Assembly (NCBI GenBank): GCA_023384595.1
Contig: JAHDVQ010000018.1
Span: 1 to 42,969 of the forward strand
Source: Vicinamibacteraceae bacterium
GTDB taxonomy: Bacteria; Acidobacteriota; Vicinamibacteria; Vicinamibacterales; JAFNAJ01
Reading direction: 5' to 3'
DNA: 42,969 nt
Shown here: positions 1 through 42,969 of the stretch, in pieces
How the letters are laid out: every line of letters starts with the position of its first letter
How positions within the stretch are numbered: the stretch's first letter is position 1
Program-made: the position numbers and the translations under genes
Notes under the pieces: model-generated
Seen by the model: only the letters and a program-made list of their open reading frames with translations
Told to the model about the DNA's origin: nothing
Databases searched by the model: none

Positions 1-1058
1 TCGAGGTCACCCGCGACGAGATCGAGGCGGGCTGGCGGGCGACGCCCGCGCCGGTGCGCCGCGCGCTGGGCGAGGCCGCGCGTCACATCGCGCGCGTCGC
101 TCGTGCGCAGCGGCCCCGCCGCCGTCGAATCGTCGTGACGCCGGGCGTTCAGGTCGACCTCGAGGTGTATCCGCTGGCCAGGGTCGGCTGCTACGTGCCC
201 GGCGGGCGCTATCCGCTGCCCTCGTCGCTCCTGATGACCGCCGTGACGGCGCGCGTGGCCGGTGTCGGCGAGATCGTGGCCGTCTGCCCCCGGCCCGATC
301 CGCTGGTCCTCGCGGCAGCCCGGCTCGCGCGCGTCGACCGGCTGTTCCGGATCGGGGGCGCTCACGCGGTGGCGGCCCTCGCCTACGGCACCGGGACGAT
401 TCCGCGGGTGGACAAGATCGTCGGCCCGGGCAGCGCCTACGTCACCGAGGCCAAGGCCCTCGTGTCGCGCGACTGTGCCATCGACTTCGACGCCGGACCG
501 AGCGAGATTGCCGTCGTGACCGGCGAAGGGCGCCCGGCGTGGATTGCGGCGGACCTCGTCGCGCAGGCCGAGCACGATGCCGACGCCCGCGCGATCCTCA
601 TCACGTGGAAGCCGGCGCTCGCCCGTGCCGTCGCCGCGGAGGTCGAGCGCCTCGCGCCGCGCCAGGGGCCCGCACGCACTGCGCTTCGCCGCAACGGGGC
701 GGCCATCGTCGTGCCGGGACGTGAACAGGCGATGGCCCTGGCCGATCGCCTCGCGCCCGAACACCTCGTGTGCGACGACAACGAGATGGCAGCAGGGGTG
801 CGGCACGGGGCCGCGTTCGTCGGGCCGTGGACGGCGCAGGCGGCCGGCGACTACGCGACGGGCTCGAACCACGTGCTGCCGACGGGCGGCGCCGCGCGTC
901 ACCGGGGCGGGCTGAGCGCGGCGGACTTCGTGCGCGTGGCCAGCCGTCAGCGCCTCACGCGACGGGGGCTCGAGCGCCTGGCCGCGACCGTGACGATGCT
1001 GGCCGAGGCGGAGGGCCTGGCGGGGCACGCGCACTCCATCCGGACGAGGCTGCGATGA
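1..1058 (+). CDS. hisD: Histidinol dehydrogenase, 5' end cut by window
   Basis: Catalyses the last two steps of histidine synthesis, the NAD-dependent oxidation of L-histidinol to L-histidine, in the cytoplasm as a zinc enzyme. The reading frame is open from base 3, so the N-terminus lies outside the window; an internal GTG at 54 is not the true start. Family signatures visible in order are GCYVPGGRYPLPSS, KIVGPGSAYVTEAK, DFDAGPSEIAV, LVAQAEHD (zinc-binding Gln and His), LAPEHL (catalytic Glu-His pair), DYATGSNHVLPTGG and a C-terminal EGLAGHAHS with the last metal-binding His. It is the first visible gene of a his operon, and its TGA overlaps the hisC ATG (ATGA at 1055-1058). hisG would be expected just upstream but cannot be seen. 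Confidence 0.97.
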   Translation, partial: EVTRDEIEAGWRATPAPVRRALGEAARHIARVARAQRPRRRRIVVTPGVQVDLEVYPLARVGCYVPGGRYPLPSSLLMTAVTARVAGVGEIVAVCPRPDPLVLAAARLARVDRLFRIGGAHAVAALAYGTGTIPRVDKIVGPGSAYVTEAKALVSRDCAIDFDAGPSEIAVVTGEGRPAWIAADLVAQAEHDADARAILITWKPALARAVAAEVERLAPRQGPARTALRRNGAAIVVPGREQAMALADRLAPEHLVCDDNEMAAGVRHGAAFVGPWTAQAAGDYATGSNHVLPTGGAARHRGGLSAADFVRVASRQRLTRRGLERLAATVTMLAEAEGLAGHAHSIRTRLR

Positions 1059-2089
1059 GCGCCCTCTACGAGCGTCCTCCGAGCCCGTCGAGCGGGCTGC
1101 GCCTGCACCTGAACGAGAACACGGCGGGCTGCTCGCCGCGGGTGCTCGCCGCCATGCGCGCGGTGACGCGCGAGCAGGCCGGCTTCTATCCCGACTACGA
1201 AACGGCGCACGAGCGGGTGGCGCGACACTTCGGTGTCGTGTCCGGTGAGGTCCTGCTCACCAACGGCCTCGACGAGGGCATCCACGGCGCCGGCTACGGC
1301 TGGCTGCAGCGTGGCGAGGCGGGCGGGGAGCGCGAGGCCGTGATCGTGGAGCCGGCCTTCGACATGTACGCGGCCGCCACCACGGCGGCCTCGGGCCGCG
1401 CGGTGCGGATTGCTCCGCGTCCGGGTTTCGACTTCCCGCTCGAGGAGGTGCTCGGCGCGATGACCCCGGCCACGCGCGTCGTGTACCTCACGAGTCCCAA
1501 CAACCCGACGGGGCTGTCGATCCCGCACGAGGCCATCGCCCGCATCGCCGACGCGCTTCCCCGCGAAGGCGTCGTGTTCCTCGACGAGGCCTACGTCGAC
1601 TTCGGCGGACGCACCGTGCTCGGGACCCCGGCGATGCGGCCGAACGTGATGGTCGGGCGGACCTTCGCGAAGGCGTACGGGCTGGCGGCGGTGCGCCTGG
1701 GCGCCGTCATCGGCTCGCGAACCGTCATCGATCGCGTGCGCGAGGTGACGCCCCCCTACAGCGTCAACGTCTTCGCGCTCGCGGCGCTCGCCGCGGCGCT
1801 CGACGATGAGGAGTACGTCGCGTGGTATGGCGGCGAGGTGCGCCAGTCGCGTGAGCTGACGTATGCCTTCTGCGAACGGCACGGCCTCGAGTACTGGCGA
1901 AGCGACGCCAACTTCGTGCTGTTTCGCGTCGGCCCGCATGCGCCCGCTCTCGCGGCGGACGTGGCCGCACGCGGCATTCACGTGCGCGACCGGTCGTCAC
2001 AGCCCGGATGCGAGGGCTGCCTGCGCCTGACGACCGGGATCGTGGCCCATACCGAAGCGGCGCTGGCCGCGCTGGAGGCCTCGTGGTGA
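1055..2089 (+). CDS. hisC: Histidinol-phosphate aminotransferase
   Basis: A PLP-dependent class I/II aminotransferase that converts imidazole acetol phosphate and glutamate to histidinol phosphate. The 344-residue product matches the usual length. It has the N-terminal LHLNEN motif, SPNNPTG at 147-153, VFLDEAY (Asp177 binds the PLP pyridine nitrogen), and [14 protein letters not shown] with Lys206 as the PLP Schiff-base lysine. The ATG at 1055 was chosen because it overlaps the hisD stop in a 4-base ATGA junction; an open frame further upstream lies entirely within hisD. The C-terminus has a cysteine pair (CEGC) near the substrate-binding Arg. The stop overlaps the hisB start. Confidence 0.96.
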
Positions 2090-2673
2090 GAAGGGCGAAG
2101 CTCCGCCGCACGACCCGGGAAACCGACATCGCTGTCTCGCTGGTCATCGAGGGCCGGGGCCGCTACGACGTGGCGACGGGCATCCGCTTCCTCGACCACA
2201 TGCTGGAGCTCGTCGCGCGACACGGCGGGTTCGACCTCGACATCGCGGCGCGGGGCGATCTCGACGTCGATCAGCACCACACCGTCGAGGACGTGGGCAT
2301 CGCGATCGGCGAGGCCGTGAGCTCGGCGCTCGGGTCGCGGCGCGGCATCAACCGCGCGGGCTACTTCGTCATGCCCATGGACGAAACGCTCGCCGTCGCG
2401 GCGCTCGACCTCGGCGGCCGCCCCCACACCGTTGTCGACCTCGGTGTGCGGGCGGCGCGCGTCGGCGACCTGCAGACCGAGCTCGTCGCCGACTTCTTCG
2501 AGGGCTTCGCGATGGGCGCGCGCGCCAACGTGCACGTCAAGGTCCTCTACGGTCGCTCGAGCCACCACAGGATCGAAGCCACGTTCAAGGCGTTCGCCCG
2601 TGCGCTGCGCGTCGCCTGCGCGAGAGATCGGCAGCTGCTGCGGCAGCTGCCGTCCACCAAGGGGCTGCTGTGA
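2086..2673 (+). CDS. hisB: Imidazoleglycerol-phosphate dehydratase
   Basis: A manganese-dependent dehydratase that converts imidazole glycerol phosphate to imidazole acetol phosphate. This is the monofunctional form with no fused histidinol-phosphatase domain; about 195 residues is standard. Metal-ligand motifs are [25 protein letters not shown] and, near the C-terminus, [18 protein letters not shown] prefer the GTG at 2086 because it gives a GTGA overlap with hisC and a start of normal length; the GTG at 2083 is a second possibility and cannot be excluded. No separate histidinol-phosphate phosphatase gene (hisN or PHP type) is present in the window. The stop overlaps the hisH GTG. Confidence 0.95.
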
Positions 2674-3308
2674 CCCGGTCCGCCATTCCGCTCGCGCTCG
2701 CCGACTACCGCGCCGGCAACCTCGCGTCGGTGGCACGGGCGCTCACCACGGTGGGGGCCGACGTGCGCCTGGCGCGAACCGCCGCCGACCTTCACGGCGC
2801 GGCCGGCATCGTGGTGCCGGGCGTCGGCCATTTCGGCGCGACCATGGCGCTCGACGACGTGTGGCGCGACGCGCTCCGCGAGGCGCTCACGCGCGGCGTG
2901 CCGTTGCTCGGCATCTGCCTCGGCCTGCAGTGGCTCTGCGAAGGCAGCGAGGAGGCGTCCGGCGTGCCGGGGCTCGGCGTGTTTCCCGGGGTCGCCGCGC
3001 ACATGGGGCGCGACGACGAATCCGCAGGTCGCTCCATCAAGGTGCCGCACGTCGGGTGGAACACCCTCGACATCGTGGCCGCGTCGTGGCTGCTTGCCGG
3101 CGTCGAGACGGGGGCGACCGCCTACTTCACTCACTCGTACGCCGTGCCGCCGGGCCCGGCCACCGTGGCCACCAGCACGCACGGGCGGCGGTTCACCGCG
3201 GCCGCCGAGTCGGGCCATGTGGCCGCGGTGCAGTTCCACCCCGAGAAGTCAGGACGCGTCGGGCTCACCATCCTCGAGAACTTCGTGCGTCGAGCCGGAG
3301 GCATGTGA
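2670..3308 (+). CDS. hisH: Imidazole glycerol phosphate synthase, glutaminase subunit
   Basis: A class I glutamine amidotransferase that supplies ammonia to HisF. The 212-residue product has the oxyanion-strand and nucleophile motif GICLGLQ (Cys83) and the C-terminal QFHPEKSG, in which His190 and Glu192 complete the triad. The N-terminus ([11 protein letters not shown]) matches the family's DYGxGN signature. The GTG start at 2670 forms a GTGA overlap with the hisB stop. The hisF start overlaps this gene's stop by one base, in keeping with translational coupling of the two subunits of one heterodimer. Confidence 0.96.
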
Positions 3309-4096
3309 TGCTGACCCGCCGGATCATCGCGTGCCTGGACGTTCGCGACGGCGTCGTGGTGAAGGGGGTCCGGTTCGAGGGCCTCGCCTCGGCCGGCGAT
3401 CCCGCCGCGCTCGCGCGCCGATACAACGACGAGGGCATCGACGAGCTCGTCATCCTCGACGTTACGGCCACCCTCGAAGGGCGACGCGCGCTGTGCCGGA
3501 CGATCACCGCCGTCGCGCGGGAACTCTTCATCCCGCTCGCGGTGGGTGGGGGGATTCGCACCGAGCACGACGCCGCGGCCGTCGTCGAGGCGGGAGCCGA
3601 CAAGGTCGCCGTCAATACGGCCGCCCTGGCCGATCCCGATCTCATCACGCGCCTGGCCCGCCGCTATGGCAGCCAGGCCGTCGTCGTCGCCATCGACGCC
3701 AGACGCCGGCGAGCGGCCGGTGAGGAGACGGCGGGCGCGGCGGCCTACGAGGTGTTCGTGCGCAGCGGGAGCGAGGCGGCGGGTCGCGAGGCCGTCGCCT
3801 GGGCGCGCGAGGCGGCACATCGGGGCGCGGGCGAGATTCTCCTGACCTCGATGGATCGCGACGGCACGCGCGAGGGCTTCGACTGCGAGTTGACGGCCGC
3901 GGTGAGCCGCGCCGTGCCCATTCCGGTCATCGCGTCGGGCGGCGCGGGCACCTTCGATCACTTCCTCGAGGTGTTCGAACGCGGAGAGGCGGATGCCGCC
4001 CTCGCGGCGTCGGTCTTCCACTACGGCGAGCACGCGGTGCTCGACCTGAAACAGCACCTCGCACGGCACGGCGTGCCCGTGCGCCTCGGGTGGTGA
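3308..4096 (+). CDS. hisF: Imidazole glycerol phosphate synthase, cyclase subunit
   Basis: A TIM-barrel cyclase that uses ammonia from HisH to form imidazole glycerol phosphate and AICAR from PRFAR. The 262-residue product carries the two catalytic aspartates, Asp11 (ACLDVRDG) and Asp130 (VVAIDAR). Phosphate-binding loops are VGGGIRT near 80 and [11 protein letters not shown] in the C-terminal half; [15 protein letters not shown] is also characteristic. The ATG at 3308 shares its A with the hisH TGA. The stretch after Asp130 is rich in Arg and Ala compared with typical HisF, but no motif is missing. Confidence 0.96.
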
Positions 4097-4098
4097 CC

Positions 4099-4788
4099 AT
4101 GCTGGTGCCCTCCATCGATCTGCAGGACGGCCGGATCGTGCAGCTCGTGCAGGGCCGCGACCTGGCCTTGGCGAGCGACGACGTCGACGGGTGGCTGGCG
4201 CGGTTCGCGCGCTACCGGCGGTTGCAGCTCATCGACCTCGATGCCGCGATGGGGCGCGGCGGCAACGACGCCCTCGTCAGGCGGATCTGCGCCGCGCGGC
4301 CCTGCCGTGTCGGCGGCGGCATCAGGTCGGTCGCGCGCGCCGGCGAGGTCCTCGCGCACGGGGCCGAGGCGGTCATCGTGGGAACGGCGCTGTTCGGTCC
4401 CGCCGGCGTCAACCACGCTGCCGCCCGCGCCTTTGCCCGGGCGCTCACCCCCTCGCGCCTCATCGTCGCGATCGACAGCCGGGGCGGGCGCGTGGTGGTG
4501 AAGGGGTGGGCCGAGTCGACCGCCCTCGACGCCCCGGCCGCGGCGCGCGCGCTCGAGCCCTACTGCGAGGAGTTCCTCTTCACCTGGGTCGACGGCGAGG
4601 GATTGATGGGCGGCATCGACATGGAGGCGGTGGCCCGCGTGCGCGAGGCCACCTCGCGGCGCCTGACGGTGGCCGGCGGCATCAGGTCGCACGCCGAGGT
4701 CGAGGCGCTCGACCGGCTCGGCGTCGACGCGGTGGTGGGCATGGCGATCTACACCGGGACCATGCGTCTCGGCGAGGGGGAGCCCTGA
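4099..4788 (+). CDS. hisA: ProFAR isomerase
   Basis: Isomerises ProFAR to PRFAR by an Amadori rearrangement and is a TIM barrel homologous to HisF. The sequence has VPSIDLQDGRIVQLVQG, with the first catalytic Asp at residue 7, and VAIDSRGG with the second Asp near 126; phosphate-binding glycines are in RVGGGIRS and VAGGIRS. I chose ATG 4099 because it yields the normal MLVPSIDLQ N-terminus. GTG 4093 would give a GTGA overlap with hisF and add two residues, so it is a real alternative. This is the last his gene here: hisI and hisE do not follow, so the operon is incomplete at its 3' side. Confidence 0.95.
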   Translation: MLVPSIDLQDGRIVQLVQGRDLALASDDVDGWLARFARYRRLQLIDLDAAMGRGGNDALVRRICAARPCRVGGGIRSVARAGEVLAHGAEAVIVGTALFGPAGVNHAAARAFARALTPSRLIVAIDSRGGRVVVKGWAESTALDAPAAARALEPYCEEFLFTWVDGEGLMGGIDMEAVARVREATSRRLTVAGGIRSHAEVEALDRLGVDAVVGMAIYTGTMRLGEGEP

Positions 4789-4888
4789 CGGCCGTCACGT
4801 GCCAGCCGTGCCGGCCCCGCGCCCCGCGCTGCGCGCGACGGCCGGGTGTGTTACGCTATCCGGCGTAGTCGTCACGTCAAGTCACGTA

Positions 4889-6058
4889 ATGGCCGCCGCC
4901 CGCGCCCGCGCGTTCGAGAATCCCTTCGTCTACGGCGAGGTCGTACCGGCTTCGGCCTTCGTCGGGCGCGAGGCGGAGCTGGATCGCCTGGTCCGCGATC
5001 TCGTCTCGGGCCAGAAGGTCTTCCTGGTGTCGCCGCGGCGCTACGGCAAGTCGTCGCTCATCCGCCGCGCCGCCGAGAGGATCGCGCGCGACGGGGTGCT
5101 CACCGTGGAGCTCACCGTCAGCAGCTACAGCTCGTATCTCGCCTTCCTCGAGGGCTTCGCCCGCGCGGTCGTCGCGCACACGGGCCCCGTCGAGGGCTGG
5201 GCCCGCCGCCTGCGCGAGTGGCTGCGGGGCGTGCGGACCGACGTCCGGGCGGCACCGGACGCCAGCCGCGGATCCGGCGCGGCCGATCTCGCGTTCCCGG
5301 GCATTCGCTCGGCGCGTGACGAGGCGAGGCTCGCCGCCGACGTCTTCGCCCTCCCGCAGCGGGTCGCGGACCTCCGCGGGCGCCCGGTCGTCGTCGCTCT
5401 TGACGAGTTCCAGGACGTCGCGCAGTTCGACGGCGGGAGCGTGGAGCAGGCGCTGCGCGCGGCGGTGCAGCACCAGCGCGACGTCGGCTACGTCTTCGCG
5501 GGCTCCGAGCCCACGCTCATGGAGCAGATGGTGAGTCCGCGGCGGCCCTTCTACAAGGCCGGCCCCGTCATGCGCCTCGAGCGGCTTCCGGCCGACGTCT
5601 TCGCCGCCTTCGTCGAGCGCCAGTTCGCGACGCACGGACGGCCGGTCGTCGCGGGTCTCGGCGAGGCGATCGTCGATCTCGCCGGCAACCTGCCGTACGA
5701 CGTCCAGCGGCTGGCCCACGAGCTGTGGGACGACACGGGGGGCCTCGCGCGGCCGCTCGGCCTCGAGGACCTGCATCGGACGCTGGGCCGGCTCCTCGGC
5801 GAGCAGCGTCTGCTGTTCGAAGGTCTCTGGCAGCGGCTGACGCTCCTGCAGCGCGCGACGCTGCGCGCCGTGGTCTTCGAAGAGGGCCACGAGCTGCTCT
5901 CGGCGGCCACCCGCGAGCGCTACCGGCTCGGCGGCCCGTCGAGCGTGCAGTCCGCGCTCGGCGCGCTCACGCGCCACGAGATCATCCAGCGCGACGAGGG
6001 CGCCTACGTCGTGGTCGATTCCCTGTTCCGCGAATGGGTCGCGCGCACCACCTACTGA
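4889..6058 (+). CDS. AAA ATPase of the archaeal-type (COG1672-like) group
   Basis: A predicted cytoplasmic P-loop ATPase of about 389 residues. The P-loop is PRRYGKSS at 49-56, a variant typical of this group, following the entry motif ENPFVYG...FVGREAEL. Walker B is VVVALDEFQD (Asp172, Glu173), and the sensor segment is YVFAGSEPTLMEQM. The C-terminal ~100 residues look like a winged helix (RATLRAVVFEEGHELLS... SALGALTRHEIIQRD). The ATG at 4889 is preferred: a longer reading from 4799 adds a non-family Pro/Ala-rich leader. Family members are often orphan and their targets unknown; the neighbours (his operon, MFS transporter) do not identify one. A segment around residues 120-145 is low in recognisable motif content. 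Confidence 0.8.
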   Translation: MAAARARAFENPFVYGEVVPASAFVGREAELDRLVRDLVSGQKVFLVSPRRYGKSSLIRRAAERIARDGVLTVELTVSSYSSYLAFLEGFARAVVAHTGPVEGWARRLREWLRGVRTDVRAAPDASRGSGAADLAFPGIRSARDEARLAADVFALPQRVADLRGRPVVVALDEFQDVAQFDGGSVEQALRAAVQHQRDVGYVFAGSEPTLMEQMVSPRRPFYKAGPVMRLERLPADVFAAFVERQFATHGRPVVAGLGEAIVDLAGNLPYDVQRLAHELWDDTGGLARPLGLEDLHRTLGRLLGEQRLLFEGLWQRLTLLQRATLRAVVFEEGHELLSAATRERYRLGGPSSVQSALGALTRHEIIQRDEGAYVVVDSLFREWVARTTY

Positions 6059-6081
6059 ATCCCGATGCCCAGGAGCCTTCC

Positions 6082-7425
6082 GTGACCCCCGCCCCCACCA
6101 GCGGTTCGCTGCTCGATCGCGTCGGCCTGTCACGCCCGGAGCTGCGGGCGTGGGCGATGTACGACTGGGCGAATTCCGCGTTCATGACGACGATCATCGC
6201 GGCGGTCTTTCCGATCTACTTCGGGCAGGTCGCCTCGCGCGGCCTCGCGCCCGAGGTCGCCGCGTTCCGCTTCAGCCTCGCGACGACGATCGCGCTGCTC
6301 ATCGTCGCGCTGCTCTCGCCCATCCTCGGGGCGCTCGCCGACTACGCCGGCATCAAGAAGCGCTTCCTGTTGATGTTCCAGTCGATCGGCGTCGGCGCGA
6401 CGGCGCTCATGTGGTTCATCGGCGAGGGCGACTGGTCGCTCGCCCTGTCGCTGTTCGTGCTCGCCAACATCGGCGTCTCGGCCGCCTTCACGTTCTACGA
6501 CTCGCTGCTGCCGCACATCGCCGCTCCGGGCGAACTCGATCGCGTGTCGACGGCCGGCTACGCTCTGGGGTACCTGGGCGGCGGGCTGCTGCTCGTCGTC
6601 AACATGCTCTGGATCACGAAGCCGCAGTGGTTCGGCCTGTCCGACGCCGGCGTGGCGACGCGGCTCTCGTTCCTGTCGGTCGCCGTCTGGTGGGCTGTCT
6701 TCTCGATCCCGCTCTTCCGCCGCGTGCCCGAACCGCCCTCGGAGAAGGGGACGGCCACGCCGACCGCGGGCGAACTCCTCCGCGTTCCATTCAGGCGGCT
6801 CGGCCACACCTTCCACGAGCTGGCGAGGTTCCGGCAGGCCCTGCTGATGCTGCTGGCCTTTCTCGTCTACAACGACGGCATCAACACGATCATCCGGATG
6901 GCGTCCCTGTATGGCTCGCAGATCGGCATCGCCGACCAGCACCTCATCCTCGCCCTCGTGATCGTGCAGTTCGTGGGCGTGCCCTTCGCGTTCCTCTTCG
7001 GGCGCGCGGCGTCGTGGATCGGCGCGAAGCGGTCGATCTTCGTGGCGCTCGGCGTCTACATGCTCATCAGCGTGCTCGGCTACTACATGACCTCGGCCGC
7101 GCACTTCTATCTGCTGGCGCTGCTCGTCGGCACCGTCCAGGGCGGCAGCCAGGCGCTCAGCCGATCGGTCTTCGCGTCGATGATCCCGCGCGACCGCTCG
7201 TCGGAGTTCTTCGCCTTCTTCGGGGTGTTCGAGAAGTTTGCCGGCATCCTCGGGCCGCTGCTCTTCGCGGCGGCCATCGGCGCCACCGGCTCGAGCCGAT
7301 CCGCCATCCTCTCGGTCATCGCGTTCTTCGTGGTGGGCGCGCTGCTGCTGACCTTCGTGGACATCGACAAGGGACAGCGCATCGCCCGCGAGGCCGAGGC
7401 GGAGGCCGCGGCGCACCGCGGGTGA
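6082..7425 (+). CDS. MFS transporter, Atg22/UMF1-like
   Basis: A 447-residue inner-membrane protein with about 12 hydrophobic segments. The N-terminal motif WAMYDWANSAFMTTI is the hallmark of the Atg22-like branch of the major facilitator superfamily. Other features are ALADYAGIKKR in the first cytoplasmic loop (DxxGxKK/R-type gating motif) and GGSQALSRSVFASMIPRD in the second half. The GTG at 6082 was selected because an AGGAG lies at 6071-6075 with a 6-base gap and because the protein then starts just before the first helix. Fungal relatives efflux amino acids from vacuoles; substrates of bacterial members are not settled. The gene begins 23 bases after the ATPase stop and ends 13 bases before the acyltransferase, so the three may be cotranscribed. 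Confidence 0.85.
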   Translation: MTPAPTSGSLLDRVGLSRPELRAWAMYDWANSAFMTTIIAAVFPIYFGQVASRGLAPEVAAFRFSLATTIALLIVALLSPILGALADYAGIKKRFLLMFQSIGVGATALMWFIGEGDWSLALSLFVLANIGVSAAFTFYDSLLPHIAAPGELDRVSTAGYALGYLGGGLLLVVNMLWITKPQWFGLSDAGVATRLSFLSVAVWWAVFSIPLFRRVPEPPSEKGTATPTAGELLRVPFRRLGHTFHELARFRQALLMLLAFLVYNDGINTIIRMASLYGSQIGIADQHLILALVIVQFVGVPFAFLFGRAASWIGAKRSIFVALGVYMLISVLGYYMTSAAHFYLLALLVGTVQGGSQALSRSVFASMIPRDRSSEFFAFFGVFEKFAGILGPLLFAAAIGATGSSRSAILSVIAFFVVGALLLTFVDIDKGQRIAREAEAEAAAHRG

Positions 7426-7438
7426 GACGGCAGGACCC

Positions 7439-8776
7439 ATGGCCTTCGTGCGGTGGCTCGCCCGCGTCGCGGTCTGGCTCTTCTACAGGACCGAGAGAAT
7501 CGGCCCGCCCCTCTCGGCCGGCCCGCTCGTGCTCGTGGCCAACCACCCGAACGCGCTCCTCGATCCCGCCATCGTGATGGCGACCAGCGAGCGCCCTCTG
7601 CGTTTCCTCGCGAAGTCCACGCTCTTCGGCATCCCCATCGTCGGGTGGATCGTGCGGGCGAGCGGCGCCATCCCGGTGTATCGGCGGATCGACCCTGGCG
7701 CGGACGTCGCCCGGAACGTCGAGATGTTCCGGGCCGTCGGCGACGTGCTCGCCGGGGGCGGCGCTGTGTGCCTCTTTCCGGAGGGCATCAGCCACTCGCG
7801 GGGCCGGCTGGCCCCGCTCAAGAGCGGCGCCGCGCGCATCGTGCTCGACGCGCGGGCACGGGGCGTCTCAGCGGCGATCGTCCCCGTGGGCCTCAACTTC
7901 GACGAGAAGACCTCGTTCCGCTCCACCGTGACCGTCGCCTACGGACCGGCGCTCGACGGGGCGGCAGTGGCCGCACTCGCCGCGGGTGGCGGCGAGCGCG
8001 ACGCCGCCGAGCGCATGACGGCCGAGATCGAGCGGCGCCTGCGCGATCTCATGATCGAAGCCGATCCCGACGGCACGCACGCCATTGTCGACGACGTCGA
8101 ACGCCTGTATGCATCGGCACGCGGGCTCCCTCGCGACCCGGTGCACACCCTGGCGCGCCGCCGGCGCATCGCCGAGGGCATCGACGTCATGCGTGGGCGC
8201 GATCCCGCCAGGTTCGCCTGGATCTATCAGCGCTATCGGACCATCACGCGGCGGCTCGCACGCTTCGGCATCGGGCCGCGCCTGCTCGCGCGCGACGTCG
8301 GGTGGACCGACGCGGCACGCTTCGCCCTTCGCGAGAGCGTCATCGCCGCACTGACTGTGCCCGTCATCGCCGCGGCGGCCGCGTTCTTCAGCCTGCCGTA
8401 CCTGCTCGTCGACCTCGTGTCGAGGCGGGCGTCGATTGAAATGGCTGCGACCGTGAAGATCTTCAGCGGGGTGATCTTCTACCCGCTCGCCATCGCCGGG
8501 TGGGCGGTGGCTGCCGCCCGCCTGTGGGGCGCGGCGGCGGGCTGGACGATGCTGGCGGGGCTGCCCGTCATCGGCCTGGCCGCCCTCTACGCGATCGAGC
8601 GCGAGTCGGCCGTCGTCGAAATCGTGCGCGAGTGGGTCGCCACGCGCGGCACACGGCCTGAAACCCGCGCGCGACTCAGGCGCCAGGGCGCCGAGCTCGC
8701 CGAGATGCTCGACGAGGCCGATCGCTGGCTGCAGGAGATCGGCGGGACGGCCAGCCAGGCCCAAGCTCGAAGTTAG
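7439..8776 (+). CDS. PlsC-like lysophospholipid/glycerol-phosphate acyltransferase
   Basis: A membrane acyltransferase of 445 residues. The N-terminal domain has the catalytic block ANHPNALLDP (an HX5D version of the usual HX4D), then FLAKSTLFGIPIVGWIV, and the glycerophosphate-binding FPEGISHSRGRLAPLKSGA. The C-terminal half has no catalytic motif but contains about three hydrophobic segments (residues ~300-385), which should anchor the enzyme. The length and HX5D spacing are closer to the GPAT/tafazzin-like side than to the 240-residue PlsC. The acyl acceptor cannot be read from the sequence. The 3' end runs directly into a heptanucleotide tandem repeat. Confidence 0.85.
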   Translation: MAFVRWLARVAVWLFYRTERIGPPLSAGPLVLVANHPNALLDPAIVMATSERPLRFLAKSTLFGIPIVGWIVRASGAIPVYRRIDPGADVARNVEMFRAVGDVLAGGGAVCLFPEGISHSRGRLAPLKSGAARIVLDARARGVSAAIVPVGLNFDEKTSFRSTVTVAYGPALDGAAVAALAAGGGERDAAERMTAEIERRLRDLMIEADPDGTHAIVDDVERLYASARGLPRDPVHTLARRRRIAEGIDVMRGRDPARFAWIYQRYRTITRRLARFGIGPRLLARDVGWTDAARFALRESVIAALTVPVIAAAAAFFSLPYLLVDLVSRRASIEMAATVKIFSGVIFYPLAIAGWAVAAARLWGAAAGWTMLAGLPVIGLAALYAIERESAVVEIVREWVATRGTRPETRARLRRQGAELAEMLDEADRWLQEIGGTASQAQARS

Positions 8777-8779
8777 ACC

Positions 8780-8856
8780 AACGCCCAGCGCCGAGCGCCG
8801 AGCGCCCAGCGCCCAACGCCCAGCGCCCAACGCCCAGCGCCCAGCGCCCAGCGCCC
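8780..8856. repeat. Heptanucleotide tandem repeat, 11 copies
   Basis: Eleven uninterrupted 7-base units with consensus A(G/A)CGCC(C/G) run without a gap from 8780 to 8856. They fill almost the whole 83-base space between the acyltransferase stop (8774-8776) and the convergent regulator stop (8860-8862). Unit variation is limited to position 2 (G or A) and position 7 (C or G). No protein is likely encoded. The array is of the kind that changes copy number by slippage. Confidence 0.9.
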
Positions 8857-8859
8857 AAT

Positions 8860-9630
8860 TCAGGGCTGCACGTCGAGCAACCGCCGCAGCTTGTTCTCGG
8901 GGCCCCGGCTGGCCGTCAGCCGCGTGCCGTCCTGCAGGATCACCGCGTACTCGCCGTGAAAGAGCGGCTGCAGTTCCTTGATGCGCTCCGTGTTGACGAT
9001 GGTCGATCGGTGGATGCGGATGAACCGGTTCGGATCGAGCTTGGCCTCGATGCCCTTCATCGTCTCGCGCAGGAGGTGCGAGATGGGGCCCACGTGCAGC
9101 CGCACGTAATTGCCTTCGGCCTCGATCCAGTCGATCTCGTCCACCTTGAGGAAGGCGACCCGCCCCGAGCTCTTGAGCACCAGCCGTTCCGGCGGACGCC
9201 GTTCCTCGCGCAGGTTCTCGAGCAGCGACAGCAACCGCTCGTTCACGCCGCCGTTCCCGGCGCCCTTCGTCAGCTCGTCGCGCGCCCGCTCGATCGCCTT
9301 CTTGAAGCGCTTGCCGTTGAAGGGCTTCAGCAGGTAGTCCAGCGCGTGCACCTCGAAGGCCTGCAGCGCGTACTGGTCGTAGGCGGTCACGAAGATGACG
9401 GCCCGCGGCAGCTCCGTATCGAGCGCCTGCAAGACCCCGAAGCCGTCGACGACGGGCATCTGGACATCGAGGAACACCAGGTCGGGCTTCTTGGCCCGGA
9501 TCTCGGCAATGGCCTCGCCGCCATCGCCGCTCTCGCCAACGACTTCGATGTCGGACTCCTGTTCGAGTAGCGTGCGAATACGCTCGCGGGCGAGCGGCTC
9601 ATCGTCGACGATGCAGGCACGAATCGTCAT
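8860..9630 (-). CDS. LytTR-family response regulator
   Basis: A 256-residue two-component regulator. The receiver domain spans about 1-120, with acidic residues CIVDDE, phospho-acceptor Asp55 (LVFLDVQMP), the switch Thr in FVTAYDQ and Lys in LLKPF. A LytTR DNA-binding domain follows (about 150-250), marked by IDWIEAEGNYVRLHV, RFIRIHRSTIVN and the terminal LTASRGPENKLRRLL. The ATG lies within a 4-base ATGA overlap with the stop of the upstream histidine kinase, so the pair is translationally coupled. LytTR proteins bind imperfect direct repeats; I did not find a convincing pair nearby. Confidence 0.95.
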   Translation of the reverse strand: MTIRACIVDDEPLARERIRTLLEQESDIEVVGESGDGGEAIAEIRAKKPDLVFLDVQMPVVDGFGVLQALDTELPRAVIFVTAYDQYALQAFEVHALDYLLKPFNGKRFKKAIERARDELTKGAGNGGVNERLLSLLENLREERRPPERLVLKSSGRVAFLKVDEIDWIEAEGNYVRLHVGPISHLLRETMKGIEAKLDPNRFIRIHRSTIVNTERIKELQPLFHGEYAVILQDGTRLTASRGPENKLRRLLDVQP

Positions 9631-10832
9631 GACGGGTCTCCTTCGTTCCGGATGGGGGCTTCGGCGGACGGGTCCTGGGGGACGAGCATCGTGACCAGGG
9701 TTCCGCCCTTCGGATGGTTCGTGAGGTCGAGCGAGGCGAGCGGGCCGTAGAGCTGCGTGAGGCGCGCACGCGTGTTGGCGAGGCCGATGCCGGAATGCGG
9801 CGCCGGCACGCCGTTCACGCGCAGGCCCGGTCCGTCGTCGCGCACCTGCAGCTGCAGCATGCCCTCCGTGCCGCGGGCGCGAATCTCGATGACGCCGCGA
9901 CCGGCCCGCGGATCGAGGCCGTGCCGGATGGCGTTCTCGACGATCGGCTGCAGGACCTGGTTCGGGACGCGGGCATCGAGCGTCTCGGGCGGCACGTCGA
10001 TGGTGACCGCGAGCCGGTCATGAAACCGCGTCTGCTGAATGTCGATGTAGCGCTGCAGGAAGTCGAGTTCTTCGCGAAGCGTCACCTCCTGCACGCCGAT
10101 GGTGTCGAGCGTCATACGCAGCAGGTCGCTGAGCTGCGTGACCATGTCGTCGGCGGCGTCGGGGTTCTTGTGGATGAGCGTCGAGATGGCGTGCAGCGTG
10201 TTGAACAGGAAGTGCGGGTTCAGCTGCATGCGCAGCACCTCGAGCTGGGCCTGCGCCAGCCGCGACTCGAGCTGCGAGGCCGTCAGCTCGCGCTCGCGCG
10301 CCCGACGGTGGTTCTGCCAGGCCTGGTCGGCGGCCACCATCACGAGGTACGACAGGTAGACGTAGAGCAGCTGTCCGATGATGATGCGCGTGGCAGGGAT
10401 GGGTTCGGAGTCGACCCACGGGCCGACGGCCGCGCGGATGACCCCGTGCAGCACCGCGAAGACGACCCCAGCCAGCAGGTGGATGGCCAGCGCGGCGCGC
10501 CACGTGGACGTCTCGAACCGGAACCGCCGCGAGAGGTAGAACACGGCGGGACCGAGCAGGAGCCACGGATACCAGGTGGCGAAGCCCGAGGCCAGCGCCT
10601 CGCCCCACGCCACCGGCATGCGCTCGCGGTAGACCACCCAGAGGTGCGCGGCCGTGACGAGGCTCAAGAGCGTGAGGCCCGCGACGAAGAGGCCGATCTT
10701 GGGCCACGCGGCGCGCCAGCCGTCGCCGAACTCCCCGTCGACGAGCTGCGCCGGACGGTCTTCGAGCAGTGCCGGTCCCGGTGTGGGCCGGGCCACCCCG
10801 GGTGCCATGCCGTCGGTCGAGCTCATCGTCAT
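9627..10832 (-). CDS. LytS/YehU-type sensor histidine kinase
   Basis: An inner-membrane histidine kinase of about 401 residues and cognate partner of the LytTR regulator. Four hydrophobic segments occur at about 44-66, 84-101, 114-134 and 149-168, with no large extracytoplasmic domain, so it probably senses something in or near the membrane. A coiled linker leads to LNPHFLFNTLHAI with phospho-acceptor His207, the His_kinase (PF06580-type) signature, and then an HATPase domain with VENAIRHGLDP (N box) and RDDGPGL and SGIGLANTRARL (G boxes). ATG 10832 is used; ATG 10826 is almost as good. The gene sits 63 bases downstream of the DUF4824 gene on the same strand. Confidence 0.93.
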   Translation of the reverse strand: MTMSSTDGMAPGVARPTPGPALLEDRPAQLVDGEFGDGWRAAWPKIGLFVAGLTLLSLVTAAHLWVVYRERMPVAWGEALASGFATWYPWLLLGPAVFYLSRRFRFETSTWRAALAIHLLAGVVFAVLHGVIRAAVGPWVDSEPIPATRIIIGQLLYVYLSYLVMVAADQAWQNHRRARERELTASQLESRLAQAQLEVLRMQLNPHFLFNTLHAISTLIHKNPDAADDMVTQLSDLLRMTLDTIGVQEVTLREELDFLQRYIDIQQTRFHDRLAVTIDVPPETLDARVPNQVLQPIVENAIRHGLDPRAGRGVIEIRARGTEGMLQLQVRDDGPGLRVNGVPAPHSGIGLANTRARLTQLYGPLASLDLTNHPKGGTLVTMLVPQDPSAEAPIRNEGDPS

Positions 10833-10895
10833 GGTCTACGCTGATGCTCGGGCAAAGTTCTGACGAACGGCAACGGCGATGTGACGGTCGGGCCG

Positions 10896-11783
10896 TCAGG
10901 TGGGACCGGTCGTCCCAGCGTCGGGCTGTGCCGGTGGATTGATGACGTCGACGCGCAGGATACGCGGCCGCATGCGGCGGCCCACCGCGATCTCGACGCG
11001 GTAGCGCGGGGGCCACGGGCTCTGCGCGAGCGTGACGCCGCCGGCATGCGGGGGGAGCCGCCGGGTTTCGTCCCGCGCGCGAAGCGGCTCGACGGCCCGA
11101 CGGCTCGAGGGCGGCACGAGCAGCGTCTCGGGGAGCAGGCCCCCGACCTCGCCGACGAGCGCCGGACCGCCGGCGCCGCCGGCCCGCTCGAGCCGGCGCA
11201 GCCTCACGACGGCGGGAAGGATCACGTATCGCTTTCGGTCCGCATACCGGAGACGCAGCGCCTCGGCATCGCTCCCGGCATCGACGGGCACCAGTCGCGA
11301 CGCGCGCGCGGGAGCCGCCGCGATGGCCGACTCGTCCAGTCCCGGCGCGCCGGCTGGATCTCGTCCTTCGGGTTTGCTGCGAGCCCGGGCCTGCCATGCC
11401 GCGATGCGTGACGCCAGGGCCTCGGACGCGAGGTCGAACACGACGAAGGCGGGGCGGCCGGGCACGCCGGCGTAGAACTTCTCGGCTTCGGGGGCGCCAG
11501 GGCGAACCGAGACATCGAAGCCGATGGCCTCGAGGGTGCGGGGGCCAAGGGCCACCGGGAGGCCCGCCTCGGCGGTGGTCCTCGAGGGGGCTGCCGGCTG
11601 GAAGCGCCAGTGGAGGCGAACCGCGCTGCTGTCGTCGCGCATCTCGCCGCCCAGCCACAGCTCGCGCTCGTCGAGCGTGACGACGGTGTCGGGCTCCCCG
11701 CCGCGATCGGCGACGACGAGTGCCGCGATGCCCAGGTTGACGAGACCGGCGATCGCGATCGGGAGGAGCAGCACGCGGCGCAT
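10896..11783 (-). CDS. DUF4824-like membrane-anchored protein
   Basis: A 295-residue protein with one N-terminal hydrophobic segment (LLLPIAIAGLVNLGIAALVV) followed by a soluble, probably extracytoplasmic part. The sequence after the anchor (GGEPDTVVTLDERELWLGG) and the hydrophobic/charged alternation fit the DUF4824 family, usually found beside a DUF2157 gene, as here. No catalytic motif is visible and I do not assign a reaction. The ATG at 11783 was chosen because its A is the last base of the DUF2157 TGA; a longer open frame upstream is only the shadow of DUF2157. A GDYXXLXY-type assignment is the alternative, but I do not see that motif. Confidence 0.72.
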   Translation of the reverse strand: MRRVLLLPIAIAGLVNLGIAALVVADRGGEPDTVVTLDERELWLGGEMRDDSSAVRLHWRFQPAAPSRTTAEAGLPVALGPRTLEAIGFDVSVRPGAPEAEKFYAGVPGRPAFVVFDLASEALASRIAAWQARARSKPEGRDPAGAPGLDESAIAAAPARASRLVPVDAGSDAEALRLRYADRKRYVILPAVVRLRRLERAGGAGGPALVGEVGGLLPETLLVPPSSRRAVEPLRARDETRRLPPHAGGVTLAQSPWPPRYRVEIAVGRRMRPRILRVDVINPPAQPDAGTTGPT

Positions 11784-12859
11784 CAGGCCCCCTTCAGCAG
11801 GCGGCGCCGCACGCGCTGGAGCAGCCACGACACGGCCAGGGCCATCGCGCCCGCGATCAGGAAGAACAGGTAGCGCGGCATCCAGTCCCACCACCAGTCG
11901 ACGAACTTCAGCAGCGAGGCGATCGCGAGCAGCGCCGTCGCCGTCGCCGTGACCTCGGGCCAGCGGCGCTTGATGCCGATGGCCATCGCCGTCAGCGCGA
12001 CGATGAAACTGACGATCTGGTAGGCCACCTCCACGGCGTCGGGGTCGGCCGGGAGGTAGGACAGGTGTCCGGCCCGGCTCATGAGGAGCACGGCGACGGC
12101 CACGAGCAGCATCGTCAGCGTGCGAAGGACGGCGGGGAATCCCTCGTACCTTACCCCGTGAGGAACGGCCGACCACAGGGCGAGGCCGCCGGCCCCGAGC
12201 AGGACGCCCTCCGGCCTCATCGCGAAGTCGAGGCCCCATCCGCCGGTCGAGGCCACCAGCGCCGCGGCCACCCACGCGGCCAGGCAGACCGCGCCGGCCG
12301 CCAGGATCAAGCGGTGACGATACGCGTAAGCGAGACTCACGCCGAAGGCGCCGTAGCCCAGGAGCACGGTCGCGCTCGGCGCGAGCGAGTAGATGGCGCC
12401 CAGCACCTCGACGTTCAGCACGAGGGCGGCAAACGAGAGCACCACGAAGAGGCCGGCGGCGACGCGGTAGCGAATCGACCGCGACAGCACCTCGGCGCCC
12501 GCCAGCGCCGCCAGCGGCGCCGCCACCACGATGCCCACCTGAGCAGCCATCGGCAGCACGCCCCAGATCCGGAAGAAGAAGAGGGCGAGCCCGGTGGCCA
12601 CCGCCAGCGCGCCGACGATGGCCGCCAGCTTCAGGCCGAGCGAGGCAGGTTTCTGGCCTTCGAGCACGTCGATATCGAACCGCGCGACGAGCGCCCCGCG
12701 CAGCGCGCGGTGGTAGGACGCGAGACGCAACCGCTCATCGGGCGTGAGCCGCAACACGCCGTCGCGTTCTACTTCTTCGAGCTCCAGCTCGAACGCGCGG
12801 ATGCGATCGGCCCGCGCCTGCGCCCCGCCCTGTGAGCCGGGCAGGCTGAAGTCCGGCAT
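11783..12859 (-). CDS. DUF2157 polytopic membrane protein
   Basis: A 358-residue integral membrane protein. A charged N-terminal cytoplasmic part of about 75 residues (LELEEVERDGVLRLTPDE...) precedes roughly ten closely packed hydrophobic segments and a basic C-terminus (LLQRVRRRLLKGA). This is the DUF2157 layout, whose biochemical role is unknown to me. A TAGAAT box sits only six bases before the ATG, so the message may be leaderless. It overlaps the DUF4824 gene by one base, and the two are presumably made together. The next gene upstream is divergent. Confidence 0.8.
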   Translation of the reverse strand: MPDFSLPGSQGGAQARADRIRAFELELEEVERDGVLRLTPDERLRLASYHRALRGALVARFDIDVLEGQKPASLGLKLAAIVGALAVATGLALFFFRIWGVLPMAAQVGIVVAAPLAALAGAEVLSRSIRYRVAAGLFVVLSFAALVLNVEVLGAIYSLAPSATVLLGYGAFGVSLAYAYRHRLILAAGAVCLAAWVAAALVASTGGWGLDFAMRPEGVLLGAGGLALWSAVPHGVRYEGFPAVLRTLTMLLVAVAVLLMSRAGHLSYLPADPDAVEVAYQIVSFIVALTAMAIGIKRRWPEVTATATALLAIASLLKFVDWWWDWMPRYLFFLIAGAMALAVSWLLQRVRRRLLKGA

Positions 12860-12865
12860 GGCGCG

Positions 12866-12871
12866 ATTCTA
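12866..12871 (-). promoter_or_regulatory. -10 box giving a probable leaderless DUF2157 mRNA
   Basis: TAGAAT reads on the minus strand and ends six bases before the DUF2157 ATG, which places a normal transcription start on or next to the A of the start codon. No recognisable -35 element lies 16-18 bases upstream. The call rests on the -10 match alone. Confidence 0.4.
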
Positions 12872-12911
12872 CGCCGAGTCTGGCGGCGAGGTGATGGAGG
12901 CGACCACGGGC

Positions 12912-12917
12912 TAGAAT
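12912..12917 (+). promoter_or_regulatory. -10 box upstream of the TamB-Omp85 fusion gene
   Basis: TAGAAT on the plus strand, 18 bases before the fusion-gene ATG, predicts a leader of about 12 bases. It faces the divergent TAGAAT at 12866-12871. There is no clear -35. A weak purine-rich stretch (AAGAAGAG) precedes the ATG in place of a strong Shine-Dalgarno sequence. Confidence 0.45.
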
Positions 12918-12935
12918 GCGAAGAAGAGTTCCACC

Positions 12936-15900
12936 ATGTCCCGCTGGCGCCGCCGACTCGCGATCGGCTTCCTCGTCGTCGCAGCCCTGCTGCTCCTCCT
13001 GCTCGCCGGGCTCCAGACGCCGTGGGCGCGCCGCCAGGCCATCCGCCAGGTGGTGTCGGCCCTCGAGGGACAGGGCATCCACGCGACGTTCGGGTCGATC
13101 GGCTACAACCCGCTGACGCTCCGGGTATCGGCGGGCGAGGTCCGGCTTGCGCCCATCGACACCCCCTCGGCGCCGTTCTTCGCGGCCCGGCGTATCGACG
13201 CGCAGGTGCCCTGGGCGCTCCTGCGGGGGGAGTTGCGCATCACCTCGCTCGAGGTCGACGGCGGCCGGCTCACGCTCGCCCGCGGCGACGACGGTCGATG
13301 GAACCTGCCGCCCTCGCGCGAGTCGGCCCCGCGCACCGAACCTTTCATCCTCCCCATCGGACGGCTGCGGCTCTCGGACTTCGGCGTGACCGTCGAGGAT
13401 CCGGACGGCGGGTTGCGCGTACGGCTCGACGGCCTCGACGTGACGCTCGACCCTCGCGGTGACGGCACGATTGCGGGACCGCTCGCCATCCAGGGTCCGC
13501 TCGAGATTGAGACCGCCGGCCGAACCCTCGCGGCCCGGAACGTCGCGGGCACCCTCGCCTATGACGGCCGCCACGTGCAGCTGGCGCCGCTGACGCTGGA
13601 GGTGATCCGCGCGGACGGGACGCCGATGACAACGGCCCGCGTCGAAGGGCGTCTGGCCGACGTGTACGGCGATCTCGCCGCGGAACTGGGAATCGAGGGA
13701 CGAGCCGACGGGGCGGTGGCCGCGCGATGGCTCGAGCTTGGCGAGCCGGTCGAAGGCGACGTGGACTGGACGGCCCGGCTCGAAGGGGCGATCGCCGATC
13801 TGGAGGTGCCCTTCACGGCGCGCAGCGACGCGCTCGCGTTCGGTGCACTGGCGCCGGCGCGACTCGACGTGGCGGGCAAGTACACGTCCGACGCCGTGAC
13901 CCTCGACCGAATCGAGGCCGCCCTGCTCGGCGGCCGCGCCGAAGGCCGGGCGCGCATCGCGCTTGGTGAGGAAGGCCGGGCCGCCGCGAGTCTCACGTGG
14001 CACGACCTGCCCGTCGACGCGCTCAGCCGCCTCGTCGAACCGCGCGGGTACCAGGTCGCGGCGGCGACGACGGGCGAGTTCGAAGGGGAGTGGCAATCGG
14101 CCGATTGGCGCACCTTCGAGGCGCGGGCCGCCGTGCGCTTCACGCCGCGGCCGGGGCGCGGTGTGCCGATCTCGGGAAGGGCGTCGCTCGATGCGGGCAA
14201 CCGGCGATACGCGCTGGCGTCGTCGCTCGAGGTGGGTGGGCACACCCGCGCGGACGTGAGACTGGGCGGCGGCCTGGCGCAGCGGTGGTCCGACGCGGGG
14301 CTCGCCGGCGAGACCCGCGTCGAGACCACCGATATCGCCTCGCTGGTCTCTGCCATCCGCGCGACGGGCGCCGCCGACGTGGAACTGCCGGGCGGGCTCT
14401 CGGGTCCGCTCGTGGTGGCGGGCCGCGTCGAGGGGCAGATGGCGCGGCCCGTGCTCGTCGCGACGGCCGAAGCCCCCGCGCTGACGCTTGGCACCCCCGA
14501 CGCGACCGGCGCGCTCGTCGCGAGCGTCCGCGCCGACACGTCGGTCCTCGATGCCGAGGTGCGCTCGCTCGTGCTCGCCGGCAATCAGACGGAAGGCCAC
14601 GTGACCGTGCGCTTCACGAACCGCGCGCTCGAGGGACGGTTCGAGACGACGGTGACCGATCTCGGTGCGCTCGCGGGCCCCTTCGTGCCGGCCCTCGACG
14701 GGATGGCTGTGGCCGGGGCCGGGCGCGTCGTCACCACCATCGCCGGGACGCTCTCGCGACCCGTTGTCGACAACGACGTGGCCTTGAGCGGCGTCGCGCT
14801 CGCCGGCCAGGCGCCGGCCGTCGTCGGCGGCCGCGTCGGTCTCGACGGCACGGCGGTCGTCCTCGATCGGGTCGAGATTCGGCGCCCGGAAGGCGACCTC
14901 GTGCGCCTCGACGGACGCTACGACTGGGCTCGCGACGCGCTCGACCTGCGCGGATCGGTCGACGCGTGGAGCCTGGCGCCGATCGCGCTGAGCGCCGAAG
15001 GCGCGCCGGTGCCGGTGCGGGGGACCGTCGATACGCTCCGCGTCGAGCTCGCGGGCCCCCTCGAGACGCTCGGCGGCAGCCTCACGCTCAACGCACGCGA
15101 CCTCGCGTACGGGGGGCTGGCGCTCGGCACCGCGGGTCTCGACGCGCGCTTCGACGGGGGCCGCGGCGTCGTCGCGGTCACCATGCGCGAACTCGGCGGC
15201 GTGGTCGAGGGAAACCTCTCGCTCGCCGGCGAACGGCCCTTCTTCGCGAACGTGCGCCTCGACCAGGACGACGTGCGGCGGTTGCTCCCGATCGAGGACC
15301 CGCGCCTCGACCTGCTCTCGCTCGGGATCGAAATGAACGCCGTGGTGCAGGGCCGGCTCGGAGACGTCGAGAACCTCGTGGCCACCGCCGAGGTCACCCG
15401 GCTCGACGGCCACCTCGATCGGACCGCGGTCGCGCTCGCGAGCCCGGCGCGGTTCACCTACGCCGAGCGTCGCGCCCAGGCGGAGGCCTTCGATCTGCAG
15501 TACGGATCCACGCGCGTGCGCCTCTCGGGTGCGCTCGGTGAGGCCCTCGACGGTGTGCAACTGCGCGTCACCGGCAACCTCGCCGACTTCGAGTCGGCCA
15601 TCAGGCTGGCCGGCATGACGGCGCCCTTCGCGCTCTTCGGTGGGTTCACGCTCTCGCTCGACGCGGCCGGCCCGATGGCGGCGCCCGACATCCGCGCGTC
15701 GCTCGCCATCGAGAACGCGCAGGCGTCGGTGAACAATCTGCCGCCCGCCTTCGATATCCAGGTGGCGGCGGCCTACGAGGAGGGGGTGCTGGCTGTCGAG
15801 ACCCTGCGCGGGCAGTGGCAGGACTCGACCCTGCAGGCCTCGGCCCGGATACCGGCGCGCATCGCGGCCGAGCATCTGCCGGCCAGCTACGTGGCCTCAC

Positions 15901-18900
15901 TGCCACCCCTGACGTCGGCCGCGACAATCGACGCCAGCTTCGACCCCCTGACGCCGCGCGCGCTCGAACCGGTCCTGAGCGGCAACGTGCTCGACGCCCT
16001 CCGCGGCGTCGTGTCGGGGCGGCTGCACCTCGAGACCGAGGCGGCGGCGCTCGAGGCCTGGCGCGGCGAGCTCCAGCTCGATCGACTCGCGCTCTCGGTC
16101 GCCAACGTCCCGCTCGAACAGACACGTCCGACACGCGTCGAGCTGGCCGGCGGCCGCGTCCGCATTCGCGACCTCGAGTGGGCCGGCGAGGGCAACCGCC
16201 TGACGGCGGTGGGCGCCATCGCCCTCACGGGAGCCGACACGCCGCGCTTCGACCTGGCCGTCGACGGCGAGGGCGACCTTCGGGTACCGGGGGCCTTCTT
16301 CCCCGGGATCTCCACTGGAGGCCGGGCGCGGGCCTCGTTGTCGGTGTCGGGGCCCGTCTCGATGCCCAGGCTCGACGGGCTCGTGACGGTGACCTCCGCC
16401 GAGGTGCGGCTGCGCGAACCCCGCCTCGCGGTGACGGAACTGAACGGGAACATCGTGCTCGTCGGCGACCGCGTGCAGTTCGACAACCTGCGCGGCACGC
16501 TCAACGGCGGCCGCCTCGACGTGGGCGGCGAGCTGACGCTGGCGGGGTTCGACATCGGGACGGCCGGCATCACCGTCACCGCGCGCGGCGTCGCGATGGA
16601 GTATCCGGAGGGGTTCCGCAGCGAGCTGCGCGCGTCGGTGTCGCTCACCAAACGCGCCGGCGAGCCCACGGCGCTGCTCGGGGGCAAGGTGGTCGTGCTG
16701 CGCGGCGCCTATCGGGCGCCGCTCAGCCTGCTCTCGTTCACGCAGGGCGGCCGCGCGATCGTGCAGGGCCTGGCAGGCGAGGAGCCGTCGGCCCTCGAGC
16801 GCACGCGGCTGAACATCACCATCCGCTCGGTCGAGGACCTGATCGTCGACAACAACTACGGACGCTTCGAGGCCGGGCTGGACCTGCGGCTCACCGGCAC
16901 GGTGCACGAGCCGGCGCTGGCGGGCCGCCTCGCGCTGCGCGAGGGCGGCGAGGTGTACCTCGCCGGCACGACGTACAACCTCGAGCCGAGCACCGTCGAC
17001 TTCGTCGATCCCACCCGCATCGTGCCGGAGCTCGGCATCGTCGCGCGCACGCGCGTGGGGGGCCGCGACATCCGCCTGAACGTGACCGGTCCGCCCGACA
17101 ACCTGTCGCTCGACCTCACGTCCGAGGACGAGGACCTCGGGCGCGCCGACCTCGCGTCGCTCCTCCTCACCGGGCGCACCATGGAGCAGACGACGGGGGC
17201 CGAGGCCGACGCGGCTGGTGCCCTCGCGCTCAGCCTGCTGTCGGGCGAGGTGCTCGGGTCGGCCGGCCGCGCGTTCGGGCTCGACAGCGTGCGCCTCACC
17301 CGCGGCGACGTCATCGACGACGACTTCCGGCTCGATCCGACCCTCATCTTCGAGGAGACCGACCCGGCCTCACGCCTGACCATCTCGAAGAGCATCAACG
17401 GCGTGGTCGACGTGATCGTCTCGCAGAACCTGAAGGACAGCGGACGCCTCACGTGGATCGTGAGCGCGCGCACGATTGCCCGTATCGAGCTGCGCGTCGT
17501 CTCGGCCGACGACAACGATCGCACCTACGAGATCCGGCAGGATCTCGAGTTCGGCGGACCGTCACCGGCGGCGCGGCGGGCCCGCGCGCAGCAGCGTGCC
17601 AGAGCCAGGGGACAGCGCGGCGAGATGGAGGTCGGCGAGGTGGCCGTCGAGGCGACGCCCTCGGCCGACCGTCCAGCCCTCACGGCGCGGCTGCGGCTCG
17701 AACCCGGCGACACCTTCGACTTCTTCGAGTGGCAGGACGACCGCGATCGTCTGCTCGAGCTGTACCGGAACCAGGGCTACCTCGAGGCGCGTGTCGACGC
17801 CTCGCGCGAGACGGTTCGGCCCGGCGATGGCGAGCGGCTGGTGAACCTGCGGTACGAGGTCACTCGCGGACCGCGCACCGAGGTCCGGGTCGAGGGGCAC
17901 CCGGTGCCCGAGAGCGTCGTGGGCCGTATTCGCGAGGAGTGGGCCGACGCGGTGTACGACGGCTTCCTCCTCGACGATGCGACGCGGATCGTTCGCGAGC
18001 ACATCGCGTCGGAGGGGTACTTGCGCGGAACGGTCGAGGCCCGGGTCGATGGCGGGGCCGACGCCCCCGTGAAGACGCTCGTCGTGGCGGTCTCTCCCGG
18101 TCCGCTCTCGACGGAACGCCACATCGAATTCCGTGGGCGGGCCACGCTCGACGAGGGCGAGCTGACGGACGCGCTCGACCTCGCCGACCTCGAGACTCGC
18201 GCGTTCGTCGCGCCGGCCGAGGCCGCCGAGATCGTGCGCCGTACCTATCAGCTGCGCGGCTACCTCGACGCCAAAGTTGAGGCGCAGGCGCTCGAGTTTG
18301 CCGGCGACCGGGCCGTGCTGCCCCTGATGATCGAGGAGGGCGTGCGCTACGAATCGAGCGCGATCCGTTTCGAGGGTGTGTCGGCGGTGCCCGAGACCGA
18401 GCTCGCCGAGGCGGCCAACTGGGAGGCGGGCCGCCCGTTCGAGTCGGAGCCGTTCCTGCTCGCGCGCGGCAGGGTGGAGCGCTATTACCGGCAGCGCGGC
18501 TACAACAACGCGCTCGTCACGCCCCGCATCGACCTGGACCGCGAGGGCGGCGTCGCGCAGGTGACCTTCAACATCACCGAGGGGCCGCGACAGGTCATTA
18601 CCGACATCGTCGTGGTCGGTGGCGACAACACGTCGCGACGCCTCATCAGGCGGGCGTTGGACTTCCAGTCGGGCGATCCGGCGAACCTCGAGAAGATCTA
18701 CCGGGCGCGAAAACAGCTGTACGACACGGGCGTGTTCCAGCGCGCCGACGTCGAGGTCGTGCCGCCCGGGACGGCCGAAGCGCGCGAGGCTGCGGCCGAG
18801 GCGCGCGCGGCCCGGCTGCAGGCCCGGGTCGCGCGTCCGGTGTCGGAGACGCCGCCGGGGGCTCCCGAGACGACGCCGCCCGGCACGGGGGCACCGGGCG

Positions 18901-19997
18901 TCGTCACCGCCGGCGCCACATCACCCGAGGCGCCTCGGGTCATCGAGGACGGTGTCGAGAAGGTGGAGGCGCTCGTGACCCTCGTGGAGCGCCGGCCGTG
19001 GCGCTTCCGCTGGGGCTTCCTCGTCACCGACGTGTACGACGAGTTCAACGAGAAGCGCCGTCAGCGCCCCGGCGTCACGGCCGACATCCAGTACCGGAAC
19101 CTCTTCGGACAGGCGGTCACGACCGGGGTCGCCGTCCGCGCATCGCGCGACTACCAGGCCGGCCGCGCCTTCATCACCGCACCGCGGCTGTTCCGGCGCA
19201 ACATCCGATCGAGCGTGTATCTCACGCGATCGCACGAGGACTTCGGCGTCGAAGGTCTGCCGCTCGAGATCGATCGCACCATCCTGTCGCTCGAGCAGCG
19301 CGTGCGGCCGCGTCCGGCGCTCGAGTTCAGCTGGGGCGCCAGCTACGAGCGGACGGACTTCCTCAACGAGTTCATCCCCGGCTTCGCGTTCGGCGGCATC
19401 CTCGACGTCATCAAGGCGCAGGCGCTCGGCCTCTACGATCGCCGTGACAACCCGTTCGACGCGACGCGCGGCTGGTTCCACGCCTCGGCCGTGGAGTACG
19501 GCATCACCCGGTCGGGCGGCGACCAGCGATTCCTGAAGTTCTCCACGCAGCAGTTCCACTACTGGACGGTCGCCGACCGGGTGGTACTCGCGACGGCCGT
19601 CCGCGGCGGAGTCGCGACAGGGTTCGGCGACGACCTCATCGTCACCGAGCGGTTCCTGCTCGGCGGCGGCAACACCGTGCGCGGCTATCCCGAAGAATCG
19701 CTCGGCCCCCGCGACGAGTTCGGACGCGTGGCCGGAGGCGAGGCCGTCCTGGCGTTCAACCAGGAAGTCCGGTTCCCGGTCTGGAAGTGGCTGCGCGGCG
19801 TGGCCTTCGTCGACGCCGGCAACGTGTTCCGGCGGCCGGACGACTTCGATGTCGGCAATCTGAAGGTCGGGGCCGGGCTGGGCGCCCGGCTGCACACACC
19901 GTGGGTGGTGCTCAGGCTCGACTTCGGTCTGCCGGTGTCGGACTCCACCGACCTGTCGCGCGGCCGCTGGATCTTCTCGCTCGGCCAGGCCTTCTGA
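12936..19997 (+). CDS. TamB-TamA/BamA fusion: envelope-spanning translocation/assembly protein
   Basis: One uninterrupted 2353-codon frame joins two proteins that are normally separate. Residues 8-26 form an inner-membrane anchor. Residues ~30-1100 are repetitive AsmA/TamB-type beta-rich sequence, and ~1100-1540 match the conserved TamB C-terminal (DUF490) region (e.g. TTYNLEPSTVDFVDP, LTISKSINGVVDVIVSQNL). After a basic linker, ~1555-2000 holds a POTRA-like series (LYRNQGYLEARVD, YRQRGYNNALV, LYDTGVFQRADVEV), interrupted at ~1950-2005 by a Pro/Thr/Gly-rich insert. Residues ~2020-2353 are an Omp85 barrel with the lid-loop motif VRGY at 2248-2251 and a C-terminal aromatic beta-signal ending in Phe. 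TamA and TamB normally cooperate to insert outer-membrane proteins and move lipids across the periplasm. The fusion would fix their ratio at 1:1. Confidence 0.9.
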   Translation: MSRWRRRLAIGFLVVAALLLLLLAGLQTPWARRQAIRQVVSALEGQGIHATFGSIGYNPLTLRVSAGEVRLAPIDTPSAPFFAARRIDAQVPWALLRGELRITSLEVDGGRLTLARGDDGRWNLPPSRESAPRTEPFILPIGRLRLSDFGVTVEDPDGGLRVRLDGLDVTLDPRGDGTIAGPLAIQGPLEIETAGRTLAARNVAGTLAYDGRHVQLAPLTLEVIRADGTPMTTARVEGRLADVYGDLAAELGIEGRADGAVAARWLELGEPVEGDVDWTARLEGAIADLEVPFTARSDALAFGALAPARLDVAGKYTSDAVTLDRIEAALLGGRAEGRARIALGEEGRAAASLTWHDLPVDALSRLVEPRGYQVAAATTGEFEGEWQSADWRTFEARAAVRFTPRPGRGVPISGRASLDAGNRRYALASSLEVGGHTRADVRLGGGLAQRWSDAGLAGETRVETTDIASLVSAIRATGAADVELPGGLSGPLVVAGRVEGQMARPVLVATAEAPALTLGTPDATGALVASVRADTSVLDAEVRSLVLAGNQTEGHVTVRFTNRALEGRFETTVTDLGALAGPFVPALDGMAVAGAGRVVTTIAGTLSRPVVDNDVALSGVALAGQAPAVVGGRVGLDGTAVVLDRVEIRRPEGDLVRLDGRYDWARDALDLRGSVDAWSLAPIALSAEGAPVPVRGTVDTLRVELAGPLETLGGSLTLNARDLAYGGLALGTAGLDARFDGGRGVVAVTMRELGGVVEGNLSLAGERPFFANVRLDQDDVRRLLPIEDPRLDLLSLGIEMNAVVQGRLGDVENLVATAEVTRLDGHLDRTAVALASPARFTYAERRAQAEAFDLQYGSTRVRLSGALGEALDGVQLRVTGNLADFESAIRLAGMTAPFALFGGFTLSLDAAGPMAAPDIRASLAIENAQASVNNLPPAFDIQVAAAYEEGVLAVETLRGQWQDSTLQASARIPARIAAEHLPASYVASLPPLTSAATIDASFDPLTPRALEPVLSGNVLDALRGVVSGRLHLETEAAALEAWRGELQLDRLALSVANVPLEQTRPTRVELAGGRVRIRDLEWAGEGNRLTAVGAIALTGADTPRFDLAVDGEGDLRVPGAFFPGISTGGRARASLSVSGPVSMPRLDGLVTVTSAEVRLREPRLAVTELNGNIVLVGDRVQFDNLRGTLNGGRLDVGGELTLAGFDIGTAGITVTARGVAMEYPEGFRSELRASVSLTKRAGEPTALLGGKVVVLRGAYRAPLSLLSFTQGGRAIVQGLAGEEPSALERTRLNITIRSVEDLIVDNNYGRFEAGLDLRLTGTVHEPALAGRLALREGGEVYLAGTTYNLEPSTVDFVDPTRIVPELGIVARTRVGGRDIRLNVTGPPDNLSLDLTSEDEDLGRADLASLLLTGRTMEQTTGAEADAAGALALSLLSGEVLGSAGRAFGLDSVRLTRGDVIDDDFRLDPTLIFEETDPASRLTISKSINGVVDVIVSQNLKDSGRLTWIVSARTIARIELRVVSADDNDRTYEIRQDLEFGGPSPAARRARAQQRARARGQRGEMEVGEVAVEATPSADRPALTARLRLEPGDTFDFFEWQDDRDRLLELYRNQGYLEARVDASRETVRPGDGERLVNLRYEVTRGPRTEVRVEGHPVPESVVGRIREEWADAVYDGFLLDDATRIVREHIASEGYLRGTVEARVDGGADAPVKTLVVAVSPGPLSTERHIEFRGRATLDEGELTDALDLADLETRAFVAPAEAAEIVRRTYQLRGYLDAKVEAQALEFAGDRAVLPLMIEEGVRYESSAIRFEGVSAVPETELAEAANWEAGRPFESEPFLLARGRVERYYRQRGYNNALVTPRIDLDREGGVAQVTFNITEGPRQVITDIVVVGGDNTSRRLIRRALDFQSGDPANLEKIYRARKQLYDTGVFQRADVEVVPPGTAEAREAAAEARAARLQARVARPVSETPPGAPETTPPGTGAPGVVTAGATSPEAPRVIEDGVEKVEALVTLVERRPWRFRWGFLVTDVYDEFNEKRRQRPGVTADIQYRNLFGQAVTTGVAVRASRDYQAGRAFITAPRLFRRNIRSSVYLTRSHEDFGVEGLPLEIDRTILSLEQRVRPRPALEFSWGASYERTDFLNEFIPGFAFGGILDVIKAQALGLYDRRDNPFDATRGWFHASAVEYGITRSGGDQRFLKFSTQQFHYWTVADRVVLATAVRGGVATGFGDDLIVTERFLLGGGNTVRGYPEESLGPRDEFGRVAGGEAVLAFNQEVRFPVWKWLRGVAFVDAGNVFRRPDDFDVGNLKVGAGLGARLHTPWVVLRLDFGLPVSDSTDLSRGRWIFSLGQAF

Positions 19998-20038
19998 GCC
20001 GGGGCTCGGCGCGGCCGGCGTCCGTCAGCCCGTCTGGC

Positions 20039-21562
20039 TCACTTCGCCCGGGCCTGCCGCCTGAGCGCGCTGTGGCGGTAGCCGTAGGCGAAGTAGAACA
20101 CGAGGCCGATCGCCAGCCACACCATGAAGCGGACCCACGTGACCCGCGGAAGCTGCAACATCAGGTACGTGCACGAGGCGATGGCCGCCAGCGGCACCAG
20201 CGGCACGAGCGGCGTGCGGAACGGTCTCGGGTGGTCCGGCCTGGTGTGCCGCAGGATCAGGACACCGAGCGCGACGAGCACGAAGGCGAACAGCGTCCCG
20301 ATGTTCGTCAACTCCACGACCTCGTTGATGTTGGCAATGCCGGCAAAGCTCGCCACGACGATGCCCGTCACGATCGTCGTGACGTGCGGGGTGCGGTACT
20401 TGGGATGGACCCGGGCGGCCCACGAGGGCAGCAGCCCGTCGCGCGCCATTGCGAAGAAGATGCGCGGCTGTCCCAGCTGGAACACGACGAGCACGGAGGT
20501 CGAGGCGAGCACCGCGCCGAGCGAGATGACGCCGGCCGTCCAGTTCATGCCGAGCGCCGAGAACGCCGTCGCCAGCGGCTCGGCCGTGTCGAGCATCCGG
20601 TAGGGTACGAGGCCCGTCAGCACGATGGCGACGAGGATGTAGATGATCGTGCAGACGACGAGGCTGGCGATCATCCCGATGGGCAGGTCGCGCTGCGGGT
20701 TCTTCGTTTCCTCGGCCGCCGTCGAGATCGCGTCGAAGCCGATGTAGGCGAAGAAGATGATCGCTGCCGCGCTCGAGATGCCCTGCCAGCCGTTCGGCGC
20801 AAACGGCGTCCAGTTCTCCGGCTGGACGTAGAAGACGCCCACCAGGATGAAGAAGCCGATGATGACGAGCTTCAGCACGACCATCGCGCTGTTGAACCAG
20901 GCGCTCTCGCTGATGCCCCGCACCAGCACCCACGTGACGCCCAGGACGATGAGGAAGGCCGGCAGGTCGAAGACGATGGGGATGTCGGCCAGCCTCGGCG
21001 CGCCGGCCACGGCTGCGAGCGCCTTCTGCGCGGTCATCGAGAGCGTCGCGGGATCGGCGCCGACGGCGGCCGACGCCGCCTGCATGGCGCTGCGATAGTC
21101 CATGCCGAGCCACGCCGGCCACTGGAGGCCGAGGCCGCGCAGCAGTTCCTGGAAGTAGCCCGACCACGAGATGGCCACGGCGACGTTGCCCACGGCGTAC
21201 TCGATGATGAGATCCCATCCGATGATCCACGCCACCAGTTCGCCGAGCGTGGCGTAGGAGTAGGTGTAGGCCGATCCGGCCACGGGCACCATCGAGGCGA
21301 ACTCGGCGTAGCAGAGCGCTGCGAAGCCGCACGCGATGGCGGTGATGATGAACGACACGACCAGCGCCGGCCCGGCGCCGAGGTGCGCCGAGCCTCCCGC
21401 GGCGGCCGTTCCCACCGTCGAGAAGATGCCGGCGCCGATGATGGCGCCGATGCCGAGTGAGGTAAGCTGCACCGGACCGAGCGTGCGCGAGAGGCGCCGC
21501 TCGCCGTGCTCCATCTCCTGCAGCAGGCGCTCGATCGGCTTGACGCGGAACAGCGTGGGCAT
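20039..21562 (-). CDS. APC-family amino acid permease, cationic amino acid transporter type
   Basis: A 507-residue inner-membrane transporter with about 12-14 hydrophobic segments. The unwound TM1 motif GIGAIIGAGIFSTVG and FFAYIGFDAISTAAEETKNPQRDLP in TM6 and its following loop are diagnostic of the amino acid-polyamine-organocation superfamily, CAT branch (the Phe/Ala-rich TM6 plus EETKNPQ). RPFRTPLVPLVPL near the C-terminus is also typical of CAT-like proteins. The substrate is probably a basic or neutral amino acid, but specificity is not readable. It is convergent with the TamB-Omp85 gene (41 bases between stops) and divergent from the ketopantoate reductase gene. Confidence 0.88.
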   Translation of the reverse strand: MPTLFRVKPIERLLQEMEHGERRLSRTLGPVQLTSLGIGAIIGAGIFSTVGTAAAGGSAHLGAGPALVVSFIITAIACGFAALCYAEFASMVPVAGSAYTYSYATLGELVAWIIGWDLIIEYAVGNVAVAISWSGYFQELLRGLGLQWPAWLGMDYRSAMQAASAAVGADPATLSMTAQKALAAVAGAPRLADIPIVFDLPAFLIVLGVTWVLVRGISESAWFNSAMVVLKLVIIGFFILVGVFYVQPENWTPFAPNGWQGISSAAAIIFFAYIGFDAISTAAEETKNPQRDLPIGMIASLVVCTIIYILVAIVLTGLVPYRMLDTAEPLATAFSALGMNWTAGVISLGAVLASTSVLVVFQLGQPRIFFAMARDGLLPSWAARVHPKYRTPHVTTIVTGIVVASFAGIANINEVVELTNIGTLFAFVLVALGVLILRHTRPDHPRPFRTPLVPLVPLAAIASCTYLMLQLPRVTWVRFMVWLAIGLVFYFAYGYRHSALRRQARAK

Positions 21563-21647
21563 GGGTGGCGCGATCCCCCGGGAAAAGGCGCGCCTACATT
21601 AGCAGAAAACGCCGGGACGCACGGGTCACGGCGCAGGACGACACGAC

Positions 21648-22589
21648 ATGCGCATCGCCATCATCGGACCCGGCGCCGTCGGAGGCTACTTCGGCGCCCG
21701 TCTCGCGGCGGCCGGCCACGAGGTGCTGTTCATCGCACGCGGCGCCCATCGGCGCGCCATCATGGAGCGCGGCCTGCTGGTGTGGAGCCCCTTCGGCGAT
21801 CTCGTCGCCCGCGGCGCCGCGCCGGAGGATCCGTCCGAGATCGGACCTCCCGACCTCGTCATCCTGGCGGTGAAGACCTACGACAATGCGACGGCGCTGC
21901 CGCTCCTGCGCACCATCGCGGGCCCCGACACCGTCGTGCTCACCCTGCAGAACGGCGTCGACAGCGCCGAGGAGATCGCCACCGTCATCGGCGAAGCGCC
22001 GGTGCTCGGCGGCACCGCCTACATTGCCGCAGCCATCCGCGCGCCCGGGCTCATCGAGCACACCGGCCGCTATCACCGCATCGTGTTCGGGGAGTGGTTC
22101 CGCCCCGGTTCCGAGCCGTCGCCGCGTGCCGCGGCGATCGGCGCCGTCCTCACCGAGGCCGGTGTCGTCGCCGAGGTCGTTCCCGACGCCCGCGTCGCCA
22201 TCTGGGAGAAGTTCATCTACCTCGCCCCGCTCGCGGCCTTCACCGCGGCCACGCGGCTGCCGACGGGCGCGACGTGGAACGACCCGGTCCTGCGCGCGCA
22301 GTTCATGGGCGCCGTGCGCGAGGTGGTGGCGGTGGGCGAGGCCGAGGGCATTCCCCTCGCGGCCGGGCAGGAGACCCGCATCGAGCGGCTGATGCAGGTC
22401 GTGCTTCCGGGCATGCGCTCGTCGATGCTCATCGATCTCAGCGCGGGCAAGCGCCTCGAGGTCGAGACCCTCCAGGGCGCCGTCGTCCGGCGCGCGGCGC
22501 GGCACGGCGTGCCGGTGCCGATCATGACGACGCTCTACGCCGTGCTGAAACCGTGGGCCGACGGACCGGTGACGACGTGGGCGTCGTAA
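21648..22589 (+). CDS. panE: Ketopantoate reductase family (ApbA/PanE) oxidoreductase
   Basis: A 313-residue NADPH-dependent reductase of the 2-dehydropantoate 2-reductase family, which makes pantoate for coenzyme A. The Rossmann motif is GPGAVGGYFG (7-16). VKTYDN and LQNGVDS at about 76-106 line the cofactor site, Lys188 (WEKF) is at the position of the catalytic lysine, and SSMLIDLSAGKRLEVE is the conserved C-terminal substrate-side motif. An AGGAC lies nine bases before the ATG. Paralogues of this family act on other 2-oxoacids and the neighbours do not confirm pantothenate synthesis, so the family call is firmer than the gene symbol. Confidence 0.82.
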   Translation: MRIAIIGPGAVGGYFGARLAAAGHEVLFIARGAHRRAIMERGLLVWSPFGDLVARGAAPEDPSEIGPPDLVILAVKTYDNATALPLLRTIAGPDTVVLTLQNGVDSAEEIATVIGEAPVLGGTAYIAAAIRAPGLIEHTGRYHRIVFGEWFRPGSEPSPRAAAIGAVLTEAGVVAEVVPDARVAIWEKFIYLAPLAAFTAATRLPTGATWNDPVLRAQFMGAVREVVAVGEAEGIPLAAGQETRIERLMQVVLPGMRSSMLIDLSAGKRLEVETLQGAVVRRAARHGVPVPIMTTLYAVLKPWADGPVTTWAS

Positions 22590-22603
22590 GATGAAGCCCT
22601 GAC

Positions 22604-23428
22604 ATGTCGCTCGGCCTCGTCGCGGTGGTTTCGCTCGTCGGAGGCCTCGCCGGCCTCATCGGGTCGCTGCTGGGGCTCGGCGGAGGCATCTTCCTCGTGC
22701 CCTTCTTCGTCATCGGGCTCGGGCTGCCGTTCCAGCAAGCGGCCGCCATCAGCCTGATGACGGTGATCGCGACCTCGAGCGCCGTCAGCGCGGGCACCGC
22801 CGGCAAGCGCCTGATCAACCTGCGGCTCGGCATGGTCCTCGAGATCGCCACCACGCTCGGCGGGCTGCTCGGCGGCGTCACGGCGATGGCGCTGTCGCCG
22901 CGCACCCTCACCGCGATCTTCGCGGCGACGACCGCGGCCATGGGCCTCGTGATGGCGAAGCAGGCGGGGGCGGCGCGCATCGAGCCGCTTCCGCCCGACG
23001 CCGACGTCGGGCGCATCGGCGGCCGCTTCTACGACGCGGAGCACGGCCGCGAGATTGCGTACCGCGTCCGCCGCCTGCCCGTGGGGCTGTTCTTCTCGTT
23101 CATCGCCGGGAACATCTCGGGACTGCTGGGCATCGGCGGCGGCATCCTCAAGACGCCGGTCCTCAACGCCTGGTGCGGCGTGCCCATCAGGGTCGCCGCG
23201 GCCACGAGCTCGCTCATGATCGGCGTGACCGCGGTGTCCACCGTGCCCATCTACTACGCCGAGGGGCACATCATGCCGCCCATCGCCGCGGCGGGTGTGC
23301 TCGGCGTGCTCGTCGGCTCGCGCGCGGGACTCTGGTGGGGCGAGCGCGCCGGAGCGCGCAACCTGAAACGGCTGATGTCGGTGGTCCTCTTCGCCGTGTC
23401 GGCGTCGATGTTGTGGAGGCTGTGGTGA
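22604..23428 (+). CDS. TauE/SafE-family anion exporter
   Basis: A 274-residue inner-membrane protein with two homologous halves, each carrying the family's glycine-rich signature: IGSLLGLGGGIFLVPFF near the N-terminus and SGLLGIGGGILKTPVL at about 175-190. About eight hydrophobic segments are present, with a polar central loop (~125-155). Family members move sulfite, sulfoacetate or related organosulfur anions outward; the substrate here is unknown. The last codons overlap the DUF1634 gene by four bases (GTGA), so the two products are likely made as a unit. Confidence 0.88.
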   Translation: MSLGLVAVVSLVGGLAGLIGSLLGLGGGIFLVPFFVIGLGLPFQQAAAISLMTVIATSSAVSAGTAGKRLINLRLGMVLEIATTLGGLLGGVTAMALSPRTLTAIFAATTAAMGLVMAKQAGAARIEPLPPDADVGRIGGRFYDAEHGREIAYRVRRLPVGLFFSFIAGNISGLLGIGGGILKTPVLNAWCGVPIRVAAATSSLMIGVTAVSTVPIYYAEGHIMPPIAAAGVLGVLVGSRAGLWWGERAGARNLKRLMSVVLFAVSASMLWRLW

Positions 23429-23793
23429 GCGAGTCGCCCCACGACCCGACCTCCGGCGCTCCAGAGCCTGGCGACGCGCAGGACGCCGCCATCGCGACGC
23501 TCGTCCGCGACGACCGGCGATTCGAGCTGCTGCTCGGCCGCACGCTCGGGATCGGCATCGCCATTGCGACCGTGCTGCTCGCCGCCGGCCTGCTCTGGTG
23601 GATCCTCGCGCCGCAGGTGTATGCGGCCGATCGTCTGCTGCGCGCCGGTCTCATCGCGCTCATGTGCGTGCCCGTGGGTCGCCTGATCGTGTCGCTCGTC
23701 GAGTTCGCCGCCGAGCGCGACTGGGTGTTCTTCGCGATCGTGTCGGGCGTGCTGTCGGTGCTCGGCGGCACCTTGTGGGTCGCGCTGAGCTGA
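23425..23793 (+). CDS. DUF1634 small membrane protein
   Basis: A 122-residue protein with a polar N-terminus of about 45 residues and three hydrophobic segments (LGIGIAIATVLLAAGLLWWI, LLRAGLIALMCVPVGRLIV, VFFAIVSGVLSVLGGTLWVAL). The spacing and the RAGLIALM...PVGRL core match DUF1634, a family that commonly follows TauE genes. The GTG start at 23425 overlaps the TauE stop (GTGA). It may be an accessory subunit of the exporter, but that is inferred only from the conserved pairing. Confidence 0.82.
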   Translation: MSESPHDPTSGAPEPGDAQDAAIATLVRDDRRFELLLGRTLGIGIAIATVLLAAGLLWWILAPQVYAADRLLRAGLIALMCVPVGRLIVSLVEFAAERDWVFFAIVSGVLSVLGGTLWVALS

Positions 23794-23820
23794 TCCCGGC
23801 GCCCCAGCCAGGTCCTCGCG

Positions 23821-26800
23821 TCAATCAGGTGAGTTCCGGATCGCCTCGAGCGCCGTCGCGGGAAGGAGCGGGAAGTCGGAAAGCACGCACGCCGTTTCTT
23901 CTGGCGTGAGGCGTGCGAGGCGGAGGACCTCGCGCTGCAGCGCGATGTACGGGCGGCTCTCGAACAGCGAAGCTCCGCCGTGGCGCGATGCGCCGCTCAA
24001 CCGGCGCGCGAGGCTGGCGAGCGTCTTCGCCACCGCGGATCCGGGCACGACCCACGGCAGCGGTAGCGCCTCGACGATGGCCGTCGTGACGTGCGACGAC
24101 ACGCGGCGCCGCACCAGGTAGTTGGCCAGCAGGCTGTTCAGCAGCGCGCACAGGACCCACGCCGGTTCATCGTCCTCGCGCGGGTCCAGGCAGAACAGCG
24201 TGTGCGTCGAGAGGGTGGACGAGGGGAGCACGGCCGCAATGAGCGTGAGCTGGTTGGTCGGCGAGGCCACGTCACGGTAGGCGAGTCTCGGCCGTCGGGC
24301 ACGCTCCGCCAGGCGCGGGCGCCGGTCGAGCGCCGCGGCGTCGATCCAGCGACGAGCCGCGCCGCGCTCGACGCGGAACGGGTGGACGTCCTTGCCGTCG
24401 AGCACGGGCCATCCCCTGGCGGCTCCGTTGAAGAGGGCACGGTCGTCCGAGGCGTTGAGCTCGCGTCCGAAGCGGGCCCCATATCCCGTCGAGTCTCCGA
24501 GCCGCGGATGCTCGACTGCCAGACGCTCGAGGAGCCGCGCGCCCACCTCGTCACGCACGTCGGGTACGGACAGGTCGGGCCCCGAGACGCGCCGTAGCCA
24601 GCCGAGCGACAGCGTGAGCGGCCACGCCGTCCGGTCGCCTCCCGCATCGGGCACGGCGTCCAGGGGTGTCGTGGTCGTCAGCCCCAGGCGCGCCGGTACC
24701 AGGCGCGCCCCGGCGTCGTCGGCCGGCATCGCGTGGGCGCGGGGTTTCGCGGCAGTGAACACGGCGAACCGTACGCCACGGTGAATAGGGAAGAGCCCAT
24801 GGCGGTTGTCGAACGACACGACGCCGTCGACCGTGTGGCGCGCGAACAGCGCGTGCCTCAACGGGCCGCTGCCGGCGTCGGCGAGCAGGCCCCACGGCAC
24901 GACGAGCCCCAGCCGGCCGTCGGGCGCGACCAGGTCGAGCACTCGATCGACGAAGAGCTGGTACTGATTGGCGTGGCCCTGGCGGCAGTGCGGGAAGCGG
25001 CCCGACTCGCGCGCGTAGCGCACGACCAGCGCGGGCGACGCCGGCCCGTGCGTCCGCCCGTCGTCGGCGCGGAGCATGTCCCAGGGCGGATTCCCGAGCA
25101 CCGCGTCGAATCCCGCGCGCTCGCGCCACGCCCCGTCCTCGTCGAAATAGACTTCCGGGAACTCGAGATCCCAGTGGAAGTACCGGAGGGCGGCCGCGCA
25201 CGCCTCGGTGTGCCGCCGGATTGCTTCGCAGGTGTCGGGGCCGAGACCCGACGCGCGCCCGAGCCAGTGGTCGCCGTACGCGCGGTAGGACGCACCACGC
25301 GGCGGCGGCGAGCCATCGTCCCAGAACCAGGCCGACACCCACGCGTCGGCCATCGCGCGCCAGGCCGCGCGCAGGCCGCCCTCGCCATCGAGGGCCGCCA
25401 GTTGCCGCTGCTTTGCCGCGACATCCCCTGGCGTCAGCTCGGGCTGGCGCGCCAGGCCGTGGCGCACCCGCACGATCCCGGGGAGCGTCACGCCGAGGTC
25501 GTCGAGAGGTAGCGTCGGCGCTCCCCGCGCGTCGAGCCGCCCGGGTGAGGGCGCGCGGGCGAGATCGGCGAGACGGGCCCCGAGCAGGCTGTTGCCGCAA
25601 CGCAGCCGGTGATCGAGAAACGTCAGCGGCTTCGTCCCCGCCAGCGTCGTGAGCCACAGCGAGAGGCGCGCCAGCTCGACGGCACGGGGATTCAGATCGA
25701 CCCCGTACAGGCAGCGCTGCGCCACCAGACGCCTGAACCCGCCGCGATCGGCCTCGGTCAGGTCGCCGGGGCGCACGCGCCCCTCGTGCACAAGAGCGGC
25801 CTCGTAGGCCTGCGCGATGTAGCGGCACGCCCCCACCAGAAACGCCCCGCTCCCCATCGCGGGATCGAGGACGCGAAGCGTGAGAATGTCGTCGCTGGTG
25901 CGGCCGCTCATGAGCGGCGCCAGCGTGCGGCGCACGAGGAAGGCCGTGATGGCGGCAGGCGTGTAGAACGACGAGGTCGCCTTGCGCGCCGACACGGCCG
26001 CGTGTCGTTTGTCAGGCGGGTCCGCCGCGCGGTCGCTGCCGAGAGGCCAGTCCTCGAGCACGCGCTCGTAGATGGCGCCGAGCTGCTCGACGCCGAGGTC
26101 GGCGTAGTCGAAGCGGACGACGGAGGGGCGTCCGCGTGCGCGATACGTGGCGAGCGCCCGCACCGCGATGGCGGCCTCGCCGTCGTCCAGCGTCGCGCGC
26201 TCGCTCGCCGGAGCCGACGCGGGAGAGAAGAGCTGGCTGTCGTAAGCGGTCACCCGCAGCGTCCCCGCACGGCAGCCGCGGTCGGCCAGGCGCGAGGTCG
26301 CCTTCAGCATGGCCCACAATCCGCGCGGCGGCGCGGCGGCGGCGCGCTCGACGGCCGACTGCATCGAGTAGTGTGCGCGGAAAATCGGATGCCACAGCGG
26401 TGCGAGCCCGGTGGCCTCGACATAGAGCAGGAACAGCAGCCGGTAGACCAGCGTGAGCGCCTGCTCCGCAAGTGGCGGCTCGTGCGGCCGGGCCGCGGTC
26501 GCCCGTGCGAGCGCGCGACCGAAGGCGACCAGCGCCACGCGCACACCGTCGTCGAGCGCGCGGTGCGTGGTGGCGCGATGGGACTCGGATTCGCTGACGA
26601 GCCGGTCGATGGAGCACGGCCTGCCGGGCCGCGCGAGCAAGGCGCCCGCCCACCCAACCGCGACGAGGCTCACCCCCTCGGACCGCTCGGAGACGACGCG
26701 CCCGAGGTCGACGACATGGGCAAGGCGGCTCCACGCTCGCTCGGCGTCGGTCACGAGCCATGTGCGCCCGTTGGTGGCCAGCGCGAACCGCGACCCGGCG

Positions 26801-27159
26801 TCGAGCGCGGCCTGAATCAGCCGGCGCCATTCGGCGTGGGGGTTGCCGCCGAACGGCAGCACCGCGAGCGGGACCTCGGGGCCGGCCTGGTCCGCGGCTC
26901 TCGCCAGCAACCACCATGTGCCCCGCTCGTCGATGCGCTCGCGCTCGACGATGAATCCCAGGAGGCGGGCGAGCGGCACGGCGAGCAGCGTCGCGACCGT
27001 TCCGGCGCCCGAGGCTGGTCCGAGTTGCGCCGATGCCCGGCTGCAGAGCCGGCGCAGGCGGTCCACGGTGCGGTCGAGGCGTGCGGCATCCATCCGCCCG
27101 CGCATGACGCTCTCGAGACGGCGGGCGACGAAGTCCGACGACAGCAGCGGGGCGATCAT
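23821..27159 (-). CDS. Eco57I/type IIG-like N6-adenine DNA methyltransferase
   Basis: An 1112-residue DNA modification protein. SAM-binding motif I is LDPAMGSGAFLVG (around residue 430), followed by YGVDLNPRAVELARLSLWL. The catalytic motif IV is VLGNPPWDML (around 688), the NPPY/W class of N6-adenine methylases. The C-terminal region has the TaqI-like specificity appearance, ending in a SHVTTAIVEALPLPWV type segment. The N-terminal ~200 residues resemble the nuclease-like domain of type IIG enzymes (LATNGRTWLVTDAERAW), but I cannot find the D...ExK triad: the strand where ExK is expected reads VPLAVLPFGGNP. It overlaps the upstream helicase gene by four bases (ATGA). It probably belongs to a defence module. 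Confidence 0.85.
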   Translation of the reverse strand: MIAPLLSSDFVARRLESVMRGRMDAARLDRTVDRLRRLCSRASAQLGPASGAGTVATLLAVPLARLLGFIVERERIDERGTWWLLARAADQAGPEVPLAVLPFGGNPHAEWRRLIQAALDAGSRFALATNGRTWLVTDAERAWSRLAHVVDLGRVVSERSEGVSLVAVGWAGALLARPGRPCSIDRLVSESESHRATTHRALDDGVRVALVAFGRALARATAARPHEPPLAEQALTLVYRLLFLLYVEATGLAPLWHPIFRAHYSMQSAVERAAAAPPRGLWAMLKATSRLADRGCRAGTLRVTAYDSQLFSPASAPASERATLDDGEAAIAVRALATYRARGRPSVVRFDYADLGVEQLGAIYERVLEDWPLGSDRAADPPDKRHAAVSARKATSSFYTPAAITAFLVRRTLAPLMSGRTSDDILTLRVLDPAMGSGAFLVGACRYIAQAYEAALVHEGRVRPGDLTEADRGGFRRLVAQRCLYGVDLNPRAVELARLSLWLTTLAGTKPLTFLDHRLRCGNSLLGARLADLARAPSPGRLDARGAPTLPLDDLGVTLPGIVRVRHGLARQPELTPGDVAAKQRQLAALDGEGGLRAAWRAMADAWVSAWFWDDGSPPPRGASYRAYGDHWLGRASGLGPDTCEAIRRHTEACAAALRYFHWDLEFPEVYFDEDGAWRERAGFDAVLGNPPWDMLRADDGRTHGPASPALVVRYARESGRFPHCRQGHANQYQLFVDRVLDLVAPDGRLGLVVPWGLLADAGSGPLRHALFARHTVDGVVSFDNRHGLFPIHRGVRFAVFTAAKPRAHAMPADDAGARLVPARLGLTTTTPLDAVPDAGGDRTAWPLTLSLGWLRRVSGPDLSVPDVRDEVGARLLERLAVEHPRLGDSTGYGARFGRELNASDDRALFNGAARGWPVLDGKDVHPFRVERGAARRWIDAAALDRRPRLAERARRPRLAYRDVASPTNQLTLIAAVLPSSTLSTHTLFCLDPREDDEPAWVLCALLNSLLANYLVRRRVSSHVTTAIVEALPLPWVVPGSAVAKTLASLARRLSGASRHGGASLFESRPYIALQREVLRLARLTPEETACVLSDFPLLPATALEAIRNSPD

Positions 27160-29402
27160 CGTGGTGCGTATGGCACGCGGACAACGAGCCGCGTGTCGCT
27201 GTCGACGAGGAGGGCCTGGACGTGCGCGTCCGGGGTCACCGCCCCGGACGGTGGCGCGTCCTCGAATCCGAACAGCGAGGGCTGCCTCGCACCGGCCCGC
27301 GCACGCTTCCGCAGACTCGCCGCCAGTGCCGCCCGGCGCGGCGGCTCAGGGCCGGGCATCGCCGTCCATCGCGGACGAGGCACCGGCTGGTCAACCGGCT
27401 CGCACGAGAGCGTCCGCGCGACGAGGTAGCCGTCGGTGCGGCGTACGGTGGTCTGCACGACCGCGACGTCTCGCCCCCCAGGCGCGCGGCGACGGCCCGC
27501 GAAGTGGGGGATGGCCGCCGCGTCCACGCCGCCTCCGCGGCCCTCGCGCTGCCACTGGCGCCTGGCGCGCCGCTGCTGTTCGAGATCGGCAGCGGCCAGT
27601 GCGGCCGCGCGCTCGAGCGCTGGAGAAGGTCTCAGCTGCTCGCCCTGCGCGGTAACCGGACCGTCTGCTCGACCGGGATCCATCGCCGAGTCCGCCGCCT
27701 CCGCGCGCTCGAGGAGGCGTCCGTATTGCGCCCGGTCGACGCGCTCGCGGTAGACCATCGTCATCACGTGGACGGTGCGCGTCTGGCCGAAGCGATCGAC
27801 GCGCCCGGCGCGTTGCTCGACCCGGCGCGGCGACCACGGGACGTCCAGATGCACGACGAGCCTGGCGCGCTCGTGGAGGTTCAGGCCCTCGGCGCCGATG
27901 TCGGTGGTGAGCAGGACCCGCGCGCTCCCGTCGAGGAAGGCGCGCAGCGCCGAGGCACGGTCGGCCGGCGCCATCGCGCCGCTCATCGCAACCAGCGGGA
28001 CGCGCCCCGCGAGCCCCAGCCAGCACGCGCTCAGCGTGTCGCGATACTCGGTGAAGACCACGGCGGCGTCGGGAGCGGCGCGCCGGAGCAGGTCGGCGAG
28101 CCTCGCGATCTTGCGGTCGTCGCGCGCGGCAGTGACACCGGCCAGGCGCAGGCGCGAGAGCCAGGCTCGCTCCCGCGGCCACGGGGTGGGCGAGGTCGTG
28201 CCGACGATCTCGTCGCGCTCCTCCTCGTCGGCGCAGGACGCGGACTCGTCGAACAGCGCGAGCTGCGTGACGACGGGCGCCGCACGGTGCCGAGCCTCCA
28301 GCAGCTCGAGGCGGCGCGAAACGGTCCGCACGAACGCGGCCGCCGACGAGCGTGCCCGCCTGCGGAGGATGCCGGCCAGCAGCTCGACGGCCCCGCCTGC
28401 CGTCGCGGGCAGTACCACGCTCAGGTACTGCTCGAGCACCGCGAAGAGATGCGCGGTCGCGGCCGAGGGCCCCAGCATCAGCGTGTGCGTGCGGCGTCCA
28501 CGCGCCAGGCGAAGCTGCTCCCGCGTGCGGTGAAAGCACATGATCGGGTCGTGCGCGGCAAGCCGTCCCGTGGCGAGCAGGCGCGCGGCCGTGTCGTCGC
28601 GGCCATCGTGCGGCGTTGCCGTGAGCAGCAGCAGCCACTCGGCCGCGCGGCCCAGCGCGTCGGCCGCCGATCGCCGGAAGGTGGGCCGCGTGGCGTGATG
28701 GGCCTCGTCGATGACGACCACGTCCCACGCGACGCCGGTTGCGCCGTGGAGCACGTGAGGCTGCTTGATGAAGTCGAACGACGCGATGCGGCAGCCCTCG
28801 AGGGTCCACGGGCTGGTGCCGTGCGGCAGCGCGGCCGCCTGGCGGGCGAGCCAGCCGGCGTCGCAGACCTCCGCGTCGACGGCGAGCTTTCCCCGCAGCT
28901 CGCCGATCCACTGCGCGACCAGCATCGAGGGGCAGACGACGAGGGCGCGCAGCCGTCCACGGCGCAGCCACGCTTCACGAACGGCGAGCCCCGCCTCGAT
29001 GGTCTTGCCGAGGCCGACCGCATCGGCGACCAGCACCCGTGACACCTCGCCGCCCAGCAACGCGACGAGTGGAGCCAGCTGGTAGTCGACGATGTCGATG
29101 TCGAGGTGGACGGGCGCCAGCGGACGGCACGGCGCGCAGGCCTCCGTTCGCAGGGCCAGCCACGTCCTCCTGGCGTGACGGCGCGACGCCCGCCTGACTC
29201 GTGCCGGAGCAGGCGTGATGTCTTCGACGGCAGCCACGAGCGTGCACGCGGCCGCGCGCCCGGCAGGCGGGGCGAGGTCGACGAGCGCGTCGGCATCGCC
29301 GTCTCCGACAGGCCTGAGGCGCTCGACGATCCAGGCCTCGTCCCTGACGAGCACCCGGGCTCCTGGCACGAGCCCGTGCGGCGGGGATGGCGACAGTGGC
29401 AT
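27156..29402 (-). CDS. SNF2/DEAH-type superfamily 2 helicase, partner of the methyltransferase
   Basis: A 748-residue SF2 ATPase. Motif I is VADAVGLGKTIEAGL (Lys133), motif II VVVIDEAHH (~229-236), motif III LLLLTATPHDGR. In the C-terminal RecA lobe are VVFTEYRDTL, TTDIGAEGLNLH (motif V) and QRAGRVDRFGQTRTV (motif VI). These match SNF2/RapA-like helicases paired with DNA methylases in restriction-type and DISARM-like loci. ATG 29402 is chosen because GGAG lies seven bases upstream and the protein then starts just before the family's N-terminal domain; an open frame continues upstream to 29501. No DrmA, DrmB or DrmC homologue, and no nuclease gene, is adjacent. Confidence 0.82.
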   Translation of the reverse strand: MPLSPSPPHGLVPGARVLVRDEAWIVERLRPVGDGDADALVDLAPPAGRAAACTLVAAVEDITPAPARVRRASRRHARRTWLALRTEACAPCRPLAPVHLDIDIVDYQLAPLVALLGGEVSRVLVADAVGLGKTIEAGLAVREAWLRRGRLRALVVCPSMLVAQWIGELRGKLAVDAEVCDAGWLARQAAALPHGTSPWTLEGCRIASFDFIKQPHVLHGATGVAWDVVVIDEAHHATRPTFRRSAADALGRAAEWLLLLTATPHDGRDDTAARLLATGRLAAHDPIMCFHRTREQLRLARGRRTHTLMLGPSAATAHLFAVLEQYLSVVLPATAGGAVELLAGILRRRARSSAAAFVRTVSRRLELLEARHRAAPVVTQLALFDESASCADEEERDEIVGTTSPTPWPRERAWLSRLRLAGVTAARDDRKIARLADLLRRAAPDAAVVFTEYRDTLSACWLGLAGRVPLVAMSGAMAPADRASALRAFLDGSARVLLTTDIGAEGLNLHERARLVVHLDVPWSPRRVEQRAGRVDRFGQTRTVHVMTMVYRERVDRAQYGRLLERAEAADSAMDPGRADGPVTAQGEQLRPSPALERAAALAAADLEQQRRARRQWQREGRGGGVDAAAIPHFAGRRRAPGGRDVAVVQTTVRRTDGYLVARTLSCEPVDQPVPRPRWTAMPGPEPPRRAALAASLRKRARAGARQPSLFGFEDAPPSGAVTPDAHVQALLVDSDTRLVVRVPYAPR

Positions 29403-29444
29403 CGTGCACTCCGTGGCAGCCAGTGCCATACGGCGAGCGATGCG

Positions 29445-29463
29445 GTACGCAGTGGCTGCGTAC
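29445..29463. repeat. Inverted repeat upstream of the helicase-methylase operon
   Basis: GTACGCAG and CTGCGTAC form perfect 8-base arms around TGG, 43 bases upstream of the helicase start. It could be an operator or an RNA hairpin in the leader. The 7-base core GTACGCA/TGCGTAC recurs in the longer repeat at 34175-34202. The rest of the 29403-29587 gap shows no gene I can support. Confidence 0.6.
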
Positions 29464-29587
29464 GGCAGGGCCTGGCGGTGTCGATCGCGATGCTGTGGCA
29501 AGGCCCGTACCGTGCGCGTCGTCTGGTGGCAGGCAGGTATGCGGGCGCCGGAGGAGCGCTGTGGCCAGCGCAGCGGTGAGCGCGACC

Positions 29588-29875
29588 TCAGCGCAGCGTG
29601 ACGAGGGTCGCGCCGAGGTGCGACGCGGGATCGTCGCGAAACGCCGCCACCAGCGGATGCGCGCGCAGCATCCGCTGCACGAGGGCGCGCTGGGTGCCCG
29701 TGCCCCGGCCGTGCACCAGCCTGACCTCGGTCAGTCCCCGGGCGTGCGCCGCCTCGAGGTAGTCGCTGGCTGCGGCGACCACGTCCCGTGCCCGGAACGC
29801 GTGCAGGTCGAGCTCGGGCTCGATGGGGATGACGACCGCATCGTCGTCGCCGGGCGGGACCGGCTCGTCGGGCAT
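29588..29875 (-). CDS. Stand-alone Smr (small MutS-related) domain protein
   Basis: A 95-residue protein that is essentially one Smr domain: LDLHAFRARDVVAAASDYLEAA at the start, then VRLVHGRGTGTQRALVQRML, where the HGxGT loop is the family's conserved putative active-site segment. Smr domains bind or nick nucleic acids, and free-standing versions in other bacteria have been linked to branched DNA or RNA cleavage. The N-terminal acidic stretch (PDEPVPPGDDDAVV) is likely disordered. It lies four bases after the queF stop and is presumably cotranscribed with it. Confidence 0.85.
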   Translation of the reverse strand: MPDEPVPPGDDDAVVIPIEPELDLHAFRARDVVAAASDYLEAAHARGLTEVRLVHGRGTGTQRALVQRMLRAHPLVAAFRDDPASHLGATLVTLR

Positions 29876-29879
29876 GTGT

Positions 29880-30257
29880 TCAGCGCGGCTCGGAAGGGTG
29901 CCGCTGGTAGCCCGGCTTGACGTGCTCGGCCACGACCGTCGTCGAGAGGCCGCCGCGCGCCGTGAAGGCGCCGGTCACGCGCATCCAGCGCGGCGCGCAC
30001 GCGGCGACGAGGTCGTCGAGGATCTGGTTGGTGACCGCCTCGTAGAACATGCCCTTGTTCCGGAACTCGAGGAAGTAGAACTTCAGCGACTTCAGCTCGA
30101 TGCACCGTTGGTCGGCGACGTAGGTCACCGTGATCTCGCCGAAGTCGGGGAGTCCCGTGATCGGGCACACCGAGGTGAACTCGGGGAAGCGGGTCACGAT
30201 CTCGTAATCGCGCTCGGGCCGGGGGTTGGGGAACGTCTCGAGCGTGGCAGGAGGCAT
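29880..30257 (-). CDS. queF: NADPH-dependent 7-cyano-7-deazaguanine (preQ0) reductase
   Basis: Reduces the nitrile of preQ0 to the amine preQ1 in queuosine tRNA-modification synthesis. The 125-residue length is that of the short, homomeric YkvM-type QueF. Cys31 ([10 protein letters not shown]) is the nucleophile that forms the thioimide and Asp38 the general acid. [16 protein letters not shown] is the QueF signature, with Glu53 expected to hold the substrate base. The other preQ0 genes (queC, queD, queE) are absent from this window. I looked for a preQ1 riboswitch in the upstream bases and did not find the conserved pattern. Confidence 0.95.
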
Positions 30258-30280
30258 TGCGTCGAAGATCTTAACATTGG

Positions 30281-30296
30281 GGCCGAAAAACCGGCC
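30281..30296. repeat. Small hairpin between divergent queF and HU genes
   Basis: GGCCG (30281-30285) and CGGCC (30292-30296) can pair around an A-rich loop. It lies 24 bases before the queF ATG and 20 bases before the HU -35 box. It has no adjacent T-run, so a terminator role is doubtful. Confidence 0.4.
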
Positions 30297-30315
30297 TCTG
30301 CGAGCGTTTCAGCGA

Positions 30316-30344
30316 TTGACACGTCCTACGGTAGGCGCTAACCT
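30316..30344 (+). promoter_or_regulatory. Sigma70-type promoter of the HU-like gene
   Basis: A perfect TTGACA at 30316-30321 is followed by a 17-base spacer and TAACCT at 30339-30344. It is the only place in the window where a consensus -35 is combined with optimal spacing. Transcription should begin near 30351, giving a leader of about 85 bases before the HU ATG. Confidence 0.75.
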
Positions 30345-30380
30345 TAGCCGATTTTTCTCGCGTCTGCGGCTGCCTTTGGC

Positions 30381-30417
30381 GCGCGTGGCAGCACGCGGGG
30401 GAACCGATTTCACGCGC
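30381..30417 (+). other. HU leader with two mutually exclusive hairpins
   Basis: GCGCGTG at 30381-30387 can pair with CACGCG at 30392-30397 (four-base loop) or with CACGCGC at 30411-30417. The Shine-Dalgarno GAGGGGG follows at 30424-30430. The alternative pairings are visible in the sequence; any regulatory use is conjecture, and GC-rich DNA makes chance pairings common. Confidence 0.35.
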
Positions 30418-30436
30418 GCACACGAGGGGGACGCCG

Positions 30437-30736
30437 ATGGCCGAAGCCAGGAAGATGGGGAAGACGCAGCTCTTCGCCCACTTCGCCGACAAGTTCGAGA
30501 TGAAGCGTACCCAGGTACGCGAGGTGTTCGACGAGCTGGCCGCGCTTGCCGAGAAGGAGCTCAAGAAGACGGGCGAGTTCACCCTTCCCGGCATGGTCAA
30601 GCTGAGTGTCCAGAAGCGGAAGGCGCGGATGGGCCGCAACCCCGCCACCGGCGACGCCATCAAGATTCCCGCCAAGACCGTCGTCAAGGCGCGCATCCTC
30701 AAGCAGATGAAGGATGCCGTGCTGCCGCGCCGGTAA
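30437..30736 (+). CDS. HU/IHF-family DNA-binding protein
   Basis: A 99-residue histone-like protein that bends and compacts DNA. The two N-terminal helices (KTQLFAHFADKFEMKRTQVREVFDELAALAEKEL, quoted in part for identity as KTQLFAHF and VREVFDEL) dimerise. The beta arm is FTLPGMVKLSVQKRKARMGR, followed by the tip GRNPATGDAIKIPAK, including the conserved NPxTG with its intercalating proline, and by VVKARILKQMKDAVLP. GAGGGGG lies six bases before the ATG. The strong upstream promoter fits an abundant nucleoid protein. HU alpha/beta versus IHF cannot be decided from one copy. Confidence 0.93.
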   Translation: MAEARKMGKTQLFAHFADKFEMKRTQVREVFDELAALAEKELKKTGEFTLPGMVKLSVQKRKARMGRNPATGDAIKIPAKTVVKARILKQMKDAVLPRR

Positions 30737-30753
30737 CACACCCCGGATCGAAT

Positions 30754-30783
30754 CCCGCCGGTCGGATCGCATCGGCCGGCGGG
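30754..30783. terminator. Probable hairpin terminator between convergent genes
   Basis: CCCGCCGG (30754-30761) and CCGGCGGG (30776-30783) form a perfect 8-base stem with a 14-base loop in the 69-base gap between the HU and kinase stop codons. No T-run follows on either strand, so this is a terminator by position and stem strength only. Confidence 0.45.
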
Positions 30784-30805
30784 AGGATCCAGCCCGGCCC
30801 GAACC

Positions 30806-32584
30806 CTACTCCGTCACCTTTACCGTCGCCGTCGCCGGTTCCTCCACGGGCCTCAGCGGACGCTTCTCCGTGGTCGGGAACTCGATGATGAACGTCGTGC
30901 CGTCGTTCACGCGGCTCTCGGCGGCGATGGTCCCGTCCAACTGCTCCACGATCTTCTTGGAAATCGGCAGGCCCAGGCCGAGCCCCCGCCGCTTGGTGGT
31001 CACGAAGTCCTCGAAGATGGCCGACAGCCGCTCGGGCGGGATCCCGCAGCCCGTGTCGGAAATCCTGATGCGTGCGCGCGCCCCCATCTCCGCGGCCTCG
31101 ACACGGATGGTCCCGCCGGGGGCGGTCGCCTGGATGCCGTTCAGGATGAGATTACGGTAGACGCGGCCGAGCGCGAAGACGTCGCCCTCGATGAAGACCG
31201 GCTGCTCGGGCCCGCGGTACTCGAGCGCGACGCCGGCGGCCTCGGCGAATCCGCGCATGCTCTCGACAATGTCCGCCACCGAGCGGCCGACCTCGATCGG
31301 AAACCGCTCGAGCGGGATCGGGCGCGCGAGGTTGCGCAGGTCCTCGAGGACCCGCCGCACGGAGGACAACTCGCGCTCCACCGTCCGCCGGAATGTCTCC
31401 CGGTACTCCTTGTCGTCGTACATCTTCAGCATCAGGCGGCAGTTGTTCCCCACGTTCTGGATGGGGTGCGCGAGATCGTGGACGAGACCCGCCGCGATGC
31501 GCCCGAACATCGCCTGCCGCTCCTGACGCCTGGCCTCGGCCTGCAGCGCGACGAGGCGGTCGGCCATGCTGTTGAAGGCATCGCCCAGTCGGCCCAGCTC
31601 GTCGGTGCGCGCGATGGCGACACGCGTGTCCATCTGGCCCTGCGCCAGCGCCTCGGTGCCGCGCATCAGCGCGCGAACCGGCGTGATGATCGACCGGCCC
31701 CACCAGTAGCCGGCGCCAATGGTCAGCAGCAGCGCGAGCGCGATGGCGACCAGCAACTGCCGCTCGAGGCGCGTCGCCAGCGCGTAGGCCTCGTCGGTGG
31801 GCTGCTCCAGGATGAGCGCCCATGCCAGCGAGGGCAGCGGCACGCCCACCGCCAGCAGCCGCTCGCCCTCGGGGCTGTCGTATTCGGTGGCGCGCGGCGC
31901 GCGCGCCGTCGCCGAGAGCGTGTCCTTCGTGAGCGGGTGCCAGAGCGCATCCTCGCCGCGGGCGATGCGCGACTTCTGGTCGGGATCGCCGTGGGCGATG
32001 AGGCGCCCCGACGGATCGACGAGCAGCGCGTAGCCGCGCGTCCCGACCCGGATGCTGTCGACGAGGCGCCAGATCTCCTCGAGGCGCAGCTCGCCGACGA
32101 GCACGGTCGGGCCGTCGGCGCCCTGGATCCTGACCGCGACGCTCGTGCGCGGCAGCAGGTCGTCGTCGATCTGGATCGGCGCCAGCGCGACGCCCAGGGC
32201 ATCGAACTCACCCAGCGGCGGGGGCGCCGGCACGTCGTCGTTCAGCCGGCTGGTGGCGATGACCTCGCCGGTGAGGGTGTACGCGGTGATCGTCCTGAAT
32301 TCGGGAAACGCCAGCACGTAGCTCCGCAGCACGCGCTCACGCTGCCAGGGCAGGAGCGAGAGGGCTTGCAGCTCGGCGGCCGCCTGCCTCAGTGCGCGGA
32401 CGTGGTGGGCGATCGACTGCTCGATCTGCGAGGCCGCGCGCACCGCGAGCTGTTCGGTTCCGGCAGCGACGGAGGTGCGCGTCGCGCGGCCGAGCGTGCT
32501 CACCGACACCAGTCCGTATGCAACGAGCGGCAGCACCGCCGCCGTGGCCACGAGCATCGCGAGTCGGGCCCTGATGCCGCTCAT
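30806..32584 (-). CDS. Membrane sensor histidine kinase with large extracytoplasmic Cache-like domain
   Basis: A 592-residue kinase. TM1 is at 8-28 and TM2 at 278-297; between them lies a ~240-residue periplasmic domain with double-Cache features (FRTITAYTLTGEVIATS, GYALLVDPSGRLIAHGD). A HAMP domain follows (~298-350), then the phospho-acceptor region GLVHDLAHPIQN (His369) and an HATPase with SDTGCGIP and GLGLGLPISKKIVEQ. The HATPase and the H-box region resemble NtrB/DctB-like kinases, which pair with sigma54 activators. ATG 32584 is used because it forms an ATGA overlap with the stop of the substrate-binding protein gene; an open frame further upstream is a shadow. The nearest candidate partner regulator is at 36149-37549. 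Confidence 0.93.
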   Translation of the reverse strand: MSGIRARLAMLVATAAVLPLVAYGLVSVSTLGRATRTSVAAGTEQLAVRAASQIEQSIAHHVRALRQAAAELQALSLLPWQRERVLRSYVLAFPEFRTITAYTLTGEVIATSRLNDDVPAPPPLGEFDALGVALAPIQIDDDLLPRTSVAVRIQGADGPTVLVGELRLEEIWRLVDSIRVGTRGYALLVDPSGRLIAHGDPDQKSRIARGEDALWHPLTKDTLSATARAPRATEYDSPEGERLLAVGVPLPSLAWALILEQPTDEAYALATRLERQLLVAIALALLLTIGAGYWWGRSIITPVRALMRGTEALAQGQMDTRVAIARTDELGRLGDAFNSMADRLVALQAEARRQERQAMFGRIAAGLVHDLAHPIQNVGNNCRLMLKMYDDKEYRETFRRTVERELSSVRRVLEDLRNLARPIPLERFPIEVGRSVADIVESMRGFAEAAGVALEYRGPEQPVFIEGDVFALGRVYRNLILNGIQATAPGGTIRVEAAEMGARARIRISDTGCGIPPERLSAIFEDFVTTKRRGLGLGLPISKKIVEQLDGTIAAESRVNDGTTFIIEFPTTEKRPLRPVEEPATATVKVTE

Positions 32585-34182
32585 CGCGCCGCGGTCTCCT
32601 GCGGCGCGACACGCCAGAGCGCCACGTTGCTCACGATGTCGCGATCGCCGTCGCCCGCCACCACGAAACGGCGGTCGACGGCGCGGGTGATCCGGCTCCA
32701 GCAAAGGAAGATGCCGGGCGGATCGTCGCCGAGCGCGCGGTCGACCTCGACGAGCGCCCGCTGGACCTCCTCGTCACCTCGCGCGCGCCGCAGCCGATCG
32801 AGCGAGGCGTCGGCGCCGCGATAGCTCGAACGGATCGGCACCGCGCCGTCGGCTTCCGGCGAGTGCCAGAACCAGTACGGCCACGTGAAGCCGTGTCCCG
32901 ACGCGATATCCAGCAGGTAGGCCTCGAACTGACCCGTCGCCAGGCGGCGCGCGAGCGCGGCGCGCGCGACCGGCTCGACGATCATGTCCACCCCGATGTC
33001 GGCGAGCTGCTTCTGGACCACGAGCGCGAGACGCTCGTAGAGGGGGTAGTCGGCGGGGATGAGGCAGGTGAAGCGCAGCCGGCCCGGCGGGCGCATGTCG
33101 GTACCGGTCAGGCGCGTCGGCGGATAGCCGGCGCGGTCGAGCAGCGCGACGGCCAGTGCCGGCTCGTGCACCGGCGGGCGTCGTGCCCGGCCGGCCATGG
33201 CCCAGTGCCGGGGCCAGATGTGCGACGAGGCGGCCTCCCCGCGGCCGCCCAGCGCGCGGTCGATGACGAGCGCGCGATCGATGGCGACGTTGAGCGCCTG
33301 CCTGACGCGCCGGTCGGCAAACGGCGGGTGCGCCAGGTTGAAGCCCACCAGATACGCGTACGGTCTGAGGAACGAGAACTCGCGCGCGTTGGTGCCGGCC
33401 GCGAGGAATGCGGCCGCGTCGGGCGTCGCCTCGTAGAGGAAGTCGATCTCGCTCCGGAGCATCGCGCTCCAGGCGGCGCGAGGCGTGGGGAACGACAGCA
33501 GCACCACACGGTCGATCGACGGATGCCCGCGATGGTAGCCCGCGAAGGCGCGTAGCTCGAGCCGCCCCTCGTCGCGCGTGTCGACCATGAAGGGGCCGGC
33601 CTCCTGGTCGAAGTTGGGCCCGCCCGAGACCCGCACCAGCGCCAGGCCCTCGAGGAGCATCGATGAAGGAGCGGCCAGCGTCAGCGCGAACGTCCTGGGA
33701 CCCGTCGTCTCGACCTTCACGATGTCGCGCAGTCCAGGCGACACCCCCATCGGTCCAGGCGCGCGCGAGGCGTCGACAATCGACGCCACTTCGGTGGCCG
33801 TGACCGCCGAACCATCGTGGAAGGTCAGATTGGGCCTGAGGTGGAATCGCCAGCGGAGACCGTCGCTCGTGACGTCCCACGCCTCGACCAGTCCGGGACC
33901 GACTCGCCCGTCGCGCCCGATCGCGACGAGCGACGCGTGGCCGAGGAGCGCCGCCACGCTGGCGAGCGAGGTATCGCTGCCCCCGTCGGGTGGTTGCGCC
34001 ACGCCGACGCGAAGGGTCACGGGAGATGGCGGCGCCCCGGCGTCACGCTGCGCCTGGCAGGCTCCGGCGAGCGCTCCGGCCAGCATCAGCCCGGCGCACG
34101 CGAGCCTGGCCGCCACAGCCGAGGGTCCGGCGGACGATGCGGCGACCGCCGCGCGACGGAAAAACCAGCGGGGGGTACGCAC
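32581..34182 (-). CDS. Family-5 (oligopeptide/nickel-type) extracellular solute-binding protein, orphan
   Basis: A 533-residue SBP_bac_5 protein that captures oligopeptides or similar ligands outside the cytoplasm. Signatures include LVEAWDVTSDGLRWRFHLRP (in parts), NLTFHDGSAVTATEV and the later FADRRVRQALNVAIDR. The N-terminus ends in LAGALAGAC, an imperfect lipobox, so it is probably a lipoprotein. The first GTG, 34182, lies in the 3' arm of a perfect 10-base inverted repeat; an in-frame GTG at 34116 gives a cleaner lipoprotein signal (20 residues to the Cys) and is a serious alternative. No permease or ABC ATPase is nearby. Instead the stop overlaps the ATG of a sensor kinase, which suggests a sensory rather than transport role. 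Confidence 0.88.
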   Translation of the reverse strand: MRTPRWFFRRAAVAASSAGPSAVAARLACAGLMLAGALAGACQAQRDAGAPPSPVTLRVGVAQPPDGGSDTSLASVAALLGHASLVAIGRDGRVGPGLVEAWDVTSDGLRWRFHLRPNLTFHDGSAVTATEVASIVDASRAPGPMGVSPGLRDIVKVETTGPRTFALTLAAPSSMLLEGLALVRVSGGPNFDQEAGPFMVDTRDEGRLELRAFAGYHRGHPSIDRVVLLSFPTPRAAWSAMLRSEIDFLYEATPDAAAFLAAGTNAREFSFLRPYAYLVGFNLAHPPFADRRVRQALNVAIDRALVIDRALGGRGEAASSHIWPRHWAMAGRARRPPVHEPALAVALLDRAGYPPTRLTGTDMRPPGRLRFTCLIPADYPLYERLALVVQKQLADIGVDMIVEPVARAALARRLATGQFEAYLLDIASGHGFTWPYWFWHSPEADGAVPIRSSYRGADASLDRLRRARGDEEVQRALVEVDRALGDDPPGIFLCWSRITRAVDRRFVVAGDGDRDIVSNVALWRVAPQETAAR

Positions 34183-34202
34183 GGCTCGAAATCCGTGCGT
34201 AC
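34175..34202 (-). promoter_or_regulatory. Perfect 10-base-arm hairpin covering the binding-protein start
   Basis: GTACGCACGG and CCGTGCGTAC are separated by eight bases. On the transcript the stem comes 48 bases after the small-peptide stop and contains the GTG at 34182 in its 3' arm. A run of C, then GGUUUUU, follows about 10 bases later, so it could be a leaky terminator, a processing/stability element for the upstream message, or a block to ribosome loading. The 68-base gap holds nothing else. Confidence 0.75.
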
Positions 34203-34250
34203 TCTACCCGGAACACGCCGGCGGCGCGAGGGCGGCCGGCGCGTCATCCA

Positions 34251-34358
34251 CTATCGGGGCGTCTTCTGGTTCACCGGTTCACTCGGGTAGTCGATGAGCC
34301 ACGGGCATCCGACGGGAGGCCGCGAACTGGACGGGGACCTGACGATGAGAACCTTCAC
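34251..34358 (-). CDS. Candidate RiPP precursor peptide, 35 residues
   Basis: A short frame starting with GTG at 34358, overlapping the TGA of the radical SAM gene in a GTGA junction, and ending TAG at 34251-34253. It begins MKVLIVRSP, has a Ser/Pro/Arg-rich middle, and ends in an aromatic-rich, proline-punctuated segment (GCPWLIDYPSEPVNQ, then KTPR). The C-terminal part contains one each of Cys, Trp and Tyr plus Asp, Asn and Lys, residues commonly modified by SPASM maturases. About 80% of third codon positions are G or C, consistent with real coding. I do not recognise the family. Support is positional: coupling to the maturase and a strong hairpin immediately after. No leader/core cleavage motif such as double glycine is seen. 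Confidence 0.55.
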   Translation of the reverse strand: MKVLIVRSPSSSRPPVGCPWLIDYPSEPVNQKTPR

Positions 34359-35794
34359 GATGCTGCCCCTTTCTGTTGCGCCGCCACTTCCAGGGCGTGC
34401 GCGACGAGCGCCGATTCAAGGCTGGCCTTGTGACACGCCGGCGCGTGCATGTCACCCAGTTCGTGGTGCGCGGCCACCGTGCAGCCGCCGGCACACACCG
34501 GGACGAAGCTGCAGTCGCCGCATCGCTTCCAGGCTTCGAGACGTTCGAAGGCGGCGGCGGTAGCCGCCGCGGCCTCGCGCGCGATGTGCCCGGTGGTCAT
34601 GGCGGCTTCGCCCGCGAAGCCCGGGCAGGCATAGAGGTCGCCCGTGGGGCCGATGGTGTAGGCGTGCCGCTTGTGGATCTCGCAGGGACCCATGTGCAGG
34701 CCGTCGGGCGTCGGGAACCCGCGGCGCTTGATGTCGCGGCGCAGCCCGTCGAGCGCCTCGTCCACGAAGTGACACGAGTCGCACGGAGATGGGGACCGGC
34801 CCCCCGCGGCGAAGCCCGGGCCGGACGCCGTCGCGCAGGCGCCGCCAATCGGACGGCCGTCGGCATCGACGGGCGTGAGCGTCAGCCGTCGTGGCGTGGC
34901 TGGAGCGGCGGGTGCGGTCTGGCGCCCGATGACAGGCTTGAACGACACCTTGGCGATCGACGGTGCGAAGTCCTGCGCGGCGAGGAAGTCCAGCAGCGCG
35001 GGGAAACTCGCGGCCGACTCGGCGTCGAAGTTGCCGCCAATCGTGATCCGGCAGCGGTCGGCCACGGCGGCGATGTTGCGGATGATCCGGTCGAAGGTGC
35101 CCTGGCGGCCGCGGAGGGGGCGCATCCGGTCGTGCGTCGCACGGTCGCCGTCGAGGGTGACCTTCACGCCGTTCAGCCCCAGCGGGGCGAGCCGATCGAC
35201 GACCTCGGGCGAGAGCAACAGCCCGTTGGTGATGATGTTCAGGAGCTGCGTCACGCCGCGGGCGCGCGTGGCGGTCCAGAGCCGCTCGGCGAGCGTGTAG
35301 ACGGCGGGCAGGTTCAGGAGCGGTTCCCCGCCGAAGAAGGTCACGACCAGGCGTTCGGGCGACACGGCGTCGAGCCGCCGTTCGATCCAGTCCGCCACCC
35401 GCGCGGCCGTTTCGACCGACATGCGCGCGGCGTGGGCGTTGTGGTCGCCGTGATCGCCCTGGATGCAGTAGTCGCAGGCGAAGTTGCACTGCAGGGTGGT
35501 GAGCACGGTGACTCGCAGCTCGGTGCTGTCGTCACGGAAGGCCGCGAAGTGAGCCTCGAGCCGCGCCGCGTCGGCTTCGGTCCCCGGGGTGAGAAACCCG
35601 TGGGCCTCGAGCGCGGCGAGGGCGTCGCGCTCCTCGGCCCTCAACTGGTCGGCTTCGACCGACCCGGACGTGACCCGGTCGACGAGAGCCACGACGTCCG
35701 GCGAGACGAGGGCCTCGGCGTCGGTCAGCGTGTTCATGAGGAACACGGCGTCGCCCTCGAGGGGCACCGCGACGGTGAACCGGGATCTCTGCAT
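34355..35794 (-). CDS. Radical SAM/SPASM peptide maturase
   Basis: A 479-residue enzyme that uses reductive cleavage of SAM to modify a peptide. The N-terminal ~90 residues (FTVAVPLEGDAVFLMNTLTDAEALVS...) look like the PqqD/RRE-type recognition region of such maturases. The [4Fe-4S] motif CNFACDYC (Cys103, 107, 110) follows, then FFGGEPLLN and NIITNGLLLS in the TIM barrel. The C-terminal SPASM domain has CGDCSFVPVCAGGC (Cys425, 428, 434, 438) and a later Cys454; additional Cys residues (CDSC, GPCEIHKRH, YACPGF) fit auxiliary clusters. ATG 35794 is preferred over 35872 because a sigma54-type promoter at 35849-35863 would place transcription start between them. The gene is followed without a gap by the 35-residue ORF. 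Confidence 0.92.
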   Translation of the reverse strand: MQRSRFTVAVPLEGDAVFLMNTLTDAEALVSPDVVALVDRVTSGSVEADQLRAEERDALAALEAHGFLTPGTEADAARLEAHFAAFRDDSTELRVTVLTTLQCNFACDYCIQGDHGDHNAHAARMSVETAARVADWIERRLDAVSPERLVVTFFGGEPLLNLPAVYTLAERLWTATRARGVTQLLNIITNGLLLSPEVVDRLAPLGLNGVKVTLDGDRATHDRMRPLRGRQGTFDRIIRNIAAVADRCRITIGGNFDAESAASFPALLDFLAAQDFAPSIAKVSFKPVIGRQTAPAAPATPRRLTLTPVDADGRPIGGACATASGPGFAAGGRSPSPCDSCHFVDEALDGLRRDIKRRGFPTPDGLHMGPCEIHKRHAYTIGPTGDLYACPGFAGEAAMTTGHIAREAAAATAAAFERLEAWKRCGDCSFVPVCAGGCTVAAHHELGDMHAPACHKASLESALVAHALEVAAQQKGAAS

Positions 35795-35848
35795 GGGGCG
35801 CCTGTCGATGTCGCGTCCGGCCCGCGAGCCGGCGCACGCGCAGGGTGA

Positions 35849-35863
35849 GCAATCGACGTTCCG
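35849..35863 (-). promoter_or_regulatory. Sigma54-type (-24/-12) promoter of the maturase operon
   Basis: On the minus strand CGGAACG, four bases, then TTGCT reproduces the -24/-12 pattern: GG at 35862-35861 and GC at 35850-35849, exactly ten bases apart, differing from TGGCACG-N4-TTGC at two positions. Transcription should start near 35838, about 43 bases before the maturase ATG. The gene immediately upstream encodes a sigma54-dependent activator. Confidence 0.65.
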
Positions 35864-36148
35864 ATGCGGCACTGTCGGATTTCCGACTGCACAGCCCGCA
35901 CAGCCCCGCCGATTGCGCGCCTGTTCGCAGCGATCTCAATCGGCAGAGGCTGGGAATCCTTGAGCTAGGACCCTAGAATTGGTGTGACAGATTATGCAAT
36001 CGAGTGGCGGGCCGAAGGTGGCAGAAAATCCGACATCACGTGTGCGGAGTGTGCGGAGGGTCGAACTGCCATCCCCCCTCTGTCGGGAGGCTGACGCTTC
36101 GCGCGACCTCGAGTCGAGCCGGGTCGGCGCCTTGGGGCAGAACGGAAC
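35864..36148. promoter_or_regulatory. Upstream control region between NtrC-type regulator and maturase
   Basis: This is most of the only gap longer than 300 bases in the window (35795-36148). It holds a perfect inverted repeat GTCGGA-TT-TCCGAC (35874-35887), tandem GCACAGCCC (35889-35906), CTAGG-AC-CCTAG (35965-35976), a TAGAAT on the plus strand (35974-35979) and tandem TGTGCGGAG (36041-36058). The heptamer TGTGCGG/CCGCACA occurs three times (36041, 36050, and inverted at 35896). Such repeats 35-200 bases upstream of a sigma54 promoter are candidate enhancer sites. No convincing gene is present. Confidence 0.5.
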
Positions 36149-37549
36149 TCAGCTCTGGCCCTGGCCGCCGTATTCGCGCAGGCGGCGGGCCACCTCGCGG
36201 ATGTCGAGGCGCGCCATGCGGTGCTTCAGGGTCGAGAGCGGGATGCCCAGGTCGCGAGCCGTCGCCGTGACGCTCCAGTCGCAGCGCTCGAGCGCGCGGA
36301 TGATGAACGTGCGCTCGAAGGCCGCCATGGCCCGGTCGAGCACGCTCGACTCGTCGTCGGTCGCCGTGGCACGCGCAATCTGCAGTTCGACGGGGATGTC
36401 CTCGAGGTCGATGTGCCCGCTCTCGTTGATGGCCACGAGCCGCTCGATGAGGTTTTCGAGCTCGCGCACGTTCCCGGGCCACCAGTAGTCCTCGAGCACC
36501 TTCAGCGCGGCCTCCGACACGCCGGAGATCGGCCGGCGGAACCGGATGCTGTAGCGTCGGACGAAGAAGTCGACGAGCTCCGCAATGTCCTCGACGCGTT
36601 CCCTGAGCGGCGGCATCCGCACCGGAATCACGTTGATGCGGTAGTACAGGTCCTCGCGGAACCGGCCCTCGCGCACGGCGCGATCGAGATCGACGTTGGT
36701 GGCGCAGATCAGGCGGAAGTCGGTCCGGATGGCCTTGCGGCCGCCCACGCGCTCGATCTCGCCCTCCTGGATCGCGCGCAGCAGCTTCGACTGCAGGTCG
36801 GTCCTGAGGTCGCCAATCTCGTCGAGGAAGAGCGTCCCGCCCGAGGCGAGCTCGAACTTGCCGACCTGCTGGCGCACGGCCCCCGTGAACGCACCCCGCT
36901 CGTGTCCGAAGAGCGCGCTCTCGGTGAGCTCGGACGGGATGGCCGACAGGTTCACCGGAATGAACGGCCCGCTGCGGCGGGGCGACTCGCGGTGGATCAT
37001 CCGTGCCAGCAGCTCCTTGCCCGTGCCGCTCTCCCCGAGCACGAGCACCGTCGCCGACAGGCCCGCCACCTTGTGCATCAACTCGAGGGCCGCCCGGATC
37101 GCGGGGCTCGGTCCCGCCACGAACTCGCGGTCGTCTTCGGCCACCTGCGCCTCGAGCGCCTGCACGCGTCGATTCAGATCCTGGCGCTCGCTCGCCTTCG
37201 AGACCAGCGACCTGAGCGCGTCGTACTCGAAGTCCTTCGTGATGTAGTGGTAGGCGCCGAATTTCATGGCCTGGACGGCCGTCTCCACCTCGCTCACCGC
37301 CGAGATGACAATCACCTCGATCTGCGGCGCCTGGTCCTTGACGATCTTGAGCATCTCGAGGCCGTTCATCCCCGGCAGGCGCACGTCGAGCAGCATCAGG
37401 TCCACGCGCTCGTGCTTGACGACGGGGAGGGCCGCCTCGGCGCTGGCCGCGGCCACCACCTGGTAGTCGTGGCGCAGGATGGCCGTCAGCGTGTCGCGCA
37501 TCCCCTCATCGTCGTCGACGATGAGGATGGTCTTGGCGGGGGTGGTCAT
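36149..37549 (-). CDS. NtrC-family sigma54-dependent response regulator
   Basis: A 466-residue activator. The receiver domain has VDDDEG and phospho-acceptor Asp55 (LMLLDVRLPG), with Lys at YITKDF. The central AAA+ domain has Walker A GESGTGKE (172-179), the sigma54-contacting GAFTGA loop intact at 219-224, Walker B GGTLFLDEIGDL and RFREDLYYRINVIPVRMPPLRER. The C-terminus has a Fis-type helix-turn-helix (WSVTATARDLGIPLSTLKHRM). ATG 37549 starts the protein at MTTPAKTILIVDDDE; the open frame continues far upstream, antisense to lpd and the E2 gene, and is not coding there. A TAGAAT box lies 20 bases before the ATG. It is the natural partner for the kinase at 30806-32584. Confidence 0.95.
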   Translation of the reverse strand: MTTPAKTILIVDDDEGMRDTLTAILRHDYQVVAAASAEAALPVVKHERVDLMLLDVRLPGMNGLEMLKIVKDQAPQIEVIVISAVSEVETAVQAMKFGAYHYITKDFEYDALRSLVSKASERQDLNRRVQALEAQVAEDDREFVAGPSPAIRAALELMHKVAGLSATVLVLGESGTGKELLARMIHRESPRRSGPFIPVNLSAIPSELTESALFGHERGAFTGAVRQQVGKFELASGGTLFLDEIGDLRTDLQSKLLRAIQEGEIERVGGRKAIRTDFRLICATNVDLDRAVREGRFREDLYYRINVIPVRMPPLRERVEDIAELVDFFVRRYSIRFRRPISGVSEAALKVLEDYWWPGNVRELENLIERLVAINESGHIDLEDIPVELQIARATATDDESSVLDRAMAAFERTFIIRALERCDWSVTATARDLGIPLSTLKHRMARLDIREVARRLREYGGQGQS

Positions 37550-37569
37550 CGGTCCGTGCCGGCCCGGGT

Positions 37570-37575
37570 ATTCTA
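37570..37575 (-). promoter_or_regulatory. -10 box of the NtrC-type regulator gene
   Basis: TAGAAT on the minus strand, 20 bases before the regulator ATG, predicts a leader of about 14 bases. No -35 consensus is seen. The same hexamer precedes DUF2157 and the TamB-Omp85 fusion gene. Confidence 0.4.
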
Positions 37576-37655
37576 CCTTTGCGTGCGGCCGGAGGGCCGC
37601 GCGCTGCGGGCTGGCGCGCCGGCCGCCGTCATCGGGCCACGGGGCGACCCGCGGG

Positions 37656-37661
37656 TATACT
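37656..37661 (+). promoter_or_regulatory. -10 box of the lpd-E2 genes
   Basis: TATACT on the plus strand, 32 bases before the lpd GTG, in the 144-base divergent gap. No good -35 lies at 16-18 bases. A GGGAG Shine-Dalgarno at 37684-37688 follows and supports the GTG start at 37694. Confidence 0.5.
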
Positions 37662-37693
37662 AGGCGACTGGGCGCCCAACAACGGGAGACGAC

Positions 37694-39115
37694 GTGGCCA
37701 GCGAATACGATCTGATCGTGATTGGTGCGGGGACCGGCGGCTATGTGGCCGCCATCAGGGCCGCGCAGCTCGGGCTCAAGGTGGGGGTGGTCGAGAAGGC
37801 GCCAACGCTCGGCGGCACCTGCCTGAACTGGGGCTGCATTCCGACAAAGGCCCTCCTCGAGCACGCGCACGCCTGGAAGATCGTCCAGCAGGCCAAGGAG
37901 TGGGGCATCGGCCTTGGCGGCAGCCCGACGCTCGACATGGGCCGGGTCCACGAGCGGAAGCACAAGATCGTCAAGGGGCTGACGTCGGGCGTCGCCTTCC
38001 TGTTCAAGAAGAACAAGATCGACTGGATCAAGGGCACGGCGCGGCTGCTCGGCGCTGGCGCCGTCGAGGTGACCCCGGCCGAGGGCGGCTCGACGCAGAA
38101 GGTGAGTGCCCGCGAGATTCTCATCGCGACGGGCTCGTCGGCGCGCAGCGTGCCCGGCATCGAGTTCGACGGGACGCGCATCATCTCGAGCGACGAGGCC
38201 CTGGAGATGAACCCCGTGCCGCGCTCGATCGTGGTGATGGGCAGCGGTGCCGTCGGCGTCGAGTTCGCTTCGCTCTTCCACTCGCTGGGGAGCAGCGTCA
38301 CGCTCGTCGAGCTGTTGCCGCGGCTCGTGCCGAACGAGGACGAGGCCGTGTCGGCGGAGCTCGAGAAGAGCTTCAAGAAGCGGAAGATGAAGGTGCTCAC
38401 GGGCACCAGGGTGACGAGCGCGAAGAACACGGGCGAGGCGGTGGAGCTGACGGCGGAAACCGGCGACGGCAAGACCGAGACGTTCTCGGCCGACTACCTG
38501 CTCGTCGCCACGGGCCGCGGGCCGGTCACGGGCGGTCTGGGCATCGAGGAACTGGGCCTTGCGATGGAGCGCGGCTACATCAAGGTCGACACCGCCTACC
38601 GCACGTCGGTCGAGGGCATCTCGGCCGTGGGCGACGTCATCACCCTTGGCGACCGCGTTCACCCGCAGCTCGCGCACGTCTCGTCGATGGAGGGCATCGT
38701 CTGTGCCGAGCGCATTGCCGGCCGCGAGTGGCACCCCATCAACTACGACCACGTGCCGGCGTGCACCTACTGCGACCCCGAGATCGGGAGCGTGGGCCTC
38801 ACCGAGGCCGAAGCGCGCGAGCGCGGCTACGACGTCATCGTCGGCACCTTCCCCTTCGGCGTGCTCGGCCGCGCCAAGATCGCCCACGAGACCGAGGGCT
38901 TCGTGAAGATCGTCGCCGAGAAGAAGTACGACGAGATGCTCGGCGTGCACATGATCGGGCCGCGCGCGACCGAGCTCGTCGCCCAGGCGACGCTCGCGCT
39001 GAGGCTCGAGTGCACGGTCGAGGAACTGGTGCGAACCATCCACGCCCACCCGACCATGTCGGAAGCCGTGGCCGAGGCGGCGCACGCCGCGCACGGCGCC
39101 GCCATCCACCTCTGA
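37694..39115 (+). CDS. lpd: Dihydrolipoyl dehydrogenase (E3)
   Basis: A flavoenzyme that reoxidises dihydrolipoyl groups of 2-oxoacid dehydrogenase complexes with NAD. The 473-residue length is standard. The FAD dinucleotide fold is IGAGTGGYVAA (11-16), and the redox-active disulfide is Cys43/Cys48 in GGTCLNWGCIPTK. The NAD-binding motif is GSGAVGVEFASLFHSLG, the second FAD segment is SAVGDV, and the C-terminal HAHPTMSEAVAEA carries the catalytic His-Glu pair. The start is GTG with a GGGAG six bases away. The E2 gene starts 10 bases after the stop, so the two subunits share an operon; no E1 gene is in the window. Confidence 0.97.
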   Translation: MASEYDLIVIGAGTGGYVAAIRAAQLGLKVGVVEKAPTLGGTCLNWGCIPTKALLEHAHAWKIVQQAKEWGIGLGGSPTLDMGRVHERKHKIVKGLTSGVAFLFKKNKIDWIKGTARLLGAGAVEVTPAEGGSTQKVSAREILIATGSSARSVPGIEFDGTRIISSDEALEMNPVPRSIVVMGSGAVGVEFASLFHSLGSSVTLVELLPRLVPNEDEAVSAELEKSFKKRKMKVLTGTRVTSAKNTGEAVELTAETGDGKTETFSADYLLVATGRGPVTGGLGIEELGLAMERGYIKVDTAYRTSVEGISAVGDVITLGDRVHPQLAHVSSMEGIVCAERIAGREWHPINYDHVPACTYCDPEIGSVGLTEAEARERGYDVIVGTFPFGVLGRAKIAHETEGFVKIVAEKKYDEMLGVHMIGPRATELVAQATLALRLECTVEELVRTIHAHPTMSEAVAEAAHAAHGAAIHL

Positions 39116-39125
39116 GACGCCCGCC

Positions 39126-40556
39126 ATGCCCACCAACGTCGTGATGCCGCAGATGGGGGAGTCGGTCGCCGAGGGCACCCTCACCCGCTGGATCAAGAAG
39201 GTCGGCGATCGCATCGATCGTGACGAGCCGCTGTTCGAGATCTCGACCGACAAGGTCGACGCCGAGATCCCGTCGCCGGCCGCGGGCACGCTCGTCGAGA
39301 TTCGCGTGAAGGAAGGCGAGACGGTGCCGGTCGACAGCATTGTCGCGGTGCTGGCTGCGGAGGGCGAGCAGGTGGAGACGTCGCCGTCGGAGGCGGAGGC
39401 GTCCACAGCGCCGCCGTCGGAAGGGGCGCCGCCCGTGACGCCCGCCACGCCGCAGGCAGACGGCACGCCCGGCACCACCGCGGCGGCCGCCGCCGCGCAC
39501 GCGACCGCCGCGCACGCGACGGCCGATGCGACGGCCACACACGCGACGGCCGATGCGACGCCATCGTCCGCGGCGCCGTCGGTGGAGGGGCAGCGCGACG
39601 AGCTGCGGCGGACGCGCTCGTCGCCGCTCGTGCGGCGCATCGCGAAGGAGCATCAGGTGGACCTGGCGCAGGTCCCGGGCTCCGGCATCGGCGGGCGGGT
39701 GACGAAGCACGACATCCTGAACCACATCGAGACGCGCGGCGCGCGGCCCGCAGCGGGCGCGGCGCCGGGTGGCGCGGCGGCCGGCTCCGAGGCGGCGGCG
39801 GCAGCGGCCCCGTCGAGTTCCGCGGGCCCCCCGGCGGCGGCCGGCCCCGTCTTCCGTCCCGGCGAGGCCGTCGAGATCGTCCCGATGACCGTGATGCGCA
39901 AGAAGATCGCCGAGCACATGATCTTCAGCAAGCGCACCTCGGCGCACGTCCACTCGGTCTTCGAGGTCGACCTCCACCGCGTGGCGAAGATTCGCGAGGC
40001 GAAGAAGGCGGAGTACGAACGGCTCGGCGTGAAGCTCACCTACATGTCGTTCATCGCGCGCGCGGTGTGCGAGGCGCTCCGCGCCGTCCCGGTGATGAAC
40101 TCGTCGGTCGACGGCGACAACATCGTCTACAAGAAGGACATCAACCTCGGCATCGCGGTGGCGCTCGACTGGGGCCTCATCGTGCCGGTGGTGAGGCACG
40201 CCGACGAGAAGAACCTGCTCGGCCTCGGGCGCGCGATTGCCGATCTCGCCAGCCGGGCGCGCAGCAAGCAGCTCAAGCCCGACGAGGTGCAGGGCGGAAC
40301 GTTCACCATCACGAACCCCGGCGTGTTCGGCACCCTCTTCGGCATGCCGATCATCAGCCAGCCGCAGGTGGGCATCCTCGGCGTCGGCGCCATCGAGAAG
40401 CGCGTGGTCGTCACCGACGACGACACGATCGCGATCCGCCCGCGCGCGTACTTCAGCATCGGCTACGACCACCGCATCGTGGACGGAGCGGTCGCCGACG
40501 AGTTCATGTCGGTCGTCAAGCGAACGCTCGAGCAGTTCGATCCGGGCGCGGCCTAG
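39126..40556 (+). CDS. Dihydrolipoamide acyltransferase (E2) of a 2-oxoacid dehydrogenase complex
   Basis: The core of a pyruvate, 2-oxoglutarate or branched-chain 2-oxoacid dehydrogenase. One lipoyl domain (1-~80) has Lys43 in the TDKVDAE lipoylation motif. A long Ala/Thr/Pro-rich mobile linker follows (~85-160), containing a 27-base repeat. The E1/E3-binding domain is at ~165-200 (SSPLVRRIAKEHQVDL, GSGIGGRVTKHDIL), then a second Ala/Gly linker and the catalytic domain, with His449 and Asp453 in DHRIVDG near the C-terminus. The N-terminus (VVMPQMGESVAEGTLTRWIKKVG) is closest in style to SucB/BkdB-type E2 proteins, but substrate choice is not determined. Its lipoate would be attached via LipB, encoded next. 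Confidence 0.93.
   Translation: MPTNVVMPQMGESVAEGTLTRWIKKVGDRIDRDEPLFEISTDKVDAEIPSPAAGTLVEIRVKEGETVPVDSIVAVLAAEGEQVETSPSEAEASTAPPSEGAPPVTPATPQADGTPGTTAAAAAAHATAAHATADATATHATADATPSSAAPSVEGQRDELRRTRSSPLVRRIAKEHQVDLAQVPGSGIGGRVTKHDILNHIETRGARPAAGAAPGGAAAGSEAAAAAAPSSSAGPPAAAGPVFRPGEAVEIVPMTVMRKKIAEHMIFSKRTSAHVHSVFEVDLHRVAKIREAKKAEYERLGVKLTYMSFIARAVCEALRAVPVMNSSVDGDNIVYKKDINLGIAVALDWGLIVPVVRHADEKNLLGLGRAIADLASRARSKQLKPDEVQGGTFTITNPGVFGTLFGMPIISQPQVGILGVGAIEKRVVVTDDDTIAIRPRAYFSIGYDHRIVDGAVADEFMSVVKRTLEQFDPGAA
39513..39560 (+). repeat. 27-base-period repeat in the E2 linker
   Basis: A 21-base unit is present identically at 39513-39533 and 39540-39560, a period of 27 bases or nine codons. It encodes HATADAT-type repeats in the mobile linker. 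Being in frame and of a multiple of three, copy changes would lengthen or shorten the linker without a frameshift. Confidence 0.85.
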
Positions 40557-40561
40557 CCTGC

Positions 40562-40593
40562 AGCCCGGAGCCTGGAGCCCGGAGCCCGGAGCC
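40562..40593. repeat. Heptanucleotide tandem repeat before lipB
   Basis: Four complete units of AGCC(C/T)GG and a partial fifth lie between the E2 stop (40556) and the lipB ATG (40603). The period of seven matches the array at 8780-8856, although the unit differs. The last units supply a GGAG at 40588-40591, which is the only Shine-Dalgarno-like sequence for lipB. Confidence 0.85.
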
Positions 40594-40602
40594 TTTTCCA
40601 GA

Positions 40603-41286
40603 ATGTCGGCCCTCGAGATCCGCCGCCTCATGAACCTCTCCTACGAGGAGGGCGTGCGGCTGCAGCGGGACCTGGTGGAGGCGCGGCGCCGCGGCGAGAT
40701 TCCCGACCAGCTCCTGCTCGTCGAGCACCCGCACGTCATCACGCTCGGGGTGCGCGTGCGCGACGATCGCTCGCACATCGTGGCCGATGCGGCGACGCTC
40801 GCGTCGCGTGGCGTCACCGTGCACGAGAGCGGCCGCGGCGGCGATGTGACGTACCACGGGCCGGGACAGCTTGTCGGGTATCCGATTCTCGAGCTTCCCG
40901 AGGGGCGCCGCGACCTCCATCGCTACGTGCGCGACATCGAGGAAGCCCTCATCAGGGCCCTCGCGTCGTTCGGCATCGAGGCGGGGCGCGTGCCGAAACT
41001 CACGGGCGTGTGGGTGGGCGACGAGAAGATCGCTGCCATTGGCGTCCGCGTCTCACGCTGGATTACGAGTCACGGGTTCGCGCTCAACATCGACACGGAT
41101 CTGGACTACTTCGGCCTCATCGTGCCGTGCGGCATCACCGACAAGGGTGTCACGTCGATGGCGAAGGTGCTGGGCACGGCCCCGCCCCGGGAAGCCGTCG
41201 AGGCCGCGGTCGTCTCCGCCTTCGCGGAGGTGTTCGGGCTGGAGCCGCAGCTCGATCACGTGCCCAGCCTCGCACCGGGTCCGTAA
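40603..41286 (+). CDS. lipB: Octanoyl-[acyl-carrier protein]-protein octanoyltransferase
   Basis: Transfers octanoyl from acyl carrier protein to lipoyl domains, the first step of lipoate assembly. The 227-residue product has RGGDVTYHGPGQLVGYPI (79-94), Lys142 in GDEKIAAIGV and the nucleophile Cys176 in VPCGITDKGVTSM, the complete LipB catalytic set. ATG 40603 is used because the frame upstream runs through the E2 gene antisensically to nothing known and through the heptamer repeat. It lies 46 bases after the E2 gene whose product it should modify. lipA is not in the window. The 3' end overlaps the convergent aceK by 31 bases. Confidence 0.96.
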   Translation: MSALEIRRLMNLSYEEGVRLQRDLVEARRRGEIPDQLLLVEHPHVITLGVRVRDDRSHIVADAATLASRGVTVHESGRGGDVTYHGPGQLVGYPILELPEGRRDLHRYVRDIEEALIRALASFGIEAGRVPKLTGVWVGDEKIAAIGVRVSRWITSHGFALNIDTDLDYFGLIVPCGITDKGVTSMAKVLGTAPPREAVEAAVVSAFAEVFGLEPQLDHVPSLAPGP

Positions 41287-42953
41287 GGCAGGAGATCCGG
41301 CACCTGTCCCGCGCGGTTGGCCTCCTGCTGCCGCCACCAGAACTCCGGCGAGAGCAGCTCGCCGTGCGCGTCGAGAAACGCGTCACGAAGCGGCGGCGGC
41401 ACGCCCAGGAACGGCAGGAATTCCTCCGGGAACACGTCTTGTTCCGACACGTGGAACCACGGTTCGGCGGCCAGGTCGTCGTCTGGCGTGCGGCCCGGCG
41501 GCAGCCGCCGGAATCGGCACTCCGAGAGCGGGCAGAGCTCGTCGAAGTCGTAGAACACGAGCCGGCCGTGCCGCGTCACGCCGAAGTTCTTCAGCAGCAG
41601 GTCGCCCGGGAAGATGTCGGTGGCGGCCAGGTCGCGAAGCGCCTGTCCGTAGTCGACGATCGCCGCGCGCGCGTCGTCCGGCGCCGCGGTGCGCAGGTAG
41701 ATGTCGAGCGGCGTCATCCGCCGCTCGGTGTAGAGGTGCCGCACGACGACGCTGCGGCCGCCATCGGCGAGGGCCACCGAGCCGGGCGCCAGACGCAGCA
41801 GCATCTCGATGAGGCCGTCGTCGAACCGCTCGCGCGCGAAGCTCAGATGCTCGAACGACTGCGCGTCGACCAGACGACCGGCGCGATCGTGCTTGAAGAC
41901 CAGCCGGTACCGGTCCATCACGCCTTCGCGTGTGGTCGTCTTGGGGGGATCGAACCGGTCCCGGATCACCTTGAACACCACGTCGAGCGACGGCATCGTG
42001 AACACGGTCATCACCATGCCCGGCACGCCCGGCGCCACCACGAACCGATCGCCGGTCGAGCCGAGGTACCGCAGCAGATCGCGATAGAGCTCCGTCTTTC
42101 CGTGGCGGTTGTGCCCGATGGAGGTGTAGAGCTCCGACACGGGCTTGCGCGGCATGATCGCGCGGAGGAACGCGACGAGAGCCGCCGGGCGGGGCGCCTC
42201 GACGAAGAAGTACGAGCGGGCGAAGCTGAAGACGATGCTGACTTCGTCCTCGGTGAGGAGCACCGCGTCGACGAAGACGCGGCCGCTGCGGTTCAGGAGG
42301 GCCAGCACGACGGGCCGCGAGCCGTCCGGGCCGACAACGCGCCCCACGAGGTAGGCCTCCTTGTTGCGGAAGAAGACCCACCGCACGAGCTGCAGGTTCT
42401 CGACCGGGAGTCCGCCGATGCCTGCCGCGATGGCCCGTGACACGCGGTCCACGTCGCGCTCGAGGTGTTCGAAGCCGACGCTGAACTCGTGGCGACGCAG
42501 GGCGCGCCTGACGGCGCCGGGGAGGCCGTCGCCGCACCAGAAGTCGTCGACGACATCGTCGGCCGCTGCGGGATCGAGGGGCGCGACCTCGCTGGCGACG
42601 AACTCCACCTCGGGATCGACGCCGACGGTGACGAACACGCGCCGCGTGACCGAGTTGTAGAAGGTCTCGGCGATCTCCTCGTCGGCGCGCCCCCGAACGA
42701 TGCCGCGGTAGAGACGCTTGGCGCGGGCCCAGCAGGCGCGATCGTGCAGCGAGGGGCCGAACGCGTCCGAGAGGCGCGTGATGCAGTCGGTGACGAGGCG
42801 GTTGTAGGTGTCGAGACGCTCGGCGGCGTCGCGCTGGGATCCATGCCAGTCGCGCGATTCGAACCGCCAGCGCGCCTGGAGCGTGAAGCGCTGGAACTCC
42901 GTGCTGTAGGCCAGGAACGCCGACGTGATGGTGTCTGCGATGTCGGCGGGCAT
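41256..42953 (-). CDS. aceK: Isocitrate dehydrogenase kinase/phosphatase
   Basis: A bifunctional enzyme that phosphorylates and dephosphorylates NADP-isocitrate dehydrogenase, setting flux between the TCA cycle and the glyoxylate shunt. The 565-residue length is typical. The sequence matches the family throughout: the N-terminal regulatory helical domain (FQRFTLQARWRFESRDWHG), RAKRLYRGIVRG, ETFYNSVTRRVF, the ATP-binding region VVAPGVPGMVMTVFTMPS, and the catalytic core FPGDLLLKNFGVTRHGRLVFYDFDE, seen here as DLLLKNFGV and VFYDFDEL. The ATG at 42953 lies inside the window, so the gene is complete. icd, aceA and aceB are not present nearby, which is unusual compared with the enterobacterial aceBAK operon. 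Confidence 0.97.
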   Translation of the reverse strand: MPADIADTITSAFLAYSTEFQRFTLQARWRFESRDWHGSQRDAAERLDTYNRLVTDCITRLSDAFGPSLHDRACWARAKRLYRGIVRGRADEEIAETFYNSVTRRVFVTVGVDPEVEFVASEVAPLDPAAADDVVDDFWCGDGLPGAVRRALRRHEFSVGFEHLERDVDRVSRAIAAGIGGLPVENLQLVRWVFFRNKEAYLVGRVVGPDGSRPVVLALLNRSGRVFVDAVLLTEDEVSIVFSFARSYFFVEAPRPAALVAFLRAIMPRKPVSELYTSIGHNRHGKTELYRDLLRYLGSTGDRFVVAPGVPGMVMTVFTMPSLDVVFKVIRDRFDPPKTTTREGVMDRYRLVFKHDRAGRLVDAQSFEHLSFARERFDDGLIEMLLRLAPGSVALADGGRSVVVRHLYTERRMTPLDIYLRTAAPDDARAAIVDYGQALRDLAATDIFPGDLLLKNFGVTRHGRLVFYDFDELCPLSECRFRRLPPGRTPDDDLAAEPWFHVSEQDVFPEEFLPFLGVPPPLRDAFLDAHGELLSPEFWWRQQEANRAGQVPDLLPYGPGARLGT

Positions 42954-42969
42954 GCGGTGATTGTAGCGG

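Follow-up and report, generated by a model that had tools for sequence, protein, structure and literature searches.

In E. coli, the docking of TamB onto its Omp85 partner requires POTRA1 of TamA (PMC4525385). Cryo-EM has resolved a stable trans-envelope TamB-TamA complex, in which the TamB cavity contains lipid-like density and the first strand of TamA pairs with the last, C-terminal strand of TamB in a hybrid barrel (PMC12800296). In Acidobacteria, Heinz et al. (2015) described an operon of tamB and a duplicated BamA, BamA copies with seven POTRAs and a few TamBs of ‘very long length’ (PMC4494059). The main text of that study does not mention a fusion. There is also no mention of a TamB-Omp85 fusion in a survey of Omp85 proteins (PMC4104836), a 2024 review of the TAM (PMC11014939) or a study of TamL (PMC12045153). 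Targeted searches, limited to open-access text, did not turn up a published account of the fusion, which may already show in domain databases.

The window analysed here is a stretch of 42,969 nucleotides from a Vicinamibacteraceae bacterium. It carries a gene in which TamB and an Omp85 barrel are encoded as one polypeptide.

Domain architecture of the fused gene

An ORF check of the window identified an ATG-to-stop frame at 12936–19997 (+ strand) which encodes 2353 aa with no internal stop. The order of domains in the protein is a signal-anchor helix, an AsmA/TamB-type all-beta body, PF04357, five POTRAs and an Omp85 barrel. The individual features are listed below.

12936–19997, + strand: fused tamB-omp85 gene (2353 aa) that apparently stands as a unit of its own
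12942–13013, + strand: N-terminal signal-anchor helix, residues 3–26, Arg-rich start, no Cys lipobox (AlphaFold2 helix; hydropathy)
12939–13451, + strand: AsmA/DUF748-like N-terminus, residues 2–172 (Pfam)
13077–17126, + strand: long run of beta-strands, residues 48–1397, read as a TamB-type beta-taco (AlphaFold2)
16488–17447, + strand: TamB C-terminal domain PF04357/DUF490, residues 1185–1504 (Pfam)
17373–17552, + strand: OMP-like terminal strands of TamB, residues ~1480–1539, last residue F1539 (alignment and AlphaFold2)
17553–17627, + strand: linker, residues 1540–1564, Arg/Ala/Pro-rich, no signal peptide (hydropathy and POTRA profile)
17628–17879, + strand: POTRA 1, residues 1565–1648 (POTRA profile; in the unfused seven-POTRA partner it aligns with POTRA 3)
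17865–18104, + strand: POTRA 2, residues 1644–1723 (POTRA profile, AlphaFold2)
18099–18350, + strand: POTRA 3, residues 1722–1805 (POTRA profile, AlphaFold2)
18339–18590, + strand: POTRA 4, residues 1802–1885 (POTRA profile, AlphaFold2, Pfam)
18582–18788, + strand: POTRA 5, residues 1883–1951 (POTRA profile, AlphaFold2)
18828–18929, + strand: insertion rich in Pro, Ala and Thr, residues ~1965–1998, close to the end of POTRA 5 (pLDDT below 50; mostly missing from most relatives)
19098–19994, + strand: Omp85 barrel, residues 2055–2353 by Pfam, model strands 2022–2349, with VRGY and a C-terminal ...SLGQAF (Pfam, AlphaFold2, Foldseek)

The N-terminal anchor has a 12-residue hydropathy of 3.45 and is also found in nearly all fused relatives. 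Pfam matches AsmA at residues 6–131 (34.8 bits against a cut-off of 29.8, 1e-8), while the match to DUF748 at residues 2–172 is just below the cut-off of 50 (49.6 bits). The AlphaFold2 model of residues 1–1199, made with 25 homologues (pLDDT 83.8), consists of the helix at 3–26, a second helix and then near-continuous beta-strands. A Foldseek search of the PDB with this model returned weak matches alone and no TamB. It is thus the Pfam and profile matches, and not the fold search, that support a beta-taco. PF04357 is matched at residues 1185–1504 with 88 bits (cut-off 22.4, 1e-24), and the TamB-domain profile matches the solved E. coli TamB chains 23sp_B and 9xdc_B. The OMP-strand-like end, usually the C-terminus of a TamB protein, is internal in this chain and is followed by the POTRAs. 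Its final residue, F1539, is the equivalent of the Phe with which unfused TamB terminates.

Five POTRAs were located at residues 1565–1951 with a POTRA profile built for this analysis, and there are three Pfam POTRA matches (1e-31). PF01103 is matched at residues 2055–2353 with 129.5 bits (cut-off 24, 3e-37). The AlphaFold2 model of residues 1185–2353, for which 41 fused homologues were aligned (mean pLDDT 78.6), contains five beta-alpha-alpha-beta-beta units and 16 barrel strands. Upstream of the POTRAs the same model contains the end of the beta-groove, low-confidence TamB C-terminal helices, the OMP-like strands and a low-confidence linker. Its fold matches in the PDB by Foldseek are BamA and TamA. 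The preliminary description had called the barrel ‘TamA/BamA-type’, of which only the wider family assignment survives. The POTRAs, the 16-strand barrel and PF01103 satisfy the criteria of the Omp85 superfamily. It is not a typical TamA, with five POTRAs in place of three and 103.7 bits against a cut-off of 625 for the ATportTamA equivalog, nor is it assigned to BamA, as it scores 245.6 bits against the cut-off of 297 of the NCBIfam equivalog OM_YaeT (TIGR03303) despite its five POTRAs. The barrel half is a five-POTRA Omp85, and its nearest non-fused kin are the seven-POTRA Omp85s encoded beside tamB.

The fusion in this window is real. The claim of the preliminary description that TamB and Omp85 lie in one uninterrupted chain of 2353 residues is borne out by the ORF without a stop and by Pfam matches to both halves; a failure of profile searches to detect DUF490 or the barrel, which had been named as a possible refutation, did not occur. 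The boundaries that it gave (the TamB end at ~1540, POTRA-like repeats at ~1555–2000, VRGY and a terminal Phe) all hold. The path of the chain from the inner membrane to the outer, as also stated there, is an inferred topology that follows from the signal anchor at the N-terminus and from a barrel whose C-terminal residue is Phe.

At the junction, a linker of ~25 residues stands in place of the stop, signal peptide and two POTRAs of the unfused pair. The signal peptides of unfused Omp85 partners have a maximum 12-residue hydropathy of 1.8–3.5. By the same measure no signal peptide was found in the fused linkers, while the match to the final Phe of unfused TamB is kept. As the Omp85 signal peptide is absent from the junction, signal peptidase has no obvious cleavage route. 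An internal start that would yield a separate Omp85 was also ruled out, since there is no signal peptide at the join. Structure prediction, proposed earlier as a check on the continuity of the TamB groove with POTRA 1, gave a C-terminal model in which residues ~1416–1480 and 1543–1562 have low confidence and the geometry of the join is unresolved.

The upstream neighbour of the fused gene is divergent and starts at 12859. The downstream neighbour is a convergent amino-acid permease gene on the opposite strand, with its end at 20039. A scan for a promoter and terminator at the fused gene found nothing, and a quick check for conserved gene neighbours found just one recurrent antisense ORF, possibly spurious.

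Two other regions of the window were recorded. An Eco57I/MmeI-like methylase gene (1112 aa) lies beside an SNF2/DEAD helicase gene (781 aa) with a 4-nt overlap at 23821–29501, possibly a restriction or defence system. The gene at 36149–39640 encodes a 1163-aa protein whose C-terminal half is a response regulator and sigma-54 activator, with ~700 aa at the N-terminal without assignment.

Distribution and origins of the fusion

The survey across Acidobacteriota which the preliminary description had suggested found the fusion to be widespread in the phylum. With the C-terminal half as query, at least 53 of the 149 genomes sampled from Vicinamibacterales were seen to join the TamB end and the POTRAs in one frame. 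These frames are typically 2100–2490 aa with no stop, and a few are cut by contig ends. All 40 fetched ORFs contain TamB, POTRAs and barrel in order; 20 come from the order, and the other 20 were long TamB ORFs taken elsewhere in the phylum, from different families and classes. Seven additional distinct long ORFs are also fused. The fusion is present in independent public records of Luteitalea sp., Vicinamibacterales MAGs and Candidatus Sulfopaludibacter.

TamB and Omp85 are also mostly fused in a second phylum, as proteins of ~1660–1920 aa. In 29 of 46 genomes of this phylum there is a TamB frame of 1675 aa or longer, and all 19 that were checked are fusions (18 fetched, L216–L233, and L197). 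In another phylum, taken as a control, none of 55 TamB-bearing genomes had a TamB ORF longer than 1800 aa. The long open frames at G253:C32 and G277:C9 were tried as further fusions and proved to be separate genes in the fetched DNA, so frame length alone was not taken as proof of fusion.

Two public MAGs labelled Acidimicrobiia and Cyanobacteria (L138, L157) carry the fusion and are probably mislabelled Acidobacteriota bins. Some genomes of the order contain a third arrangement (L245, L250, L251), in which a three-POTRA TamA-like gene lies upstream of tamB, as in Proteobacteria.

The assembly of the window also encodes an unfused pair on a different contig (C283, L114). The separate tamB (9459–13601, 1380 aa) overlaps the start of omp85 (13535–16468, 977 aa). 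A BamA candidate is encoded separately in the same genome on contig C76. Unfused TamBs end in Phe (...DVRVRHVF-stop), and unfused Omp85 partners have their own signal peptide and seven POTRAs. Compared with the unfused pair, the fused chain has no stop between its halves, no second signal peptide and neither of the two distal POTRAs, and the Phe-ending strand is retained. The adjacent tamB-omp85 pair is likely to be the precursor arrangement of the fusion. It had been proposed that relatives with two genes and a stop codon at the equivalent site would imply an assembly error. Such relatives do exist, but they form a distinct sister lineage and a paralogous pair within the same genome. As many genomes conserve the fused form itself, it is not an assembly error.

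Trees were made for the TamB C-terminus alone, the Omp85 part alone and both joined, and fused forms occupy at least four places on them. The first is a large Acidobacteriota clade which includes the window and has five POTRAs. The second is a small clade (L098/L110/L239) with four POTRAs detected. The third is a single locus, L240, which is sister to an unfused pair and keeps all seven POTRAs, and the fourth is the second phylum with about six. Trees in which all fused rows were forced together were rejected (p-AU 3e-66), as were those that grouped all Acidobacteriota fused rows (p-AU 8e-12), the main clade with the L098 clade (p-AU 6e-55) or the main clade with L240 (p-AU 0.001). From these trees, the number of separate origins of the fusion seems to be four or more. 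The searches were quick, long branches and differences in composition are present and the groups were named after a tree had been seen, so the exact number of origins is less certain than that there was more than one. Reversal by fission seems unlikely, as it would require a start, signal peptide and POTRAs to be regained. At L240 (3196–10401), where the fused protein has a long linker besides its seven POTRAs, the fusion looks to be either at an early stage or of independent origin.

A probable single-chain TAM and its alternatives

The gene product is probably a single-chain TAM, a covalent bridge from the inner to the outer membrane for lipid delivery and/or barrel assembly. This explanation starts from the observed order of domains and its conservation, the repeated origin, the absence of a signal peptide at the junction and the loss of POTRAs. 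In the inferred membrane topology, the N-terminal helix would anchor the whole chain in the inner membrane and the TamB-type hydrophobic beta groove would span the periplasm. The chain, inferred to remain uncleaved, would then run unbroken from the OMP-like end of TamB through the short linker and five POTRAs to the Omp85 barrel in the outer membrane, into which BAM is inferred to insert it. Such a protein probably originated from an adjacent tamB-omp85 pair by loss of the stop codon, the signal peptide of the partner and two distal POTRAs, with the covalent link taking over from subunit docking. A TAM-like action is most likely, in which phospholipid would pass from the inner to the outer membrane and/or beta-barrel proteins would be inserted at the lateral gate. 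The transported cargo is inferred, as both a lipid cargo and an activity in barrel assembly are assumptions drawn from the families studied in E. coli, and there are no protein-level data. The single-chain reading leaves unexplained the route by which an inner-membrane-anchored chain reaches BAM.

A more far-reaching proposal is possible and remains tentative. In a fusion that recurs with at least four origins in at least two phyla, the link would substitute for the distal POTRAs which dock TamB. The internal TamB strands could pair in cis with the barrel of their own chain to give a hybrid barrel and lipid bridge that are permanent and made of one molecule. BAM would then be faced with inserting a barrel whose chain is still fixed in the inner membrane. 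The last strand of E. coli TamB is a free C-terminus which pairs with beta-1 of TamA (PMC12800296), whereas in the fusion this strand is internal and runs into POTRA 1. The E. coli strand order would put the exit of the linker on the periplasmic side, so that cis entry of the internal OMP-like strands is not excluded.

The fused protein could instead be a precursor from which periplasmic cleavage releases TamB and a five-POTRA Omp85. These would reassociate as a two-subunit TAM, with the fusion merely ensuring equal amounts and co-targeting. This is unlikely, although periplasmic cleavage cannot be excluded. The Arg/Ala/Pro-rich linker at 1540–1564 is poorly conserved with low pLDDT, junction conservation is below that of the flanks in several close pairs, and a cut would account for the free passage of the barrel to BAM. 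The junction, however, has no signal peptide and the linkers have no visible conserved cleavage motif. The main clade has also lost two distal POTRAs, as expected if docking is unneeded, and the E. coli TAM requires POTRA1 of TamA for the docking of TamB.

There is little support for a protein that is not a TAM and resembles an autotransporter or two-partner secretion system, with a beta-rich N-terminal passenger exported via its own Omp85 barrel (compare PlpD). Single-chain Omp85 proteins with an extra N-terminal domain do exist (PlpD, PMC4104836), and a weak ShlB/POTRA_2 signal was returned by Pfam. Against this, the N-terminal part belongs to AsmA/TamB and to no passenger family, the anchor looks uncleaved and the nearest relatives are tamB-omp85 gene pairs.

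It is equally improbable that the fused copy is a decaying or functionless paralogue, a by-product in a genome whose real TAM is the separate pair on C283. The genome of the window and many others of the order do retain both forms. The joined frame is nevertheless kept without a stop in more than 50 genomes of the order, mostly at ~2200–2400 aa, and substitutions between close pairs are biased to third codon positions in both halves, which indicates purifying selection. Among the genomes sampled from other families, at least 13 have the fused ORF as their sole PF04357 match.

An assembly or sequencing artefact that joined two genes can be dismissed. The assembly is fragmented (500 contigs), but the same join recurs in no fewer than 53 genomes of the order, in many further families and in a second phylum, and it does so in independent, publicly accessioned assemblies.

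Comparison with known systems

The fusion bears on whether TamB and its Omp85 partner form a fixed bridge, on their ratio and on the purpose of the POTRA arm. Apparently repeated fusion with loss of the signal peptide, and of two distal POTRAs in the clade of the window, argues for an obligate 1:1 bridge and indicates the POTRAs that serve in docking. It challenges the usual view that barrels of the outer membrane are free periplasmic chains by the time they reach BAM. The fusion is also a single-gene construct of fixed stoichiometry for structural and lipid-transport work.

The tamB-BamA pair of Acidobacteriota, from the same phylum, provides the nearest relatives of both halves, with tamB before omp85 in the loci seen. 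It differs in having two genes, and its Omp85 carries a signal peptide and seven POTRAs. The TAM of Proteobacteria shares the TamB-type anchor, beta groove, DUF490 end, Omp85 partner and envelope-spanning geometry. Unlike the fusion, it consists of two polypeptides, with tamA upstream of tamB and three POTRAs in TamA.

To our knowledge, the extra domains of PlpD and of WD40-Omp85 proteins are not known to be anchored in the inner membrane. These proteins resemble the fusion in that a partner domain is fused N-terminal to the POTRA-barrel (PMC4104836), but the extra domains are enzymes or beta-propellers; the WD40-Omp85 form has been described as BamB-BamA-like. In Bacteroidota, TamB is likewise found with a non-TamA Omp85, TamL (PMC12045153), although TamL is a lipoprotein and the two are separate proteins. 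The BamA-TamB system of Borrelia burgdorferi also combines TamB with a five-POTRA Omp85, the DUF490 end touches the POTRAs and a hybrid barrel is predicted (PMC11361582, PMC13382580); there too, TamB and BamA are separate proteins.

Follow-up and report, generated by a model that had tools for sequence, protein, structure and literature searches.

The window, i.e., the whole stretch of 42,969 nucleotides that was analysed, carries on its minus strand five genes whose order recurs in related Acidobacteriota (Vicinamibacterales): an NtrC-type regulator is followed by a radical SAM/SPASM maturase, a Cys-bearing micro-peptide, an orphan SBP_bac_5 protein and a dCache kinase. A check of the sequence and its open reading frames placed the regulator (RR), the maturase (MAT), the peptide, the binding protein (SBP) and the kinase (HK) where they had first been described. 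The features are listed below.

37694..39115, plus strand: dihydrolipoamide-dehydrogenase-like gene (LPD), divergent from RR, left border; Pyr_redox_2, Pyr_redox_dim; recurring border
36149..37549, minus strand: NtrC-type sigma54 activator (RR), 466 aa; Pfam Response_reg, Sigma54_activat, HTH_8; active-site comparison
35848..35864, minus strand: -24/-12 (sigma54) promoter-like sequence TCGGAACGTCGATTGCT, upstream of the maturase; core recurs in homologous upstream regions
34355..35794, minus strand: radical SAM/SPASM peptide maturase (MAT), 479 aa; Pfam Radical_SAM; conserved cysteines; best NCBIfam match TIGR04280
34251..34358, minus strand: precursor peptide, 35 aa, GTG start, with C18PWLID23; homologous ORFs
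32581..34182, minus strand: orphan solute-binding protein SBP_bac_5, 533 aa; Pfam match of 202.8 bits
30806..32584, minus strand: dCache-HAMP-HisKA-HATPase sensor kinase (HK); Pfam; predicted fold
30437..30736, plus strand: convergent gene for an HU-type DNA-binding protein that borders the block on the right; PF00216, 79 bits; recurring border (coordinates of the listed ORF, whose true start may be further in)

The peptide start and the MAT stop overlap by 4 nt, as do HK and SBP. Both overlaps had been pointed out in an earlier note on this DNA, and they are confirmed in the sequence together with the minus-strand order given there, i.e., a GAFTGA-bearing NtrC activator, promoter, maturase, 35-codon ORF, binding protein and kinase. 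No exporter or leader peptidase was found in the window's block, whose genes leave no room for one, and scanning the window for Rfam and tRNA matches gave none. The locus is more than a chance arrangement, since related genomes show every element at the same position.

The maturase and its peptide

The claim that MAT is a SPASM maturase stands as far as the Radical_SAM match and the cysteines are concerned. C103, C107 and C110 (CX3CX2C) as well as C371, C390, C425, C428, C434, C438 and C454 are invariant in all 26 aligned homologues, and the latter seven are arranged as in SPASM domains; the Pfam SPASM model PF13186, however, has no match anywhere on the window's contig. The best NCBIfam match, TIGR04280, scores 245.1 bits without reaching its cut-off of 400 and matches all 26 homologues, and the PapB model scores 118.3 bits (cut-off of 340 not reached). 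Among 396 genomes, relatives of MAT reach at most 112.5 bits outside the order, compared to at least 535.8 bits inside it.

The peptide ORF is intact in 48 of the 50 other loci, a count that includes the peptide of L032, which at 25 aa is too short for the pattern described next. An Asp or Glu is present at Cys+5 in 50 of the 53 distinct Cys-bearing copies (L006 and L007, copies of L008 and L048, being excluded), in agreement with the Cys-Xn-Asp/Glu definition of a ranthipeptide precursor (PapB/CteB type). Two in-frame stops were seen in the peptide of L050, and the core is missing from that of L015. No credible NCBIfam match was obtained for the 40 peptides of the alignment, from which near copies were excluded; AgrD (0.0015, one of the 40 peptides), ArsI/CadI (0.028, one peptide), methanobactin (0.13, three peptides) and an MBL hydrolase (0.16, one peptide) were rejected as candidates. 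As judged from sequence, the peptide is probably chemically modified by MAT, probably by a thioether that links the conserved Cys to the Asp/Glu at +5.

A block that is present or absent as a whole

Between RR and the HU gene, MAT, the peptide, SBP and HK occur together or are jointly missing, as a single block. SBP and HK follow MAT in every one of the 38 loci whose downstream sequence reaches 3.6 kb or more, the gene arrangement of a binding protein that lacks its own permease and is paired with a periplasmic-sensor kinase; the co-occurrence across species, proposed earlier as a check, is borne out. RR precedes MAT in all 49 loci that extend 1.8 kb or more upstream of it. Of 193 genomes of the class, 66 have MAT, including 61 with the module SBP and 62 with HK, and in 117 all three are absent; the module SBP was split from its paralogues at the gap between 301.7 and 251.3 bits, which is our own choice. 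An intact binding protein and kinase without the maturase, named beforehand as a refuting case, was not encountered, nor were the other refuting cases given there. Ten genomes have HK and no MAT; in eight of these the kinase (or SBP) sits at a contig end, and the other two contain decayed remnants. RR directly adjoins HU in 29 of the 30 block-less loci (the empty site), and the borders LPD/E2 and HU also recur across loci. The tree holds eight changes of block state, three of them forced by starred branches; these changes are read as losses and the block looks ancestral. Most loci are labelled Acidobacteria or Vicinamibacterales; L031, L039 and L041 (Acidimicrobiia, probably misnamed) were kept, L064 (Bacteroidetes, off target) was excluded throughout, and L166 misses its HU end. 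The HU query was the opposite-strand frame of the gene, which locates the right stretch but gives meaningless identity values.

SBP is read as a predicted lipoprotein from its Cys42, which follows a hydrophobic segment and is the same in all 28 sequences compared. The SBP and HK genes overlap in 26 of the 38 loci and lie within 22 nt of each other in 36. A strict search for a terminator between peptide and SBP returned L015 only (one of 47 loci; reverse-strand control 0), and a simple scan of this gap gave two in L026, with zero in L051 and in the window. For HK the dCache_1 score is 37.1, under the Pfam cut-off of 45, yet the predicted fold and its PDB matches are double-Cache, which upholds the description as a Cache-type kinase.

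Several of the closest solved relatives of SBP are peptide binders. Among solved proteins that share its fold there are also binders of nickel chelates, opines and sialic acid, and the fold cannot separate peptide binders from nickel or opine binders. The peptide core covaries with SBP even after MAT and LPD are accounted for (partial rank correlation 0.28; as high in none of 1000 permutations, which ignore phylogeny) and also with HK (0.21). The first nine residues do not covary with SBP (0.03), and the stretch from -8 to -1 before the Cys correlates with SBP (0.35) less than with the housekeeping LPD (0.52). From joint loss and covariation we infer that the modified peptide may be the ligand of SBP.

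The regulator and its probable targets

In the window, the receiver residues D12, D13, D55, S83 and K105 of RR are intact and GAFTGA is present. Without the block RR survives, but its active site (quintet DDDSK) is intact in 5 of 30 such loci, compared to 52 of 53 RRs with the block. Receiver identity is 0.70 with and 0.52 without the block, whereas the AAA+ domain differs little (0.76 vs 0.75). An independent-pairs test on well supported branches comprises only 3 pairs (median p 0.25). The RR of L038 reads VEDSR despite having the block, and that of the block-less L137, for example, reads DADSK. Because the receiver active site decays where the block is absent, HK is probably the partner of RR, in line with the pairing proposed earlier.

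The first base of TCGGAACGTCGATTGCT lies 70 nt before the maturase ATG in the window. Its sigma54 core, GG-N-A-N6-TTGC, recurs in 49 of 52 homologous maturase upstream regions, compared to a mean of 0.9 in shuffles (dinucleotide, with a plain shuffle as fallback where this fails; L048 excluded from the set), which supports the promoter first noticed in the window. Besides, a palindromic enhancer, i.e., paired CGGCCAA-N4-TTGGCCG, occurs upstream of the maturase in 39 of the 52 loci with clustered spacings. Both elements bear on the idea that the loop may control its own maturase. In the window itself, however, the enhancer goes unrecognised: no site of at least 7 bits is found within 30806-37549. 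The same holds for 13 of the 52 module promoters, including those of the window and its relatives L005 and L007, whose genomes (G003 and G001) carry the enhancer at a subtilase instead. Inverted repeats in the window, GCCGATTG...CAATCGGC (35944-35908) and GTCGGAAATCCGAC (35887-35874), are candidate sites only. The GGCCAAGATCTTGGCC sites in the window's genome occur in other contexts, resemble a dispersed palindromic repeat and were not counted. Across 24 genomes, exact enhancer sites are not above the control (30 vs 31 for the reversed pattern); the support for the enhancer is where its sites lie, not their number.

Of 23 enhancer regions outside the module, 20 were retrieved. The same enhancer is found upstream of a secreted subtilase that adjoins an oligopeptide-type transporter. 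It is present in 47 of 49 RR-bearing genomes scored, including 20 of 21 block-less ones, in 36 of 38 after removal of 11 genomes found via the enhancer, and in none of 9 genomes from family f11, in which RR was likewise not found (68 rows scored from 74 loci; 5 without a subtilase match, and G112 with too little upstream sequence). RR thus seems to control the subtilase as well. In correction of the earlier reading, RR is not dedicated to the peptide loop, since many genomes have it but lack the block, and its likely site is also present at the secreted-protease/peptide-uptake locus. The window's own genome has the block and its promoter; a close subtilase relative is absent (best 112.6 bits), and neither the protease branch nor the paired enhancer is found there.

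A possible peptide circuit and its relation to known systems

The reading that we favour, with some confidence, is that the peptide is a RiPP autoinducer sensed by SBP and HK that would control its own synthesis and protein digestion. MAT, peptide, SBP and HK would then be one module through which a signal made by the cell itself is fed into a sigma54 regulator of older origin. MAT would modify the peptide, probably by a Cys to Asp/Glu (+5) thioether, and the core would leave the cell. SBP would bind the modified core and present it to the dCache kinase, which would phosphorylate RR, a step supported by the co-decay. Phosphorylated RR, presumably binding at the paired enhancers, would fire the MAT-peptide promoter, giving a positive loop, and in many genomes of the order it would fire the subtilase promoter too, so that protein digestion might become a population-controlled activity. 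The wider reading is more tentative and slightly less likely than not: RiPP quorum sensing in a Gram-negative order, in which an orphan oligopeptide-type SBP on a dCache kinase reads a radical-SAM-modified peptide and drives the peptide's own sigma54 operon and a secreted protease, as a detachable module on an older regulator whose receiver is no longer phosphorylatable once the module is lost.

Alternatively, the block may belong to a nutrient three-component system, in which SBP detects oligopeptides set free in the environment by the subtilase and HK-RR turns on protease, uptake and a RiPP that has its role elsewhere. The peptide-binding relatives of SBP, the protease beside an oligopeptide-type transporter as likely second target of RR and the block without an exporter all agree with it. 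Such a sensor should, however, sometimes persist without the RiPP, whereas the ten genomes with HK and no MAT hold no intact case, and the covariation of core and SBP also speaks against it; we regard it as rather unlikely. Even less probable is that SBP-HK senses an unrelated ligand (metal chelate, sugar, opine) calling for the RiPP, e.g., a metal-binding or protease-modulating peptide. The closest SBP folds do include nickel and opine binders, and the Vibrio kinase ChiS is under the control of a chitooligosaccharide-binding protein (PMC8449061), but neither the core-SBP covariation nor the shared enhancer at the protease/oligopeptide-transporter locus is predicted by it. Shared descent only, with neighbours kept by slow rearrangement and no common function, is already disfavoured and very improbable: recurring borders and an apparently ancestral block would suit it, but the four genes are jointly absent, with RR and borders kept, in 29 of 30 block-less loci and on several branches, and only the receiver of RR diverges.

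If the autoinducer reading is true, the block would bring together a candidate signal, a candidate receptor and a candidate output (breakdown of protein outside the cell), and the function of a RiPP would be suggested by its own neighbour genes. Acidobacteriota are abundant in soil, and cells that carry the block would time protein digestion by sensing their own peptide. Repeated block absence with receiver decay is a natural experiment in which a two-component pathway is unplugged and its regulator lives on. In literature searches that paired Acidobacteriota with RiPP or radical SAM, no such signalling system was found.

The best solved match of MAT is PDB 5wgg (104.9 bits), presumably the ranthipeptide maturase CteB. 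CteB and PapB share the radical SAM/SPASM architecture with MAT. The geopeptide maturase model TIGR04280 fits best among NCBIfam models, yet under its cut-off, and the block's peptides cannot credibly be placed in any NCBIfam family. PMC9413430 describes PapB as forming Cys-Asp/Glu thioethers in C-X3-D/E and tolerating C-Xn-D with n 0-6; the block's peptides have C-X4-D/E. A PapB-type precursor carries six Cys-Asp/Glu motifs and the block's peptides one each. Radical-SAM peptides have been tied to cell-density signalling in the SCIFF ranthipeptides of clostridia (PMC8102284) and in streptide under Rgg (PMC8326336). These hosts are Gram-positive and use other regulators than the Vicinamibacterales block, and the excerpted accounts do not mention an SBP-kinase receptor.

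In LuxP/LuxQ, a sensor kinase takes its input from an extracytoplasmic binding protein. The same is described for CuaD/CuaSR (PMC10384115) and CBP/ChiS (PMC8449061). The three systems share the SBP-kinase-regulator arrangement with the block, but CuaDSR, CBP/ChiS and LuxP/LuxQ sense cellobiose, chitooligosaccharide and AI-2, whereas the ligand proposed here would be a RiPP from the same block.

Layout and conservation of the block

In the reading under study, a peptide modified by a radical SAM/SPASM maturase (MAT) would be sensed via an orphan SBP_bac_5 protein (SBP) and a dCache kinase (HK), and would act through an NtrC-type sigma54 regulator (RR) on its own operon. The window, contig 91 in an assembly of 4.8 Mb and 500 contigs, carries the five genes in this order:

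Minus strand, RR, the sigma54 regulator
Minus strand, MAT, the maturase
Minus strand, the 35-aa peptide
Minus strand, SBP, the solute-binding protein
Minus strand, HK, the kinase

Start–stop overlaps occur at two junctions, MAT/peptide and SBP/HK. A divergent dihydrolipoamide-dehydrogenase-like gene (LPD) lies ahead of RR and a convergent HU gene beyond HK. Elsewhere in the window, a single ORF of 2353 aa (12936-19997, plus strand) with AsmA/TamB, POTRA and Omp85 domains is a TamB and a TamA-like protein fused in one chain. An Eco57I-type methylase gene adjoining an SNF2-type helicase gene (23821-29501, minus strand) is a DISARM-like pair, with DrmMI (274 bits) and DrmD (204 bits) as the respective best PADLOC matches.

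A maturase search of species genomes yielded 57 loci, 56 of them with a MAT-type maturase. The order is named here from the relatives found in this way, which are titled mostly Acidobacteria and some Vicinamibacterales. RR precedes MAT in all 49 loci having 1.8 kb of upstream sequence, and SBP and HK follow it in all 38 having 3.6 kb downstream. In a phylum scan of 396 genomes, the best MAT matches outside the order reach at most 112.5 bits, and the 19 within it all score at least 535.8 bits. Genome G142 has two MAT genes on contigs C97 and C198, each with RR on the same contig, and possibly holds two modules.

Of the 50 loci whose sequence extends 150 nt or more beyond MAT, 48 have an intact homologous peptide ORF; the peptide of locus L050 has two in-frame stops and that of L015 lacks the core. 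The pattern is roughly MKI-x-V-I/V-KK...KP...C-P-W-x-x-D/E...KK, and among 53 distinct Cys-bearing copies position Cys+5 is occupied by D 35 times, by E 15 times and by T, A and C once each. Five loci contain more than one Cys-bearing copy, and in seven a Cys-less PWLVD peptide lies between MAT and the Cys-bearing one (L009, L014, L017, L018, L027, L029 and L060; type ..PWLVDVxx[DE][HN]..). Locus L011 has five copies, with Ser replacing Cys in one.

Probable joint loss of the unit and decay of the receiver

Among 193 genomes of the class, MAT is found in 66, the module SBP in 63 and the HK sensor in 72; 60 have all three and 117 none. The genomes having MAT without SBP (G051, G060, G064, G065, G067) or without HK (G051, G064, G067, G069) look cut off by contig ends, judging from coordinates, which the fetched sequence confirms for G064 only. 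Ten genomes have HK without MAT: eight run into the end of a contig and the other two hold remnants, one (G054) with SBP, MAT and peptide lost, HK split over two frames and RR intact, the other (G175) with an RR start adjoining a partial HK. RR itself occurs in 97 genomes, 35 of them without MAT. Thirty-one of these MAT-less loci were fetched, 30 of which contain both RR and HU, and in 29 of the 30 RR directly adjoins HU (gap -10 to 192 bp between match ends); at L140, Tad-pilus-like genes, named by eye, separate the two. MAT, peptide, SBP and HK are thus either all there or all missing.

The receiver quintet D12, D13, D55, S83 and K105 is kept in 52 of the 53 RRs with the unit versus 5 of the 30 without, and D55 itself is altered in seven of the latter (E three times, G twice, T and A once each). 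At the decaying locus L106, RR carries K105N. In pairwise comparison the receivers of RRs with the unit are on average 0.70 identical and those of RRs without it 0.52; the AAA+ (0.76, 0.75) and HTH (0.69, 0.74) domains show no such drop, and GAFTGA or GSFTGA is retained in all 84 RR rows. The RRs with Glu at position 55 are those of L156, L160 and L161; in other regulators, an Asp-to-Glu change of the phospho-acceptor can mimic phosphorylation. A midpoint-rooted RR tree, built on AAA+ and HTH only, requires 8 changes of the unit, of which starred branches force 3; rows with the unit fall on either side of the root. Taken as losses by eye, six of the eight show a fully decayed receiver, one a mixed and one an intact receiver; a formal paired test, with too few (3) well supported pairs, gave a median p of 0.25. 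On this basis RR probably has HK as its normal partner, and the ancestor of the order probably carried the unit, with repeated losses since.

Promoter, enhancer and a second likely target

Upstream of MAT, 49 of 52 loci carry the sigma54 pattern GG-N-A-N6-TTGC, against a mean of 0.9 and a maximum of 3 over 30 shuffles. The palindrome CGGCCAA-N4-TTGGCCG, the enhancer, reaches 14 bits or more in 39 of the 52 (shuffles mean 0.07), a count that is in-sample because the matrix was fitted on the same sequences; exact palindrome words, independent of the matrix, occur in 17 loci (shuffles at most 3). Enhancer-to-promoter spacings cluster near 96, 177 and 197 nt, and the distance from site to site is 21, about 80 or about 100 nt. 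In its enhancer the window's clade is unlike most members of the order, the palindrome being absent from the module promoters of the window, L005 and L007. A palindrome, GGCCAAGATCTTGGCC, is found repeatedly in the genome of the window (G000), in other contexts on contigs C391, C431 and C28, paired 21 bp apart on the first two, with a one-base difference in one C431 copy, and is perhaps a dispersed repeat.

The number of exact enhancer sites in 24 genomes is no evidence in itself, as it equals 30 compared to 31 for the reversed pattern. Five of the sites lie within module promoters, and 11 of 20 other fetched enhancer regions adjoin a secreted subtilase gene and/or a divergent SBP_bac_5 gene, the latter with BPD_transp_1 permeases adjacent where checked. 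At the subtilase, which lies outside the fitting set, 49 genomes with RR were scored, and 47 have an upstream matrix site: 27 of 28 that carry the unit and 20 of 21 that lack it. When the 11 genomes that pointed to the subtilase are left out, the count is 36 of 38. The RR-negative rows have it in 8 of 19 cases, i.e., seven genomes (G074 twice); all of these except G082 belong to families containing RR, so that RR may be missing from the assembly. In family f11, where RR was not found, the subtilase enhancer occurs in 0 of 9. A strict sigma54 pattern lies within 900 nt upstream of the subtilase in 17 of 49, a count taken with no shuffle control and at distances not always fitting. Two genomes of the window's family, G003 and G001, carry the enhancer upstream of the subtilase and none at the module; a close relative of the subtilase was not found in the window's genome. 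Enhancer-linked subtilases end in tandem repeats [IV][IV]W[GST][DSN] (TIVWGS, QIIWGD, TIVWSD, SVVWTN), with repeat-tailed ORFs at L184, L190, L191, L192, L198 and L200, both where the peptide block is present and where it is absent.

The peptide as putative ligand and known systems

SBP is predicted to adopt the complete family-5 fold (mean pLDDT 88) and is structurally near NikZ, AppA, AapF and opine binders, a likeness that does not settle the ligand. Covariation was evaluated over 29 loci, with the core taken as Cys +1 to +10. By permutations that ignore phylogeny, core distances track those of SBP once MAT and LPD are partialled out (0.28, 0/1000 as high) and also track MAT (0.41), and the stretch -8 to -1 tracks SBP (0.35, 0/1000) and also LPD (0.52), but not MAT; the first nine residues track neither SBP (0.03) nor MAT (0.10). 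An earlier run (35 loci, core -3 to +7, RR and HK as covariates), with permutations that likewise ignore phylogeny, gave 0.23 for core and SBP (0/500), 0.27 for MAT, 0.21 for HK and -0.27 for RR. Given the joint loss and this covariation pattern, both of them comparative evidence, the putative self-sensing of the peptide is the best reading.

Within the paper library searched there was no account of a radical SAM RiPP combined with a solute-binding protein and a histidine kinase, none joining radical SAM, oligopeptide-binding protein, two-component system and signaling peptide, and nothing on a geopeptide with radical SAM; the pairing of a radical SAM RiPP with sigma-54 and a two-component system led to a genome paper; the module is not described in the accessible part of a biosynthetic-cluster survey touching Vicinamibacterales and radical SAM. 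The individual pieces are already known: ranthipeptide-type maturases (PMC9413430) and SBP–kinase systems (PMC8449061, PMC10384115) have been described, and radical-SAM peptides have been linked to quorum sensing in Gram-positives (PMC8102284, PMC8326336).
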